From the NCBI GenBank assembly GCA_012976225.1, contig JAAVVG010000005.1, positions 1,042,223 through 1,106,222 on the forward strand: 64,000 nucleotides of DNA. The letters run 5' to 3'. The notes beneath the pieces are model-generated. The model was given only the letters and a program-made list of their open reading frames with translations. It did no database searches and was not told the DNA's origin. Within the stretch, counting starts at the first letter, position 1. The number at the start of each line of letters is the position of its first letter. The translations under genes were made by a program, and so were the position numbers. Positions 1-64,000 of the stretch are shown one piece after another. Source of the DNA: Golubevia sp. BC0850. Taxonomy: Eukaryota > Basidiomycota > Exobasidiomycetes > Golubeviales > Golubeviaceae.

Positions 1-1
1 A

Positions 2-3000
2 CACACCTTCAAGCATCTAGATCTCCAAGGTCGTAATTTGGAGATGGTCCCGATCTTCCTCTATCGACATGCGGATTGGATCGTCAGTCTGGATCTCTCT
101 GGGAATCCAATGTCTGATCTTCCTCTGGACTTCGTTCAACTCTGTACTGGTCTCAGGTCATTGAGGCTCTCGAATCTGGCTCTCAAGAGGATCCCTCAGA
201 GCGTCAGGCATAGCGAAACTCTCACTCATCTGGACGTCTCGAACAATCGTATCCCGGATCTATCTCACGTAGGATTGGACAACATGCCAGAGCTTCTCTC
301 AATCAAGATTCAGAACAATCGACTCTATGAAGTACCTCCTTACTTCACTAAGATCGAAACTCTCCGCTACCTCAACGTGTCAAACAACCGACTCGAGATC
401 TTCCCTTCAGTGATCTGTGGTATGGCTTCCTTGGTCGACCTGGATTTCTCTTTCAACGCCATCGCCTCCCTTCCTACTGAGCTCGGTCAACTTGGCAAAC
501 TCGAGCGTCTGGTACTAGTCGGAAACTCGTTGGACGCTCTTCCGGACTGCATGTCTGAACTGGTCAGCCTCCACACCATCGATCTAAGAAGAAATCTGAT
601 TCAAGAGGTCTCTCCGCTGTTCGGTCTTCCAAAACTCAAGGTGGTCCAGTGCGAGCACAATTCGATCAAGTCCTTCGAAGCAGCTTTCGGAGCTCATCTT
701 CGAACCTTGGAAGTCGGTCACAATCCTCTCAGCACAGTGACTCTCGGAGCTAGGATTCCTAGTGAGCTGACGGTGCTCAATCTATCATCCGCAAACATGG
801 CCAAGTTGGACGAAGACCTATTGACTCAACTTCCCTTCCTAACTGAGTTGATTCTAGATCGCAACCAGTTCCTCACGCTTCCAGACGCTTTGGGAGAGCT
901 CAAGAATCTCACTCGACTCTCTTGCAGCAACAACAACCTAGCAGCTCTACCGGATAGCATAGGACGGTTGGAAAAGCTTCGAAGGATTGACGTTCAGAAC
1001 AACAACCTCAAGCTGCTTCCAAGCGCTCTCTGGAATTGTGTTGAACTCAGCTCCATCAACGTCAGTTCGAACATCCTCGAATCGTTCCCTGCTCCTCCTC
1101 TCCCTACCGCACCTGAGCCCTCCGACTCACTTGGCTCCGCCATCCAAGCTCAAACTCAAGCCGCTCTCACCAACGGTGATTCCGAGAGGAAGAGCTCTGT
1201 AGGATCTCTCGGCGTCAACGCACCACCGATTCCAAACAAGCCTTTCCCTCTGATAGCCAGTCTCAAGAAGCTTCGCCTGGGAGACAACAGGTTGACGGAC
1301 GATGTCTTCAGCATTTTGGAACTTCTCACCTCTCTTGAAGTCCTCAATCTTAGCTTCAACGAAATCTATGAGATCCCCAACTTCAGTCTATTGAAGAATG
1401 TCAAACTGAGAGAGCTCTATCTCAGTGGAAACAATCTCAGCAGTCTTCCAGCTGACGATCTGGAACATCTCAACGAGGTCAGGATCCTTCACCTAAATGG
1501 AAACAAGCTTCAAACTCTTCCAGCTGAACTTGGAAGAATGCAAAAGTTGGTCAATCTGGATGTTGGAAACAACGTTCTGAAGTACAACATCGCCAACTGG
1601 CACTACGATTGGCATTGGAAATCGAATCCGAATCTTCGTTATCTCAATCTTTCTGGTAACAAGCGGTTCGAGATCAAATCGATCGAAGATGGGGCTAGAA
1701 GGAGGAACGTTTCTGACTTTGGTCGTCTAGCTCACCTCCGAGTCCTAGGTCTAATGGACGTAACTTTGCCAACTCCTTCTGCTGAGAAGTCGATGCCAAT
1801 TCCGGACGAGACGGACAACCGAAGAGTTCGTACTTCCTTCTCTCAGATCAATGGAATGGCTTACGGAGTCGCAGACGCTCTCGGAGGCTTCGACAATTTG
1901 AGCATCGTAGATGTTGTCACTCCAAACTTCAGGAAGAGAGACAACGAATGTCTGTTCGGAATGTTCGAAGGTCGAGGACATGGTTCGAACGCCGGAAGCA
2001 GGATCGCCAAGCATCTAGCTGAGTGGTGTAACTACAGGATCGAGTGGGAGATTAGGGAACTCTCTCGAAGTCAAAGGCTCCAATCTCTAGGAGCCAAGGA
2101 GGTTCTTCCAACTCCGGCTCAAGTCCCAGATGTCATGCGTAGAGCTTTCCTTCGTCTGGAGAAAGAGTATGCCGATCTACTGATGAACGAAGGGAGTCGA
2201 AAGATGTCTCAAGCTCAAGCGGTCGCAGCTAACGATGAGAGCAAGCACGCAGCTCCAGCCATCGCTTCAGCTTCGAATCGAAATCACTGGAGAGCCGGAG
2301 CTTCTGCTGTATTGGCCTACATTGTCGACAAGACTCTCTATGTTGCCAACGCTGGAGATGCTCTGGCCGTGCTCTCTCGAAACGGTGGTACAGCTCATCT
2401 GGTCAGCACCAAGCACGAACCTTTCGACAGAGACGAAACCCAGAGGATTAGGTCAGCTGAAGGATGGGTCTCTCTCCGAGGTTACGTCAACGACGTCCTG
2501 GACGTCTCGAGGTCTTTCGGATACTACCATCTCTCTCCTGTCGTCAACGCAGCTCCTGCCGTCACCACGATTCATTTGACTGACTCCGATGAGTTTGTCA
2601 TCTTGGCCAATCGAGTCCTGTGGGATCACATCTCTTACCAGACCGCAGTCGACATCGCTAGAATGGAAAGAGACGATCCGATGATTGCAGCTCAAAAGCT
2701 TCGAGACTTTGCCATCAGTTATGGAGCTGAAGAAAGTATTCTCATCATGGTCGTCGCTGTCAGCGATCTCTTCTTCAAACGTCAAAGGAGCGATGCCATG
2801 CCTTACGATCAAGCTGGAGACGCTTTCAAGAAGGCCAGCAATCGAAGAGGAAGAGACGAGCTTCCTGGAGATCGAACTCTGGCTCGTTTGGAGAGAGAGG
2901 TGGCGCCTCCAATTGGACATGTCGCTTTGGTCTTCACCGATATCAAGAACTCGACTTCACTTTGGGAGACAAATGGTGGAATGCATGCTGCTATGCGATT

Positions 3001-4219
3001 GCACAACTACCTTCTTCGAAGACAGCTCCGTACCATCGGTGGTTACGAGGTGAAAACTGAAGGAGATGCTTTCATGGTTTCTTTCCCTTCGGTGACTTCT
3101 GCTCTGCTTTGGTGTTTTACAGTTCAGCTTCAACTTCTTAGAGAGGATTGGCCGGTCGAAATCTTGGAGAGCGAAGACGGAAAAGAGGTTCTAGACTCCT
3201 CAGGAGAGTTGGTCGCTCGTGGTCTATCTGTCAGAATGGGAATCCATTGGGGAGTTCCTGTCTGTGAAGCTGATCCAATCACTCGTCGAATGGACTACTT
3301 TGGACCAATCGTCAATCGAGCAGCTAGGATCTCTGGAGCTGCAGATGGAGGTCAGATCATGGCAAGTCGAGATGTCGTCAGCGAACTCACAGCTCTTCTA
3401 GGAACTTTCAAACAGGAAGGAGCAGCAGGAGAAGAAGACAATGCTCCAGGACCTGAGGAAGTAGACGAAGACACTTTCAGAATGATGAACCCAAACGTTT
3501 CGAGAGACGTCGTTCTTCTTCGTAGAATGGGTTTCGGAATCTCTGAAGTCGGAGAACGTAGAATGAAAGGACTTGAAACTCCAGAATTACTCCATCTGGT
3601 CTATCCGAAACAACTGGCTGGAAGATTGGAAGCTAAACCTGATGCCCCTGCTCCTCAAGTCTTTGAACCTACTCTGCAACTTTTGGATATCGATGAGGTT
3701 AAACAGATTGGAATGCTCTGTCTAAGAATCGAAGCTCTTACAAACGACAAGGTTTTCCCTGGAATAGATCGACCCGAAGCTACTATAGCTGCTGCTACTG
3801 GATCCGAAGAAGGAGGGGAGATAGGAGAGCTAATGGGTGCTATGGAATCAGCTGCTCCTCTGAGTTCCATATCTAATGCCAACCCTGACAATCGAGTCAG
3901 AACAGTTTCTTCTGAAATCAAGGCTTCTCCCAATAGGAACTCTGCTTCAACTTTCAATTCGACGACCACTTCTCCAGCTCTTCGTAGAAAGGCAGTCGAA
4001 GCAACCTTGGCTCTGCACCCCGAGTTGTTGATCTATGCCATCAGAGATGATGCTACCGACGATGAACTCGCTGGAATCTTGGATCAGCTGGTCACTAGAA
4101 TCTCCAACGCGCTCAATTCTGTGGTCATGAAGAAGGTGTTGGGTCCTGAGTTCAATCTGGCTGAGATGGACCTGGCTTCAATCATGATTGCTCTAGGTCA
4201 AGGAACTTCAAGACCTTAG
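2..4219 (+). CDS. CYR1: Adenylate cyclase, 3' part (LRR, PP2C-like and cyclase domains)
   Basis: Makes cAMP from ATP and is the output of the Ras/G-protein-cAMP-PKA pathway in fungi. The frame is open from base 2 with no stop before the left edge, so the N-terminus (Ras-association region in known homologues) lies outside the window. Seen in order: about 20 leucine-rich repeats with LxxLxLxxN spacing (bases 2 to about 1750), a PP2C-like domain (about 1850-2780), then the class III cyclase domain starting near base 2920 with the metal-binding stretch VFTDIKNST, the EGDAFMVSF loop near 3060 and FGPIVNRAARI near 3300. A C-terminal tail follows, the region that binds cyclase-associated protein in yeast. 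No intron interrupts 4.2 kb, unlike every other multi-kb gene here. The domain order is diagnostic; the symbol follows the yeast gene. Confidence 0.96.
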   Translation, partial: HTFKHLDLQGRNLEMVPIFLYRHADWIVSLDLSGNPMSDLPLDFVQLCTGLRSLRLSNLALKRIPQSVRHSETLTHLDVSNNRIPDLSHVGLDNMPELLSIKIQNNRLYEVPPYFTKIETLRYLNVSNNRLEIFPSVICGMASLVDLDFSFNAIASLPTELGQLGKLERLVLVGNSLDALPDCMSELVSLHTIDLRRNLIQEVSPLFGLPKLKVVQCEHNSIKSFEAAFGAHLRTLEVGHNPLSTVTLGARIPSELTVLNLSSANMAKLDEDLLTQLPFLTELILDRNQFLTLPDALGELKNLTRLSCSNNNLAALPDSIGRLEKLRRIDVQNNNLKLLPSALWNCVELSSINVSSNILESFPAPPLPTAPEPSDSLGSAIQAQTQAALTNGDSERKSSVGSLGVNAPPIPNKPFPLIASLKKLRLGDNRLTDDVFSILELLTSLEVLNLSFNEIYEIPNFSLLKNVKLRELYLSGNNLSSLPADDLEHLNEVRILHLNGNKLQTLPAELGRMQKLVNLDVGNNVLKYNIANWHYDWHWKSNPNLRYLNLSGNKRFEIKSIEDGARRRNVSDFGRLAHLRVLGLMDVTLPTPSAEKSMPIPDETDNRRVRTSFSQINGMAYGVADALGGFDNLSIVDVVTPNFRKRDNECLFGMFEGRGHGSNAGSRIAKHLAEWCNYRIEWEIRELSRSQRLQSLGAKEVLPTPAQVPDVMRRAFLRLEKEYADLLMNEGSRKMSQAQAVAANDESKHAAPAIASASNRNHWRAGASAVLAYIVDKTLYVANAGDALAVLSRNGGTAHLVSTKHEPFDRDETQRIRSAEGWVSLRGYVNDVLDVSRSFGYYHLSPVVNAAPAVTTIHLTDSDEFVILANRVLWDHISYQTAVDIARMERDDPMIAAQKLRDFAISYGAEESILIMVVAVSDLFFKRQRSDAMPYDQAGDAFKKASNRRGRDELPGDRTLARLEREVAPPIGHVALVFTDIKNSTSLWETNGGMHAAMRLHNYLLRRQLRTIGGYEVKTEGDAFMVSFPSVTSALLWCFTVQLQLLREDWPVEILESEDGKEVLDSSGELVARGLSVRMGIHWGVPVCEADPITRRMDYFGPIVNRAARISGAADGGQIMASRDVVSELTALLGTFKQEGAAGEEDNAPGPEEVDEDTFRMMNPNVSRDVVLLRRMGFGISEVGERRMKGLETPELLHLVYPKQLAGRLEAKPDAPAPQVFEPTLQLLDIDEVKQIGMLCLRIEALTNDKVFPGIDRPEATIAAATGSEEGGEIGELMGAMESAAPLSSISNANPDNRVRTVSSEIKASPNRNSASTFNSTTTSPALRRKAVEATLALHPELLIYAIRDDATDDELAGILDQLVTRISNALNSVVMKKVLGPEFNLAEMDLASIMIALGQGTSRP

Positions 4220-6030
4220 TCTTCATATTCTCAAATTCATTCACACTTGAGCTCTTCCGCTCCAACCCTCGCTGTTCCCTCAAACCTGCCATCCTCTTTT
4301 TTTTTCGAATCACCTCTCTCGTCTTCTGCCTCTTTTAACACTTATCCTTTTTATTTCTCTTTCTTCTTGTACCTCTACTACCTCTGTCTTTCTCCACCTT
4401 TGTTCTTTCCTCTCTTTAGCAACGCAACTCTTCCTTTCCCTCGCCCTGTATTTGTAGTGTTCCCTCATCTTCATCTTAAATCTCATTTTCTCTATACCTT
4501 GCTCTTTCAAGCTTTGAAGATTCGTTGGATAGCACCAAAGAGCAGGTCTGAGTCCGGTGTAATTCGGCGTATTGCTGGCTAAGCAGCTCAAACTCGCCCT
4601 CAGAACGAAAACTCAGACCTTCCATTTTCCTTTAACAGCCACTCAGTGAACTCGGTCTACCTCAAAAGAAAGTGAGTCAGACTACTTCCAACTGCTGAGA
4701 ACACCATAGTACATTCAAAACTTCTGAAGGAGACAAGAGACACGCAGACACTGACTTCCGTCTTTTCTTCCCTTACGAACCTCGAACCATCCCATCGAAC
4801 CCTTTCCTTCTGACAGATCTCCCTGCAGCTTGAGCCGCCTCACTGATCCACACTAAGATCTAAGTTTGCTCTTGAAAGATTCTGGCATCGATGGGTATTG
4901 GGTAAGTTAGGATCAAAGAAGACATCTCCTTTCCTTCTTCACTCCCTCATCCGCCATTACCTTCTACCCTTCAGATGGTCTATCTCCTAGTCCCACTAGG
5001 TTTTCTCTAAGCTGCTATCTGTTCTATAGATCACCACAATTTGAGACCCTAAGCCTCGATGGAACTTTTCCCAAATCCCCGACTTTGCAGCCATGCATCG
5101 AGCAGAGGAGTAGAAATCGTGATTGGTCAATACTCCGCCTTTTGGAGATGATCCGATGGAATCGATTCTCATCTTATCAATGGCTCTGTTCTTGGAGAGG
5201 TTATAGCGATTCACGCTTTGGTCGGAGCTCTGATCAGCCTCGAGATTACTAACACCAAGTTGAGACTGTATGCGATTACACGAAGGCTCTCAAACTTCTA
5301 GAAGATTGAATTTGCAAGCTCAAAGGAGGATCTGAGAATAAAGAGAGATGGGCTGAATTAGTCAAGACGCTTGATCAAAACGATATTGAAATCCTTTGGA
5401 AAGACAGAAGTAGAATTGCTGCAGTAGATTCAAATCTACTTCCACCGCAGCTTCTTCAACTGCCAACCTATCCAACTAGTCGATTCCCGAGAGAATTAGA
5501 AGGGTAGAACGGCCAAGTTCCCATGACTTTCACAGCAACTCGAGAACAAGAAATTAAATGCGGCTAGAAAGCACGAGAACCTGGTTTTGGAGGAATTAAT
5601 TAGTGGAGGAAACAAAGAAGAGATCAAGATCACTAAGAAAGGGAAAGTCAAAAAAAAGGTTTCCAGTTTTCATCATTCTTCTAAGAACAGCATGCTGCGA
5701 AGGTTGTTGAACTTCACGTCAAAACAGTCTCTCATCAAGAAAGAAGATTCAGAGGAAGTCAAATCCAAGACCGAAGGAGCATTTGAAGTGAAGCATGATT
5801 CAGAAGTAAAAGAAGAGCAGGATTCAGGTGACGCAGAGGAGAAGCTGGACTTTATCACTTCAAAGGAAGGGAAGAAGATCAAGCTGGAGGATGACTGAGA
5901 GTAGGGGTAGAAGTAGTTATCACCTGAGATCGCCTTGCAAAACACGTTGTGAATATTTTGAGTGAATTCATGAGGGTTAGAGAGGAGAGGATTGAGGAGA
6001 AGGTGAATGTACAAAGTGTGAAGAACATTG
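4220..6030. other. Intergenic stretch with possible gene relic
   Basis: The first 400 bases are pyrimidine-rich, as expected of a 3' UTR and terminator region. From about 4890 the sequence has protein-like patches broken by stops: an open stretch near 5312-5506 (charged, with WAELVKTLDQ) and a Lys/Glu-rich open frame at 5587-5898 of 103 codons. The patches are in different frames. I recognise no family. It is most simply a decayed gene. Confidence 0.3.
5312..5898 (+). pseudogene. Unrecognised decayed coding sequence
   Basis: Two open stretches in different frames, separated by stops near 5504-5585. The second encodes a very charged peptide rich in KKxK and EE runs. No start context, splice pattern or domain ties them together, so the assignment as one relic is inference from proximity and composition only. 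Confidence 0.2.
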
Positions 6031-6032
6031 AC

Positions 6033-6314
6033 TCGCAAAAAGGGGTCCGAGATTGGCTCGCACTTGCCATGGTGCGGATCTCTAGACTAGCAAAAAAGTT
6101 CAAGAGCGAAAACTCAGACCCTCTTTTTTTCTTCCGTCCCAACCATGCATCTCTTTGGTTATTCAACTTCTATCGGTCAATCAACGAACGAAATATAAGT
6201 AGTTAAATAGCACTTCAATAACCCAGTACAGTCGCCAGGGGAGCTTAGATCTGTTCTTGTCTTTGTCCTTGTCCTTGTTCTCTGTTCTTCTCCCCAGCTT
6301 TCACTTTTCAGATC
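6033..6314 (+). promoter_or_regulatory. Repeated 5' flank of LRR-family copy A
   Basis: About 120 bases from 6040 (starting GGGGTCCGAGATTGGCTCGC) recur with small changes at 24960-25080 upstream of copy C and, inverted, at about 37590-37720 upstream of copy D. The shared block includes a GTTCAAGAGCG...ACTCAGACCCTC stretch. Nearer the start codon is TCGCCAGGGGA (6232-6242), one base off the palindrome TCGCCAGGCGA found before copies C and D. The conserved position argues for promoter origin; function is not shown. Confidence 0.5.
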
Positions 6315-7980
6315 ATGGATCAGCAAGTGGCCAGCTAGACAGCAGAGAGGCAGCCAGCATCCTTCGATTCACTTATAGAGGATCTGATACCTCCGATCGT
6401 CGAGAAAATTAGGACTTGAGCGGAGGAAGAAGAGGTTGGGCCGGATTGAGATAAAAGAAGAGCAGAGAACAGAAGGTGAGCCATTGAAAATGGGCCCGGC
6501 TCTCTGTTTGCGAGCTCACCTTTTCTTTCAATTGGTTTCCTCGATCAGATCAAGAGACTTAGCCCCCGCTGCTCTCTCTAGGAGCTCCAAGTCCGGATAC
6601 AATCGTTGGCTTCCTCATCTTCTTCAAACGGTCACTCTCTCGTTGTTCGATGTCCACTGCCTCTGCGATCTCCTGGAAAGAGATGCTCCAAAAGCTAACT
6701 TTGTCAAGATCCTCAGCATCATTCCTGTTGCAAAAGATGCTTCGACAGAGGATGGAGCTTCCTTCATGGAGCTCTGGACACAAGACCAGATCTCTGTTGG
6801 ACCACTATGCCCGAAGCAGGATGGATGATTATTGGATTTGTTCTTGAGAAGTGCTGGAACCTCCAGACTTTAAATATAAGCGGCAGCATCTTCAGCTTCC
6901 CTCTCGCGGAGCACAAAGGAGTTCCCTTCCATTTCCTGACACACTCTCTGAGAAGACTGTTCCTTGGAAGCACTGGGGATCTAGATGATTCGATGAACGC
7001 TCAGAGCGTGATTTGGATCCTGGTCTTCTGCGTTCATCTACGTCAAGCTTCTCTCTCTTTCACCTTAACGCTCGAGGGTTATAATTTTCTTCTGGAGTAT
7101 TCGGAAACGTTTAAAGGCCTCTCTAAAGTCGAACAGCTCGCTCTCGCATCCTGCTTCATCTAGGATGATGGCTCTATCAACAACAGAGCATGGTGAGGGA
7201 GAAAATGGAACAAAGAATTGGTGGGAGGAAATTCAGAGACTACAGCGGGTTCGCTTCCTTCAGGTTACCAAATCTCTCGAATCGCTGGAGTTTCTTGGTG
7301 GAGCTGGATTCACTACCTCTGGGATAAACTTGAGCGCACAAGTTTCGGTAGACTGTCTCTCAAGCCTCTCCAACTCTTACTCTTCAATCAAACACCTTCG
7401 CCTCATCAACCTCTTTCCCCCGCACTCCAGCAAGACAGATCTCTCAATCTTCACAAACCTAAAGACCTTGAGTCAGGATTGTCTCATGCTTCAACAGATG
7501 AAGACATGAAAGCTAGGTTCCTCGCTGTCAAGCGTCGAGATTTTACATCTTCCATTCTACAGGTTTGCAGAGTCTCAACCCAGGCATGACGATTTCGAAG
7601 AAGAAAGGCTTCTTTCAGCTATTGTCTCAAATAGGGTTCTGCCAAATTTAACAGAACTGGTACTTCCTTCTAGGCCAATCGATGTAGACACTGGAGAGGC
7701 GAGCTCTCCACGCTCAGTCAGACTTTGGAAGGAGTCGAGGGAAGCGCTGAGAGAGAACGAGCGGGTCAAGAGCGGAAAGGTCAAGCTGAGGACTTTAGAT
7801 GTAGGAGAGACTGGTAAGTAAGGTTTGAAAATGCTCTTTTTAGCGCTGCTTTTGGTGCCTGGGGGTCATCTAGCCTCGAGCTCTCTCTTTTTTCACTTCC
7901 TATCCTTCCCAGTTGGCGATGGATCAAAAGGAGAGAACTGTCTCTCCACTGTTGCATGGATCTCTCCCTCTCCTCAATAA
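6315..7980 (+). pseudogene. LRR/F-box-like family member, copy A (disrupted)
   Basis: Member of a local five-copy family of unknown function (A to E). The predicted protein has an acidic N-terminal part, a conserved SGYNRWLPHLLQ block, then leucine-rich segments (KCWNLQTLNI, VEQLALASC, SIKHLRLINL) resembling the LRR part of fungal F-box proteins; I see no convincing F-box. Copy A has an early TAG eight codons in, further stops near 6416 and 6449 and frame changes near 6830 and 7163, so it cannot make the full product. Its terminal intron (GTAAGT donor at 7812, acceptor before 7913) and 68-base last exon ending at 7980 are intact and match copy D. From 7357 onward the sequence is an exact inverted copy of 20677 downward. 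Confidence 0.7.
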
Positions 7981-8557
7981 TGAGTCCTCAACTCTGTTTC
8001 AGAAAGGAATCAGTGATCTCGTCAATGCATCGATTGCTTTTACACGGATGAGGAAGAGAAGGAGATGAAGGACGACGCGATGACGATTGACGTGCGGTCA
8101 GCCGAGGGGAGAACAACTCAACTCTCAGACTCTTCAAAAAGCAATGTTAGACATTTCCTTGAAAGTCTACTTCTCAATTGCCCGTCAGCATCCCGGTTTG
8201 ATTGGATAATCAAGTCTCAATTCAAACTTCAAGCAGACGAGAAGCCTTGAGTGATGAGTCACGAGTCATTGAGCTCGTTTTTATTGTGATCTCCCGACAA
8301 TTCAAAGTGATGAAGCATGGAATTGAATGATTAAAACGTGAAATCTACAAATTCTAATCTAGAATTGAAAGCAAACAATGTGCAAAGGTTGGAAAAGCAG
8401 AGAAGCGAGAAACAGAATCAAGGAATTCAACCTCTTCCTTTACCCTTACCTCTTCCACCACCTCTCTTACTAGGTCTAGCATTTTTCTCCCTTCTCCTTT
8501 CTTTAAGAGCCCTATCCTTCTGAATCTGCATAGCAGATTTGACTTCATTCTTAGATC
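7357..8557. repeat. Left arm of 1.2 kb inverted repeat IR1
   Basis: Reverse complement of 19477-20677; paired positions always sum to 28034, so there is no indel in 1201 bases, and every segment compared was identical. It carries the 3' part of LRR copy A, intergenic DNA and the last 131 bases of a DBP10-like coding end. At the inner edge (8557/19477) identity stops after GATC inside DBP10. At the outer edge it stops within the LRR coding region, where both sides remain homologous but diverged. Confidence 0.93.
8427..8557 (-). pseudogene. Orphan copy of the DBP10 C-terminal coding end
   Basis: Encodes on the minus strand the last 42 codons and stop of the helicase gene at 19477-19607, ending in the same GKGKGRG tail. 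It has no upstream exons or promoter of its own. It was carried here as part of the inverted repeat, so the functional gene on the right is the likely source. Confidence 0.9.
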
Positions 8558-8789
8558 ACCCAAGGAGAGGCTGGAGGCCAGACTACTAGAAGTGGGGCCC
8601 CTTTGAACAGCTACCTGCTGCTGTAATCCTCTTCTCTCTGCTTGATCCAGTAAGATCGAATCATTCGGAACTTTGATCGAGGAAATAATTGAATCAAGGA
8701 AGAAAAGAGAAGGTTGAAGGTTGTGGTCAAAGGTGAAGAAGTCCCAAGAAGGTTTCTCTCCCAACCCGACCCATCCAAGAACCCTCAAG

Positions 8790-10953
8790 ATGTCTTACGA
8801 AGAACTTTCGACACCTTCTCAATTTGAGTCGCTTCTATCATCTTATTCAACGTTCCTGTTCGATTGCGATGGAGTGTTATGGTCAGGAGATGATTTAATT
8901 CCAAATACCATTTCAGTTTTGGACAAGTTAAGAGCAAGAGGTAAACAAATTATCTTCGTGACTAACAATGCTAGTAAAAGTAGAAAGGCTTACTTGAAAA
9001 AGTTTGAGAAGATGGGAATCAAGGCTGAATTGGTGAGTCGATTGGGTTAAGAGAGAGAGAGAGAGGGACGAGGCGAAAGAGGTGGAGGAGAGAGAGCCAG
9101 ATGACAAGCAGATGGGCGATTGAGTAAGGATAGCATCGAGAAGTGTTTTGATTTGATCAAGATATGAGTTGGAACAACATTGCGAGACACTTAGATGGAA
9201 GGGCAAGGGAGAATATGGTAGAGGTAGAGCAGGTGATAGACCCAACCTTCTATCTCTTCGTTCTCTAGCCTTGGCTATCTGCTTGAACTATTAAATCATC
9301 ATTTGATTACTCTTCTGGATTCCACTTCACAGACGAGATCACTTATCTCTTCAGGAGATCCAAGACGTTACCCCTATCATCAATCTCAAATCTCTCCTTC
9401 TCTAGTCACTCGTCAAAGTCTTCTCCCCCTTTAAATATCATCAACCAACCATGAAAAAGAATGAGGTCTGATTATTCGAGACTAGGATCACCTTGAGATT
9501 AATCTTCACGGAAGAGATGCAAATTTCAGATTTCCTTCCCTTCGAGGTCATCTCAAGAGACGAGGAAAGGGTCATTCGATCTTTCGTTTCTGAGCGCAAG
9601 CCTTTCGAAAAATTGAGCTACTTAGAAAACAGTTAGCTCGAGAGAAAGATCATTCTCAGCTATCTCGAACACTCTTCCCCAAGGAAATCGCAATCTTTCG
9701 CTTTTTCTTCCAACGCTTCCAACCAACTCCCCTTGACTCCTGTCTCTTTTTCTTTGGCCCTTGATGTCTTCAGTTTCTTATGATTCAATCCTCCGCTGGC
9801 TTCTTCTGACGCCTCTCCTTCTCTCTGTCTTTACATCTCCACCTTCAATCCTCGATCTCTCCTCCGATCGACAACCCCCCCTTTCTCAATTCTCCTCAAA
9901 CACTTCTAGTCAGAAATCTTCTCCTCTTCCTACGCCTCAGCAGTCTACCTCTCCAAAGTCCTGAACTTCCCAAAAGATCGAAAAGTCTATGTGATCGGAA
10001 TGGAAGGTATCCAAGAAGAGTTAGAAAGCGTTGGGATTGAATGGTGTGGTGGAACTGTGAGTTTCTGGAATTAGATTCTTGGACCTAGCTTAAGCTGAAA
10101 ATTCTGCGGTCTCTTCGCTTTCGCCTCCTCAACCTCCCTCAATCCCTTTCCTTCTTCTCCTCCTCAGTCTCCATCCGACAACCAATTCCTCCCAGCCCTA
10201 GATTTTTCAACTCTCCTCTCAGAAGATGCCATCGATCCAAAAGTCGGCGCAGTAGTCTGTGGATTCGATATGCATCTTTCCTACATCAAATTAGCAAAAG
10301 CTCATAAACATTTAACTAGAGAAGGGAGTGAAGGAGAGGTGAAAAGTGGAGAGTCTGGTGGAGGATGTCATTTCATTTTGACAAATGATGACAGTACTTT
10401 CCCTGCTAAAGGAGGGCCTTGGCCTGGTGAGATAGCTGGATGGGAATGAACGATGGGAATGAACGATGGGAGAGTTGGAATCGAAGAACGGAGAGAGTTA
10501 GAGACTGACTTTTCTGTACTTTTGGTTTTAATCTTCTTATTCTAGGTTCAGGATCTCTTTCAGCTTCTCTTTTGTTCTCAACGAAGAGAACTCCGGCGAT
10601 TGTTGGGAAACCTAATAAGCCAATGTTAGATTGTATCATTGCAGAGTGAGTTCAGAGATCTCTATCCCTTCGGTATCGTTCCCTTTTTTTTTCCAGAGAA
10701 AAACCCCTCGTATCTGATCATTTATTTCTGCTTTCCTCGATCTGGTTCTCTCAGCAAACAATTCGATCCATCTGGCTCTCTCTTCATTGGAGATCGTCTA
10801 GACACTGACATTCAATTCGCTATTAATGGTGGAATCGATTCCATGATGGTCTTGACTGGAATCTCTAAGAAAAGCGAAATCGATGCTAAGGATGCTAAGA
10901 TTGTTCCGAAATATTTGGTTAAAAGTTTGGGGGATTTGGATTGTTTGGAGTGA
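8790..10953 (+). CDS. PHO13: HAD-family phosphatase (4-nitrophenylphosphatase / phosphoglycolate phosphatase type)
   Basis: Dephosphorylates small phosphometabolites such as 2-phosphoglycolate, a housekeeping repair activity in the cytosol. Deduced exons are 8790-9032, 9910-10056, 10168-10426, 10546-10645 and 10755-10953, giving 315 residues, the usual length. Motif I with the nucleophile Asp is FLFDCDGVLW (residues 22-31), motif II is IIFVTNNAS, and motif IV is FIGDRLDTDI in the last exon. All joins use GT-AG and keep frame. Intron 1 is 877 bases, far longer than the others (100-119). The start is chosen as the first ATG before the conserved domain; it lies 232 bases from inverted repeat IR1. 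Confidence 0.92.
9033..9909 (+). other. Long first intron of the HAD phosphatase gene
   Basis: 877-base intron between GTGAGT and TTCTAG. Its first 200 bases are purine-rich (a GAGAGA run near 9052) and its last 200 are pyrimidine-rich. No open frame or repeat from elsewhere in the window was recognised inside it. Confidence 0.7.
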
Positions 10954-12215
10954 AGGAGGGAATCTAGATGTGGGACTTTTGGAGAATCTAGAGATGGGTG
11001 ATTTCAACTGTTTGCTATTAGATAGATGAGAGATAGATTTATGGATGTAGAAGGTCTTTCGAGATAGAGAAGGAGAAAGTGTTCAACTTCCTTGGTGCGT
11101 TGAATTTGACTGTCGCAATCAAAAACCTGAGGATCTTGGAAAAGAAACTGATCTCGTCCAACAAGAGAACGAAGCTCTCCTGCAACAGGGAAGTGAACAA
11201 GTAAAGCCGATCGCAAACAAGACGCAACCCATAACTTTGGACCGTAAGGTCGGTTTTGGTGCCTCTGCAGTAGCCTTCTCAATCAGGAAGGAATACACAG
11301 AGTACATAAGAGCGATGAAGTTCCTTCCTTCCGGAGACAAACAACCATTTCTGGCAAGTCGTCGAATGAAATCCTTCTTTGAAGCTGCATGTGTGTTGAA
11401 ACCTCCACTCTTTCCCTCATTCTGAGAAGTGAAGAAGTCACCCTCCAAGTCAGGAAGTAGGAATACCTACATTATGTCAAAGGAGAATTCTTTCTGGACT
11501 GGTGAAGTGTTCTTCTTTCGGAGCAATAAGGACCCGCTTTCAAATCGACAATGAGGACTGGCTGTACTGACTGACCTTCGCTTCATTGGACCGCGGTCGC
11601 TGACTGACCTCTGGAAGCATTCGTTCTTTTACTACGGAAGAATCAATGTGGCTGCTCTCAATGGAAACCACATCAGCATATTCGAGGGGAAATCCCATCC
11701 CTTTATCTTCACATACGCTCATTCTCTCAGTCGCAAGCCTCGTTGTGTTTTGTTGTCTTCAAAAAGGCCCTTGAAAATGGATAAATGCATAGGCATGAAT
11801 TTGAAGACACCATCCCTCCAAATGTTCCAAGATGGTACTTATCTTTCAATATTCTCAACATAAAGCCTCTTTCACACTGAGGTATGTACTGAAGAGAAAC
11901 GAACTCCAGGGGTGAAAAAGTAGACTGAAGGCGCAGTCAACAACAGGTCAGGCGAGTGTCTGACAGTCCGCTCATCCATAACTTGTCCTTTTTCAACAAT
12001 CACTTATCGAAGTTACTATAAAAGGGTAGCTTCCGACTCCAATTATCGAATCTCTCACCACCAACCAACTTTTCTTCTTCGTCTTCTTCATCGTAGCCGG
12101 CTACATACCCCTTTTTTACTACTTCTTTTCAAACCTCTTTTTTTCTTCTACTTTTTATTCCTTTCTTTTCTTTTCTTTTCTCTCAAACTCTCTCATCAAC
12201 TTTCTTCAAATCAAG
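10954..12215. other. Intergenic region; its distal part is duplicated upstream of secreted gene 2
   Basis: I recognise no gene in 10954-11530; short open frames there look random. From about 11545 a stretch containing GAGGACTGGC...CTCTGGAAGCATT resembles 37840-37920, which lies at a similar distance before the second secreted gene. This suggests the two genes were duplicated with their upstream DNA. Confidence 0.5.
11938..12024 (+). promoter_or_regulatory. Promoter of secreted gene 1: shared 19-mer and TATA box
   Basis: CAACAACAGGTCAGGCGAG at 11938-11956 is repeated exactly at 38203-38221 before the paralogue, although the surrounding promoter has diverged. A TATAAAAG box lies at 12017-12024, followed by a long pyrimidine-rich leader up to the ATG at 12216. 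The paralogue has a weaker CATAAAGG at the matching place. A conserved 19-mer in otherwise drifted DNA suggests a transcription factor site. Confidence 0.6.
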
Positions 12216-13661
12216 ATGCAATTCTCCAAGATCGCCCTTTCTACCATCATTGTTTGCACCGCAGTATCAGCAGCTCCAGCTATGGTGAGTCTTCCCTTCG
12301 CCTATGAATTACTGTCCTCGATTCCTGTTCTGATGTGTCTTGACCTTTTTTTTCTCTTCGTCAGAGCGGTGAATCTAACTACGAACGCAGAGATGATGCT
12401 CCAGCCATCTCCAAAGTGAGTTGCCACAACGTTCCTCTCTCTCTCTTTGCAATCCTTCACTGACACTCTTTTCTTCTGGACTCTTCTTTCACTCTAGACG
12501 AAATGGGCAGCTGGTCTCGGAGCTGCTGTTTTTGTTGCAACTGCTGGTGAGTTACATCCTAGCTACATCTTCCTGACAGGGAAGAAAGAGGGAAAGTCTG
12601 ACCGTCCCTGTTTCTTCTTGTGCCGCAGTCTACAACGGGTTGAAGGGTAACGGGTACTTAAAGGAGGCCGAGGATTTCAACTCAGCTTATGGCTCTTTGG
12701 TGAGTCCTGTTTCTAGCTCTTTCACTTATCTTTCTGGAGTACTCCTGACGCGACTGTCCTTTCTGTCTGCAGATCGATTCCGATTCAGCCCCCTCCGTCG
12801 AGAAGAGAGATCCTCTGAACGCCGCTGCTATGATTGGTTTAACTGTAGGAGCGATCGCCAAGGGGATGTTCGGCTCTAAAGAAGCTGCTGATGAGTTCTT
12901 AGCTTCTCCAGAAGGTCAAGAATTTGCTTCTAAGATGGCTGTGAGTTTGTGATCGCTTTTCAGTCGTCAGCTCTGAACGACGTTCGTCACATCTTTCTGA
13001 CCGTATTCTTTTCGTTCTCACTTTCTTCAGTTCATCGAGTCTCGCGACTTTTCTGAAGCTCCCGAGAAGAGACTTGGGCCAGGTTTCGGAGCTGTAATCC
13101 CAACCTCTGTCAAGGCCAAGTTTGCTGCTACCGTCCTCGGAAGCATTGGAGCTGGAGCTGGTGAGTTACCATTGAGCTCCATCAGCGAGTTACTCAAACA
13201 GAGTCTTCTGTGTTCTTACCCCTTCCTATTCAATCCATCCTCCCACTTTCCAGGCGGTTGGTTCCTTACCAAAGAAGGTCAAGATGCTCTCGCAGAGCTG
13301 GCTTCAGAAGAGGACGACTCTCTTGTTGTAAGTGTTTTTCAACTTTAGAAGAATTTATCCCTCATCAGAGGGGTCTCTTCTTCGAACTCTTCTCAAGCCA
13401 CGGTTCCGTCTCTGAACTTCCCTCGTCTCTCTACTCTCACTTCGCCAGACTCGCGACAACGAGAAAAGACTAGGTGTCACACCTGCCAAGTTCAGTTACA
13501 AGGCCGCAGCTGCAGCTCTTGCAGCCTCTTTTGGACTTGGAAGTATCCTCAAAAACATCGCTACCAGAGATTTCGAAGAATCCGACTCTGCTTCTTTAAT
13601 CAACTTGATCAGAGATGAGATTGAAGCTCGTAACGTCGATGACTTCGATCTTTTAGGTTAA
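12216..13661 (+). CDS. Secreted dibasic-site polyprotein with four ~60-residue modules (copy 1)
   Basis: Function unknown. Eight exons (12216-12284, 12365-12415, 12498-12546, 12629-12699, 12773-12940, 13031-13160, 13254-13327, 13449-13661) encode 274 residues. Residues 1-20 are a clear signal peptide ending VSAA. Dibasic sites at 31-32, 91-92, 149-150 and 210-211 cut the rest into modules of 60, 58, 61 and 63 residues. Each module has a Gly/Ala-rich hydrophobic stretch with scattered Lys, then an acidic segment; the first three end in EKR. The layout is that of a Kex2-processed precursor, as in fungal repeat-peptide precursors. No cysteines occur after the signal peptide. It has a TATA box and a paralogue at 38484-39931. 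Alternatively the hydrophobic stretches could be membrane helices of one uncut protein. Confidence 0.85.
12699..13314 (+). repeat. 616-base conversion tract shared with secreted gene 2
   Basis: Identical, exons and introns alike, to 38976-39591 with a constant offset of 26277. It covers intron 4, exon 5, intron 5, exon 6, intron 6 and most of exon 7. Immediately outside, coding and intron sequences are visibly diverged. Confidence 0.93.
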
Positions 13662-15425
13662 GGAAATTGTGTTCCATCCAATTTTTGTACCTTGTTGTAG
13701 CAAACGTATCTTTTGTTCGAATTCGAAGAATCATGAGAGTTTTGTTTGTCACTGGCAAATGAATTTGAAGCTGCTCTATTCTTGACTGAGATTTGTTGTC
13801 TTCTCTGCTGCTGAGAGTATGCGTCTGGAGTGGAAGCTTCGTTCCCACCTCTTTTTTTTCCCCCACCTGTGTTCTTCTTCACTTCTTTCTCCTTCTCTAG
13901 ATCCGTATCTCTGACCATCTTTCAGAGAAGCAAAAGTATGAAAGCAAGAACATTCTCTCTCGTCGTCAAAGACCTTGTTAAACCGCCCTTTCCAAAAACT
14001 TTTCCAATCCCTCTCGAATTCGATTTAGAACCACTTTTTTTAGCAAACTTTCTTATTCTCGTCAGAAAATGACTTTCTCTGAGATGTCAAAATCATACCC
14101 ATGTCTACCTCAAAAAGTCATGATTTCAAAACCCATCGCACAGTTTGAAATGGCCAAAACAATTTTGAATGGGTTGATCCAGAAGAGAATCTAGAAAGCG
14201 AGGCGAAGGGTCTTGGGAAGTGAGTTCAATCGACGAGATTGCTCTCTATAACACAAGCTGCCTTCTTCCTCAGCTCTAGATTTTTTTTGGAAGGCTCTTT
14301 ACCATCTTTCATCTTTCATCTCTTTTTTTCGGGGCGGTCTGAGTGAGAGAAAGGAGGTGCAAGATGGAAAACAGCCTTCCCAAAAGAAATCTCGAAATGA
14401 GAGTTAGAATTGAAGAGGTCTGACTCTCGATTCTTCTGAAAAGATGTACATAGGCTAGCAGAACAGCAAAAGAATTGAAAGGTTTCTTCAACCTAAAGTA
14501 ACAGCTAAGCAGCTGGGAAGCTTGACTTGACAGAGCTCCATAGCTCTCTCTCTATCGCGATCAGAATTGCACTTGCCTCTCTCTCTCTTGAAAAATCGGA
14601 TTTCGCTTTCATCAGAGTCGATATTGTTTGGAGTTGTAGTTTGATAATAAAAACGAGATGCTCTGATCAATGGAGATTTAAAGCTCTCTCAGTAGTACCT
14701 CAGTTCCTCCGTTGTCTTATCCTCCTTCTTGTTGCTCACTCCTCTCTTTCTTCCTTTTCCAAATAACATATAACTTACAAGAAAAGCGAGCTGAGATCGA
14801 AATCCACGATTCCACTTTCAATTGCCTTCCTTTCCTTTCCTCTCCCTCCTTCTCATCATCACCCCCTACATCTGCTGTTCTGCTGCAACAGAACCAGTAT
14901 TTTCCGCCAGATTTTCAGTGTCCCATTCAATTCGATTCGATTCTCATTCCTCTTGTTGAGAAAAAGAGAGGATTGGTGTTGAGAGCTGAAGACTTGAAGA
15001 GCCATAGAGATGAGATGATTCGATTTGATGATCATCCGTGGTACTGTTACTGATCATCGTCTTAGGCCAGCTTAGTTTGTAACAACTCACCTCAGCTATT
15101 GTCGAATAGCTAATTGTTAAGAGAAATAGAGCCATGCAGTCGGTACATGACAGCGTATAGCTTAACCCTTCAGGACGTCTTCTACCTCTATCCCTCCCTT
15201 CGGTTCCCTTCCCTTCCCTCCTTTCCCTGTACACTTGCTATTCTCATTCGAATCTGATTATAAATAGGATTAGGGTGAGAATGAGAGGAATTTAATCCCA
15301 TGCAACATCCTGATCCGTTGGTTGGGTTGTGGCTACAACTGGAAATTTTCTTCTGGTGCTCTTCTTCTTCTATCCTATCCCCCAATCCAATCTTGTCCAA
15401 TCCAATCCAGTTTCAAGTGTTAAAG
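13662..15425. other. Intergenic region without a recognised gene
   Basis: Short open frames exist on both strands. On the minus strand a polar, Lys/Gln/Ser-rich 86-codon frame lies at 13658-13918, and on the plus strand one of 113 codons at 14712-15053. None shows a domain, and none joins by splice signals to neighbours. The last 100 bases before 15426 contain the DBP10 leader. Confidence 0.4.
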
Positions 15426-18400
15426 ATGGCCAAAGCATTGGATTTCTTGAATGGGTCTGATGATGATGAACCTAAAATCAAGAAACAACGTCAATTCAAT
15501 TCCAACTCCAATTCAACTTCCAACCTCAAAGGTAAATCCAAAGCTAATCCTTCCACTTCCACTTCCACTTCGATTGATCCCAACAAATCCAAAACCAACT
15601 CAAAATCTTTGGATGATGAATCTGATGGAGATGACGATGCCGAGTTCATAGCGACTGCTATTCATAAAGCGAATAAGAAAGCTGGAACTGAAGTTGTCAA
15701 AGCTGCAGCTGAGTCTGATGGAAAGAATAAGAATAACAAGGGGAAAATCAACAAGAACAAGGTGAATGCTGCTACAAAGGGCACTACTGGCGGTGGCAGT
15801 TTTCAGAGCATGGGTGAGTACACAGGCGGGAGGATGAGATTTGATCCAGAGGGGAAAGAGAGACGACCAGTGATGGGCCTGCTTTGGAGAGACATTACTT
15901 CGGGTGATGATCCTTATATCTTGGCTAAGAAATTGGAGGAGGTTCGGATGGAAGAATGACTGAGATGCATCTGAAGGATGATTGGGAGAAGGTTCCTTCT
16001 TTTAAGGATCTGGAGGGAAGAGCATTGTTTCCTTTCAATTGGGAGATTTCATTCCTATTCGGAGCTTATTTTTGGGAAAAGGAAGGAGTGAAACCTATGG
16101 AGGAGCAATGGGAAGTGGGAGTAGATGAATCCGAGGTTCGAGACGCAAGTGGAAGGAAGTCCTCGAAAGTCATCATTCCTTGATCCTTCCTGAGATTGAG
16201 ACGAGTTCATAGCTCCCCTCTCATCCAGTCAGCTCTAGGACATATCTCAGGGAAGACTGAGTCTTTCCTCCCTCAGGAGTGAGGATTTCCAGAGGTGACA
16301 CGGAATTCTTTCATCTTGAAACTCAATTTTAGTATGAGTCAGGGAGAGGGTGAAGCAAGCACCTTGAATTCATCTCATCCCAACGATCCCATCTCTAATC
16401 GGTAAACTAATCCTCAACTCTCATCCTCTCCCCTCTTTCCAGGTCTTCACCCCTCCCTTCTTCGATCCCTCTTGATCCGAGGTTACACCCAACCCACCCC
16501 AATCCAACGACTAGCCATCCCCTCTCTGCTCTCAACCCCACCTCGAGATCTAGTAGGAATGGCCCGAACAGGATCAGGAAAGACTCTAGCCTATTTGATC
16601 CCCTTACTAAATTCCCTCAACAACCTTCATTCCTCCTCTTTCGGAATCAAAGCTTTAGTCTTAGCACCATCCAGAGAATTAGCTCTTCAAATCTTAAAGG
16701 TAGGAAAGGAGATTTCTAGAGGTTGGAAGACTTCAATCCCAACCACAGTTGAAGGAGAAACGACAATCAGAGCTGAAGGTCTAAGATGGGGTCTGATCGT
16801 AGGAGGTGAAAGTTTAGATGAACAATTCAATCTTATTAGTGGGAATCCAGATATTCTTATAGCTACTCCTGGAAGGCTTCTGCATCTTTGTGTAGAGATG
16901 AATTTGAGTTTGATGGGAGTTAAACATTTGATTTTCGATGAAGCTGATAGATTGTTTGAACTTGGATTTCAAGAACAGTTGGGAGAATTGTTGGCTATTT
17001 TACCCGATTGTAGTAAAAGGCAGACTAGTCTTTTTAGTGCTACGCTACCTAAGAGCTTGGTTGAATTTACTAAGGCTGGGTTGGGAGAGAATCCAAAGTT
17101 GGTCAGATTGGATAGTGAAAACAAAGTAGGAGAAGATTTAGGAAATGGTTTCATAAGTGTTAAACCTAGTGAGAAAGAAGCCGCTTTGTTAATTTTGTTA
17201 AGAGAGATTATTGGAGTTCCAGTTGGTGGAGCTGAGAAATTAAAGAAAGTCAATGATGAATGGAATGTTTCAGATGATGAAAACTCTTCTTCAAAACCAA
17301 GCAGTTGGTCAAAAGGACCCAAACAGAAATCTTTCTCGCAAGAAAAGACTTTCAAAAGGAAGAGAACTCCAGGAAACCAAGTTTTAAGTTCTTTACATCC
17401 TTGGCAGACGATTATCTTTTGTGCAACCAAACACCACGTGGAATACCTTCTGTTATTGCTAACTACTACTGGTTATACTTGTTCTCATCTTTATTCAAGT
17501 TTAGATCAAGCTGCTAGAGGTCAGCAGATGCACTTCTTTAGACAGGGTATAACTAATCTTTTAATTGTAACTGACGTTGCAGCCAGAGGTATCGATCTTC
17601 CAGTACTAGAACATGTTATCAATTTCGACATGCCAACTCAACCCAGAGTTTTCGTTCATAGAGTTGGTAGAACTGCTAGAAATGGTAAGAAAGGTTATGC
17701 TTGGTCTTTAGTCACTAACAAAGAATTACCTCAATTATGTGAACTTCAATTATTCTTGAACAGACCTCTAGTTCAAGCCAATAGTCCTTCTTCCACAAAA
17801 TCTAAGGATCAAGATCTAGTGGATTTATATTCTTGTTTACCTATTGGAACTTTACCTAGATCTCTTTTGGATTTCGAACAGGACTACCTTCAATCTTCAA
17901 TTTTAAGTTCTAATTCTAATGTCTCTACTAATTTACCTGCTCTCAAAGAAGTCACTAGAAGAGCTCAAGATCGTTATGAGAAATCTTGTCCAGAGGTTGG
18001 TAAAGAAAGTAAAAGAAGAGCTAGAAATATGATCAAAGGTGAATTAGGGAAATCAAATGATGAGGATTCTAACAAGATTTGGATTTTAGCAGGTGGTGAA
18101 AATGAGGAAGATGGTATTTTCGATGTTATTAAAAGACCGGAGAAATATGGTTTAGGTCCTAGAGATGAGAATGGGAAGAAAATCTCTAAAACTGAGGAGG
18201 AAAACCAAGATGAAACTCCAGAAGAAATGGAACTTAGAATCAAAGAACAGAAAGAAGAGGAAACGATGAATGAAGAGAGAAAGAATCTCTTGAACACTAT
18301 CAATAGCTTTAGACCTGGTCAAGGTGAAACGGTATTGGAATTGAGTGGGAAAGGGAAGGCGGTTGGAAGTGGGAAAAATAAAGTCAAGGGGCATGAAAGT

Positions 18401-19607
18401 GAAGGGGCTAGGATTATGAAAGAGAGGAGAAGAAAATTGGATGAAAAGATTGAGGCTGGGAAAAAGAGAAAGATTGGGGAATTGAAAAAGGTGGAAAGAG
18501 AAAGTGAAGATGAGGATGAGGAGGATGATGAGATGGATGTGGGAGAGGATGATGATGATGGAATTGATGGATTGAAGGAAAGTGAGAGGGAAGAATTGGA
18601 AGAAGCGGATGAAGATGATATTGAGGTGAGTCTTTTCTTACTCAGAGTTTGAAATTTTCAGATCGGCTGTGTCTTACTCTCTTTCCCCTCTTTCATCTTC
18701 CTCTCAGAACGTCTTTGGAGCTCAACCGAAAAAGAAAGCCAGAACTCAAGAACCAAGTACTAAAGTCAAAGGTAGAAAAGATTACAGAGATCCAGATTTC
18801 TACTTAGATTACGAGCAAAAGGGAGCCAAAGCTGAAAAAGGTTATAATTTGAACGAAGGACCTGGACCTTCAAATTTCCAATCTGCTGCTTCTTCACTTT
18901 CTTTCTCTTTAACCAATGATGATACCGGAACTTTTGGAACTCAATCTCAAAGAGTTAATGCTTCAAGATGGGATACCAAGAAGAAGAAATTCGTTCAAGG
19001 AAATGGGGTTGGAGCTGATAATAAGAAATTAATCAGAACTGAAAGTGGTGGGAAATTACCTGCTAGTTTTAGAAGTGGTAGATTCGATGAATGGAGTAAG
19101 AAGGAGAGATTACGATTACCTAAAGTTGGAGAAGGTGAATTGGAAGGTAGAGGTAGCGTAGGAAGGGGAGGCTCTCGAGGTGGGAGAGGTGGAGGTAGAG
19201 GTGGTGGAAATATGGGAGCTGGAAGTGGCAGAGGAGGTTATAGGCATAATAGCTTTACTGCTCCAAAGCAGTTAGATCCTAAACAACATGATTATCATAA
19301 AAAGGTTAAAGCTAGAAATGAGAAGGCTGAGAAGAATGCTGGAGAATATGGGGAAGCTAGAGGTGATAGTTCTTTCTCATCTAGAGGTGGTTCGAGAGGT
19401 GGAAGTTCGAGGGGTGGCGCTAGAGGGAGAGGAGCGACTAGGGGAAGTTCAAGAGGTGGGGCAAGAGGTGGTGGGAGATCTAAGAATGAAGTCAAATCTG
19501 CTATGCAGATTCAGAAGGATAGGGCTCTTAAAGAAAGGAGAAGGGAGAAAAATGCTAGACCTAGTAAGAGAGGTGGTGGAAGAGGTAAGGGTAAAGGAAG
19601 AGGTTGA
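15426..19607 (+). CDS. DBP10: ATP-dependent RNA helicase DBP10 (DDX54 type)
   Basis: DEAD-box helicase of the nucleolus needed for 60S ribosomal subunit assembly. Exons 15426-15813, 16443-18625 and 18708-19607 give 1156 residues. The first join rebuilds the family signature GGGSFQSMGLHPSLL before the Q motif GYTQPTPIQ. Seen next: ARTGSGKT (I), PSRELALQ (Ia), TPGR (Ib), DEAD with the DBP10-typical extension RLFELGFQEQ (II), SAT (III), ARGID (V) and HRVGRTAR (VI). The last exon holds the DBP10 C-terminal domain (KGYNLNEGP, RWDTKKKKF) and a long RGG-rich tail. Intron 1 is 629 bases. The last 131 bases lie inside inverted repeat IR1, so an exact second copy of the tail exists at 8427-8557. Confidence 0.95.
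15814..16442 (+). other. Long first intron of DBP10 with open frames
   Basis: 629 bases between GTGAGT and CCAG. The exon frame stays open for 48 more codons (to 15959) and a second frame is open from 15956 to 16183; both read like protein. I recognise neither. Skipping the intron restores the family signature, so it is spliced in the main product. Confidence 0.7.
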
Positions 19608-20677
19608 ATTCCTTGATTCTGTTTCTCGCTTCTCTGCTTTTCCAACCTTTGCACATTGTTTGCTTTCAATTCTAGATTAGAATTTGTAGATTTCACGTTT
19701 TAATCATTCAATTCCATGCTTCATCACTTTGAATTGTCGGGAGATCACAATAAAAACGAGCTCAATGACTCGTGACTCATCACTCAAGGCTTCTCGTCTG
19801 CTTGAAGTTTGAATTGAGACTTGATTATCCAATCAAACCGGGATGCTGACGGGCAATTGAGAAGTAGACTTTCAAGGAAATGTCTAACATTGCTTTTTGA
19901 AGAGTCTGAGAGTTGAGTTGTTCTCCCCTCGGCTGACCGCACGTCAATCGTCATCGCGTCGTCCTTCATCTCCTTCTCTTCCTCATCCGTGTAAAAGCAA
20001 TCGATGCATTGACGAGATCACTGATTCCTTTCTGAAACAGAGTTGAGGACTCATTATTGAGGAGAGGGAGAGATCCATGCAACAGTGGAGAGACAGTTCT
20101 CTCCTTTTGATCCATCGCCAACTGGGAAGGATAGGAAGTGAAAAAAGAGAGAGCTCGAGGCTAGATGACCCCCAGGCACCAAAAGCAGCGCTAAAAAGAG
20201 CATTTTCAAACCTTACTTACCAGTCTCTCCTACATCTAAAGTCCTCAGCTTGACCTTTCCGCTCTTGACCCGCTCGTTCTCTCTCAGCGCTTCCCTCGAC
20301 TCCTTCCAAAGTCTGACTGAGCGTGGAGAGCTCGCCTCTCCAGTGTCTACATCGATTGGCCTAGAAGGAAGTACCAGTTCTGTTAAATTTGGCAGAACCC
20401 TATTTGAGACAATAGCTGAAAGAAGCCTTTCTTCTTCGAAATCGTCATGCCTGGGTTGAGACTCTGCAAACCTGTAGAATGGAAGATGTAAAATCTCGAC
20501 GCTTGACAGCGAGGAACCTAGCTTTCATGTCTTCATCTGTTGAAGCATGAGACAATCCTGACTCAAGGTCTTTAGGTTTGTGAAGATTGAGAGATCTGTC
20601 TTGCTGGAGTGCGGGGGAAAGAGGTTGATGAGGCGAAGGTGTTTGATTGAAGAGTAAGAGTTGGAGAGGCTTGAGAG
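19477..20677. repeat. Right arm of 1.2 kb inverted repeat IR1
   Basis: Reverse complement of 7357-8557 without indels. It holds the 3' end of DBP10, the intergenic DNA and the 3' part of LRR copy B. This arm is the probable source, because here the DBP10 end is joined to its own gene. Confidence 0.93.
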
Positions 20678-20710
20678 GCATTCCATTGTGACTTCTGCTC
20701 CTGACACTTC
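20054..20710 (-). pseudogene. LRR family fragment, copy B (3' part only)
   Basis: Minus-strand 3' part of the LRR family gene: terminal exon 20054-20121, intron, then the upstream coding region. It is identical to copy A up to 20677. Just beyond, VSGAEVTMECL aligns with copy C (MSDADVTTECL) but no longer matches copy A. Homology fades above about 20710-20800, so the 5' two thirds are missing. It lies tail to tail with DBP10. Confidence 0.75.
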
Positions 20711-21536
20711 ATCTAAATTTAACCACCTTTCTTGTCTCTATTTTCTTGAATGCGATGAGAATAGTCTCTGATGGTAGAGCGTCGTTTATGCATCTCATTT
20801 TGACTCGTCAAGGAGGTTACATTCAAGTTGAGGTTTGATTGAGATTTGAAGAGAAGTCAAGAGGAAGGCTGTACCGAAGACTGGGGAAACAAAGGAGTAG
20901 AGAGGGAGTGAGATCATCAAAAAAAACTCAAGAGGAATTCAGATACTTTTTGACTTACCTTTTGAAGGGGAGGGGAACGAAGGTGAATAATGGCCAGAGA
21001 AGGAAGGCAGAGACCGAGCAGTTCTCTAACAAGCTCGTTTCCACTACTATCAGTAGCCGGATGCGAAGAGCTGATACCAAAGAATCATGAAGAAAGGGAA
21101 GGATCGTTAGTATCTCCTGAACCGAGAGTCGAGAGAGAGAGAGAGGGAGGGGACCAGCTTTCGCGAAGCAAAACTCAAAGAGGGTTAAAGAGGTCTCCTC
21201 TTCTGTCAGACTCACCTGAATGGTATGTCTCCTTGTGTGAACAGGGAGAGAGAAGCTTTCGATGGCTGATGTGAGGAAGGAGGCACTGCTGTACGAGTCA
21301 GTAGAATTTCACGAATCTGAAGCTATCACTGTTCGACTTACTTAAATGCTTCCGGCCAAAGTTGCAAGATTATCACTGAAAACCTGATCTTTCGATCGGA
21401 TTAGTTCTGACCACAAAATCTTGAAGGGAAGAAACTTTTAGCAAAAGGTTGTGATGGTTCGAAAGAGAGGAATCGACTCAAACTTCTGAACCACCACCAG
21501 AGATACTCAATATCGAGGCTCACAAGTTCTTCTTTG
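20711..21536. other. Intergenic region before ELP6
   Basis: Faint traces of the LRR family continue to about 20820 on the minus strand. The rest has only short open frames and a GA-rich run near 21135. The ELP6 promoter must lie in the right-hand part; no clear TATA box was seen. Confidence 0.4.
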
Positions 21537-23239
21537 ATGCCATCTTTAAACGACGTTTTGTCATTCTCATCAACCTCAACTTCGACTTCACTACTACCGC
21601 CTTCAGGACACCTTCTCTTGACGGACAGTCTTGAATCTCCAGCTACTTTCTATTTGTTACATCAATTATATCATGCTATAAAACAAGGCGTTCCTGTAAT
21701 CTGGATAGCTTCAGATGGAAATGGTTTGGGCGGATTGAGAGAAGTTTGTGGGAAAGTGGTGAGTTAGAAGAGCAGAGCAAGTGAGAACTGAGATGAGAGC
21801 AGGAACAAGATGAAGAGAGAAGAGGCGGCGAATGGATTGAGATCGAGAGAGAGAGAGAGAGAGACAGCAGCAGGTCTTAGAGGGTTCTTGGATAATGACT
21901 CTGGATCTGTCAAATCACGAAGAAGCTAGAAGACAAGGAAGAGAGGGAGAGAAGTAGAATGTTTTAATGAGGCTATCAGTAGGGAAGATGCTGTCTTGGG
22001 TCCTCTCATCCTTCTACTTCGAGTTGTTCACCTTCTACGAAGCAGCCTGAATACTGAAATCTCCCTTATTGGTAAAGATTCGGGAGTGAATGGAGAGACG
22101 AAGGAGCGAGCAAACCTCACTACAAGGTTACTTTCTTTTCCTTCCTACCTCTGTTCACTCCAAGCTTCTGCTCTCAGAACCGTCTCTGAATTTCCATTTT
22201 CAAGTACGACTGGATCAGAGGCTTAGCTCACCCGGAGAATGACAGAGCAAAGCAGCAGAATTCAAAGATCTGAACACCTCTTCACTTTCAGAATCCAGAA
22301 CTAAACTCTGTCCGCCTCAATTCAAATCCACCAAGATCCAAAGAATTAAAACAAAGAAGTCTAACTCCTACTGACTACCCCAACCCCAATCCCGCAACGT
22401 TTCAACCAGGGAATTGACCTCCTCTCCTTCGCCCAAGCCGGAAAATTCAAATACATAGATGCACTTTCTTTAATCCTCCAAGAACAAGATTCATCTCAAG
22501 ATCCCTCAACTTCACAATCTTCAAATCCTCCACTTTGTCTTCGAGAATTGAAATCGATGATTTCAAAGACCTTATCTTCTCTCACCAAACTTGGAACTTC
22601 AAAAAATTCAGATACCAAAGCTCTAGTCATAATTGACGATCTAACCTCTCTAGCCTGGAATCTGCAATCAGATAATTCAAAAGGAAAAGGGGATGAAAGG
22701 ATAGCAAGAGACATTTTAAATTGGATTAGAGCTTTGAGGAGTAGTTGTGAGAAGGTGAGCTTTTTGTCCACTTTCTCCCTTTCTTTCCTCTGACCTTCTC
22801 TTAATTTTTTCAACACTTTTCTTTATCTTTTTCTTCCCCTTCGCAGTATCATTCGACTCTAACAACTCTCCTCCATTCCTCATCAACTCCACTTTCCCCA
22901 ACATCTACCTCCTCTGATTTCCTCTCCACCGAAATCTGTTTGTCTTTATTAAGGACCTGTGATTTCTGGATTGAAATCAAAGAGTTGGGTAGTGGGAAAG
23001 CTAAGGAATGTGATGGAGAGATTTGTTTACATTTGGGTGTACGTCCCTCAGGTTTGAATTCAAAGTCAATCCAAGGAGAAGGAGATGGGAGAGGATTTAC
23101 TTCAACCTCAATAGCTCAAACTCGAAAAAAGTCTTTGCTTTACAAAATCAATCAAGATGGAGTTGGGAGAGGAATGGGTGGATTGAGCGGACTGCCTGTT
23201 AAGGTTTGGGTCAGGGGAACTGACAGAGGGTTTCTTTGA
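21537..23239 (+). CDS. ELP6: Elongator complex protein 6
   Basis: Subunit of the Elp4-Elp5-Elp6 ring of Elongator, which modifies wobble uridines of tRNAs. Exons 21537-21758, 22410-22754 and 22847-23239 give 319 residues. The fold is RecA-like without a working Walker A. Seen are the N-terminal GHLLLTDSLESPATFYLLHQ, VPVIWIASDGNG, the join into GIDLLSFAQAGKFKYID, the Walker-B-like strand ALVIIDDLTSLAW (near 22620), and C-terminal beta strands ending VKVWVRGTDRG. Intron 1 is 651 bases, purine-rich at the start and pyrimidine-rich at the end. The exon 2 acceptor at 22409 is the only one nearby that keeps frame without a stop. Confidence 0.8.
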
Positions 23240-23472
23240 GAAGAGTAAGAGTTTGTATTTGTGTTTGCAAGTCTTGTCGGTATCTTTTGCATCTTGACTT
23301 GTTTGAAGAAATGAGGCTTTGAGGTTGTGAAGGATTGGAGGGGAAGTCAAATAGAAAAGAGTCAGTCCTTCAAGATCTTGTTCAAAGAGGGTATCGAGAA
23401 ATCTTCTTTCTTTCAGGAAAAGAAGGGGGGGGGGGAAGTCCCAAAGAGCAAAAGAGAACAGCAAGTTTCAAG

Positions 23473-23610
23473 AAGCTGTCGTTGAGAACTTGAACTTGGA
23501 TTGTAAACGTATTTAGAATCTGACATTTTTGTTACAACTCTAAGCTGTCGTTGAGAACTTGAACTTGGATTGTAAACGTATTTAGAATCTGACATTTTTG
23601 TTACAACTCT
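23473..23610. repeat. Perfect 69-base tandem duplication
   Basis: Bases 23473-23541 are repeated directly at 23542-23610, each unit running from AAGCTGTCGTTGAG to TTACAACTCT. It lies between the converging ends of ELP6 and GLO1, in 3' flanking DNA. It looks like a recent slippage or unequal copy event. Confidence 0.95.
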
Positions 23611-23698
23611 GAGTCAACATGAAAATCAAAGATCAAGCGTTTCAACATTTCAACACGTCAATTCGTAAGTCGCCAGCTTCTTATTCTTGCTGGAGCAT

Positions 23699-24689
23699 CT
23701 AGTTCTTCTGCTGTCCGATGAGCTCTACCCAATACGAGTCAGGATCTAATGCGAATGCTGGCAAAGAAAAAAAAGAGGAAGAGAGGCAACAGATGGTGAG
23801 TTCTCGTACCAACCCATCTCCCCTTTCTCTACTCTCTACTCACCAATATTCTTCATCTTCCCATCAGTCAACCTCTTCTGGAATTGAACTCCAAGTTTCT
23901 CCAATCTCTCACAAGCTTCCTCAATGTTAGGAACAGAAACACAAGTGTGACCAAACCCTTGAGGTTCCTTATTTCCATTATGATAGACTTGTCCCTCTTT
24001 CTTCTCAGAACCCTTGTTCCAAGTTAATTCGAGAATTCCTTCACGTTCAGAACGAGAAACACCCTTTTGATTGGATGATTCATTGTCGTAAGCTAGGAAG
24101 AAAAGTTTGAAATCTCCGGCATCGTGGGAGTCGATGAGAGTCATTCCTAGGATCTGAGAGGGCCAAAAAAACAAAGAAGAGGGGATTCGGATTAGTGAAG
24201 AACTTGTAAGTGTTTTGAAATGGAAGTTGAGGTGAAGGTCCTGAAGAAGAGGTTCTTCTTGCGGGGACGTTCGAAAAGAACGAAGCTAGGAATCGAGTCG
24301 AGAGAACTCACCTCGCAGTAGAAGTGCAAAGACTTTTCTGGATCTTTGACACGTAACATGGTGTGGCTGTATAGTTTCGAAGAGAGGGAGAGGAGAAAAG
24401 GCTGAGGTAAGTCAAAGACTGAATCGTCTGATCAAACTTTCAGCTGTGAGCTGGCAACTGACTTAAACTTGTAACCTTGGGTTTCTGTAGAAGCAGTTGA
24501 ATAAGATCGAGTAGAAGGTACCATGAATGGAGAAGAAGATGTAAGAGAAAGAGATTGAGAAGGAGATAGAGGTTTAACGAATCGGTGATTGGAACGAGAG
24601 GAAGAAGAAGAAGAAAGTCTGAGTGAAAGGTTCCTTGGGATGAGTGATCTGGTGTGAGTGGAAAGATACGAACCAGCTGAAGCAGGCAT
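23699..24689 (-). CDS. GLO1: Lactoylglutathione lyase (glyoxalase I)
   Basis: Converts the methylglyoxal-glutathione hemithioacetal to S-lactoylglutathione. Minus-strand exons are 24463-24689, 24312-24366, 23844-24153 and 23699-23757, giving 216 residues, one glyoxalase domain. All four expected metal ligands are visible: His in KFNHTMLRVKDP, Glu in GILELTWNKG, His in GFGHTCVSVP and Glu in SYWVELIG of the short last exon. The first 55 or so residues are Arg/Ser-rich without acidic residues, like a mitochondrial presequence; an inner Met before RSYST could give a cytosolic form. The start at 24689 is the first ATG after a stop-rich stretch. Confidence 0.93.
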
Positions 24690-24956
24690 TGCGAGTATTA
24701 GATTAGTTTGTGAGGTTGAGATTGCGATGTCGTGTGCAGTGGGAACTGGGAAGCAAAGAACGTCCGAAAGTTGGAGAGAGGAGAAGGCGAGAAGGCGATA
24801 CTCCACATTCGGCACTCCTTCGGCACTTGATCGACCTCCTTCGTGGTTCCTTCTCTTCCGAACTCTCTGCTGCAATGATCTGATGTTTCTCGTACATATC
24901 TATCCCATACTTTACTTGTGGGAGTAGTAGACTAGTAGGGTAGCAATTGCACAGGA

Positions 24957-25229
24957 AAAGGGTCCGAGATTGGCTCGCAGTTGCGCTGGTGCGGCGATCT
25001 CTAGACTGGCAAAAAAGTTCAAGAGCGAAAACTCAGACCCTCTTTTTTTCTTCCTTCCCAACCATCGCATCTCTTTGCTTCTTTACCATCCGTTAGCCAG
25101 TCAATACAGGAAAGGTTAGTACTGTGATGGACAACACTTGACTAAACTGCTGCCTTCAAGTACAACGTCGCCAGGCGAGCTGAGATCTGTTCTTGTCCTT
25201 TTTCTCTTTCCTTCTCCCCAGCTTTCATC
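24957..25229 (+). promoter_or_regulatory. Repeated 5' flank of LRR copy C with palindrome
   Basis: Shares the GGGTCCGAGATTGGCTCGC block with copy A (6040) and copy D. The 11-base palindrome TCGCCAGGCGA lies at 25168-25178, 52 bases before the ATG. From 25048 the sequence is an exact inverted copy of 37619 downward. Confidence 0.5.
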
Positions 25230-26701
25230 ATGGATCAGCAAGTCGCCAGTCAGACAGTAGAGAGGCAGTCAACAGCCTTCCATTCACTTCCAGAGGATCC
25301 CACACCTCCCATTGTCGAGGAGGTCATGATTGGGACGGGAAGAGCGAAGAGGTTGGGCCAGATTGGAAGGAAAAGGGAGCAGAGAACAGAAGGTGAGTCG
25401 TTAAAGATCGGCCTGTCTCTCTGTTTGTGAGCTCACCTTTTCTTCCATTTGGATTCTCCGATCAGATCAAGAGATTTAACTCTCTCAGCTCTGGCTGCGA
25501 GCTCCGAGTCCGGATACAATCGTTGGCTTCCTCATCTCCTTCAAGCTGTCAGTCTCTCGCTGATCAACGTTCACTGTCTCTACGATCTCCTGGAAAATGA
25601 TGCTTCTAAAGGTCTCTTTGTCAAGAGCATCAGCACCATGCCTATTCCAGAAGATGCTTCGCCCGCGGATGGTGCTTCCTTTGAAAAGCTCTGGGGATAA
25701 CTCCAGCTCGCTCTTGGACGGAAGGTTACTCAGGACGAAGCAGAATGGTTTATTCTTGGATTTATGATTGAGAAGTGCCGGAAGCTCCAGACTCTAATCC
25801 TACGTCGCGGCATCTTCCACTTCCCTCTCACGGAGCAGAAAGGGGTTCCCTTCCATTTCCTGACATACTTTCTCGGGAAATTATTCCTTGGAGGCTCTGA
25901 GAATATATCCGGAATGATGAACGCTCAGAACATGATTTGGAACCTAGTCTTCTGCCCTCATCTACGTCAAGCCTCTCTCCATTTCATTGTGACGCTAGAA
26001 GGCTACAACTTTCTTTTGGAGTATTCAGAAATTTTCAAAGGTTTGTCAAAAGTCAAACAACTCGCTCTCTCACCCTTCTTAATCCGGGATGATAGTTCTA
26101 TCGACAGAAGGGTGTGGATAGGGAGAAAATGGAGCAAATATTTGGGGGGAGGAAATCTAGAGACGACAGCGGTTTATCAATTTCTTCAGGTTACCGACTC
26201 TCTGGATTCTATCGAAATAGCTTTCAGAGGTGCAATCACTGTTTCCAGAGTCATGTCAGATGCAGATGTCACAACGGAATGTCTCTCAAGTCTCTTCAAC
26301 TCTTATTCTTCCATCAAACATCTTCGCCTCATCGATCTTAATCCTACGCAATCCATCAAGACGGATCTTTCAATCTTCACAAATCTGAAGATCTTGAGCC
26401 TAAATTGTTTCGTGCTGGAGGGAATGAAGACAGGAGCACTAGGCTCCTCGCTGTCAAGCGCCGAGATTCTTCATCTTCCATTCTACAGGTTCGTTGAATC
26501 TACTCCCAGAACCGACGACTTTGAAGACGAGGGTCTACTATACAAAGTCCTCTCGAACGGGTTCCTTCCAAACCTGAGACAGATAGTTCTACCATCTAGA
26601 CCAATTGACGCAAACGCTCTAGAAGCAACATCCTCCCGCTCAGTAATCCTTTGGGAAGCGGGAAGGAAGCTGTTGAGAGACAGCGAGATGGTCAAAAGTG
26701 G
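25048..26701. repeat. Left arm of 1.65 kb inverted repeat IR2
   Basis: Reverse complement of 35966-37619; paired positions always sum to 62667, so no indel over 1654 bases, and no mismatch was found in the stretches compared. The arms are LRR copies C and D. Outside the arms both flanks stay homologous but clearly differ: on one side the promoter block, on the other the last codons. Confidence 0.93.
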
Positions 26702-26904
26702 GAAGGTCAAGCTCAGGAAGTTAGAGGTAGGAGAACCAAGTGTGTTAGGCATTTGAAAATCTCGCTCTGATACACAGTAGCTCAAGACATACTGGACACA
26801 AGGAACTGAATTTCCCTCTATTCCTTCCTATTGCAATGGGCGATGCTTTCAAGGGAGAGAACTGTATCTCAACCCGAGATTGGATTTCTCCTTTTCCTCG
26901 TTGA
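25230..26904 (+). pseudogene. LRR/F-box-like family member, copy C
   Basis: Exon 1 from 25230 (MDQQVASQTVERQ) ends with a GTGAGT donor at 25394; exon 2 follows the acceptor at 25467. The frame that joins exon 2 is a different one from that of the ATG, so exon 1 carries a frameshift near 25323-25340. An in-frame TAA at 25698 interrupts the body; copies D and E have the same stop. After it the frame is open to 26756 (ATG at 25764, 330 codons) with repeated leucine-rich strands (LQTLIL, VKQLALS, SIKHLRLID, LKILSLNC). The terminal intron is lost and the last exon relic (26837-26904) lacks its AG acceptor. A shortened product from 25764 is possible. Confidence 0.65.
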
Positions 26905-27801
26905 TCTGCTTTCAGAGGACGAAGTAGGATTCTAGAACAAAAAGGTAGCAGGCGCCTTTTAATTGTCTTCATTCCTCTCAAATGATGTGACAATTTGGGC
27001 TGGGGAGAAGGAATAGATAGTGTATGAACTTGTGGCTCAACAACAAAAGTGCTGCTTTCCGTCTCGTCTTTTCTTCAAATCGTGTTTGATCACTTTTTTC
27101 AGAAGGGTCTTGATCTAGAATGAACAGACTTCCTAATTACTGATATCCTCTTCGCGAAGCTGAACTTCTGAACCCTGGCTCGTGGAGAAACAATTAGGAA
27201 GGCGGAAAATGAGAAAGTTGCTGCTGAGCGTGTATTGCAAATTCAAGGAGAAAAAAAAGATAGCCAATCAAGTTGCTAAGGGTCAATTGCGGAGACGAAA
27301 GATTCTTTCAGGGAGGGGGGAGATGAACATTGAATGAAAGTCGAGAACAGCAGGCGAAAGTCACTGAACAGTGGAATTTGGGGAGGGGGGAATTAGACGA
27401 AAAGAGAGAGAGGGGGGGGGGAGGAGCAAGGCTTTGAGAGCAAGAAACAAAAGAGAATAAAAGGAATCGAGCCAAAAAGAAAGACGGAAAAAGAGGGAGG
27501 GGGAGGAGTTACGTGTTTCTTGATATTTTGCGTTTTGCGAGAGATTACATTGCTGTGAATCCAGGGAAGAAATGAAAAGGATTTTTGAAGTGAATTTGGG
27601 AAGAAGTAGAAGACGAAGAATTGAGGAGTTTGCGTTTGGAAGAGAAAAGAGATAATGTACAACATCCTTTAATTCGAATCTAAGAGAATTGTTTTTTTTG
27701 CACAGCAAAAAGATTCTTGAAGAATTAAATTCTAATGAATGACACGAATTTTGAATGGCTTGAAGTGATAGAAGAATAGACTTTCTACCTAACCAGAATT
27801 A
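26905..27801. other. Intergenic region
   Basis: No gene recognised. It contains G runs near 27317 and 27412 on a purine-rich plus strand, which is the transcribed downstream region of the convergent PBS2 gene read in antisense. Confidence 0.4.
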
Positions 27802-30256
27802 CTACGTGACCACCGTTAAATCGTCTTTCAATTCGGGTAAAGCAGGACTTTCCGCCGGACTTTCATTTCCATTCCCACTTTCCACATCATTTTCACCTTC
27901 TTTCTTCTGTCCCAAAACTGTTTCAACCCAACCAATCATATCAACCTTGTCACCCAATTCTTGATCCTTGATTAAGAACGGGTGTTTCAAAAGTTGAGCA
28001 TAAGTAGGTCTTCTCTCCGGAATTTTCTCTAAACATCGATTAACGAAATCGTTTGCTTCTTCATCATAATCGTATTTCCCCTCACCTTTGGCTGGCATTT
28101 GAGGTCTATCTCCATGAACAATGGCTTGTAATTGAGCGAAAACGTTTGAATAAGTTTCAGGTGGATAAGGATAAGTTCCTAAAGTCATTTCAACCATACT
28201 TAAACCTAATGACCAAACATCAGATGCAACAGTATAAGTTCCCAACATGTTTTGAGATTCACCTTTGATTCTTTCTGGTGCCATATAAGATTGACAACCA
28301 ATGTTGGTTTTTGCTAAGGATTTTTCCAATTGACCTGAAACTCCGAAATCACATAATTTAACTTCTCCTTTTCTATTAACTAAAACGTTGGTTGGTTTAA
28401 CATCTCTATGCATGATTTGTAATTCATCTTTTAAAAATCTTAATCCTTTTACCATGCTTGAAGTCACTCTTGCCAAAACATCACAAGGGACTGTTCCTTT
28501 TCCTTGACAGAGTTTATCCAAACTTCCAGCATCCATGAATTCCATACAATAATAAACACAACTTTCAATAAAGAAAGCTCCATAGAATTCAACAATTTCA
28601 GGTGCTGTGGCTCTATGTAGAATGTCTAATTCCATAATGATTCCATTCAACTTCGATTCGTCAAGTTCTAATCGGATTTCCTGTTTAGTTTTGAGAAAGG
28701 AAAGAATGATCAGCCAGTTTCTCGCTTAACTTCTCATCTCTCTCCTCCTTCCCTTCTCTCCCTTCGAAACTCACCTTCATAGCCATCTCAACATTAGTAG
28801 TCATATGTTTGACCTTCCTAACAGTTCCATAATTCCCCTTTCCTAATTCCTGCATCAATTTCAAATCCTCCATATTGATTTTGAAACTGGTTCCATTCCC
28901 AAATTCCACTCCACTAGCATGTAAAATCGCCTTGCCACCGAAATTCAACCTTCCACTTGGATCTACGATTTTACTGAAATTAGCAAAGGCAGATCCCATA
29001 GCTCCACCGCCATTTCCACCAGTCGAACTTCCGCTCCCACTGGGTAGTCTAGGAGGAGCAGCTCTATTTCCCATCCCTGTACCTAAACCATGAGCCACTC
29101 CTGGAGGACCTCTTTGAGGTGGAGCTGAAGGTTCAGGTCCGATACCCATATCTGATAATTTGAGACCAGGTCGATTCTTCTTCATTCCCATAGAAGAAGG
29201 TGGACCTGAAATTCCACCTGGTCTTGAAGAAGAAGACATCGGACCTCCTCCTCCTCCTCCGAATCTAGGTCCTCCACTCCCACCACTTGATCCAGGTGGT
29301 CCACCTCTGAAACCGTTCGTCGGACCTCCAGATCCCATTCCTATGGAACCCCCATTTCCTAATATCGAATTGGCATCGATTCTTTGATCATGCCCTAAGA
29401 CGTTCATTGGTGAGGATGAGGAAGAGGATCGGTTTGCATTCTGGAGAGCGGGTTGAGAAGAGTTCAAGATTAGAATTCTTGCTTCTGTCCCCAAGAATCT
29501 GTTTGCCGCCTCTCTAACAAGATGAGAATCTACTCACAGCAGCTAATTTCGCTTGTAAAGAGGGTGGTAACCTAGTACTAGCCATTTGTCTCGTTCTCTC
29601 ATTGACACCTGCTAATCCACCCATTCCCATGTTATTGCTACTACTACTACTACCACTACTCATTCCCATTGAAGGAGGACCACCACCTCCTGGAGGTCTT
29701 CTAGAAGGTGGACCTCCGCTTCCCATCTGAGGTTGAGATTGAGTTGGAGTTGAAACTCCACTGGAGGATGAAGAAGAAGTGGTTGAGATTGATGGTCTTT
29801 GTTGAGGATGTGATTGAGGAGTTGGAGTTGAAGAGGTTGGAGTTGGAGGAAGAGAGAAGTCTGAAGATAGGCAGTAGAGAGATGAGATGAGTGGAGACAG
29901 AGGAGAGAAGAGAGAGGTGGGTGGGATGGAGTAAGCTTCTCGCTCGTGGGTTCAATCTGTAAAAGACTGATATGATTGTAATATCTGAGTCGAATCAAAC
30001 GAGTGAAAGAGATGACTCTCATGCTAGCATCTCACTGCTACTGCTGTTACTGTTACTAACCTTTGCCATTCCCACTGTCATCTACATCACCTGGAGTCGT
30101 GTTGGTTGAATTGGAAGCGTCTGAAAGATTCGGGTCTTGATCAAAACCTGGACTTAAGTTTGGTTCTGAAGTTGGGGTTAAAGCTGAATCTGAAGAGACT
30201 GATAAATCAGAGGCCGCTCTGACTAGAGAGTGAGCTCCTTCATTGCCATCCGTCAT
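27802..30256 (-). CDS. PBS2: MAP kinase kinase of the HOG stress pathway (PBS2/Wis1 type)
   Basis: Phosphorylates the Hog1 MAPK during osmotic and other stress. Exons on the minus strand are 30061-30256, 29538-29860, 28775-29440 and 27802-28680, giving 687 residues. The N-terminal half is low complexity (Ser/Thr/Pro then Gly/Pro-rich), as in Pbs2 scaffolding regions. The kinase domain begins LGKGNYGTVRKV with the ATP Lys in MAMKEIRLE. It continues with IMELDILHRATAPEIVEFYGAFF (in part, a Pbs2 signature), HRDVKPTNVL, DFGVSGQL, the activation loop SLAKTNIGCQSYMAPE with the usual Ser/Thr sites, and SDVWSLGLSM. It diverges from GPI10 across a 289-base shared promoter. Confidence 0.95.
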
Positions 30257-30545
30257 TCTTGGCTACTTGATGCTAATCTCTTTCCGCGTGGATTGTGATG
30301 GATCCAATCTTGTTGATTGTTGGGAGAGAGAGAGAGAGAGATAGAGAGAGGGTAGAGAGTTGAAGCTTTGAAGTTGGAATGAGCTGAGCTGCTTCAAATG
30401 GCTTTTGCTCCAGTCTTCGTTGCTCGATCGCTTCTCTTCTTACTCGCTTGACTCCTTTTTTCAAGCTGAACGCAGGATTCGACCAAGTTCAAGTTGTAGA
30501 TTCAAGAGGTGTTAATAACACCCTCATTTATCCAATCCAATTCAA
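30257..30545. promoter_or_regulatory. Divergent promoter between PBS2 and GPI10
   Basis: 289 bases separating two outward-reading start codons. It holds an AG repeat (30326-30352, imperfect) and no evident TATA box. Both genes must take their proximal promoters from it. Confidence 0.6.
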
Positions 30546-33293
30546 ATGAACGGACATGCACCAGGTTCAGAGCAATTGGAGCCACTTCGACTTCGACGAA
30601 GGTTAGAAAGAGATTTACAAAACCCATCAACCAGTCGATCCTCTTCAATTTCAACTCTTTCTGAAACCACAACCTCTTCAAACGAACAATCTCAACCTAC
30701 AACCAACAATCCTGGAAGTTCCTACTTTCATCTACCTCGAGGAACCCTTTCAAAACTATTTCTAATCTTTCTACTTCTCAGATCTCTAAATGCTCTCTTA
30801 ACCACTTCTTTCTTCCAACCAGATGAATACTGGCAATCCTTAGAATTGGCTCATAAATTCGTTTTCCGATTCGGTTATGCCACTTGGGAATGGACAGAGA
30901 CTTCTCCTAAGCTTGCTCATAACTCTTTCTTTCAGAGTTTAGGTAAAGGTCCTATAAGAACTTTTGCCTATCCTTCATTATTCGTACCTATTTATTGGAT
31001 CTTAAAGCTTACTAGACTTGATAACACAGTCATGCTAGTGAGTATCTCGTTCTTCTCTCTGTTTCCCGGAAACATCGGATCTCATCCTTCTCCCCCCTCT
31101 CTCTTTTCGACAGACTTTAGCTCCCAGACTTCTACAAGCTTTTTTCTCTGCTATTGGAGACCTCTACACTTTCAGGTTGTCTCAACGAGTTTTGAATGAA
31201 AAGGCTGCCTATCTCACAGTGAGTCGTCTCCTCTCAACCCCTCTTCATTCTAAAACCTCTATCTTCATTCTGAAAAACTTGCCGAATTTCCTTTATCCTT
31301 CTTTTCCTTTTCTGGTCCAGATAATTATCTCCTACGCCTCACTCTACACTCTCTACACTTCAACCCGAACCTTTTCAAATTCTCTCGAATCAGTTCTAAC
31401 AGCCATTGCCTTGTACTATTGGCCTTTGACACTTCAAGAAAGGGAGATTCCAGGTGCTGATCCTTTAAGATCTACTGCTCCTACTGATAGGTGAGGAACT
31501 TTTACCCCTCCCCTTTTTCCTCCTTTTTTCCCCCTTCTGCTATCTCTTCCCTTCCTTCTCTATCCTCTCTCGCCGAGATGCCTCAACGACCCAAACAAAG
31601 GCTGAAACCCCCTTAATATTCATTTCCAGACTCTCTCTCCGATACGCGTTCTGCGCAGCTGCTTGTGCCTGCATAGTTCGACCGACTAACATCATCATTT
31701 GGGCTTTCTTAGCTTTAGCTCTAGTAAGAGATTTGACTGTCAGAGTAGACTGCGTTTCGGCTGCCTTTGAAGTTTGTGTACAAATGATCATGATTGGGAA
31801 AGAAGGTTTTGGGGTTTTGTGAGTTCACTCTTCGGGCTTTTCTTTCACGAACCTACCCCGGCCTCTCTGTCGAGAGGTTGATTTGCTTAACATTCTTTCC
31901 TTTCTCTTTCAATCAAGAATCGGCGCTCTACTATTCACCTTAGGTCTAGATTCAATCTTCTACTCTCAATTAACCTTCACACCAATTTCCTTTCTTTACT
32001 CCAACGTTTTCAAATCCATTTCCTTATTTTATGGATCTCATCCTTTTCACTGGTATCTAACTCAAGGGATTCCAGTCTTAACTTTCACCACTTTCCCTTT
32101 CTTATTACACGGGATTTATCTAGTTTTCTTCAAATCTCAAGTCTTAGGAGTTTCAAAGAGGACTGCCAGATGGTTTGGAAGTTTTGGTGAAAGAGATTTG
32201 ATAGCTTTGAAATCTTTGACTAAGGTTTCCATCTTTACAATTTTGGTTTTCAGTTTGATTGGTCATAAAGAATTCAGATTCTTACAACCTTTGGTACCTA
32301 TCTTTAATTTGTTGATTACTTATTCTTTAATGGATTTAAGTCAGAGAAGAGGAGTTGACAATGATTTGGATCTAAGATCTAGAAACCAAATAATCAGATC
32401 TCAAATCGAACTTGAAGATTCTCATAGAATTATGATTTGGAGAGGTGGAGAAACGGTTTTGGTTCATGGTAGACCTCCTCTTCTCTATTCAAACTTTTCA
32501 TCTTCTCTAAAAGATGCTTCTAACATCGTTAGCTCTTCGAATTATTCCAAGTGGATAAAGAGCTTATTGCTCCTTCAACTCCCAATCGCAATCTATCTAT
32601 GTCATTTCCATGGAAAAGGACAAGTCGAAGTAATGAAGGAAGTTCGGAATCTTTGGGATGGAGGAGAATTGAAAAGCGTCGGTTTTTTGATGCCTTGTCA
32701 TTCTACTCCTTGGCAAAGTCATGTTCATAGGAAAGAATTGGAAGTTGCAAATGGAATCAATGGGAATGGAGATGATGGATTGATGTGGTTCTTGACATGT
32801 GAACCCCCGAGAGAGTGAGTATTGAAGTAATTAGACCTCAACTTCTCTGTTCTTTTCTGACAACTTCATATCCTTTTTCTCTCTCTTAATTTCAATCAGT
32901 GGCCAATCTCTTTCAACCTACAAAGATCAATCCGATTTTTTCTATCAAGATCCAATCCTTTACTTAACTTCTAGATTCCCATCTACTGTGGATTCTAGTT
33001 TCCCTCCCTCACCTCCAATTCAAAGAACCTCTTTCAAGAAACTCAGATCTTCGGTTTCGAAATCTGAGGAGTACGATTTAGGTTGGAGTCATACTTGGCC
33101 TTCTCATATCGTACTCTTTGGAAACCTTTTGCAAGTCACACGTCAAAGCTCAAAGGATCTGAAAGTTGGAGACCTGTTGGAGAAGAAAGGTTACAAGATT
33201 AGGAAACGGTTGTGGAATACGTTTAAACATGAAGATGAGAGGCGAGATGGAGATGTTGTGGTGATGGAATGGGGAGGGGTGAAGGGAAGGTAA
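30546..33293 (+). CDS. GPI10: GPI mannosyltransferase 3 (GPI10/PIG-B), GT22 family
   Basis: Adds the third mannose to the GPI anchor precursor in the ER membrane. Exons 30546-31037, 31114-31218, 31321-31490, 31630-31818, 31918-32814 and 32900-33293 give 748 residues. Seen are the GT22 loop signature FFQPDEYWQSLE with the catalytic-region acidic pair (near 30815), many hydrophobic membrane segments, RPTNIIIW, YGSHPFHWYLTQG and HKEFRFLQPL, all typical of this family. All five introns are short and keep frame. The N-terminal 70 residues are Ser/Thr-rich and cytosolic-looking. It shares its promoter with PBS2. Confidence 0.92.
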
Positions 33294-33627
33294 GGTGGGA
33301 AGATGAGTTGGTTCGAATGATTGGAAATCGGTTCTGTTAGTGCCTATCCTATTTCTCTTTAATTGAATAATGACATACCCATGATTTCGAACGCAAAGGG
33401 GAAAACGTGCTTGTTCTCTCATACCCAACTGACTTGCCTCCGTTGTGCTCTGTCTTTCTGAGATCCCTGGAGTCTCTTGAAACTTCCCAAGATTGCTTTT
33501 TATCTCTGTACGCACTGATTGACAGTTGCAAGTTGTCCCCGATATCTCCTGTTATCGCCGATCCTTCCACTCTACTTTCAACTTTTTCAAACTCTTTCGC
33601 CTCTTCTTCCCAACCTCTGCCATTAAA

Positions 33628-35596
33628 ATGAGACTTCTTTCACCTAAAATTCCTTCGGATGTCTTCTCACAGCATTCAATTCTCTGTGACATTTATTCCA
33701 AGAAATCTTCAGCAGGCGAAAAGAAGCTGGACTCAGAAGGAAAGAACCTCGCCAGTTTGGAACTCATAGACGAAAATGGCAAGACACTCGATGGGAACGT
33801 CGTCTTCTGGCCCGGAGCAGTGCTCAGAAGTAAATTGAAGATCTCAGAGAAAGGATGGGCTGAAACTGAAGAGATTGAGTGGGAGATCAAAGGTGAGTAG
33901 GCCAGTTGGAGTTCGGATTAGTCAAGCGAGCCTGCTTGAAAGATCTACTGACAATCACTGCCATTCGTACCTTCGGTAACCCATTTTTGGATAGGAGAAG
34001 TTAGTACAGTCAGATCTAGAGACGAGTGAGTTGACTTGCGATTGAGTCTTTAGTCGAGATTTGTTATTCTTTCAAACAGTTCGGCTTGTCAGCTCACATT
34101 CCGATATTTCAAATTTGTCTTCGCTACCCTACTCTACTATTCAGTCCAATGGTTCAAACTTCTGGTGGAAAACAGACTCGAACAATCTTCAAATCTCAAA
34201 AGATTTTGAAATCTTCTACTTCTGAAGAACCGGATTTAACGACAATCAAATCCTCTCGAAGCGGTCTGTCGTTCCCGGTTACTATTCAACTCCAAGACTC
34301 CAATACAGACGATATGAAAGACAAAACGTTTCTAATTCAATCGAATCTACCTGAATTCCTGCCGCCAAACTCTCCTGCTGCGAGAGGTAGAACCTTGTCA
34401 CAAAGACCTTCTCTGCCTCCAACTTTCAAGAGCTCCGATCAGTACTCCGTCCTCTACTGTGTCAAAGTCTTCTGGAAAATGAGGGGAAACACAAATCAAA
34501 GGAAGTTGAGGTGAGTTTTCCTGGAGCACTTTTCACCTTCTCCCACTCGATCTGATTCTCGACTTTTCTCCAATCTACCAGAATTTGGAAACCTTTTCTT
34601 GTGCTTCCTTTCTCAGCCTTTCCAACGCCCTCTCTAGATCTCAGATCCTTATCGCTTCCTTCAAGTCAAAATCAATCCCTTCCGGCAAATTGGAAAGTCT
34701 ACAAAAAATCTTCTCTTTTCGGTTTTTTCTCTTCAAAGAGGCTCATCACTACAAGTTTAACATTTCCGATCCCAAGGTACATCTCTTCAAAAGATTGGGT
34801 TCCGTTCTTCCTTTACATAGAGGTTAAATCGAACGTTAAGGTCAATCTGGGGTATGAGAAATTGCCTGAGCTTCCGAAAAGGGGAATGGCGAGTGGCAAA
34901 GGAAAAGACAAGGATGATTTCTTTGACCCTAAGATTATTCTTGAAAGGCAAGACGATTCTCCTGCTACTGGACTAGGAAAATCTTACGCTGATGCTAAGA
35001 CTATCGAATGTGAAGTCGAATGGTTATCAGGCTCGAAAGATGAAGAGAGGGGTAGAAGTCGATCAACTCCAAATGGAACAAATCAAACTGAAGATGGAAT
35101 AGGATACTCTTGGACTGACATCATCAAAACTTCCTCTGAAGGGCAAACAGAAGATCCAAGCTCTTTCAACGGAGGCGAAGAGCTTCTACCTCGGTTCTCT
35201 CAACTTTCTTTCAGGTCTAGATCTCGAACTTCCAGACCTCGACTTTCAACATCCGATTCAATAGATCCCTCAAATCTCAATTTGAATTCCAAAACGGGAG
35301 GACAAGATGGAGAGACTTGGTATAGATGTGCTTTGATCTGTGGGAAGATCAAGACTAACGCTTTGATTCCTTCCTTTGGAGTGCCGAATTTATCGATACA
35401 GTACTCTTGGAGGTTAGAATGGAATGTCAAACAGAAGAAAAAGAAAAATGTAGATAATCTTTTCGGTGGAAGGAAGAAGACGAATCTGGTGGAAATGAAA
35501 TTGGGGAATTGGTTACCTAGTAGTGGAATTACAAAAGAAGAGTTTGGGAACTTGACTACTGACGAAGTGAAGAGAAGGGTGGGGAAACGAGTTTGA
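33628..35596 (+). CDS. Arrestin-like protein (exon 2-3 junction unresolved)
   Basis: Arrestin-fold proteins of fungi act as adaptors for ubiquitination and endocytosis of membrane proteins. Seen: N-terminal strands with FWPGAVLRSKLKI, the arrestin-N end LSFPVTIQLQ...SLPPTF...YSVLYCVKVFWK (to 34510), then IWKPFLVLP and the C-terminal arrestin segment IPRYISSKDWVPFFLYIE. Clear splice sites are the donor at 33893, the donor at 34511 and the acceptor before 34582. A 31-base exon at 33995-34025 fits exon 1, but joining it to 34080 onward gives a frame that stops before the conserved part. A different acceptor, or a one-base shift near 34190-34230, would be needed. It could be a recent pseudogene. 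Confidence 0.6.
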
Positions 35597-35772
35597 AGGA
35601 GATGAAGCTGATTGTTGACCGTAAATTTAATCGTGTATTGCAGGTCAACTCGACTTGGTGCCTGTCATTCTCCGCACTCTACGACTGAGAGTTGCGACAG
35701 ATCTACATTTCAGCCTCTCAATTCGGATGAAAGATCATCTTGTCAGAGCTTGATTCTGTTAGGAGACTGGTT
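35597..35772. other. Short spacer between the arrestin-like gene and LRR copy D
   Basis: 176 bases between two convergent coding ends. No feature seen. Confidence 0.4.
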
Positions 35773-37437
35773 TCAGTTAGGAATGGGAGAGATCCATTTA
35801 ATCGTAGAAAGACAATTCTCTCCCTTGGATTCATTGCCAACTGTGATACGATGAAGAATCAGAATACTTCAGATCAGAGACTTCTCACGATTCTACGCCC
35901 GTCATTTGAAAGGCAGATCTTACTCACCTGTCTCTCCAACTTCAACGGTTCTCAGCTTTGCCTTTCCACTTTTGACCATCTCGCTGTCTCTCAACAGCTT
36001 CCTTCCCGCTTCCCAAAGGATTACTGAGCGGGAGGATGTTGCTTCTAGAGCGTTTGCGTCAATTGGTCTAGATGGTAGAACTATCTGTCTCAGGTTTGGA
36101 AGGAACCCGTTCGAGAGGACTTTGTATAGTAGACCCTCGTCTTCAAAGTCGTCGGTTCTGGGAGTAGATTCAACGAACCTGTAGAATGGAAGATGAAGAA
36201 TCTCGGCGCTTGACAGCGAGGAGCCTAGTGCTCCTGTCTTCATTCCCTCCAGCACGAAACAATTTAGGCTCAAGATCTTCAGATTTGTGAAGATTGAAAG
36301 ATCCGTCTTGATGGATTGCGTAGGATTAAGATCGATGAGGCGAAGATGTTTGATGGAAGAATAAGAGTTGAAGAGACTTGAGAGACATTCCGTTGTGACA
36401 TCTGCATCTGACATGACTCTGGAAACAGTGATTGCACCTCTGAAAGCTATTTCGATAGAATCCAGAGAGTCGGTAACCTGAAGAAATTGATAAACCGCTG
36501 TCGTCTCTAGATTTCCTCCCCCCAAATATTTGCTCCATTTTCTCCCTATCCACACCCTTCTGTCGATAGAACTATCATCCCGGATTAAGAAGGGTGAGAG
36601 AGCGAGTTGTTTGACTTTTGACAAACCTTTGAAAATTTCTGAATACTCCAAAAGAAAGTTGTAGCCTTCTAGCGTCACAATGAAATGGAGAGAGGCTTGA
36701 CGTAGATGAGGGCAGAAGACTAGGTTCCAAATCATGTTCTGAGCGTTCATCATTCCGGATATATTCTCAGAGCCTCCAAGGAATAATTTCCCGAGAAAGT
36801 ATGTCAGGAAATGGAAGGGAACCCCTTTCTGCTCCGTGAGAGGGAAGTGGAAGATGCCGCGACGTAGGATTAGAGTCTGGAGCTTCCGGCACTTCTCAAT
36901 CATAAATCCAAGAATAAACCATTCTGCTTCGTCCTGAGTAACCTTCCGTCCAAGAGCGAGCTGGAGTTATCCCCAGAGCTTTTCAAAGGAAGCACCATCC
37001 GCGGGCGAAGCATCTTCTGGAATAGGCATGGTGCTGATGCTCTTGACAAAGAGACCTTTAGAAGCATCATTTTCCAGGAGATCGTAGAGACAGTGAACGT
37101 TGATCAGCGAGAGACTGACAGCTTGAAGGAGATGAGGAAGCCAACGATTGTATCCGGACTCGGAGCTCGCAGCCAGAGCTGAGAGAGTTAAATCTCTTGA
37201 TCTGATCGGAGAATCCAAATGGAAGAAAAGGTGAGCTCACAAACAGAGAGACAGGCCGATCTTTAACGACTCACCTTCTGTTCTCTGCTCCCTTTTCCTT
37301 CCAATCTGGCCCAACCTCTTCGCTCTTCCCGTCCCAATCATGACCTCCTCGACAATGGGAGGTGTGGGATCCTCTGGAAGTGAATGGAAGGCTGTTGACT
37401 GCCTCTCTACTGTCTGACTGGCGACTTGCTGATCCAT
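35773..37437 (-). pseudogene. LRR/F-box-like family member, copy D
   Basis: Inverted copy of C. It shares the exon 1 frameshift and the TAA (here at 36967-36969), then a frame open from ATG 36903. Unlike C, its 3' end is intact: donor GTGAGT at 35927, acceptor after 35840 and a 68-base last exon 35773-35840 with the conserved SKGENCLST and WISPIPN end also found in copy A. So D is the best preserved 3' end of the family. If the open part is expressed from 36903 it would give about 350 residues. Confidence 0.65.
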
Positions 37438-37619
37438 GATGAAAGCTGGGGAGAAGGAAAGAGAAAAAGGACAAGAACAGATCTCAGCTCGCCTGGCGAC
37501 GTTGTACTTGAAGGCAGCAGTTTAGTCAAGTGTTGTCCATCACAGTACTAACCTTTCCTGTATTGACTGGCTAACGGATGGTAAAGAAGCAAAGAGATGC
37601 GATGGTTGGGAAGGAAGAA
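35966..37619. repeat. Right arm of 1.65 kb inverted repeat IR2
   Basis: Reverse complement of 25048-26701. The pair encloses 9.3 kb with PBS2, GPI10 and the arrestin-like gene. Confidence 0.93.
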
Positions 37620-38483
37620 GAAAAGAGGGTCTGAGTTGTCGCTCTTGAACTTTTTCGCTAATCTATAGAGATCCGCACCAGCGCAAGTGCGAGCCAATTT
37701 CGGACCCCTTTCCTAATTGCTATCCTTACTTCTCCCACAAGGAAAGTATGGGATAGATACCTACGAGTCGTACAAAGAGTTCCCGATTGGTCAACTTTTA
37801 TCCTTTTCGAAAGAATGATAATGAAGGATCGCTTTCAAATCAACCCTCGAGGACTGGCCTGACCTTTGCTTCACTCGAAGCGCAAAGATTCGAATGACCC
37901 AAAACCTCTGGAAGCATTTGTTCTCTATAAAAGCCTCTGATTGTTCCTTTTCTTATCGAATGATATGCGAGGTTGAAGATCTCTATCTTAAAACGTTCTC
38001 TAATCTAAATATCTAAATGATCACCGATCACCGATCACCTTTCAAAGAATGCATAAGCATTGTTTAAGGACTTGATTCTCCGTAGAGAGAGGATTTAAAG
38101 TGTTAGAGAATGTCTTGTGCTCTTTATTAACACATGTAGAGTCTCAAACTGAGTACTGAAGGAAAAAACCCGATAAGGTGAGTTGAAGACTGAAGTCGTC
38201 GCCAACAACAGGTCAGGCGAGGTTCGGAAATTCTCTCATCCCTGCATTCTCTAATTCAGGGTATCTCTCTCTGGAAGAAACTCATAAAGGGGCAGCTTAT
38301 TTCGTACCATCGAATCTTCCCCACAACTTTCTTTCTTATTTATTTCTTTCTTTATCGCTTCTTTATATTTCAGCCTCATTTTCTTCAACTTCTTTCAGCT
38401 TTGATAGCGCCTTTTTTTTCTACTTTTTTCTTTCCATTTTCTCTTATTTCTTGAGCCTTTAAATCAGCTTTCTTCAAATCAGG
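37620..38483 (+). promoter_or_regulatory. Upstream region of secreted gene 2
   Basis: The left end is the diverged 5' flank of LRR copy D. From about 37825 the DNA resembles the region before secreted gene 1. The shared 19-mer CAACAACAGGTCAGGCGAG is at 38203-38221, and a TATA-like CATAAAGG at 38284-38291. A TCGCC half-site at 38199 precedes GGCGA at 38216, the two halves of the palindrome seen before LRR copies C and D. Confidence 0.5.
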
Positions 38484-39931
38484 ATGCAATTCTCCAAGAT
38501 CGCCCTTTCTACCATCATGGTTTCTACACTGGTGTCAGCAGCTCCAGTCATAGTAAGTCTTTCCTGCGCCTACAAATGGGTTGTCCCAGATTGAATCCTG
38601 ATATTTTTTTACCTTTCTTCTTTAATCTTCAGAGCGCTGAATCTAATAACGAACGCAGAGATCCTCCCACACGCGCGGTGAGTTGCCACAATTCTTCCCT
38701 TCTCTTCCATTTCACCTCTGATCCTCAACTGACAACTTTTCTTCTCAACTCACTTCTTACTCTAGGCAACAGTTCATCTTGGGATCGGAGCCGCTATATT
38801 CCTTGGTATGGGTGGTGAGTGTCACCTTCTCAACGAGAAGGGAAACTCAGAAAGATCGAAGAGACATCCTCATGCAGATCTGACCAGCCCTTGTTTCTTC
38901 GCCAGTCTACAACGGGTTGAAGGGTAATGGGTATATCAAGGAGGCTGAAGATTTCAAATCTGCTTGGGTTTCTTCCGTGAGTCCTGTTTCTAGCTCTTTC
39001 ACTTATCTTTCTGGAGTACTCCTGACGCGACTGTCCTTTCTGTCTGCAGATCGATTCCGATTCAGCCCCCTCCGTCGAGAAGAGAGATCCTCTGAACGCC
39101 GCTGCTATGATTGGTTTAACTGTAGGAGCGATCGCCAAGGGGATGTTCGGCTCTAAAGAAGCTGCTGATGAGTTCTTAGCTTCTCCAGAAGGTCAAGAAT
39201 TTGCTTCTAAGATGGCTGTGAGTTTGTGATCGCTTTTCAGTCGTCAGCTCTGAACGACGTTCGTCACATCTTTCTGACCGTATTCTTTTCGTTCTCACTT
39301 TCTTCAGTTCATCGAGTCTCGCGACTTTTCTGAAGCTCCCGAGAAGAGACTTGGGCCAGGTTTCGGAGCTGTAATCCCAACCTCTGTCAAGGCCAAGTTT
39401 GCTGCTACCGTCCTCGGAAGCATTGGAGCTGGAGCTGGTGAGTTACCATTGAGCTCCATCAGCGAGTTACTCAAACAGAGTCTTCTGTGTTCTTACCCCT
39501 TCCTATTCAATCCATCCTCCCACTTTCCAGGCGGTTGGTTCCTTACCAAAGAAGGTCAAGATGCTCTCGCAGAGCTGGCTTCAGAAGAGGATGTCTCTCT
39601 CGTTGTGAGTGTTTCTCAAATCCTCGGTAGATGAACATCTTCTCTTAACCTTCATCTTCTCTGGCTTCTGTCACTGACCTTTTCTTTTCCCTCTTCTTTT
39701 CGTCTATCTCTTCCACAGACTCGCGACAATGAGAAGAGACTAGGAATGAGACCCGTCAAATTCAATTACAAGATCGCAGCTGCCGCTATTGCGGGTTCAT
39801 TCGCACTCGGATCTGCTCTCAAGAACATTGTCACCCCTGACAAGGAAGCGTCTGACTCTACTGCTTCGATCAACTCGATCAGAGATGAGATCGAAGCTCG
39901 CAATGTTGATGACTTCGATCTTTTGGGCTAA
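38484..39931 (+). CDS. Secreted dibasic-site polyprotein with four modules (copy 2)
   Basis: Paralogue of the gene at 12216-13661. Exons 38484-38552, 38633-38677, 38766-38814, 38906-38976, 39050-39217, 39308-39437, 39531-39604 and 39719-39931 give 272 residues. It has the same signal peptide start (MQFSKIALSTI), the same dibasic sites (shifted by two residues after the first) and the same module pattern. Exons 1-4 and 8 differ at many positions, changing amino acids in modules 1 and 4, whereas modules 2 and 3 are identical apart from the end of exon 7. Intact reading frame and splice sites argue that both copies are functional. No known domain. Confidence 0.85.
38976..39591 (+). repeat. 616-base conversion tract shared with secreted gene 1
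   Basis: Identical to 12699-13314 including three introns; diverged on both sides within a few bases. Confidence 0.93.
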
Positions 39932-41192
39932 GGAAATTTGTTCGATCCTTTAGTTGAAATCTTGTAGTAGATACATTCTCCCTTCCACTTTGAAAGAATC
40001 ATGAGAGTTCCGTTTATCTGAAGTGGTTGTCTTTGCTTCTCGAAAGCTAAAAGCCAAGGACCTCATACATTCTAGAACTAGACCTTTCGAGAGCTCTAAA
40101 ACGATCTCTGGCATCTTGAAACCTCCTCTATAGACAGTAGAGCCTCTCTCACTCGAATCCTGATTTTCTGATATCTCTCAACTCATCAAGTATCCTCATC
40201 ATCCTTTTCCCAGTCTTTTGTTCTTTCAATCTTCCTTCAAAGTCTCACTTCCCTCCCACTCTCCGCCCCGTAGCTTGATCAACATCTTGCAGCATCCTTC
40301 TTTGATCTTTCCCAAATCCCAGCTGGAGGTCTGGTTAGATAGACTCTCTGTCTTTCAGATGCCTCATCCTACGACCCAGTGATGTATCACAAGAGCGGAA
40401 TTATGATCATGAGCTCAAACAAATGAGTGATTGATGTTGCGAAGTTGTCAGCGAGGAGAGATCTTATGTTAATATGCTCTGCATGTTTCCATCTTGAAGT
40501 GTAGCTACCTTTCTCCCTGTCTTCTCCTCTCTGCTTTTCGGTTTGAGGCTTTGTAGAGCTGATCCTGAATCAAACGACAATTGAGCCAAAGGAGAAAAGA
40601 TTAGGTTTGTAGGAGTAAGGAGTGACGATAGTGATGGGGTCAAGAAGTGAAACTAGTGAAATGCTCCCTCTCTCGAGCTATCACCACTCAACGATTCGAT
40701 TCCTCTCGCTATCTTTTCAAAGGTTAATCTTCAAAAAAAAACAATCATTAAATAATCCTCTGGCTTCCAAACGGAAGTATCCTGGTGAGGAAAGAGAAAA
40801 GGGGCCCCCTTGCTTCCGCTCTGAATCTCTGATTCGTCCAGGACGGCATTCTCTCCCTCGTCGATGCTCTTGCTCATTCTCTCTTCCTTTTTCTGGCTTG
40901 TTTTACGTTCGAATTTCAGTCTCTATCATCAGATTGCCTTTCGACGAGGCTTTGCATTGACTCGCCGCAAAGTATTGGCTTCATTCCTCTCTTGCTTTCG
41001 TGCGAAGAACCCTCGTCAAGGTTCATCTCGGACCGTCGTCTGAAGAAGAGGTAAGCGAGTCCAACAATTTTCAGAACTTCGATGTGTTCTGACTTCAACC
41101 TATCGAACTTACTCCTTTTGGTTTCATCTCCTTCCGAACAGATTTGAGGTTTGAGGTTCCATCTTTATTCTTTTCAAATCACTTTTGTCGTC
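39932..41192. other. Intergenic region before LRR copy E
   Basis: No gene recognised. Short open frames (for example 40622-40960) lack domains. The last 100 bases before 41193 do not carry the repeated promoter block of copies A, C and D, so copy E has a different 5' flank. Confidence 0.4.
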
Positions 41193-42476
41193 ATGGATCC
41201 AGGAATCATCGCATCTAAAAAGGAACCACCGACGCTAGGTTCTCTTTTAGACGACGTCATTCCTCCATTGTTGAAGAGATCAGGAGTTGGGCCGAGGAAG
41301 AATAGGTTTGGCCAGATTGGGAAGAAAGGAGAGAGGAGAGAAGAAGGTGATCACTCGTCTTCTGAGTACCGCTCTCTTTCTCTCTACCCTTTCCAATTCT
41401 ATGTTTCTCCCTTATTCTTCCTTTCACCAGGTCAAGAGACCCAGCCCTCGCTGCGCTGGCTAGGAGCTGCAAGTCCGGATACAATCGTTGGCTTCCTCAT
41501 CTCCTTCAAGCTGTCAGTCTCTCGCTGATCAACGTTCACTGTCTCTACGATCTCCTGGAAAATGATGCTTCTAAAGGTCTCTTTGTCAAGAGCATCAGCA
41601 CCATGCCTATTCCAGAAGATGCTTCGCCCGCGGATGGTGCTTCCTTTGAAAAGCTCTGGGGATAACTCCAGCTCGCTCTTGGACGGAAGGTTACTCAGGA
41701 CGAAGCAGAATGGTTTATTCTTGGATTTATGATTGAGAAGTGCCGGAAGCTCCAGACTCTAATCCTACGTCGCGGCATCTTCCACTTCCCTCTCACGGAG
41801 CAGAAAGGGGTTCCCTTCCATTTCCTGACATACTTTCTCGGGAAATTATTCCTTGGAGGCTCTGAGAATATATCCGGAATGATGAACGCTCAGAACATGA
41901 TTTGGAACCTAGTCTTCTGCCCTCATCTACGTCAAGCCTCTCTCCATTTCATTGTGACGCTAGAAGGCTACAACTTTCTTTTGGAGTATTCAGAAATTTT
42001 CAAAGGTTTGTCAAAAGTCAAACAACTCGCTCTCTCACCCTTCTTAATCCGGGATGATAGTTCTATCGACAGAAGGGTGTGGATAGGGAGAAAATGGAGC
42101 AAATATTTGGGGGGAGGAAATCTAGAGACGACAGCGGTTTATCAATTTCTTCAGGTTACCGACTCTCTGGATTCTATCGAAATAGCTTTCAGAGGTGCAA
42201 TCACTGTTTCCAGAGTCATGTCAGATGCAGATGTCACAACGGAATGTCTCTCAAGTCTCTTCAACTCTTATTCTTCCATCAAACATCTTCGCCTCATCGA
42301 TCTTAATCCTACGCAATCCATCAAGACGGATCTTTCAATCTTCACAAATCTGAAGATCTTGAGCCTAAATTGTTTCGTGCTGGAGGGAATGAAGACAGGA
42401 GCACTAGGCTCCTCGCTGTCAAGCGCCGAGATTCTTCATCTTCCATTCTACAGGTTCGTTGAATCTACTCCCAGAA
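41193..42476 (+). pseudogene. LRR/F-box-like family member, copy E, truncated
   Basis: The 5' part (41193-41471) is diverged (MDPGIIASKKEPP) with an apparent one-base loss near 41265-41270 relative to copy C. From 41472 to 42476 it shows no difference from copy C over 1005 bases (offset 15965), including the internal TAA (41663-41665). At 42477 the LRR coding sequence stops abruptly and retroelement sequence begins, so the last 80 or so codons and the terminal exon are lost. Confidence 0.75.
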
Positions 42477-43708
42477 ATACATGAACCACAACTCGATCCT
42501 CATCAGACCATTCCCATCCTCATTCACTTCAAGAACCAAACCTTTCCCTCTCAAGTACTTATCGATAATGGGGCTGAGGGAGACTTTATCGACGAACAAC
42601 TGGTACAATCACTTCAACTTCCAAGGAAGCAACTAACCCACTCCCGGATTATTTCGGCCGTTGACGGCCGAACCTTAGACTCTGCATCATCAGAGAACAC
42701 CTCAATCTCTTTCGCTCTTAACCATCACCATCTGGAAGAACAGCCTTTCTCCATCACCAAACTTAAGACAGCGCCAATACTCCTTTGGAAAACCATGGCT
42801 TAAGAAACATCACCCTCTTATAAACTGGACTAATAACTCTATCACATTTCCTTCGGACTATTGCAACGCAAACTGCGCTCCAAAACTGTCATGCGACCCG
42901 GGGCGTAAAACTTCCTCTCCTAGAACCTATGAAACAAGACCTTACAGCACTTCGATTAAAACTTTTGAACATGTGGATCCAAAGTCCAAAGTCGGATCAA
43001 ACTTACGAGAATGCAACCTACAGACCTGCGATTACACCTTTTGAAACTACAGCTTACAGAACTACGATTAAATCTTTTGAACCCTTGGATCCAAAGTTGG
43101 ATCAAACTTACGAGAAAACAGCTTGCAGACATACAATCAACCATCTTGAAACTCACACTTTGAAACCTATGGCCCTTCTTGGGAATACATTACCAGTACC
43201 TCCTCAACCTTCGGAGAAGGTAGCTAACCTTAACATTGTAATTTTGCCTCATGTGGGCATCACTTCAGCAACTCGGCCAGTGTTACAGACTCTTGGTATC
43301 TAAGGGCCTGATCCCGAAGAACCCAACTACTAGGATCTCTAGAACATCCCAGATGCTTCCTTGACTTGTTGTATGTTTGCTGCGCTATGTACATATCCCT
43401 GTTCCAGATTCCAGAACCTCACACAGCCCTGACACAGGTTTTATACAGCCACTCCAATGACTATATAAGCCACCTCTCAAACTGTACATAGGAAGCTCCT
43501 CGTCTGATATCGAACTCTCACGTCCTTTCTACCTGCTCAAGTTACTTAGCCCCTAGTTCAAGTCTCAACCTCAAATCTTTCCCACTCAACCCTTAGCCTT
43601 TGCCACCAAGTTCCCATCGCCGATTCCCAACTGCCCTCAGCCTTTGTCAAGTCTCAAGTCCACTTTCTTAGCAATCTACCTAACCTCTACTAGCGAACCC
43701 CCGTTATA
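42477..43708 (+). mobile_element. Truncated Ty3/Gypsy-type element with 3' LTR
   Basis: Begins inside a retropepsin-like region: VLIDNGAEGDFIDEQLV (near 42557) is the protease active-site strand, and PWLKKHHPLINW follows in another frame near 42795. Both resemble the protease of the full-length element at 53992-59863 but are diverged. Reverse transcriptase and integrase are absent. From about 43440 to 43708 the sequence matches the LTR of that element in the opposite orientation, ending CCCCGTTATA. It is a decayed or internally deleted relative. Confidence 0.75.
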
Positions 43709-44340
43709 GATGGGAACAAAGGGAACATGAAGTCTTGGCTCAACGACGACAAGGGACAAAGGGAAGAAGGTCTATACGCTTGCCTCAGAATCAAGTAGAG
43801 CTTGTGACTTCTGTAGTTTCTATCATAGGATGATTGGGTCGCTATTTGAGTGAGACTAACATTCAGTCTCAAAGTTTCTTTTCCTTTTTTCCCAAAACCT
43901 CATTCATTTCTTTCGAATTTTTGCCAATCTCATGTCACCATATCTGATACCACTTCAAACTTTTGGCTTTCTTTTTGTCAGATTTGTAACAATTCCGGCA
44001 GTTACGCACTCACTGCACACTTTTGTTGAAACCGATTTTATTTTTCGATTCTGGACGACGTTGAACTGACTGGAATGACTTCTGGTCCATGTACCATAAG
44101 TCCGTGATTTGACAAAACAAGGTGGCTTATTCAATCCGAAATAAAATCCAATTGGAATATCACTACGGCCTTTGCCAGTTCATTTGAACGTTCAGCCGCA
44201 TCCTTTTCTCTGTCGTTTGCATTCTAGTTTGAGGAGCTCAAAAGAACCTCGCATCACACCAAACAAAGCATTATTGTTAGAAACCACTTCCGCGGCTCCC
44301 ATCACCCCTTCATTCTATAAGACTAATAAAGCGGTATAGA
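43709..44340. other. Intergenic region
   Basis: No gene, repeat or RNA recognised over this stretch of about 630 bases. Confidence 0.4.
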
Positions 44341-45624
44341 TCACCAAGGGATTTTGACAAATTTACCTTCCTCACTAAAGGGAGGATGGTCTCCAAATAG
44401 CTTTCCACTCTCTGCTCCAGCCGGAAGAGTTGCCAGATGAACAACAATGCCAGCTCCAGAAAAAAGACTACGATGTCCTGTAAACTTGTTGAAGGGAGTA
44501 GATACGTGCTGCAAGGAAGAATAAGCGGATAAGATTGTTTATCAGACTTCAAGTAGTCTTCCACATCTTGAATTGATTTACTGAAAGGGTTGCAATTTGG
44601 TACTCACCCCTGGGGAAGCAGCATTGACAATGATACCAGCTTTTGACAGATCGAGGTATCAGATCGAAAGGTCATCAGAGAAGATATCACAAATACGCGA
44701 CGAGACTAGATAAATTGCACGTTGGACGTGTATGATTACATCACTACTCACGAACCAAAGCAGGCAAATTTTTTGCTTGCATAACTGTAACCATGTCTAT
44801 TAGAAGAAAGCAAAGCGGTAGGTTGGTTCGTCAGCTATGTTGCCTAACGATGTTTGTATCAGATAGAACGGACTCACTCAAGGCAGCTTTTGAGGTGTTA
44901 TAAACCATGGCACCAGTTCTGGCTGGTTCTAGAGAAGATGCGAACGAAAGAGAACCTCTTTGTGAAGAGACTGCGAGGGTCAGACGTCAAAGCAACCCGT
45001 CTCGTGATTCTGTCAGTCAATTTGGACAAGTGAATCCACTTCGGTATCCTCGATGCTCTCCTACCACTCACCGTTAACCACTCTAGCTTTCCCACTCTCC
45101 TTTAACAGATCAATGACTCCATTAGTCAACTCCACGACCCCAGCAACGTTAGTTCTGAAAACCTCGACCATATCTTCCATACCGGTGTCTTCAGTCTTTA
45201 AAAACATTTCCACTTTATCCTTTTTTGAGACAGGAGTGGCAACACCGGCATTATTGATAAGGACATCGAGACGCGGGTAATTTAAACAGAGGTGAGAGAC
45301 TGCTGATGAAATGGAGTTAGCGGAAGAGATGTCCATCAGAAGAGTGTCGATTTGAACTTGGCTTTGAGGTTTAGCTGAGGAGTTGAGCGATTTGAGGTGG
45401 GTGGAAGCAGCTGAAAGAGCTTGCTCGTTCCGTCCCTGCATGCAGAAGAACGATCCCTATGTCAGGAAGATGTCTGAATTATTTGGACTACTTAAATTGC
45501 TTACCGATAAGATCACGACTCCAACTCCATAATTTCCAGTCGAGAGTTGTCTAGCGACCTCGAAGCCGATGGATTCGACGTTGGTCGAGCCTGTGATCAA
45601 AACAACTGAAAATGTCGGCTCCAT
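44341..45624 (-). CDS. Short-chain dehydrogenase/reductase
   Basis: NAD(P)-dependent oxidoreductase of unknown substrate. Minus-strand exons are 45505-45624, 45072-45435, 44878-44970, 44752-44796, 44608-44639 and 44341-44508, giving 273 residues, the classical SDR length. Seen in order: Rossmann glycine motif LITGSTNVESIGFEVA, LMDIS, LINNAG, the Ser region VSSQRGSLSFASS, the catalytic YNTSK, then IIVNAASPG and a C-terminal segment typical of fungal carbonyl-reductase-like SDRs. Exons 3 to 5 are only 93, 45 and 32 bases and were found by frame continuity. The start at 45624 directly precedes the Rossmann strand; an in-frame upstream ATG is less likely. Confidence 0.88.
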
Positions 45625-47301
45625 TGGCTTGACTGATGTTTTTGGAAAGTGGGTACTGGCTTCGGAATGTCTTGAAAAGATAAGATGAAGACAAAGGTAA
45701 ATGAGGGAAAGGCGAAAGGCAACTTTTTTCTCGCTTTTGGTGTTTTGAATACCTTTCCTCGGCTGAACCAAGAGGTGCATGGGACAATCAGCTGCGCATG
45801 TACATCCGAACAAGCTCCGAAACTTTCTGGTTCCACAATCTAAATTCCACGATGGTAAAGGTAGTTTAAATAGCGATTTTAGAGACTGTATACAAAATTT
45901 CACAAAAGAAAGGGGGATCGAGCGAAATTATCACCGCGAATGAGTTTGTTATTTCTCTTCCTATTCTCGAAGAAGAAACTCCGCTAAACTAGATCAGCCA
46001 AAAAGAGAAAACACAAGAGAACAGAATACATGTATCAATTTTCGAGGATTCCACCTTCAGATGAGTCCCAGCACTATATGATCTCTGTGGAGCGAGTTTC
46101 AGCGAAAGTAGATTTACGGGAAAGAACCTTCCTTTGGAGAGCTACTGTTCAAGCATTAACGTCACAAACAGTCTCGAGGCTTTCGATCCCCTCCTTGGTT
46201 TTCCCTCTACAACTCTACTCTTCCAAACGTTCTATCTTGATCTCAGCTCTCAACCATCTCATTCTATGCCCATTTCCTTCTTCGGCTGTTCTTGTCATTC
46301 TCTTCAAGAACAACTTCAACCTTGATGATGACGGACCCTCCCCTTCGGATATCGATTACTGTCCTTTCATACCATGTTCCTTCGACTGTTCAAATACGAA
46401 GAACTGATCAGTTCAATCTCTTGTCTGTAGTCTGGCATTCAGTTGATTCTTCTCTGACAGAACGGGCAAAGTACAAATCATATCACCACTTTGCTTTTTG
46501 TCTCCAACATCTACCGGACTTCTCCTTCTTCCCATCCTCTTAATGTAATTCAAAGTTCCTCTTTTCGTTTCCAGTCGGAAAGGTGCAAAGCCTAAGGTGT
46601 CTCGAAAAAGATAGGGGCCTGTGAAGAAAATCACGCTTAGATGAAAGGGTTGCTCAAAAAGTCCAATCGTTCCTCCTTCCTCTCTCCATCCAATCTTCTT
46701 TCAGATTTCTCAGCAGGTGGTAAGAAAAAGAATATCGTACTCGATGAGTCTCTGGTATAGTTTGGTTTCGTTCTTCGCTGAAACTCTTCGAAATTCGCTC
46801 TTACGTTTCTACTTCTCCTTCCAAAGTCAGTGAGTGGACCTCTCGGGTCAAGAGATCTGGTTTTCAAGAATTCTTTCGACCTGTTAGTTCTAATTCTCTC
46901 TGATTATAAGAGCCTTTCCAGGAAAGGATAGATAAATCAGCTCAAGAGCAGTGTTGCCATCAAGCTGTAAAACAAAACAAAACGTCAAGCTCCAACCCCT
47001 TCGACTATGAAGCAGAGGTTTTAGCTTCCTATTGATCCTCAACACTACTAATCCAGTCCTCATTCTAAAAGAGCGGGTCAGTTTGAACTTTGAGCTTCAT
47101 CTCCTATCTTCATTCGACGTTCACATTTTGGCTTCACGAGGAAAAAGGAAAAGGAAAGAAGGAGATGGAGAAACATTCCTGGTCTCTAAGATACATCAAA
47201 GTAGCAACAGTTAGTCTATCGACCTATAAACACAGAGCAAAAAGATTTTTCTTCCTGGTATCTGACTTACAACTAATGCCCCTACCCTCGAAAAAACCAG
47301 A
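45625..47301. other. Intergenic region
   Basis: Short open frames on both strands with no recognisable domain. A first exon of the hydrolase relic at 47302 may lie here but I could not identify it. Confidence 0.35.
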
Positions 47302-48615
47302 TTGTTGGAGCGATCCACTTTTTCCTAGGTCCTTTAGCTTTCCTCGCTTCTTTCTTCTCCCCTCCATTACCTTCTGTAATCACTAAAGAAGAGATAGAAA
47401 TTCACTCAAGGGATGCGAATAGAAAGATTAAGGTAAGCCAATCCTGCTCTCAGCTTGTGCTTCGCGAACCTAACACTCTCTCCAATCCCAGGCTCACATT
47501 TGCAAGCCTTCTCCCTCGGGAAAATCAGATCTAGAACTTCTACCTATACGTCTCAATTTCCATGGTTCAGGTTATATCATCCGATCTTTCGGAACAGATC
47601 AAGAAATTTGTTCCTCTTATCATCTCGACTTCAAATAATAGTCTTGGATTGTGATTATAGAAAATTCCCTTCACCTTTTCCAGAAGCTTATCATGATGCA
47701 TTAGAACTTTTAGAATGGGCAACAAAGGAGAGCGACAGATAGGAAGTAAAGAAATTAATTGTTGGAGGTAAATCTGCTGGAGGTGGTTTAGCTCTTTCGA
47801 TTTCCTCAACCGTTCCAGATTCTGAGATAGTCAAGGCGGTGGTCGTTCTTTATCCTCCGACTGATTTTAGAACAGTCCTGGGAGAAGGGAAAGTTTTACC
47901 AAGAGACGAACCAGCTCCTTCCAAGGAATACGACTCCGGAATGCCATTAACTCAAGGAATGGTAAAACTTTGTGACCAAGCTTATATTCTGGATTCAACT
48001 AATAGAGAAGATCCAAAATTGAGTGTCATACTTCGTAAAGCAGAAAATTTTCCAAAGAAAGCTTGGATCGCTATTGGAGAGGCTGATATTCTCTTTGTGA
48101 GTCTTTCTTTTGAAGGAGATGGATAGTAAAAGTTTTCTCTTCTCTAGTTTCGACTCTGATAACCTTATCCTCTTTTTCCTTTTGTTCTCTCTTTCGCCTC
48201 TTTCCCTATTCCTTTTTTTTCTCTTTGTCATCGCTCTCCTTGTTCCCCTTCTTTCAACCCCTGTTCTATCTTTCCACTTCTCTTCTTTCCCCGCTCTGGG
48301 ATCAATCGATCAAACGTCCCATAGTATTCTCTGTAGTCATCCGTTTAAATCGCCACCAAGTGTCTTCGTTGAACTGGAGGCACACGTTTCCAGGTTTCCC
48401 TTGTGCTTGAAATCTGATTTGAGTCTGAATTGAACTGTGTGATTTTTCAGGAACCCACTCTGCCCACCTTTTGTTTTGGATGATCTCACTCCTCTAGAAA
48501 AAGATGAAGACTTGAAAGAACGATCGATGGTTCTCGACTCGAGAGAGATTTGGAAAGTTGTTTTATTGTTCCTTATCGACTTATCCACCATCGACCACCA
48601 GCCATTCAATCTATA
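47302..48615 (+). pseudogene. Alpha/beta hydrolase (esterase/lipase type), disrupted
   Basis: Exon a (47302-47432) encodes a hydrophobic segment (FFLGPLAFLASFF) and a linker; exon b starts at 47492 with the oxyanion motif RLNFHGSGYIIRSFGT. The frame breaks near 47635 (TAA TAG) and resumes at VLDCDYRKFPSPFPEAY. A TAG at 47740 then stands just before VKKLIVGGKSAGGG, which holds the nucleophile Ser. GEADILF precedes a donor at 48098. A later segment has the likely His region (near 48395), and the last exon ends with HQPFNL near 48615. Two independent lesions make it a probable pseudogene; sequencing error is the alternative. Confidence 0.65.
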
Positions 48616-48738
48616 AGACTCTCTCTCCCTTTTCAGCCAAATCCATAATTTGAAGAGCTCAAAATCTACTTACAAACCGGAGTGTAGCAGAAAGCATCAA
48701 GACGAGAGACTTAGAAGCAAGCAGTTAGCAGGGCTCTG

Positions 48739-51700
48739 ATGCTTTCAAACCATCATGCTCAGGCTGCCAACTCCTCAGCAACCACGGTCAAGCTACTCAT
48801 TGAAGAACGAAGGATTCCTGTAGAGCTCAAGAATGGTTTGAAAGAGATTGCTAGATGGAGTCTGAGAGGAGAGATTCAGACTCGTGAGGAAGGAGAGGCA
48901 GCGGGAGATGGTGGAGAGGGAGAAGGAGTGGAGCAAGCTTGGAGATTAGAGTGAGTACAAAGTAGGAGTCCAACGTACTGCTACACTGAAAGAACGGGCT
49001 CTTTACTTTTAGTCGACCTGGTAGGAGAGAAGGCAGAGGGAAGTAAGGCAAGATCTCATTCGAGGAAGCCTATCAATCATCAGCCTCGTTAGGAGGTCTC
49101 GTCACTTGATACCGTTCTGCAACGACGGAAATGAGTTGGAGATCTCTCAAAATCTGAAGAGCTGTCAATCAGATGAGAAGGAAGACGGAGAAATGAGGAG
49201 GAGAAGTGAGGGGAATGGGAGAGAAGCTCACTTGGACAGCTTAGACCAAGCGAGAGATCGAGTATGTGCCATCGAACTCGTTTATAGTGATATCAAGCCG
49301 TGTCGAGCTAAGAAGAAGGATCTCAATCTGTAGACAAGAGAAGTCGTAAGTAAACGATCGAGAGATGGTGGCGGGTGGAATGAGATTTACGCTCTCTCCT
49401 CTCCAACCCTCTTGATTAAGACGTGCATCTCGTTCTGCATGCTATCGATCCTTGGAGCACTTCTTCCTGCGAGAATAGTCGGCGTAAACTGAGGTCTAGT
49501 GGCTTTTGACTGCTGCTTATGATTTCATTCTTCAACCTCTCTTAACTCCCTTTCAGATTCGTTCAAGACTCGTCCTTGCCTCCTGGATCTCTTCAAATCT
49601 CAACAATTACCTCTTCATTGACAACTTTGAATATCAAGATCAACTATACTACTCCCATTTCAGCTTTCAGAAGTCTGGGTCATGTCCTTTCAGTTTCCAA
49701 TTCTCCACCTCTAGATTCAAATCTTTCGATTGATTTGAACAAAGCAACTTCGCTTCTCAACAGAAGGGAGGATCCACAATTTGAGACCATAGGAACTATG
49801 ATCGATTGCTCAAGAAACGGGGTTTTGAAGAAAGAGAGCGTGTTCTTTCTTTGTAGGATGTTGAGTTTGATGGGATACAATATGATGTGAGTTCTTCGTT
49901 GCTTTTTCAAGGTCGAATTGAGGGATGGAATTGGCTACGAAGGGCCAAATGGTATGAATGCTCATTCCTTCTGTTTTTCTCCTTTCCCCTTCCTCTTCTT
50001 TTTCTCACTCATTCTCTCGCTCTGGCAGTCAACTGTACACAGAAGACACGTATGAGATTGAGGGCGAACCTTTCTTCGGTTATCTCAGAGGTCCTTATAC
50101 TCATCAAGAGTTGAACGAAATCGATCAATATGCTTTCGATCTTGGGATTGAAGCTGTCCCTTGCAGTCAGTCAGAAGAAGCTAATTTTCAACGGTTCTCT
50201 CTCCTTTCACTAATTTGTCTCCTTCTTCTCATCTTCTCCTCCAGTTCAAACTCTCGGACATTTAGGACAAGTTCTACAGTGGCCCCGATTCCTTCTCCTC
50301 CGAGATACAACAGAAGTTCTACTATCTGAACTCTCAGAAACTTATTCTCTCTTAACGAAGATGATTACCACAGCAACTTCCTCCTTCAGATCCAAACGAA
50401 TCCACCTAGGAATGGATGAAACTCATGGTTTAGGTCAAGGTAGATTTCATCAGTTGAATGGCTATAAGAATCCAACTCAAATCTTCGTTCAACATTTACA
50501 AAAGGTCAACCAAATCTGTCAAGGATTAGAATTAAAGCCTATGATTTGGAGTGACATGTTATTCTGTCTGCCAATTGGGAACAATAGTTTGAATGGTTAT
50601 TACGATGGTAACAATGGTGTAGGAGAAGTGGAAGGGATTCCTGAGAACGTCGAATTGGTTTATTGGGACTACTATCATACCAGCGTGGAAAGTTATGAGA
50701 GGAGAATCGAGAATCATTGGGAGTTGGGGAGGAAATCTCCTTGGATGGCAGCTGGAAGTTGGACTTGGTCTAGATTCTGGACTGCTCTTCCTTTCACTTT
50801 CGCTACTTGTAGAGCTAGCTTGAACGCCAGTAAGAAGAAAGAGAGCGGTGTGAAGTAAGTACGATTTGGAGAGGAAGGTTTCAAAAGTTGATGAACTTGA
50901 TCCAACTCTCTTCCCCTCTTCTAACAGGCACGTCTTCCTGACTATCTGGGGAGACGAAGGAAATGAAGTCGATCTCTATTCTTCTTTACCGGCTTGGTCC
51001 TACTACGCTGAACATTGCTACACTCAAGATCAAGAGGTTAATGTTCCATTACTACGCTCCAAATTTTCAGGATGCGTTTCAGCAGATTTCGATGCTTTTG
51101 TTCTTGCATCTAGATTGGATGATGTCTCTTCTTCAAATCAATCAATCGACGATAAGATTCACTTTGCTCCAAATACCTCGAAATGGTTGTTATGGGAAGA
51201 TCCAATTTTGGGTTTCGTCTCTCCTTCAACTGAGCTTTCCGGAATCGATCTAGCTTCTCATTACTCTTCTCTGGCTATCCATCTAAGGAAGTATCTGTCG
51301 CTGAAATCAATCAAGAGCTTAGTTGACGAGACTTTACCTGAAAAGTCTCTGGTTGACTTACCTTTTAATTCTAGGTTAAGATTCCCTCTACTGTTGGCTG
51401 AAGTTTTGAAATTGAAGGCTGGATTGAGGAGAGAATTACATGATGCTTATAGAAGGAGGGATTGGAACAGGTTAGATCAGCTGGGCGGAAGAAGTGAGAG
51501 AAGTAGATTAAGTCTCTTGAGGAAAAGAGTGTTGAAGCTTTCGAATTACCATAGAGAAATGGTGAGTCCTTTAGAGAATTGGAGGTCTTTCTCCTCAGCC
51601 CAAACCTAAACTTCTTCTGACTCAGTCCCTCTCTTTCTTCCGTACCACTCATCTCAATTGAAATCAGTGGATGAGCATGTACAAGCCTTTCGGATTCGAA

Positions 51701-52081
51701 ACTCTAGATCTGAGATACGGAGGACTCCAATCACGTCTTCAAACACTTCATGCCAGAGTCTCATTGTTCTTAGACCACATTCTTTCAGGTGGAACTTTAG
51801 GGGTCTCTTCAAACTCTTCACTTTCTTCAACAATCTCAGGTCTTTCACTTCAAACCCAAGCTTCAAGCTCTTCAGACAGGTTGACTGAAACTCTTGCCAA
51901 AGCTTTTGCTTCAGGCGTGATGCTCAATCCTGGAATCACTTCTGAAGGTGAAGAAGGAGAGGAGGTTGAAGAGCAAGAAGTTACCGAAATACCCGAATTA
52001 GAGGTTGAGTTACAGCTGGTTTACGGAAGTGGGGATCAATTGTTGGATTATCATCGGGTTTCTAGACCGACTTATGTTTGA
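48739..52081 (+). CDS. GH20 beta-N-acetylhexosaminidase, hexosaminidase D type
   Basis: Predicted to cleave terminal GlcNAc or GalNAc residues. Exons 48739-48950, 49557-49886, 50029-50165, 50245-50854, 50928-51561 and 51668-52081 give 778 residues. The TIM-barrel signature is clear: LYTEDTYEIEGEPFFGYLRG, IQTLGHLGQVLQW, then LGMDETHGLGQGRF with the catalytic Asp-Glu pair (near 50410), MIWSDMLF, ELVYWDYYHT and MAAGSWTWSRFW. There is no signal peptide, in line with the intracellular HexD branch. Intron 1 is 606 bases; the join at 48950/49557 is supported by phase and by the resulting FVQDSSLPPGS. The C-terminal helical domain is typical of HexD. Confidence 0.88.
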
Positions 52082-53600
52082 AGAAGTTTTTGATCTTGGT
52101 GTTGGGTACATAAGGGGTTGGTTAGAGAGAGGTCTTCTGTCTCATTGTCATCTTTCAAAGTCATTGTTCACGCATCTCATTTCTTCTCAGAGCTTTTGTC
52201 ATGTTCTCGCTCTCACTTCTGTTGCTCATAGATCTGGTTTGATAGATACTCTTCTCTGTTCCACAATTCTCAAGGTCTCATTCCAGTTCCGTTCCTTCAT
52301 TGGTTTTGTGATTTGTGCAACGAAGCAAAGTAAAAGTAGAGTGAAAGAGGGCAAAAACAAAATGTAGAGTGAGAATAGTGAGAGAGTAAGATGAGGGTAG
52401 GATGAAGCCACGAGGATTGAGAGCAGACTGAAAGTTAAGAGCTTAAGACAAGAGAGTAAAGGCTCTAGAATGAGAGGTACAAGTGCGGAAAGATTGAAGA
52501 GAACCTAAAATCGGTTGGTGAGAGTGTAGACTTCTTCATTTGAACAAGGCCAGAGTCTACCATTGGGAAGGATAAAAGTCAACAGGTTGAGTTTCAGATT
52601 GATGTTTGACAGTGTTTGTTTAGAATTCAGAGTTTGAGGGCTTAGAAGTCTGAAGAACAATGAGTTTTGGAAAACGAGGGTGACAAGAAAAAGCATTGTG
52701 GCTTTGGATTGAAAGTTTGAGCGAAGATTGAAAAATAATGGGGATGTGAAAGGGAATATAAAAGGAGGGATGAAAGATAAATGAGACTGAAAAGTGGAAG
52801 GTTTGAGTTGAATTTGAAGGATCTGAATTGGAATCTGAGGACAAGTTGATGATGGATTAGGTTCTGTACTTTCCTTCTTTCTTCTTCTCAAATCCTATGT
52901 TGATGAATCCTGTAACTTTCTGAGTCATCTGTGATTCCTCTGTCTGATCTACCAGAGTTCTTTTAGCTTTGAGGATTCTTCTGGATCTGGCATCTTGAAT
53001 TAATCAAAGTTTGAGAGTTGACAAATAAGTGATTTCAGCATGTTAGCTTTTTACCGCAGAATAAATGTTTCTCAGTGTTGAAAAGATGAAGTTAAGAGAT
53101 TTGACTTTGAGATCCTCTTCTATTCCAGGATGTTTTAAATCGGTTGCTGACGAACCAGAGAGACTCAACTTTGAGAGCAAGATGCTGGGGAACTAAGCAG
53201 AGTGCTAGCCAGGGATCATCCCAGTCTTTCCCCTTGCTTTGGCATTTGATAACTGTTGAAGGTTGGGATCGTCATTCTATTTGTTGCTAGAGCTCTTTTG
53301 GCTGCAAATTTGTTTGAAAGGAAAGGGTTTATGAATAGGATAGTTTGGCAAGTAAAAGTTGAGGAAAGGATGATTGAACAGGGGAAAAACAAGAAAGGAG
53401 AAATAGAAAATAGGGTGAATAAAAAATGTCGAGCTCTTTTGGCTGAGGACTTGATTGAAAGCAAACCGTTTCTGATGGTGAAAGCGATTTTTTTTTATTT
53501 TTTTTTTTGATCCGAAGAGCAAAGCAAAGCAAGTGTGGGACTCCGGTGCCTTCGAGCTGACTGAATGATTAATTTGGCGCAGCTGAATATCCGACAGTTT
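52082..53600. other. Gene-poor region with SINE-like fragment
   Basis: AT-rich, with low-complexity open frames only. Near 53489-53512 a long T run with one A is followed by GATCCGAAGAGCAAAGC and CAAGTGTGGGACTCCGGTGC (to about 53552). A similar unit lies at 62088-62124 and a weaker one near 62500. Confidence 0.35.
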
Positions 53601-53697
53601 GGGCTGATAACTCAGGGGTAGAGTGCTCGCTTAGCATCTAGTCTATTGGACCTGAAGTGTATGCGTGAAGTCCGGGGTTCAATTCCCTGTTAGTCCA
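53601..53697 (+). tRNA. tRNA-Ala (AGC) with a 25-base intron
   Basis: Acceptor stem 53601-53607 pairs with 53690-53696, including G3-U70, the alanine identity pair. D stem ACTC/GAGT, T stem CGGGG/CCCTG with loop TTCAATT, and a five-base variable loop AAGTC are all present. The anticodon AGC is at 53633-53635 and an intron follows position 37 (about 53637-53661). The anticodon stem CTCGC/GCGTG has one T-T mismatch. No 3' CCA is encoded, as expected. Downstream is GTTTTTGC, a Pol III terminator. Confidence 0.85.
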
Positions 53698-53991
53698 CTG
53701 TTTTTGCTTCACTCCTCCCTGCATCAGTCATAAAGCTGATGTTCATTTTCTTCTTATTTTACCGGCTCCAATCGATTTTATTCAAAGCTTGTGAATGTTT
53801 AATCTTTGTGGAGGACGGCCAAAGCAGGACCCTCGCTCAAAAAGGGGGGGAGGGGGTGTACTTGAAGACAGCTAGCTCAGTTGCCCTATTTAACTTCCAA
53901 AAGATTGACGTAATCCTCAAGCAAGAATCTGCAAGTAGTGTTGAGAATACAGTTAGACAGGGTGGGTCAGACCAGTCTGTGAGGACCACCG

Positions 53992-54381
53992 TGTAACGGG
54001 GTTAACTAGTAGAAGATAGGTAGAGTGCTAAGTAGGTAGACTTGAGACTTGACAAAGGCTGAGGGCAGTTGGGAATCAGCGTTGGGAACTTGGTGGCAAA
54101 GGCTAAGGGTGGAGTGGCAAAGACTTGAGGTTGAGACTTGACTTAGGGGACTAAGGAACTTGAGCAGGTAGAAAGGACGTAGGAATTCAATATCAGATGA
54201 GGAACTATCTAAGTACAATTGGGGAGTGCTTTATATATGTTTGAGAGGGTTAAGAACAAAGGGATTTAGGAACAAAGGTTGGAACAATGTAGCACAGGAA
54301 CAGGGCCAGGGAACAAGGGACAAAGAGACATGGAGACAAAAGAAAGAACAAAGGGGTCAAGGGTACCAAGGATCTGTGACA
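53992..54381 (-). repeat. 3' LTR of the chromovirus
   Basis: 390 bases, begins TGTAACGGGG and ends CTGTGACA on the plus strand. It is flanked on the left by the target duplication CACCG. Confidence 0.93.
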
Positions 54382-54385
54382 GAAG

Positions 54386-54396
54386 CCCCCTTTTTT
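54386..54396 (-). other. Polypurine tract of the chromovirus
   Basis: AAAAAAGGGGG when read on the minus strand (plus-strand second-strand primer site of the element), five bases from the 3' LTR. Confidence 0.8.
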
Positions 54397-54415
54397 AGAT
54401 CGACACCTGACGATC

Positions 54416-57400
54416 TTAAGCTTGATGTTTGGAGGGTCTTGATGGATTGCTTTGTTCGAAGTGAAGTACAGCTTCATCATCGTCATCGAAGTCATCAGCA
54501 GAGACCCAAGAGTTTTCTGTGGAGTCATAGTCTTTCCAGGAAACAAAGTATTGAAGTTTCTTGTGTCGAAGTCTTGAGTCTAGAATCCCTTGAATCTCGA
54601 AGTGATCTTCTCCGTCAATGACGTCGGGTGGTGGTGGTGGTGGAAGCTGTCTGGAAGGGAAAGTGTTTGAGATCCATGGTTCAAGAAGAGAGACATGAAA
54701 GGTGTTGTGGATTTTCATTTGAGGAGGTAACTCAAGCTGATAAGCTACTGAGTTAACTTGCTTGATCACTTTGAAGGGCCCAAGAAAACGATTGCCTAGC
54801 TTCTGGGTGGGTCTTTGAGAAGGAAGGTTTTTGCTTGATAATTTGACTAGTTGTCCAACTTCAAAGACAACAGACTTGCGATGGCGGTTGGCGTTTTCTG
54901 TGTAGCGATGTTGCGCCTTTTTCAATGTTTCTTTTGCAATAGCTTGACTGTTTTGAAGGATCTCGATAAGTTTTGAGGCAGCAGGGACTGGTGAGTCCAT
55001 AATAGTGAGATCGGATCTTGGATGGAAGCCATGAAGCAAAAAGAACGGAGATTGCTTTGTGGATGAACTTGGAGAGTTGTTGTACGCAAACTCTGCTAGG
55101 GGGAGCAGCTTTGCCCAATTGTCTTGAAGGTGGGTAGTGTGCACTCGAAGATACTGCTCTAAGATTTGATTGATCCGTTCCGTTTGACCATTTGTCTGGG
55201 GATGGAAAGCTGTTGACAGGAGAGATTGGATCTGGGCCTGTCTTTGAACTTCTTTCCAAAATTGAGCTGTGAATGTGGAGCCTCGGTCCAAGACAATGGT
55301 GTCTGGAAGTCCATGAAGCTTGAGGACATTGTTGATGAATTGTTGAGCTAGATGCATTGCAGTGTCTGAGGTGGATGCTGGAACAAAGTGTGCCATTTTG
55401 GAAAATCTGTCAACGAAAACCAAGATGGCATCAAAACCTTCACTTTTGGGAAGGGCCACTATATGGTCCATCGACATGGAAGACCATGGTCTATCTGGAA
55501 TGGGTAGTGGCTGTAGAAGACCATTTGGCTTGTGATGGTGAACTTTGGTGCGTTGGCATCTCGGACATTGGCTGACATACTTTCCAACATCCTTTGACAT
55601 TCCAGGCCAGGTGCAAGAGCGAGGGAGAAGCTCTACTAGTTTGTCTCGTCCCGGATGTCCAGCAAAGTGGCTGTCATGTGCTTGTTCTAAGATCTTGGTG
55701 CAAACAACTTCGTTTTCTGGGACACAAAGTTGGTGTTGATGGAATAAGAGACCAGACTGGACGCTGTATTCTTTTGGTAGAGGATTCTGAATGATTGACT
55801 GGAGTTGTGGATCTTGAGTGGTGGCTCGAAGTAGTTGGTCTTGAAGATTCAGATGGTCACGACTTGCCTGAGTAGAGGAGATCGATACATGTTTGTCATT
55901 TTCCAGTATTTGTAGTGGCTTGAGAACTTGTCTTGCTTCTTCTCTTATGGCTCGCCCCTCTTCTAAGAGATCGGAGCGGCGGGATAAGGCATCAGCCTTG
56001 TTGTTGAGGTGGCCAGGTCTGTAGATGAGGTTAAATTGATAGTTGCTCAGGGAGTTGTGGCAGCGCTGGTGACGAAGAGTAAGGTGTTTTTGAGGTTGAA
56101 GGAAATAAGTGAGGTTCTTGTGATCTGTGTAGATGTTGAAAGGGACGCTTAAGGGTTGAAGATAGTGTCGCCAATGTTCCAGGGACTTAACAATTGCAAG
56201 TAGCTCCTTGTCGCCTGTTAAATAGTTAACTTTGGCAGGCACCATGGAGCGTGAATAGAACGCCACTGGATGCATTTTCCTAGAGGTTGGGTCACGTTGG
56301 CTTAAGATGGCAGAGATTGCATAGTTGGACGCATCTGTCTCTACAATGGTTTCTCGATCTTGGTGGTAATGTTGGAGGATCGGGGCAGAAGCGAAGCATT
56401 GCTTGAGGTGTTCAAAAGCTTTGGTTGCCTTTGTATCGAAGTTGAATGTTACCCCTTTTCTGAGTAGATGAGTCATAGGTTGAGTGGTTCTGGAATAGCC
56501 AGTGATGAAACGGCGATAGAAGTTGGCAAAGCCCAGGAAAGCTTGGAGTTCTGTGATGTTTGTAGGGGCTGGCCAGGAAGTAACTGCTTTGACCTTGTCT
56601 TGAGACATTGAGACACCAGAAGGTGAGATGATGTAGCCAAGGTACTCAGTGGAAGTGCAGTGGAAGTCGCATTTTTCCGCTTTACAGTAGAGTGCATTAT
56701 CCATAAGACGTTGAAGGACCTCTGAAACATGTTGTTGATGCTCTTCTTTATTGTCAGAGAAGATGAGGATATCATCAAGGTAGACTAAGACAGTGACATC
56801 CAGGAGGTCTTGAAAGATATGATTCATTAGGGCTTGAAAAGTTGCAGGTGCGTTGGTGAGGCCAAATGGCATCACTAGGGACTCGAAGTGGCCATAGCGT
56901 GTGCGGAAAGCTGTTTTCCATTCATCTCCTTTCTTTATGCGAACCAGGTTATATGCTCCACGAAGATCCAGTTTAGTGAATATTTTGGCGTGGCGAATCC
57001 TGTCCAAGTAGTCAGAGATGAGTGGTAAGGCAAGTCGATTCTTCTTTGTGATTGCATTAAGGCCTCGATAGTCTACGCAGAGTCGGAGTTCTCCAGATTT
57101 CTTTTTTACAAACAGGACTGGCGCGCCGGCAGAGGATTTTGAGGCGCGGATGAATCCTTTGTTCAGGTTTTCTTTGATGAAGTCTCGTAGAGCGGCCAAT
57201 TCTGGCTCTGATAGATTGTAAAGTCGTCCAAAAGGTGGATTGGTATTGGCTTCGAGGTCGATACTGTGATCATGGTTTGCATGTTGAGGGAGCTTGTCTG
57301 CAAGTGTCTTCGAGAAAGCTCCCAGATACTTGTGGTATTCTTGAGGTAGGGATTCTTTGATGCTCTGGAGGTACTCCGGCGGGTCTGGGATTGAATCCGG

Positions 57401-57886
57401 AAGGTGAGCTACACCAGAAGAAGCAGGTTGCGCAACTGGTCTGCGAGGTTGCTCGATTGTCCCAACAGATGATAGTATTTCTTCAGAGGTAGCGACCCAT
57501 CCGTAAGAGCTACAATCTCTGAGTAGGTAAGCCATATGGGGGCCCGATACTAGGCTTACTTGGAAATTTAGCTTTATTGGGGTATTTACTCTCACTTTGC
57601 TTGTTTCTGCAGATTCTTGAAGAGGGTTCGTGACTACAGGAGCTGGTAGTGGCACTGTTACTTGGGCTTGATGTGATGCTAAGGTGCTCAGAGAAGGCTT
57701 TGGTCTCAAAGCATTCTTGTGACTTGAGGGGTTCTTGGAACTTGAGGACTTGGATGGGACTTCAGGTGGTGTTTGACTTGATCTTTGAAAAGCGAGGTGT
57801 GGGAGCATAGTATTTATGGCATGTGTGACTGAGGTTTCTTGAGGAGCAATGGTTCTTGTTTCTTGAGAGTTGACAATTTTAGGTTG
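54416..57886 (-). CDS. pol: Pol polyprotein of the chromovirus (RT, RNase H, integrase, chromodomain)
   Basis: Open from just after a TAG at 57887-57889 to 54416; the first ATG is at 57808, giving 1130 residues. Reverse transcriptase lies at about residues 215-400 with the active site YLDD near 342. RNase H covers about 490-600 (ETDAS). Integrase has an HHCC zinc finger (about 710-752) and a DDE core with Asp in SMDHIVAL, Asp in VLDRGSTF and Glu in QTERINQ. A chromodomain closes the protein (about 1060-1110: [20 protein letters not shown], in part). In active elements pol is made as a fusion with gag-pro by frameshift or readthrough; here a stop lies upstream. Confidence 0.93.
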
Positions 57887-58344
57887 CTAGCTCTTAGCTG
57901 CCAGTCCTATTGCAAGTGGCATGGCATTGACTGCGGTTCTAGAAGTTTGGCAGGAGGTGTGGCAAAAGGTAGAGTTGAAGGAAAGGGAATTTGTGCGCCA
58001 ATTGATGTCTGGATTGTGTTTCTTTAACCAAGGGGTGCCGAGAATGAGTTTCAGGTGATCTAGTTCATGATCTTGAGTGTAAAAGTGGCATAGTGAGTGA
58101 CTGGGGAGGCAAATGGAGTTCCATTTGCTGTGTAGAATTGGCAAGGTTTTGGAAGTGGAAAAATGGGTAGGTGATTTGAAAGGACCAGATCTTTATGGAT
58201 CAAGTTGACTTCTGCACCACCATCAACAAGTGCGTGGCTAGAGACGTTGATATTTTGATGTTGAAGTTGGCAAGGTAGGAAGATGCGGTCCATAGAGGTG
58301 GGTTCTAGAGCGAGGGATTGGGATTGGATAGGGGAGGCTTTCAA
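57887..58344 (-). pseudogene. Retropepsin region of the chromovirus, frame-shifted
   Basis: The active-site strand ALVDGGAEVNLIHKDLV lies in the frame open at 58060-58344, while the C-terminal part LKLILGTPWLKKHNPDINW is in another frame (57887-58144), the one that runs on into pol. The switch falls near 58075-58100 and there is no intron signal, so a one-base change is likely. A TAG at 57887-57889 (followed by CAA) separates this frame from pol. Confidence 0.8.
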
Positions 58345-58352
58345 AGTTTGAC

Positions 58353-59429
58353 TCAGGCGCTCTCCTGGCTTTCCTGGTCTTTGAGAAAATCCGGATTGCT
58401 AGACTTGATGTCATACACTTCGGTTTTGAAGAAGCGTCTTTTACTTGCAGGGCAATTGGCTGCCATATGTCCCTTTGCACCACAGTATAGGCAGAGGTTT
58501 AGTTGCCTTCTGCGTTGTTTCTCTTCTGTGGTCAGTGGTCCGCGACGAGTAGTCTTGGCTAGGGTGTCGATATACATAGGAGTATAGGAAGTGTTGGGTC
58601 CGAGTTGAGGCTGTACCGGCTTGGGGTTCCAAGTGTTGTTGCCTGTGTTCTTGTCCCAGGGAGTAGGAGCATTGAAAGGGTGTACGGCTGAGATGCGATT
58701 GTTCTGAGGTTGTCTTGATCCGATGTTGGTCATTTGGTCCTCAATGTACTCGGCTTGTTGCATGAGAGAGGCCAAGTTGTCAGACTTAAAGTTGATTAAT
58801 GCCATACGAATGTGGTTCTTGAGGCCCTGTTGGAAATGTTCACTTTGAATGGACTCTGGTAAGGAGTCGGGCAAACGTCCCAAGAGGCTGCGAAACTCTC
58901 TGACATAGTTGTGGACAGAGGTGCTCTGGCGGAGCTGTATCCATTCTTGGTAGATGAGACGATTGTTTTCAGGATTTCCAAATTGCTTGATGAACTCTTT
59001 CTTGAAAGCAGCCCAGTCTCTCATCCATTCAGGTGATTGGTTCTTATCTACAAGATCAAGCTGCTGAGCTAACCATACTTGCGCTGGGGAGTTGGTAGTT
59101 AGGAAAGTATAGGTCATGTTGATGCAAGTAGGCAGATCCATGGTTCCGGAACTTGTGTGGAAGTAGACGTCTAATGAGCGTAGAAAGTTCTCCGTTTCGG
59201 CTTGGGATCTGGCATAACCGGCAAACTTGTCAGGCATGGCACCTTTGGGTGTGTTAGGGAGCCTTGCTCCATAGGGTTCTTGTTTGTCTTGCTTGGCTAG
59301 TGTTTGGGCTTGATGATCCTGTAGTTGACGTTGGATTTCTTGAAAGCCTGTGAGCAAGCTATTGTTGTTCTGTTCTATGACTTGTTGCAGGAATTGAGCC
59401 AACTCTGGGACATTGGTGTTTTCGGACAT
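58353..59429 (-). CDS. gag: Gag of the chromovirus
   Basis: 358 residues starting 41 bases after the 5' LTR. It holds a retrotransposon-gag capsid domain (about residues 100-200: AFKKEFIKQFG, LRQSTSVHNYVREFRSLL) and near the end one CCHC zinc knuckle (CLYCGAKGHMAANC). The reading frame is intact. Gag packages the element RNA into particles. Confidence 0.92.
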   Translation of the reverse strand: MSENTNVPELAQFLQQVIEQNNNSLLTGFQEIQRQLQDHQAQTLAKQDKQEPYGARLPNTPKGAMPDKFAGYARSQAETENFLRSLDVYFHTSSGTMDLPTCINMTYTFLTTNSPAQVWLAQQLDLVDKNQSPEWMRDWAAFKKEFIKQFGNPENNRLIYQEWIQLRQSTSVHNYVREFRSLLGRLPDSLPESIQSEHFQQGLKNHIRMALINFKSDNLASLMQQAEYIEDQMTNIGSRQPQNNRISAVHPFNAPTPWDKNTGNNTWNPKPVQPQLGPNTSYTPMYIDTLAKTTRRGPLTTEEKQRRRQLNLCLYCGAKGHMAANCPASKRRFFKTEVYDIKSSNPDFLKDQESQESA

Positions 59430-59469
59430 GACTTGCTGATTCAGAACTGGCTGGATTGATCTGATATTC

Positions 59470-59863
59470 TGTAACGGGGTTAACTAGTAGAAGATAGGAT
59501 AGGTAGAGTGCTAAGGAGGTAGACTTGAGACTTGACAAAGGCTGAGGGCAGTTGGGAATCAGCGTTGGGAACTTGGTGGCAAAGGCTAAGGGTGGAGTGG
59601 CAAAGACTTGAGGTTGAGACTTGACTTAGGGGACTAAGGAACTTGAGCAGGTAGAAAGGACGTAGGAATTCAATATCAGATGAGGAACTATCTATGTACA
59701 ATTGGGGAGTGCTTTACATATGTTTGAGAGTTAAGAACAAAGGGATTTAGTAACAAAGGTTGGAACAATGTAGCACAGGAACAGGGGCAAGAGAACAAGG
59801 GACAAAGAAACATGGAGACAAAAGAAAGAACAAAGGGGTCAAGGGTACCAAGGATCTGTGACA
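59470..59863 (-). repeat. 5' LTR of the chromovirus
   Basis: 394 bases; same ends as the 3' LTR, with an extra GATAG repeat near 59496 and scattered differences. The target duplication CACCG follows at 59864-59868. Confidence 0.93.
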
Positions 59864-59868
59864 CACCG

Positions 59869-62383
59869 TCTCATCTTGCTGCCTTTACCCAATCAAACCT
59901 CCTGAACCAAGTTTTTTTTCAGATGAAGTTCTCTCCTGTAACCCTTCCATCTATGTCCCTATCTTTGACTGTCAGAATGTGAGGCGGTTTTGACAGGCTC
60001 GCATTCTTTTCATGGACTTTCCAAAACAATGGATGTCTTCTTAACCCCAATGTCCTCAGCAGAAGCTCTGATTTCATCTTTCATCTACATTCCGCAAGTC
60101 AATTTGGCTAGGTAGCACCCCTGAATCCAGCTTCATTTGCTTTTCCTCGAGATGGTCTTCAGACCAAGGTGGGCCACTCGAGTCACAAAACTAGCCCTCA
60201 GGTTGGACTGGAACCAGTGGATGACAGAGAGGCAAGGAAGGTTGAGAAGGAGAAAGTCAAACAACAGAACTAGCGTGCTTTGGAAGGGAATGGAACCTAT
60301 AATCCCAAGAGAGGAGTGCAACCTTGATCAAGGGGAGGTGGGCAAAAGCAGATTCAGCCTAAGATACTGACAAGGAGAGACTTAAGTTGTTACGTGGTCA
60401 AAAGAGAAAGCTGATGAAAAATCTACAAGAAGGAGAGATCTATGTAAGGAATGAGTGGGCATAAGGCAAAGCAAGAGTAAGGCTGGTGGAGAGAGGAAAT
60501 TGGGAGCAACACAGAAGGATGAGAGAGAGAATGTGCGTCCAAGAGGAGACCTCACTCATCCCCTATCACGTGCAAAATCCCCTAATCATCAACGCAATGG
60601 TGAATGTCCTTTTTTTCTGATATCCTTAGTGACTATTGGCGGCAAAAGATCTGAAGACATTTATTCTGCCATTTGAGGATATTATCCCAGAGGTCCAAAA
60701 ACCTATTTCAATGTCACTAGTCAATAGAAATCCTTGAAATGAGCAAAACAAACCAATTTGTGTGGTCCCTCTGATATCTGCAATGTCTCAGTCATCCAGG
60801 GGGCCTTGCAAGATATATGGTTTGGATAGTCGCTAGAGACTTCTTGCCCCTTTTGGGCTGAAAATCTTTCTGTCTCTGACATGTCCTTCTGTACCTAGTG
60901 TTGAAACAGCCGGGAGAGAAGCTGAACCAACAGGGGATCTGATGATCAATGAGAGGATCGAAGAGGTGGTTGAAGAAAAGTAAGAAACAATGCAGAGAAG
61001 AAGAAGAAGTAAATACATGAAAGAATTAGAAAAGAGGGAAAGTGGGCTTCCCCAATGTCTTTGTTGTGTATCTAGAGTTTCATAACATTGACACTACAAA
61101 GTTCGTTTTTCCAAACAACACCTCTTCCTCTCTCTTCTTACATGCAGATGAATGTGAGCCATCCCCCTCACAAGAAATCAAGCCACCTGAGTAAACAAGG
61201 GGAATACTTGTCAAACACCTGAAAGATAAAGACATGAAAAGAGATTGAAAGAGTTTGACAACTTGAAAGTAGTAGGAGAGAAAGAATAGAATCAGAAGGT
61301 TTTGAAACATTTGAAAGAATAAGACTGCTAACAGAGCAAAGAGAAAGAGAAAGAGAGAAGATGGGTGGTCAACCAACATGACCGACTGATAGCATCAGCA
61401 CTAGAAAAATGACCCTGACACAGAGATACCTGGGAAGCATTATCAAGATCTAAATATTGCTCAATGAGAAACAGCTGTACGTTATGAAATGGTGGGTATC
61501 AAAGTTTGCCTGTTATTTTCTCTGTTGCTCTTTTCTTCTTCTTCTCCATCTTTGCTTGCGGTTCTTTCAGGTATGTTCACACATCAAGCACTTAGTTAGG
61601 TATTGCTTTTGTTATAACTAACACTATTCAATATTACTGTTCTTTTGGCAACTGCCTATGTGCGTCTTGCACTCCTGTACGTCTGTCCTAAAGGCAGACC
61701 CAGAAGAAGAAAAATGGAATCAAAATACCACGTGACTTACCAAACACAATACTTTGCTTCCAAGGCGGAAGGGGTTCTCTAATCAGAAAGCTGGAAGTGC
61801 TCGACTTAGGACACATTCACTAGTATCCTCAAACCTGCTTTCCTCTGTAGAGCCCAATGATCTCATCTCCCCTTTTCTATGGAAAGGAAGGACTCCAGAA
61901 TTGTAAAGGTAAAAAAGAGCTCAGGACAAATCAAATGGGCAGACCTCTCCCTTTTTTCTAGTTCCCTCTTTCTTCTTCTGTACTTGAGGTAGGGGGAGCC
62001 CACATACACACTTTTTTTTTAATTTTTTTTGATTTTTATTATTGAGCTTGGGATGATGGAATGCTTTTTACGCACGCGACACCTGATCTGAAGAGCAAAG
62101 TGAAGCAAGTGTAGGACTCTGATGCAATTAATACATCTGATCCAGCAGCCACAAACCTGCCGGACCCCTACCCACTAGAACCAAAACCCAGAGGAAACAA
62201 TCAGTTCTCTGTTGGAGGGTCTGATTTACCTTGAAGAACGAAGGGGGTAGGAAAATTCTTCTAGGTACTCGAAAGATGAAAGAGGAATGGAAGGGAACAT
62301 TAGATTAAAGTTCCTTTGAGCCAGAGACACCAATCAGCCGTATCCTGTGTCCAAATCTCTGCTGGCTGGCATCGTTGTGAAAC
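59869..62383. other. Subtelomeric region without a recognised gene
   Basis: Short open frames only. A T-rich run at about 62012-62040 precedes the second copy of the SINE-like unit (62088-62124). I see no protein domain or RNA in the rest. Confidence 0.4.
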
Positions 62384-62488
62384 TCCCTCTTAGCTCAGGG
62401 GCAGAGCGCGTCACTAGTAGAAAGTATATACCTCTCCTGGTTCTTCAGGCACATGACGAGGTCAGTCGTTCAAATCGGCTAGCGGGAA
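62384..62488 (+). tRNA. tRNA-Thr (AGT) with a 33-base intron
   Basis: Acceptor 62384-62390 pairs with 62481-62487 with one T-C mismatch. D stem GCTC/GAGC, anticodon stem CGTCA/TGACG, variable loop AGGTC, T stem AGTCG/CGGCT and loop TTCAAAT are all well formed. The anticodon AGT is at 62416-62418 and an intron of 33 bases (about 62420-62452) follows position 37. The acceptor mismatch leaves open that it is a drifting copy. Confidence 0.65.
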
Positions 62489-63000
62489 TAATTTTTGCTT
62501 TTGCTCTGCATCACAAAAGCAGGTGTGGGATTCTGCTAGTGCATAACCACAAACATGATCTTTCAAACAGATTGGTCAGTGTCACTCTCTAATCGTTTGC
62601 TGCTACACTCCGTTTGTTCGTTCCTGTGTCTCTCCTAGATTGCGACATTGTGTTTTCCAATGTCATGTCCAATCTAATCGCTCTCTATGTCTCAATGTGC
62701 ACTCCATAAAGAACAAAGATTTGTCTCTTTTGTTGTCTTTATTTCTTTCATACTCCAAAAATCCGCAACAATTGGAAAATACTGATTCTGGAAATGGTGA
62801 CTCAGAGAACAGTAAAAAAAGAGAAGGAGAATGGGATACACTTTGAAAAGTTGGTTTGGTTTGTACAATGAGATGCTAAATTGGGTGATTTTATTTGAGT
62901 CTGAAATAAAAACTGCGCAATGAAACTTGAGAGACGATTGGTTGGAATTTTGGTTTCTAATAGAATAAAAATTAAAACAAAAATAAAAATAAGAATTGGA
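62489..63000. other. Spacer between tRNA-Thr and the LINE relic
   Basis: AT-rich with no recognised gene. A weak third copy of the SINE-like unit (AGCAGGTGTGGGATTCTGC) lies at about 62520-62538. No interstitial TTAGGG array was seen. Confidence 0.4.
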
Positions 63001-63885
63001 AACAAATGTTGATGTTTGATTCTTTGAGCTGGGTTTGAGATTTGAGACTTCTTGCTTTCTCTTCTTGACTTTCTGTACTGCTCTTCTAAGGCAAGGGGGG
63101 TACGTCTGAAGACATGGAAGAGGAAGGAGAAATGATTGAATTTGAAAGATTGGGAATTCTTTGAAAGGCGACTGTCTGTCTTCTCAACAAATTCTTTGAA
63201 ACAAGCTGCTCCAGAATTTGATAGAGTCCTAACTTGTTTCCAGTTGAAGGGGAGATCAAGATCTTGTCTTGGACTCCTTCCAATGCTTGACATGAATGGA
63301 GAGGATGAGATCTGGAGGTTTTGGCATTCTTGCATTAAGGGCAAGTTCCGTCTGCTAGAGGATGGTTGAACTTGAGATGGTACTTGTTGAAATCTCCATG
63401 ACCTGTTTGAACTTGTACTTATCTGGAGAGGATGTGTCTTGGCCAATTCAGATAAAGATTTGAGGTTGTTGAGGGAGGTCAACTTTTCATTTTCCTTAAA
63501 GCATTCTCTTCCTTTCCATTTCTCTTTGAGTTCTCGAATTAATTCCCCATTGTCTGTTCTTCTCTTCTTTGATGCTTCTTTTGCAGGCTGAGAAAGAAGA
63601 AGTTGAGAATTTAGAAGAACTAGAAGTTGAGAATGAGGTTGGATTCATGGCCTCTGTTGCTGCTAACTTGGCTTCTTCATCAGCTACATCATTTCCAGGG
63701 ATGTCTGTATGAGAAGGAATCCATCTTAGTTTGGGTTCATTTTGAAGGAGAGAGATCTAACCATTTCCTGACCTCTTCTTCGAATCCTAAGAATTGGTCT
63801 TGACTTAGATAAGAGACGAGAAGAACGGAGGGTGGTCAACAACGTAGAGCATGATCGGACAGCTCAAGTGAGGAATCAAAAGAAA
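63000..63885 (-). mobile_element. Decayed LINE (non-LTR retrotransposon) C-terminal fragment at the telomere
   Basis: On the minus strand, near 63660-63740, LRWIPSHTDIPGNDVADEEAK is (in essence) the end of a retroelement RNase H domain. Further along, near 63280-63420, TGHGDFNKYHLKFNHPLADG and a C-x2-C, H, C pattern match the zinc-binding end of LINE ORF2. Stops and frame changes interrupt it, so it is dead. Its 3' end points inward and its truncated 5' end abuts the telomere repeats. Confidence 0.7.
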
Positions 63886-63890
63886 AGTCA

Positions 63891-64000
63891 GGGTTAGGGT
63901 TAGGGTTAGGGTTAGGGTTAGGGTTAGGGTTAGGGTTAGGGTTAGGGTTAGGGTTAGGGTTAGGGTTAGGGTTAGGGTTAGGGTTAGGGTTAGGGTTAGG
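63891..64000 (+). repeat. Telomere repeat (TTAGGG)n
   Basis: 110 bases, just over 18 uninterrupted units, running to the window end with the G-rich strand 5' to 3' outward. This marks a chromosome terminus. Confidence 0.98.

Follow-up and report, generated by a model that had tools for sequence, protein, structure and literature searches.

Structure of W1 and of the related gene W2

W1 lies on the forward strand at positions 12216-13661 of the window, by which we mean the whole stretch of DNA analysed, 64,000 nucleotides from Golubevia sp. BC0850. The gene has eight exons (12216-12284, 12365-12415, 12498-12546, 12629-12699, 12773-12940, 13031-13160, 13254-13327 and 13449-13661), and the reading frame is open across all eight when they are joined, giving 274 codons with no internal stop. 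At each of the seven introns the donor reads GTGAGT or GTAAGT and the acceptor YAG. Exon 1 encodes a signal-peptide-like start, as the first-pass annotation had proposed; judged by eye from the translation, it consists of a hydrophobic stretch followed by SAAP, and the exon ends in a phase-0 intron after residue 23. Intron 6 (93 nt) is free of stops and could be retained, giving a 305-residue reading that our home-made gene predictor prefers. Splicing of this intron is supported because the homologous D modules of two related loci, L022 and L023, run across the intron position in a single exon and lack the insert.

A second gene of the same exon structure, W2, lies at 38484-39931 (forward strand; eight exons, 272 residues), with four dibasic sites at matching places and the same order of modules as W1 (C-A-D-E, types described below). 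The two genes are identical over a tract of 615 bp, introns included, at 12700-13314 in W1 and 38977-39591 in W2 (both on the forward strand). The flanks of the tract have diverged: exons 1-4 and 8, the outer introns and 400-nt flanking segments are 51-84% identical. The tract is the signature of a recent sequence exchange between W1 and W2, confined to the middle modules.

W1 and W2 are each flanked on both sides by a repeated gene, in inverted copies, that looks LRR/F-box-like by eye and has no Pfam match; copies, both inverted and direct, occur in the window at 6429-8562, 19472-20706, 24953-26756, 35919-37714 and 41404-42504. This gene was considered as a linked partner and set aside, since it is dispersed (at least 133 genome matches, with 121 of 353 candidates scored) and not specific.

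Within the W1 protein, pairs of basic residues ([KR][KR]) are found only at residues 31-32 (RR, 12386-12391), 91-92 (KR, 12803-12808), 149-150 (KR, 13067-13072) and 210-211 (KR, 13464-13469), all on the forward strand and the last three as part of EKR. Cutting at these KR and RR pairs would give the signal/propeptide part and four further fragments, five in all. Piece 1 (60 residues, 33-92; 12392-12808) contains three introns and is of module type C; piece 2 (58 residues, 93-150; 12809-13072) is of type A and is predicted to form a hydrophobic helix followed by two short helices; piece 3 (61 residues, 151-211; 13073-13469) is of type D. These types were assigned by similarity to modules of other genes. 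Piece 4 (63 residues, 212-274; 13470-13658) is of type E and carries a C-terminal NVDDFDLLG tail that is common to other family members. All four pieces lie on the forward strand and contain a hydrophobic stretch rich in Gly and Ala.

These sites and sizes, with three pieces ending in EKR, are exactly those given in the first-pass annotation, whose observation is confirmed; its interpretation is partly supported. Even spacing had been called improbable by chance, and when four sites are placed at random the pieces fall within 5 residues of each other in 0.023% of trials, by a criterion that was chosen post hoc with the data already seen. The claim does not extend to the number of sites, which alone is weak evidence and unremarkable for the composition: shuffled versions of the mature part have a mean of 2.3 dibasic sites, and 17% of them have four or more. 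Likewise, the plan said to be common to the pieces holds for composition and not for sequence homology. Only pieces 2 and 3 resemble each other more than shuffled sequences do (p=0.0015; p 0.07-0.63 for the other five pairs). The pieces are not four copies of one repeated module, but different module types that reappear in another order in other genes.

A family with reordered modules

The suggestion of a possible new family stands, and the family is larger than had been noted. At least 29 related loci are present in the Golubevia sp. BC0850 assembly (25.77 Mb, 64 contigs), 27 of them outside the window and two inside. The first search gave 50 exon-wise matches and further queries were added; the count is a lower bound, as given by the search output. 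The weakest loci, C17:68472 and C12:213519, were included on an E-value near 0.02 in a single search together with a signal-peptide-like start in their models, and at one locus (L046) the models place two genes. The 29 loci are spread over nine contigs, with eight on C61, a contig that makes up 4.2% of the assembly.

Spliced models were produced with the home-made predictor, aided by module similarity; they are rough, and several are over-extended at one end. Partial or decayed genes may underlie six models that are short or uncertain (L054, L050, L058, L040, L044 and L047). Of 26 family models, 25 have a phase-0 first intron at residue 19-36, right behind the signal exon. Introns of phase 0 are also seen repeatedly close to the ends of modules in the models listed, alongside phase-1 and some phase-2 introns.

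Fragments of the family also occur in public protein sets (P0001-P0018). Some are 97.6-100% identical to loci of this assembly, as from the same or a near strain, and others are 40-90% identical, as from related species. Given these fragments, the family is not confined to the Golubevia sp. BC0850 genome.

For comparison of module order, we use a library of 11 types, which is our own grouping, drawn from the family itself; each model is read by its best hits. Read in this way, W1 and W2 are C-A-D-E, L023 is C-A-B-C-A-D-F-E, and L022 is C-A-B-C-A-D-F-E-F-E. Shorter related orders are C-A-F-F-E (L024), A-B-C-F-E (L053) and A-B-F (L027), and other genes use other types, with H-G-H-G in L042, G-H-I-H-G-H in L043 and K-K-B-J in L048. 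L054 has no library match at the cut-off used. Because module types recur in other orders, the close relatives of the W1 pieces are found in other genes rather than within W1.

In an alignment of 20 modules, K24, E25 and R49 are invariant, and D28, S41, K42 and A44 nearly so. A C-terminal tail of the DDFDLLG type is present in 11 of the 29 models, and in alternative models of L035, L037, L047 and L052 as well. In W1 the tail is encoded at 13632-13658 of the window; DDFDLLG and its variants are kept across very different precursors.

Pairwise dN/dS ratios, calculated by NG86 with doubtful model ends included, are 0.33 for W1/W2, 0.15 for L022/L023, 0.39 for L043/L042, 0.34 for L035/L043, 0.36 for L024/L023 and 0.71 for L032/L038. 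For L027/L023, dS is saturated at 3.3, and for L025/L023 no dS value was obtained. The averages of the six pairs with a usable ratio (0.15 to 0.71) show no sign of positive selection, and the genes of the family look mostly constrained.

Placement and context of the dibasic sites

Across 25 genes, a dibasic pair adjoins 48 of the 64 starts of modules other than type F, as compared with a mean of 9.8 and a maximum of 20 of 64 for random positions in the same proteins (2000 trials). The 16 starts with no pair in the tested stretch include the first modules of W1 and W2, where the RR sits six to eight residues upstream of that stretch. F modules have a dibasic start in one of 11 cases.

The residue that follows KR or RR is L (47), D (19), E (12) or V (1) at 79 of 108 sites, against a background of 30%. 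At cleaved Kex2 sites, acidic residues and valine or leucine are over-represented directly after the pair, as described in PMC2515848, and the bias in the W1 family is in line with this P1' preference. EKR occurs 54 times in the family compared with 2.0 times in shuffles, and dibasic pairs of all kinds 123 times compared with 86 (sd 7.3); with non-independent paralogues and imperfect models, these dibasic counts overstate the strength of the case.

When L022 is compared with L023, the linkers change in length and sequence, and the KR pairs and module cores stay; L022 also has one extra piece, absent from L023, that carries its own KR. Four fragments from other assemblies (P0006, P0008, P0009 and P0016), which are 40-85% identical to the loci described here and not equal to them, have KR or RR at the module start; a further fragment, P0012, starts in mid-module and does not cover this position.

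A search of the genome finds a single kexin-type P domain. The gene that encodes it lies on contig C5 and also carries an S8 domain, and its product has a stretch that by eye resembles a membrane span. Three lines of sequence evidence, namely position, sequence context and constraint, favour the dibasic sites of the W1 family being functional.

Properties and likely role of the peptides

Without the basic pair, the W1 pieces are 56-63 residues long, with a net charge of -4 to -6 and a mean hydropathy of 1.26-1.43 over the best 19 residues. A 19-residue mean above 1.6 is reached by 7 of the 78 family pieces of at least 30 residues and by none of the four from W1, so that the sequence does not favour a multi-pass membrane protein. 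The W1 pieces are net acidic and moderately hydrophobic, whereas typical membrane-lytic peptides are cationic. AlphaFold2, run on the exon of piece 2 with three sequences, predicts helices at 14-33, 36-44 and 46-55 (mean pLDDT 75); the model of piece 4 was discarded as unusable (pLDDT 58). We infer that the family's peptides are helical and partly hydrophobic, that many types include a charged helix, and that they would act at membranes or interfaces. The acidic linker is possibly trimmed at a recurrent R-D.

No known counterpart had been named for the modules, and searches of Pfam and the PDB return no significant relative. The W1 protein has no Pfam match; 20 modules searched against Pfam give two families, each in one member, with best E-values of 0.014 and 0.03, which we take as chance. 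Of two PDB sequence searches, one gives no match and the other a single match at E 0.084, likewise taken as chance. The PDB fold search returns eight matches with E-values of up to 10, of which none reaches 0.001. A significant match to a membrane protein family that stays uncut, named beforehand as evidence against peptide release, is not seen in Pfam or the PDB. Among the openly licensed (CC0, CC BY or CC BY-SA) papers listed, none shows a printed description of the family. The family looks previously undescribed in the resources searched, the known candidates Rep1 and Ece1 having been compared by description.

Like the Kex2-processed repeat proteins (KEPs), W1 has a signal-peptide-like start and several pieces between KR or RR pairs, and a kexin is encoded in the genome. 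The KEP surveys PMC6339444 and PMC7329392 describe the detection of precursors by at least three similar repeats lying between kexin sites. A single motif type is present in 1114 of the 1193 KEPs of PMC6339444, and in PMC7329392 the type with the greatest expansion reaches 18.5 KEPs per strain, a number obtained by a different way of counting from our loci. The four W1 pieces, in contrast, are mostly unlike each other, and their types are shared between genes. W1 lacks three similar repeats, with pieces 2 and 3 alone matching above shuffles in our own comparison, made by shuffling rather than by the published pipelines, and is therefore not filed as a strict KEP; it should work like one. Precursors with unlike modules are probably missed by such surveys, because those described in PMC6339444 and PMC7329392 seek similar repeats.

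In architecture, Rep1 and Ece1 seem nearest to W1, as far as the descriptions in PMC4617103, PMC2515848, PMC12153327 and PMC9769878 go. Rep1 of Ustilago maydis has repeats of 34-55 residues and is cut at Kex2 sites into amphipathic peptides of 35-53 residues that form surface-active fibrils (PMC4617103); it is described as having ten strongly conserved repeats and a long terminal fragment (PMC2515848). Compared by description only, W1 shares with it the polyprotein plan, the Kex2 sites and a similar order of peptide size, and differs in its diverse modules (one of six piece pairs is above shuffles) and in belonging to a multigene family. Ece1 of Candida albicans, as described in PMC12153327, has 271 residues and seven dispersed KR sites that delimit eight short pieces, of which the active one (31 residues) is alpha-helical and amphipathic. 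W1 resembles it, again by description only, in precursor length, dispersed KR and several pieces, but has four pieces of ~60 residues and paralogues with shuffled modules; its pieces of 56-63 residues with net charge -4 to -6 are unlike candidalysin, an amphipathic helix of ~31 residues between KR sites. Dikaritins, which are ustiloxin-type RiPPs, also derive from a Kex2-type polyprotein (PMC7329392). They differ in their repeated, cyclised cores, and often have DUF3328 (UstY-type) genes nearby; DUF3328 was found in none of the 20 window translations scanned, a subset of the window.

With a probability of roughly two in three, we regard W1 as a secreted Kex2-type polyprotein of a large family with shuffled modules, releasing peptides that act at membranes or interfaces. 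The gene structure, dibasic punctuation, family, shuffled module order, constraint and kexin gene on which this reading draws are shown by the sequence. Secretion, cleavage and the role at membranes or surfaces would proceed as follows. After removal of the signal peptide, a Golgi Kex2-type kexin would cut after KR or RR, and a putative Kex1-type carboxypeptidase would trim the basic residues to leave four peptides of ~56-63 residues. Each peptide would present its Gly/Ala-rich hydrophobic stretch, followed in many types by a charged helix of the pattern K-E-A/G-x-D...S-K-L-A, and would close with a variable acidic linker. Members of the family carry different combinations of ~10 module types, and the phase-0 introns behind the signal exon and near module ends, together with tract exchange, would ease the shuffling. 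The peptides would most likely act by insertion, self-assembly or coating.

A broader proposal, which we put forward only tentatively, is that of a combinatorial system in which ~10 modules, set off from each other by kexin sites and in many cases also by phase-0 introns, are recombined among ~29 secreted precursors, so that each gene yields a distinct cocktail of helical, interface-active peptides. If true, the system would stand beside venom or bacteriocin repertoires as their fungal equivalent.

Two more specific roles can be weighed, and we consider neither of them likely. In one, the peptides are antagonistic, harming competitors, grazers or a host by permeabilising their membranes or by some other toxicity, as a diversifying repertoire. 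The large family, the turnover of modules, the exchange between copies and the database matches, of which those listed all come from apparently the same or related species, are consistent with this role, and Ece1, as described in PMC12153327, is a precedent for a helical peptide from a KR-punctuated polyprotein; yet the dN/dS ratios of the six usable pairs indicate constraint rather than positive selection, and the W1 pieces are acidic. The other, on which we would place similarly limited odds, is a Rep1-like coat on hyphae or spores that alters wettability and attachment. The fibrils formed by Rep1 peptides (PMC4617103) and the hydrophobic stretch of every W1 piece argue for a coat, against which ~29 diverged loci are, in our judgement, many, and W1 modules are mostly not conserved among themselves, unlike the strongly conserved Rep1 repeats described in PMC2515848. 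Hydrophobin matches above the Pfam cut-off in the genome also make a replacement of hydrophobins unnecessary, and that variant of the idea is weakened.

It is improbable that the precursor stays uncut, as one secreted or membrane protein with incidental dibasic pairs. Some conserved KR sites in native proteins of other fungi do appear to stay uncut, as described in PMC2515848, and four sites are within chance for the composition of W1, but the even spacing, the placement at module boundaries, the P1' bias and the persistence of KR amid varying linkers, as well as the 71 of 78 pieces below the hydropathy typical of a membrane span, speak against it. Least probable are peptide signals of pheromone or quorum type: ascomycete alpha pheromones do come from Kex2 polyproteins but are described as 9-24 residues long (PMC6339444), against ~60 for the W1 pieces, and the modules within one precursor are not identical.

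Under the preferred reading of W1 as a processed polyprotein, the family suggests that peptide modules can pass between precursors, and that repeat-based searches overlook some of the peptides that fungi secrete. It also supplies defined modules for synthesis and assay.

Some further features were seen in passing. The hydrophobin matches on contig C6 (82176, 178708, 477303 and 528537) form pairs of opposite orientation and equal score, which suggests an inverted duplication. In the window itself, 44-4219 encodes an adenylate-cyclase-type protein with LRR, PP2C and cyclase domains, as is typical of fungi, and 54015-59730 holds what by eye is a Gypsy-type retroelement, with long gag- and pol-like frames and a 233-nt direct repeat close to each end, the two copies being 99% identical.
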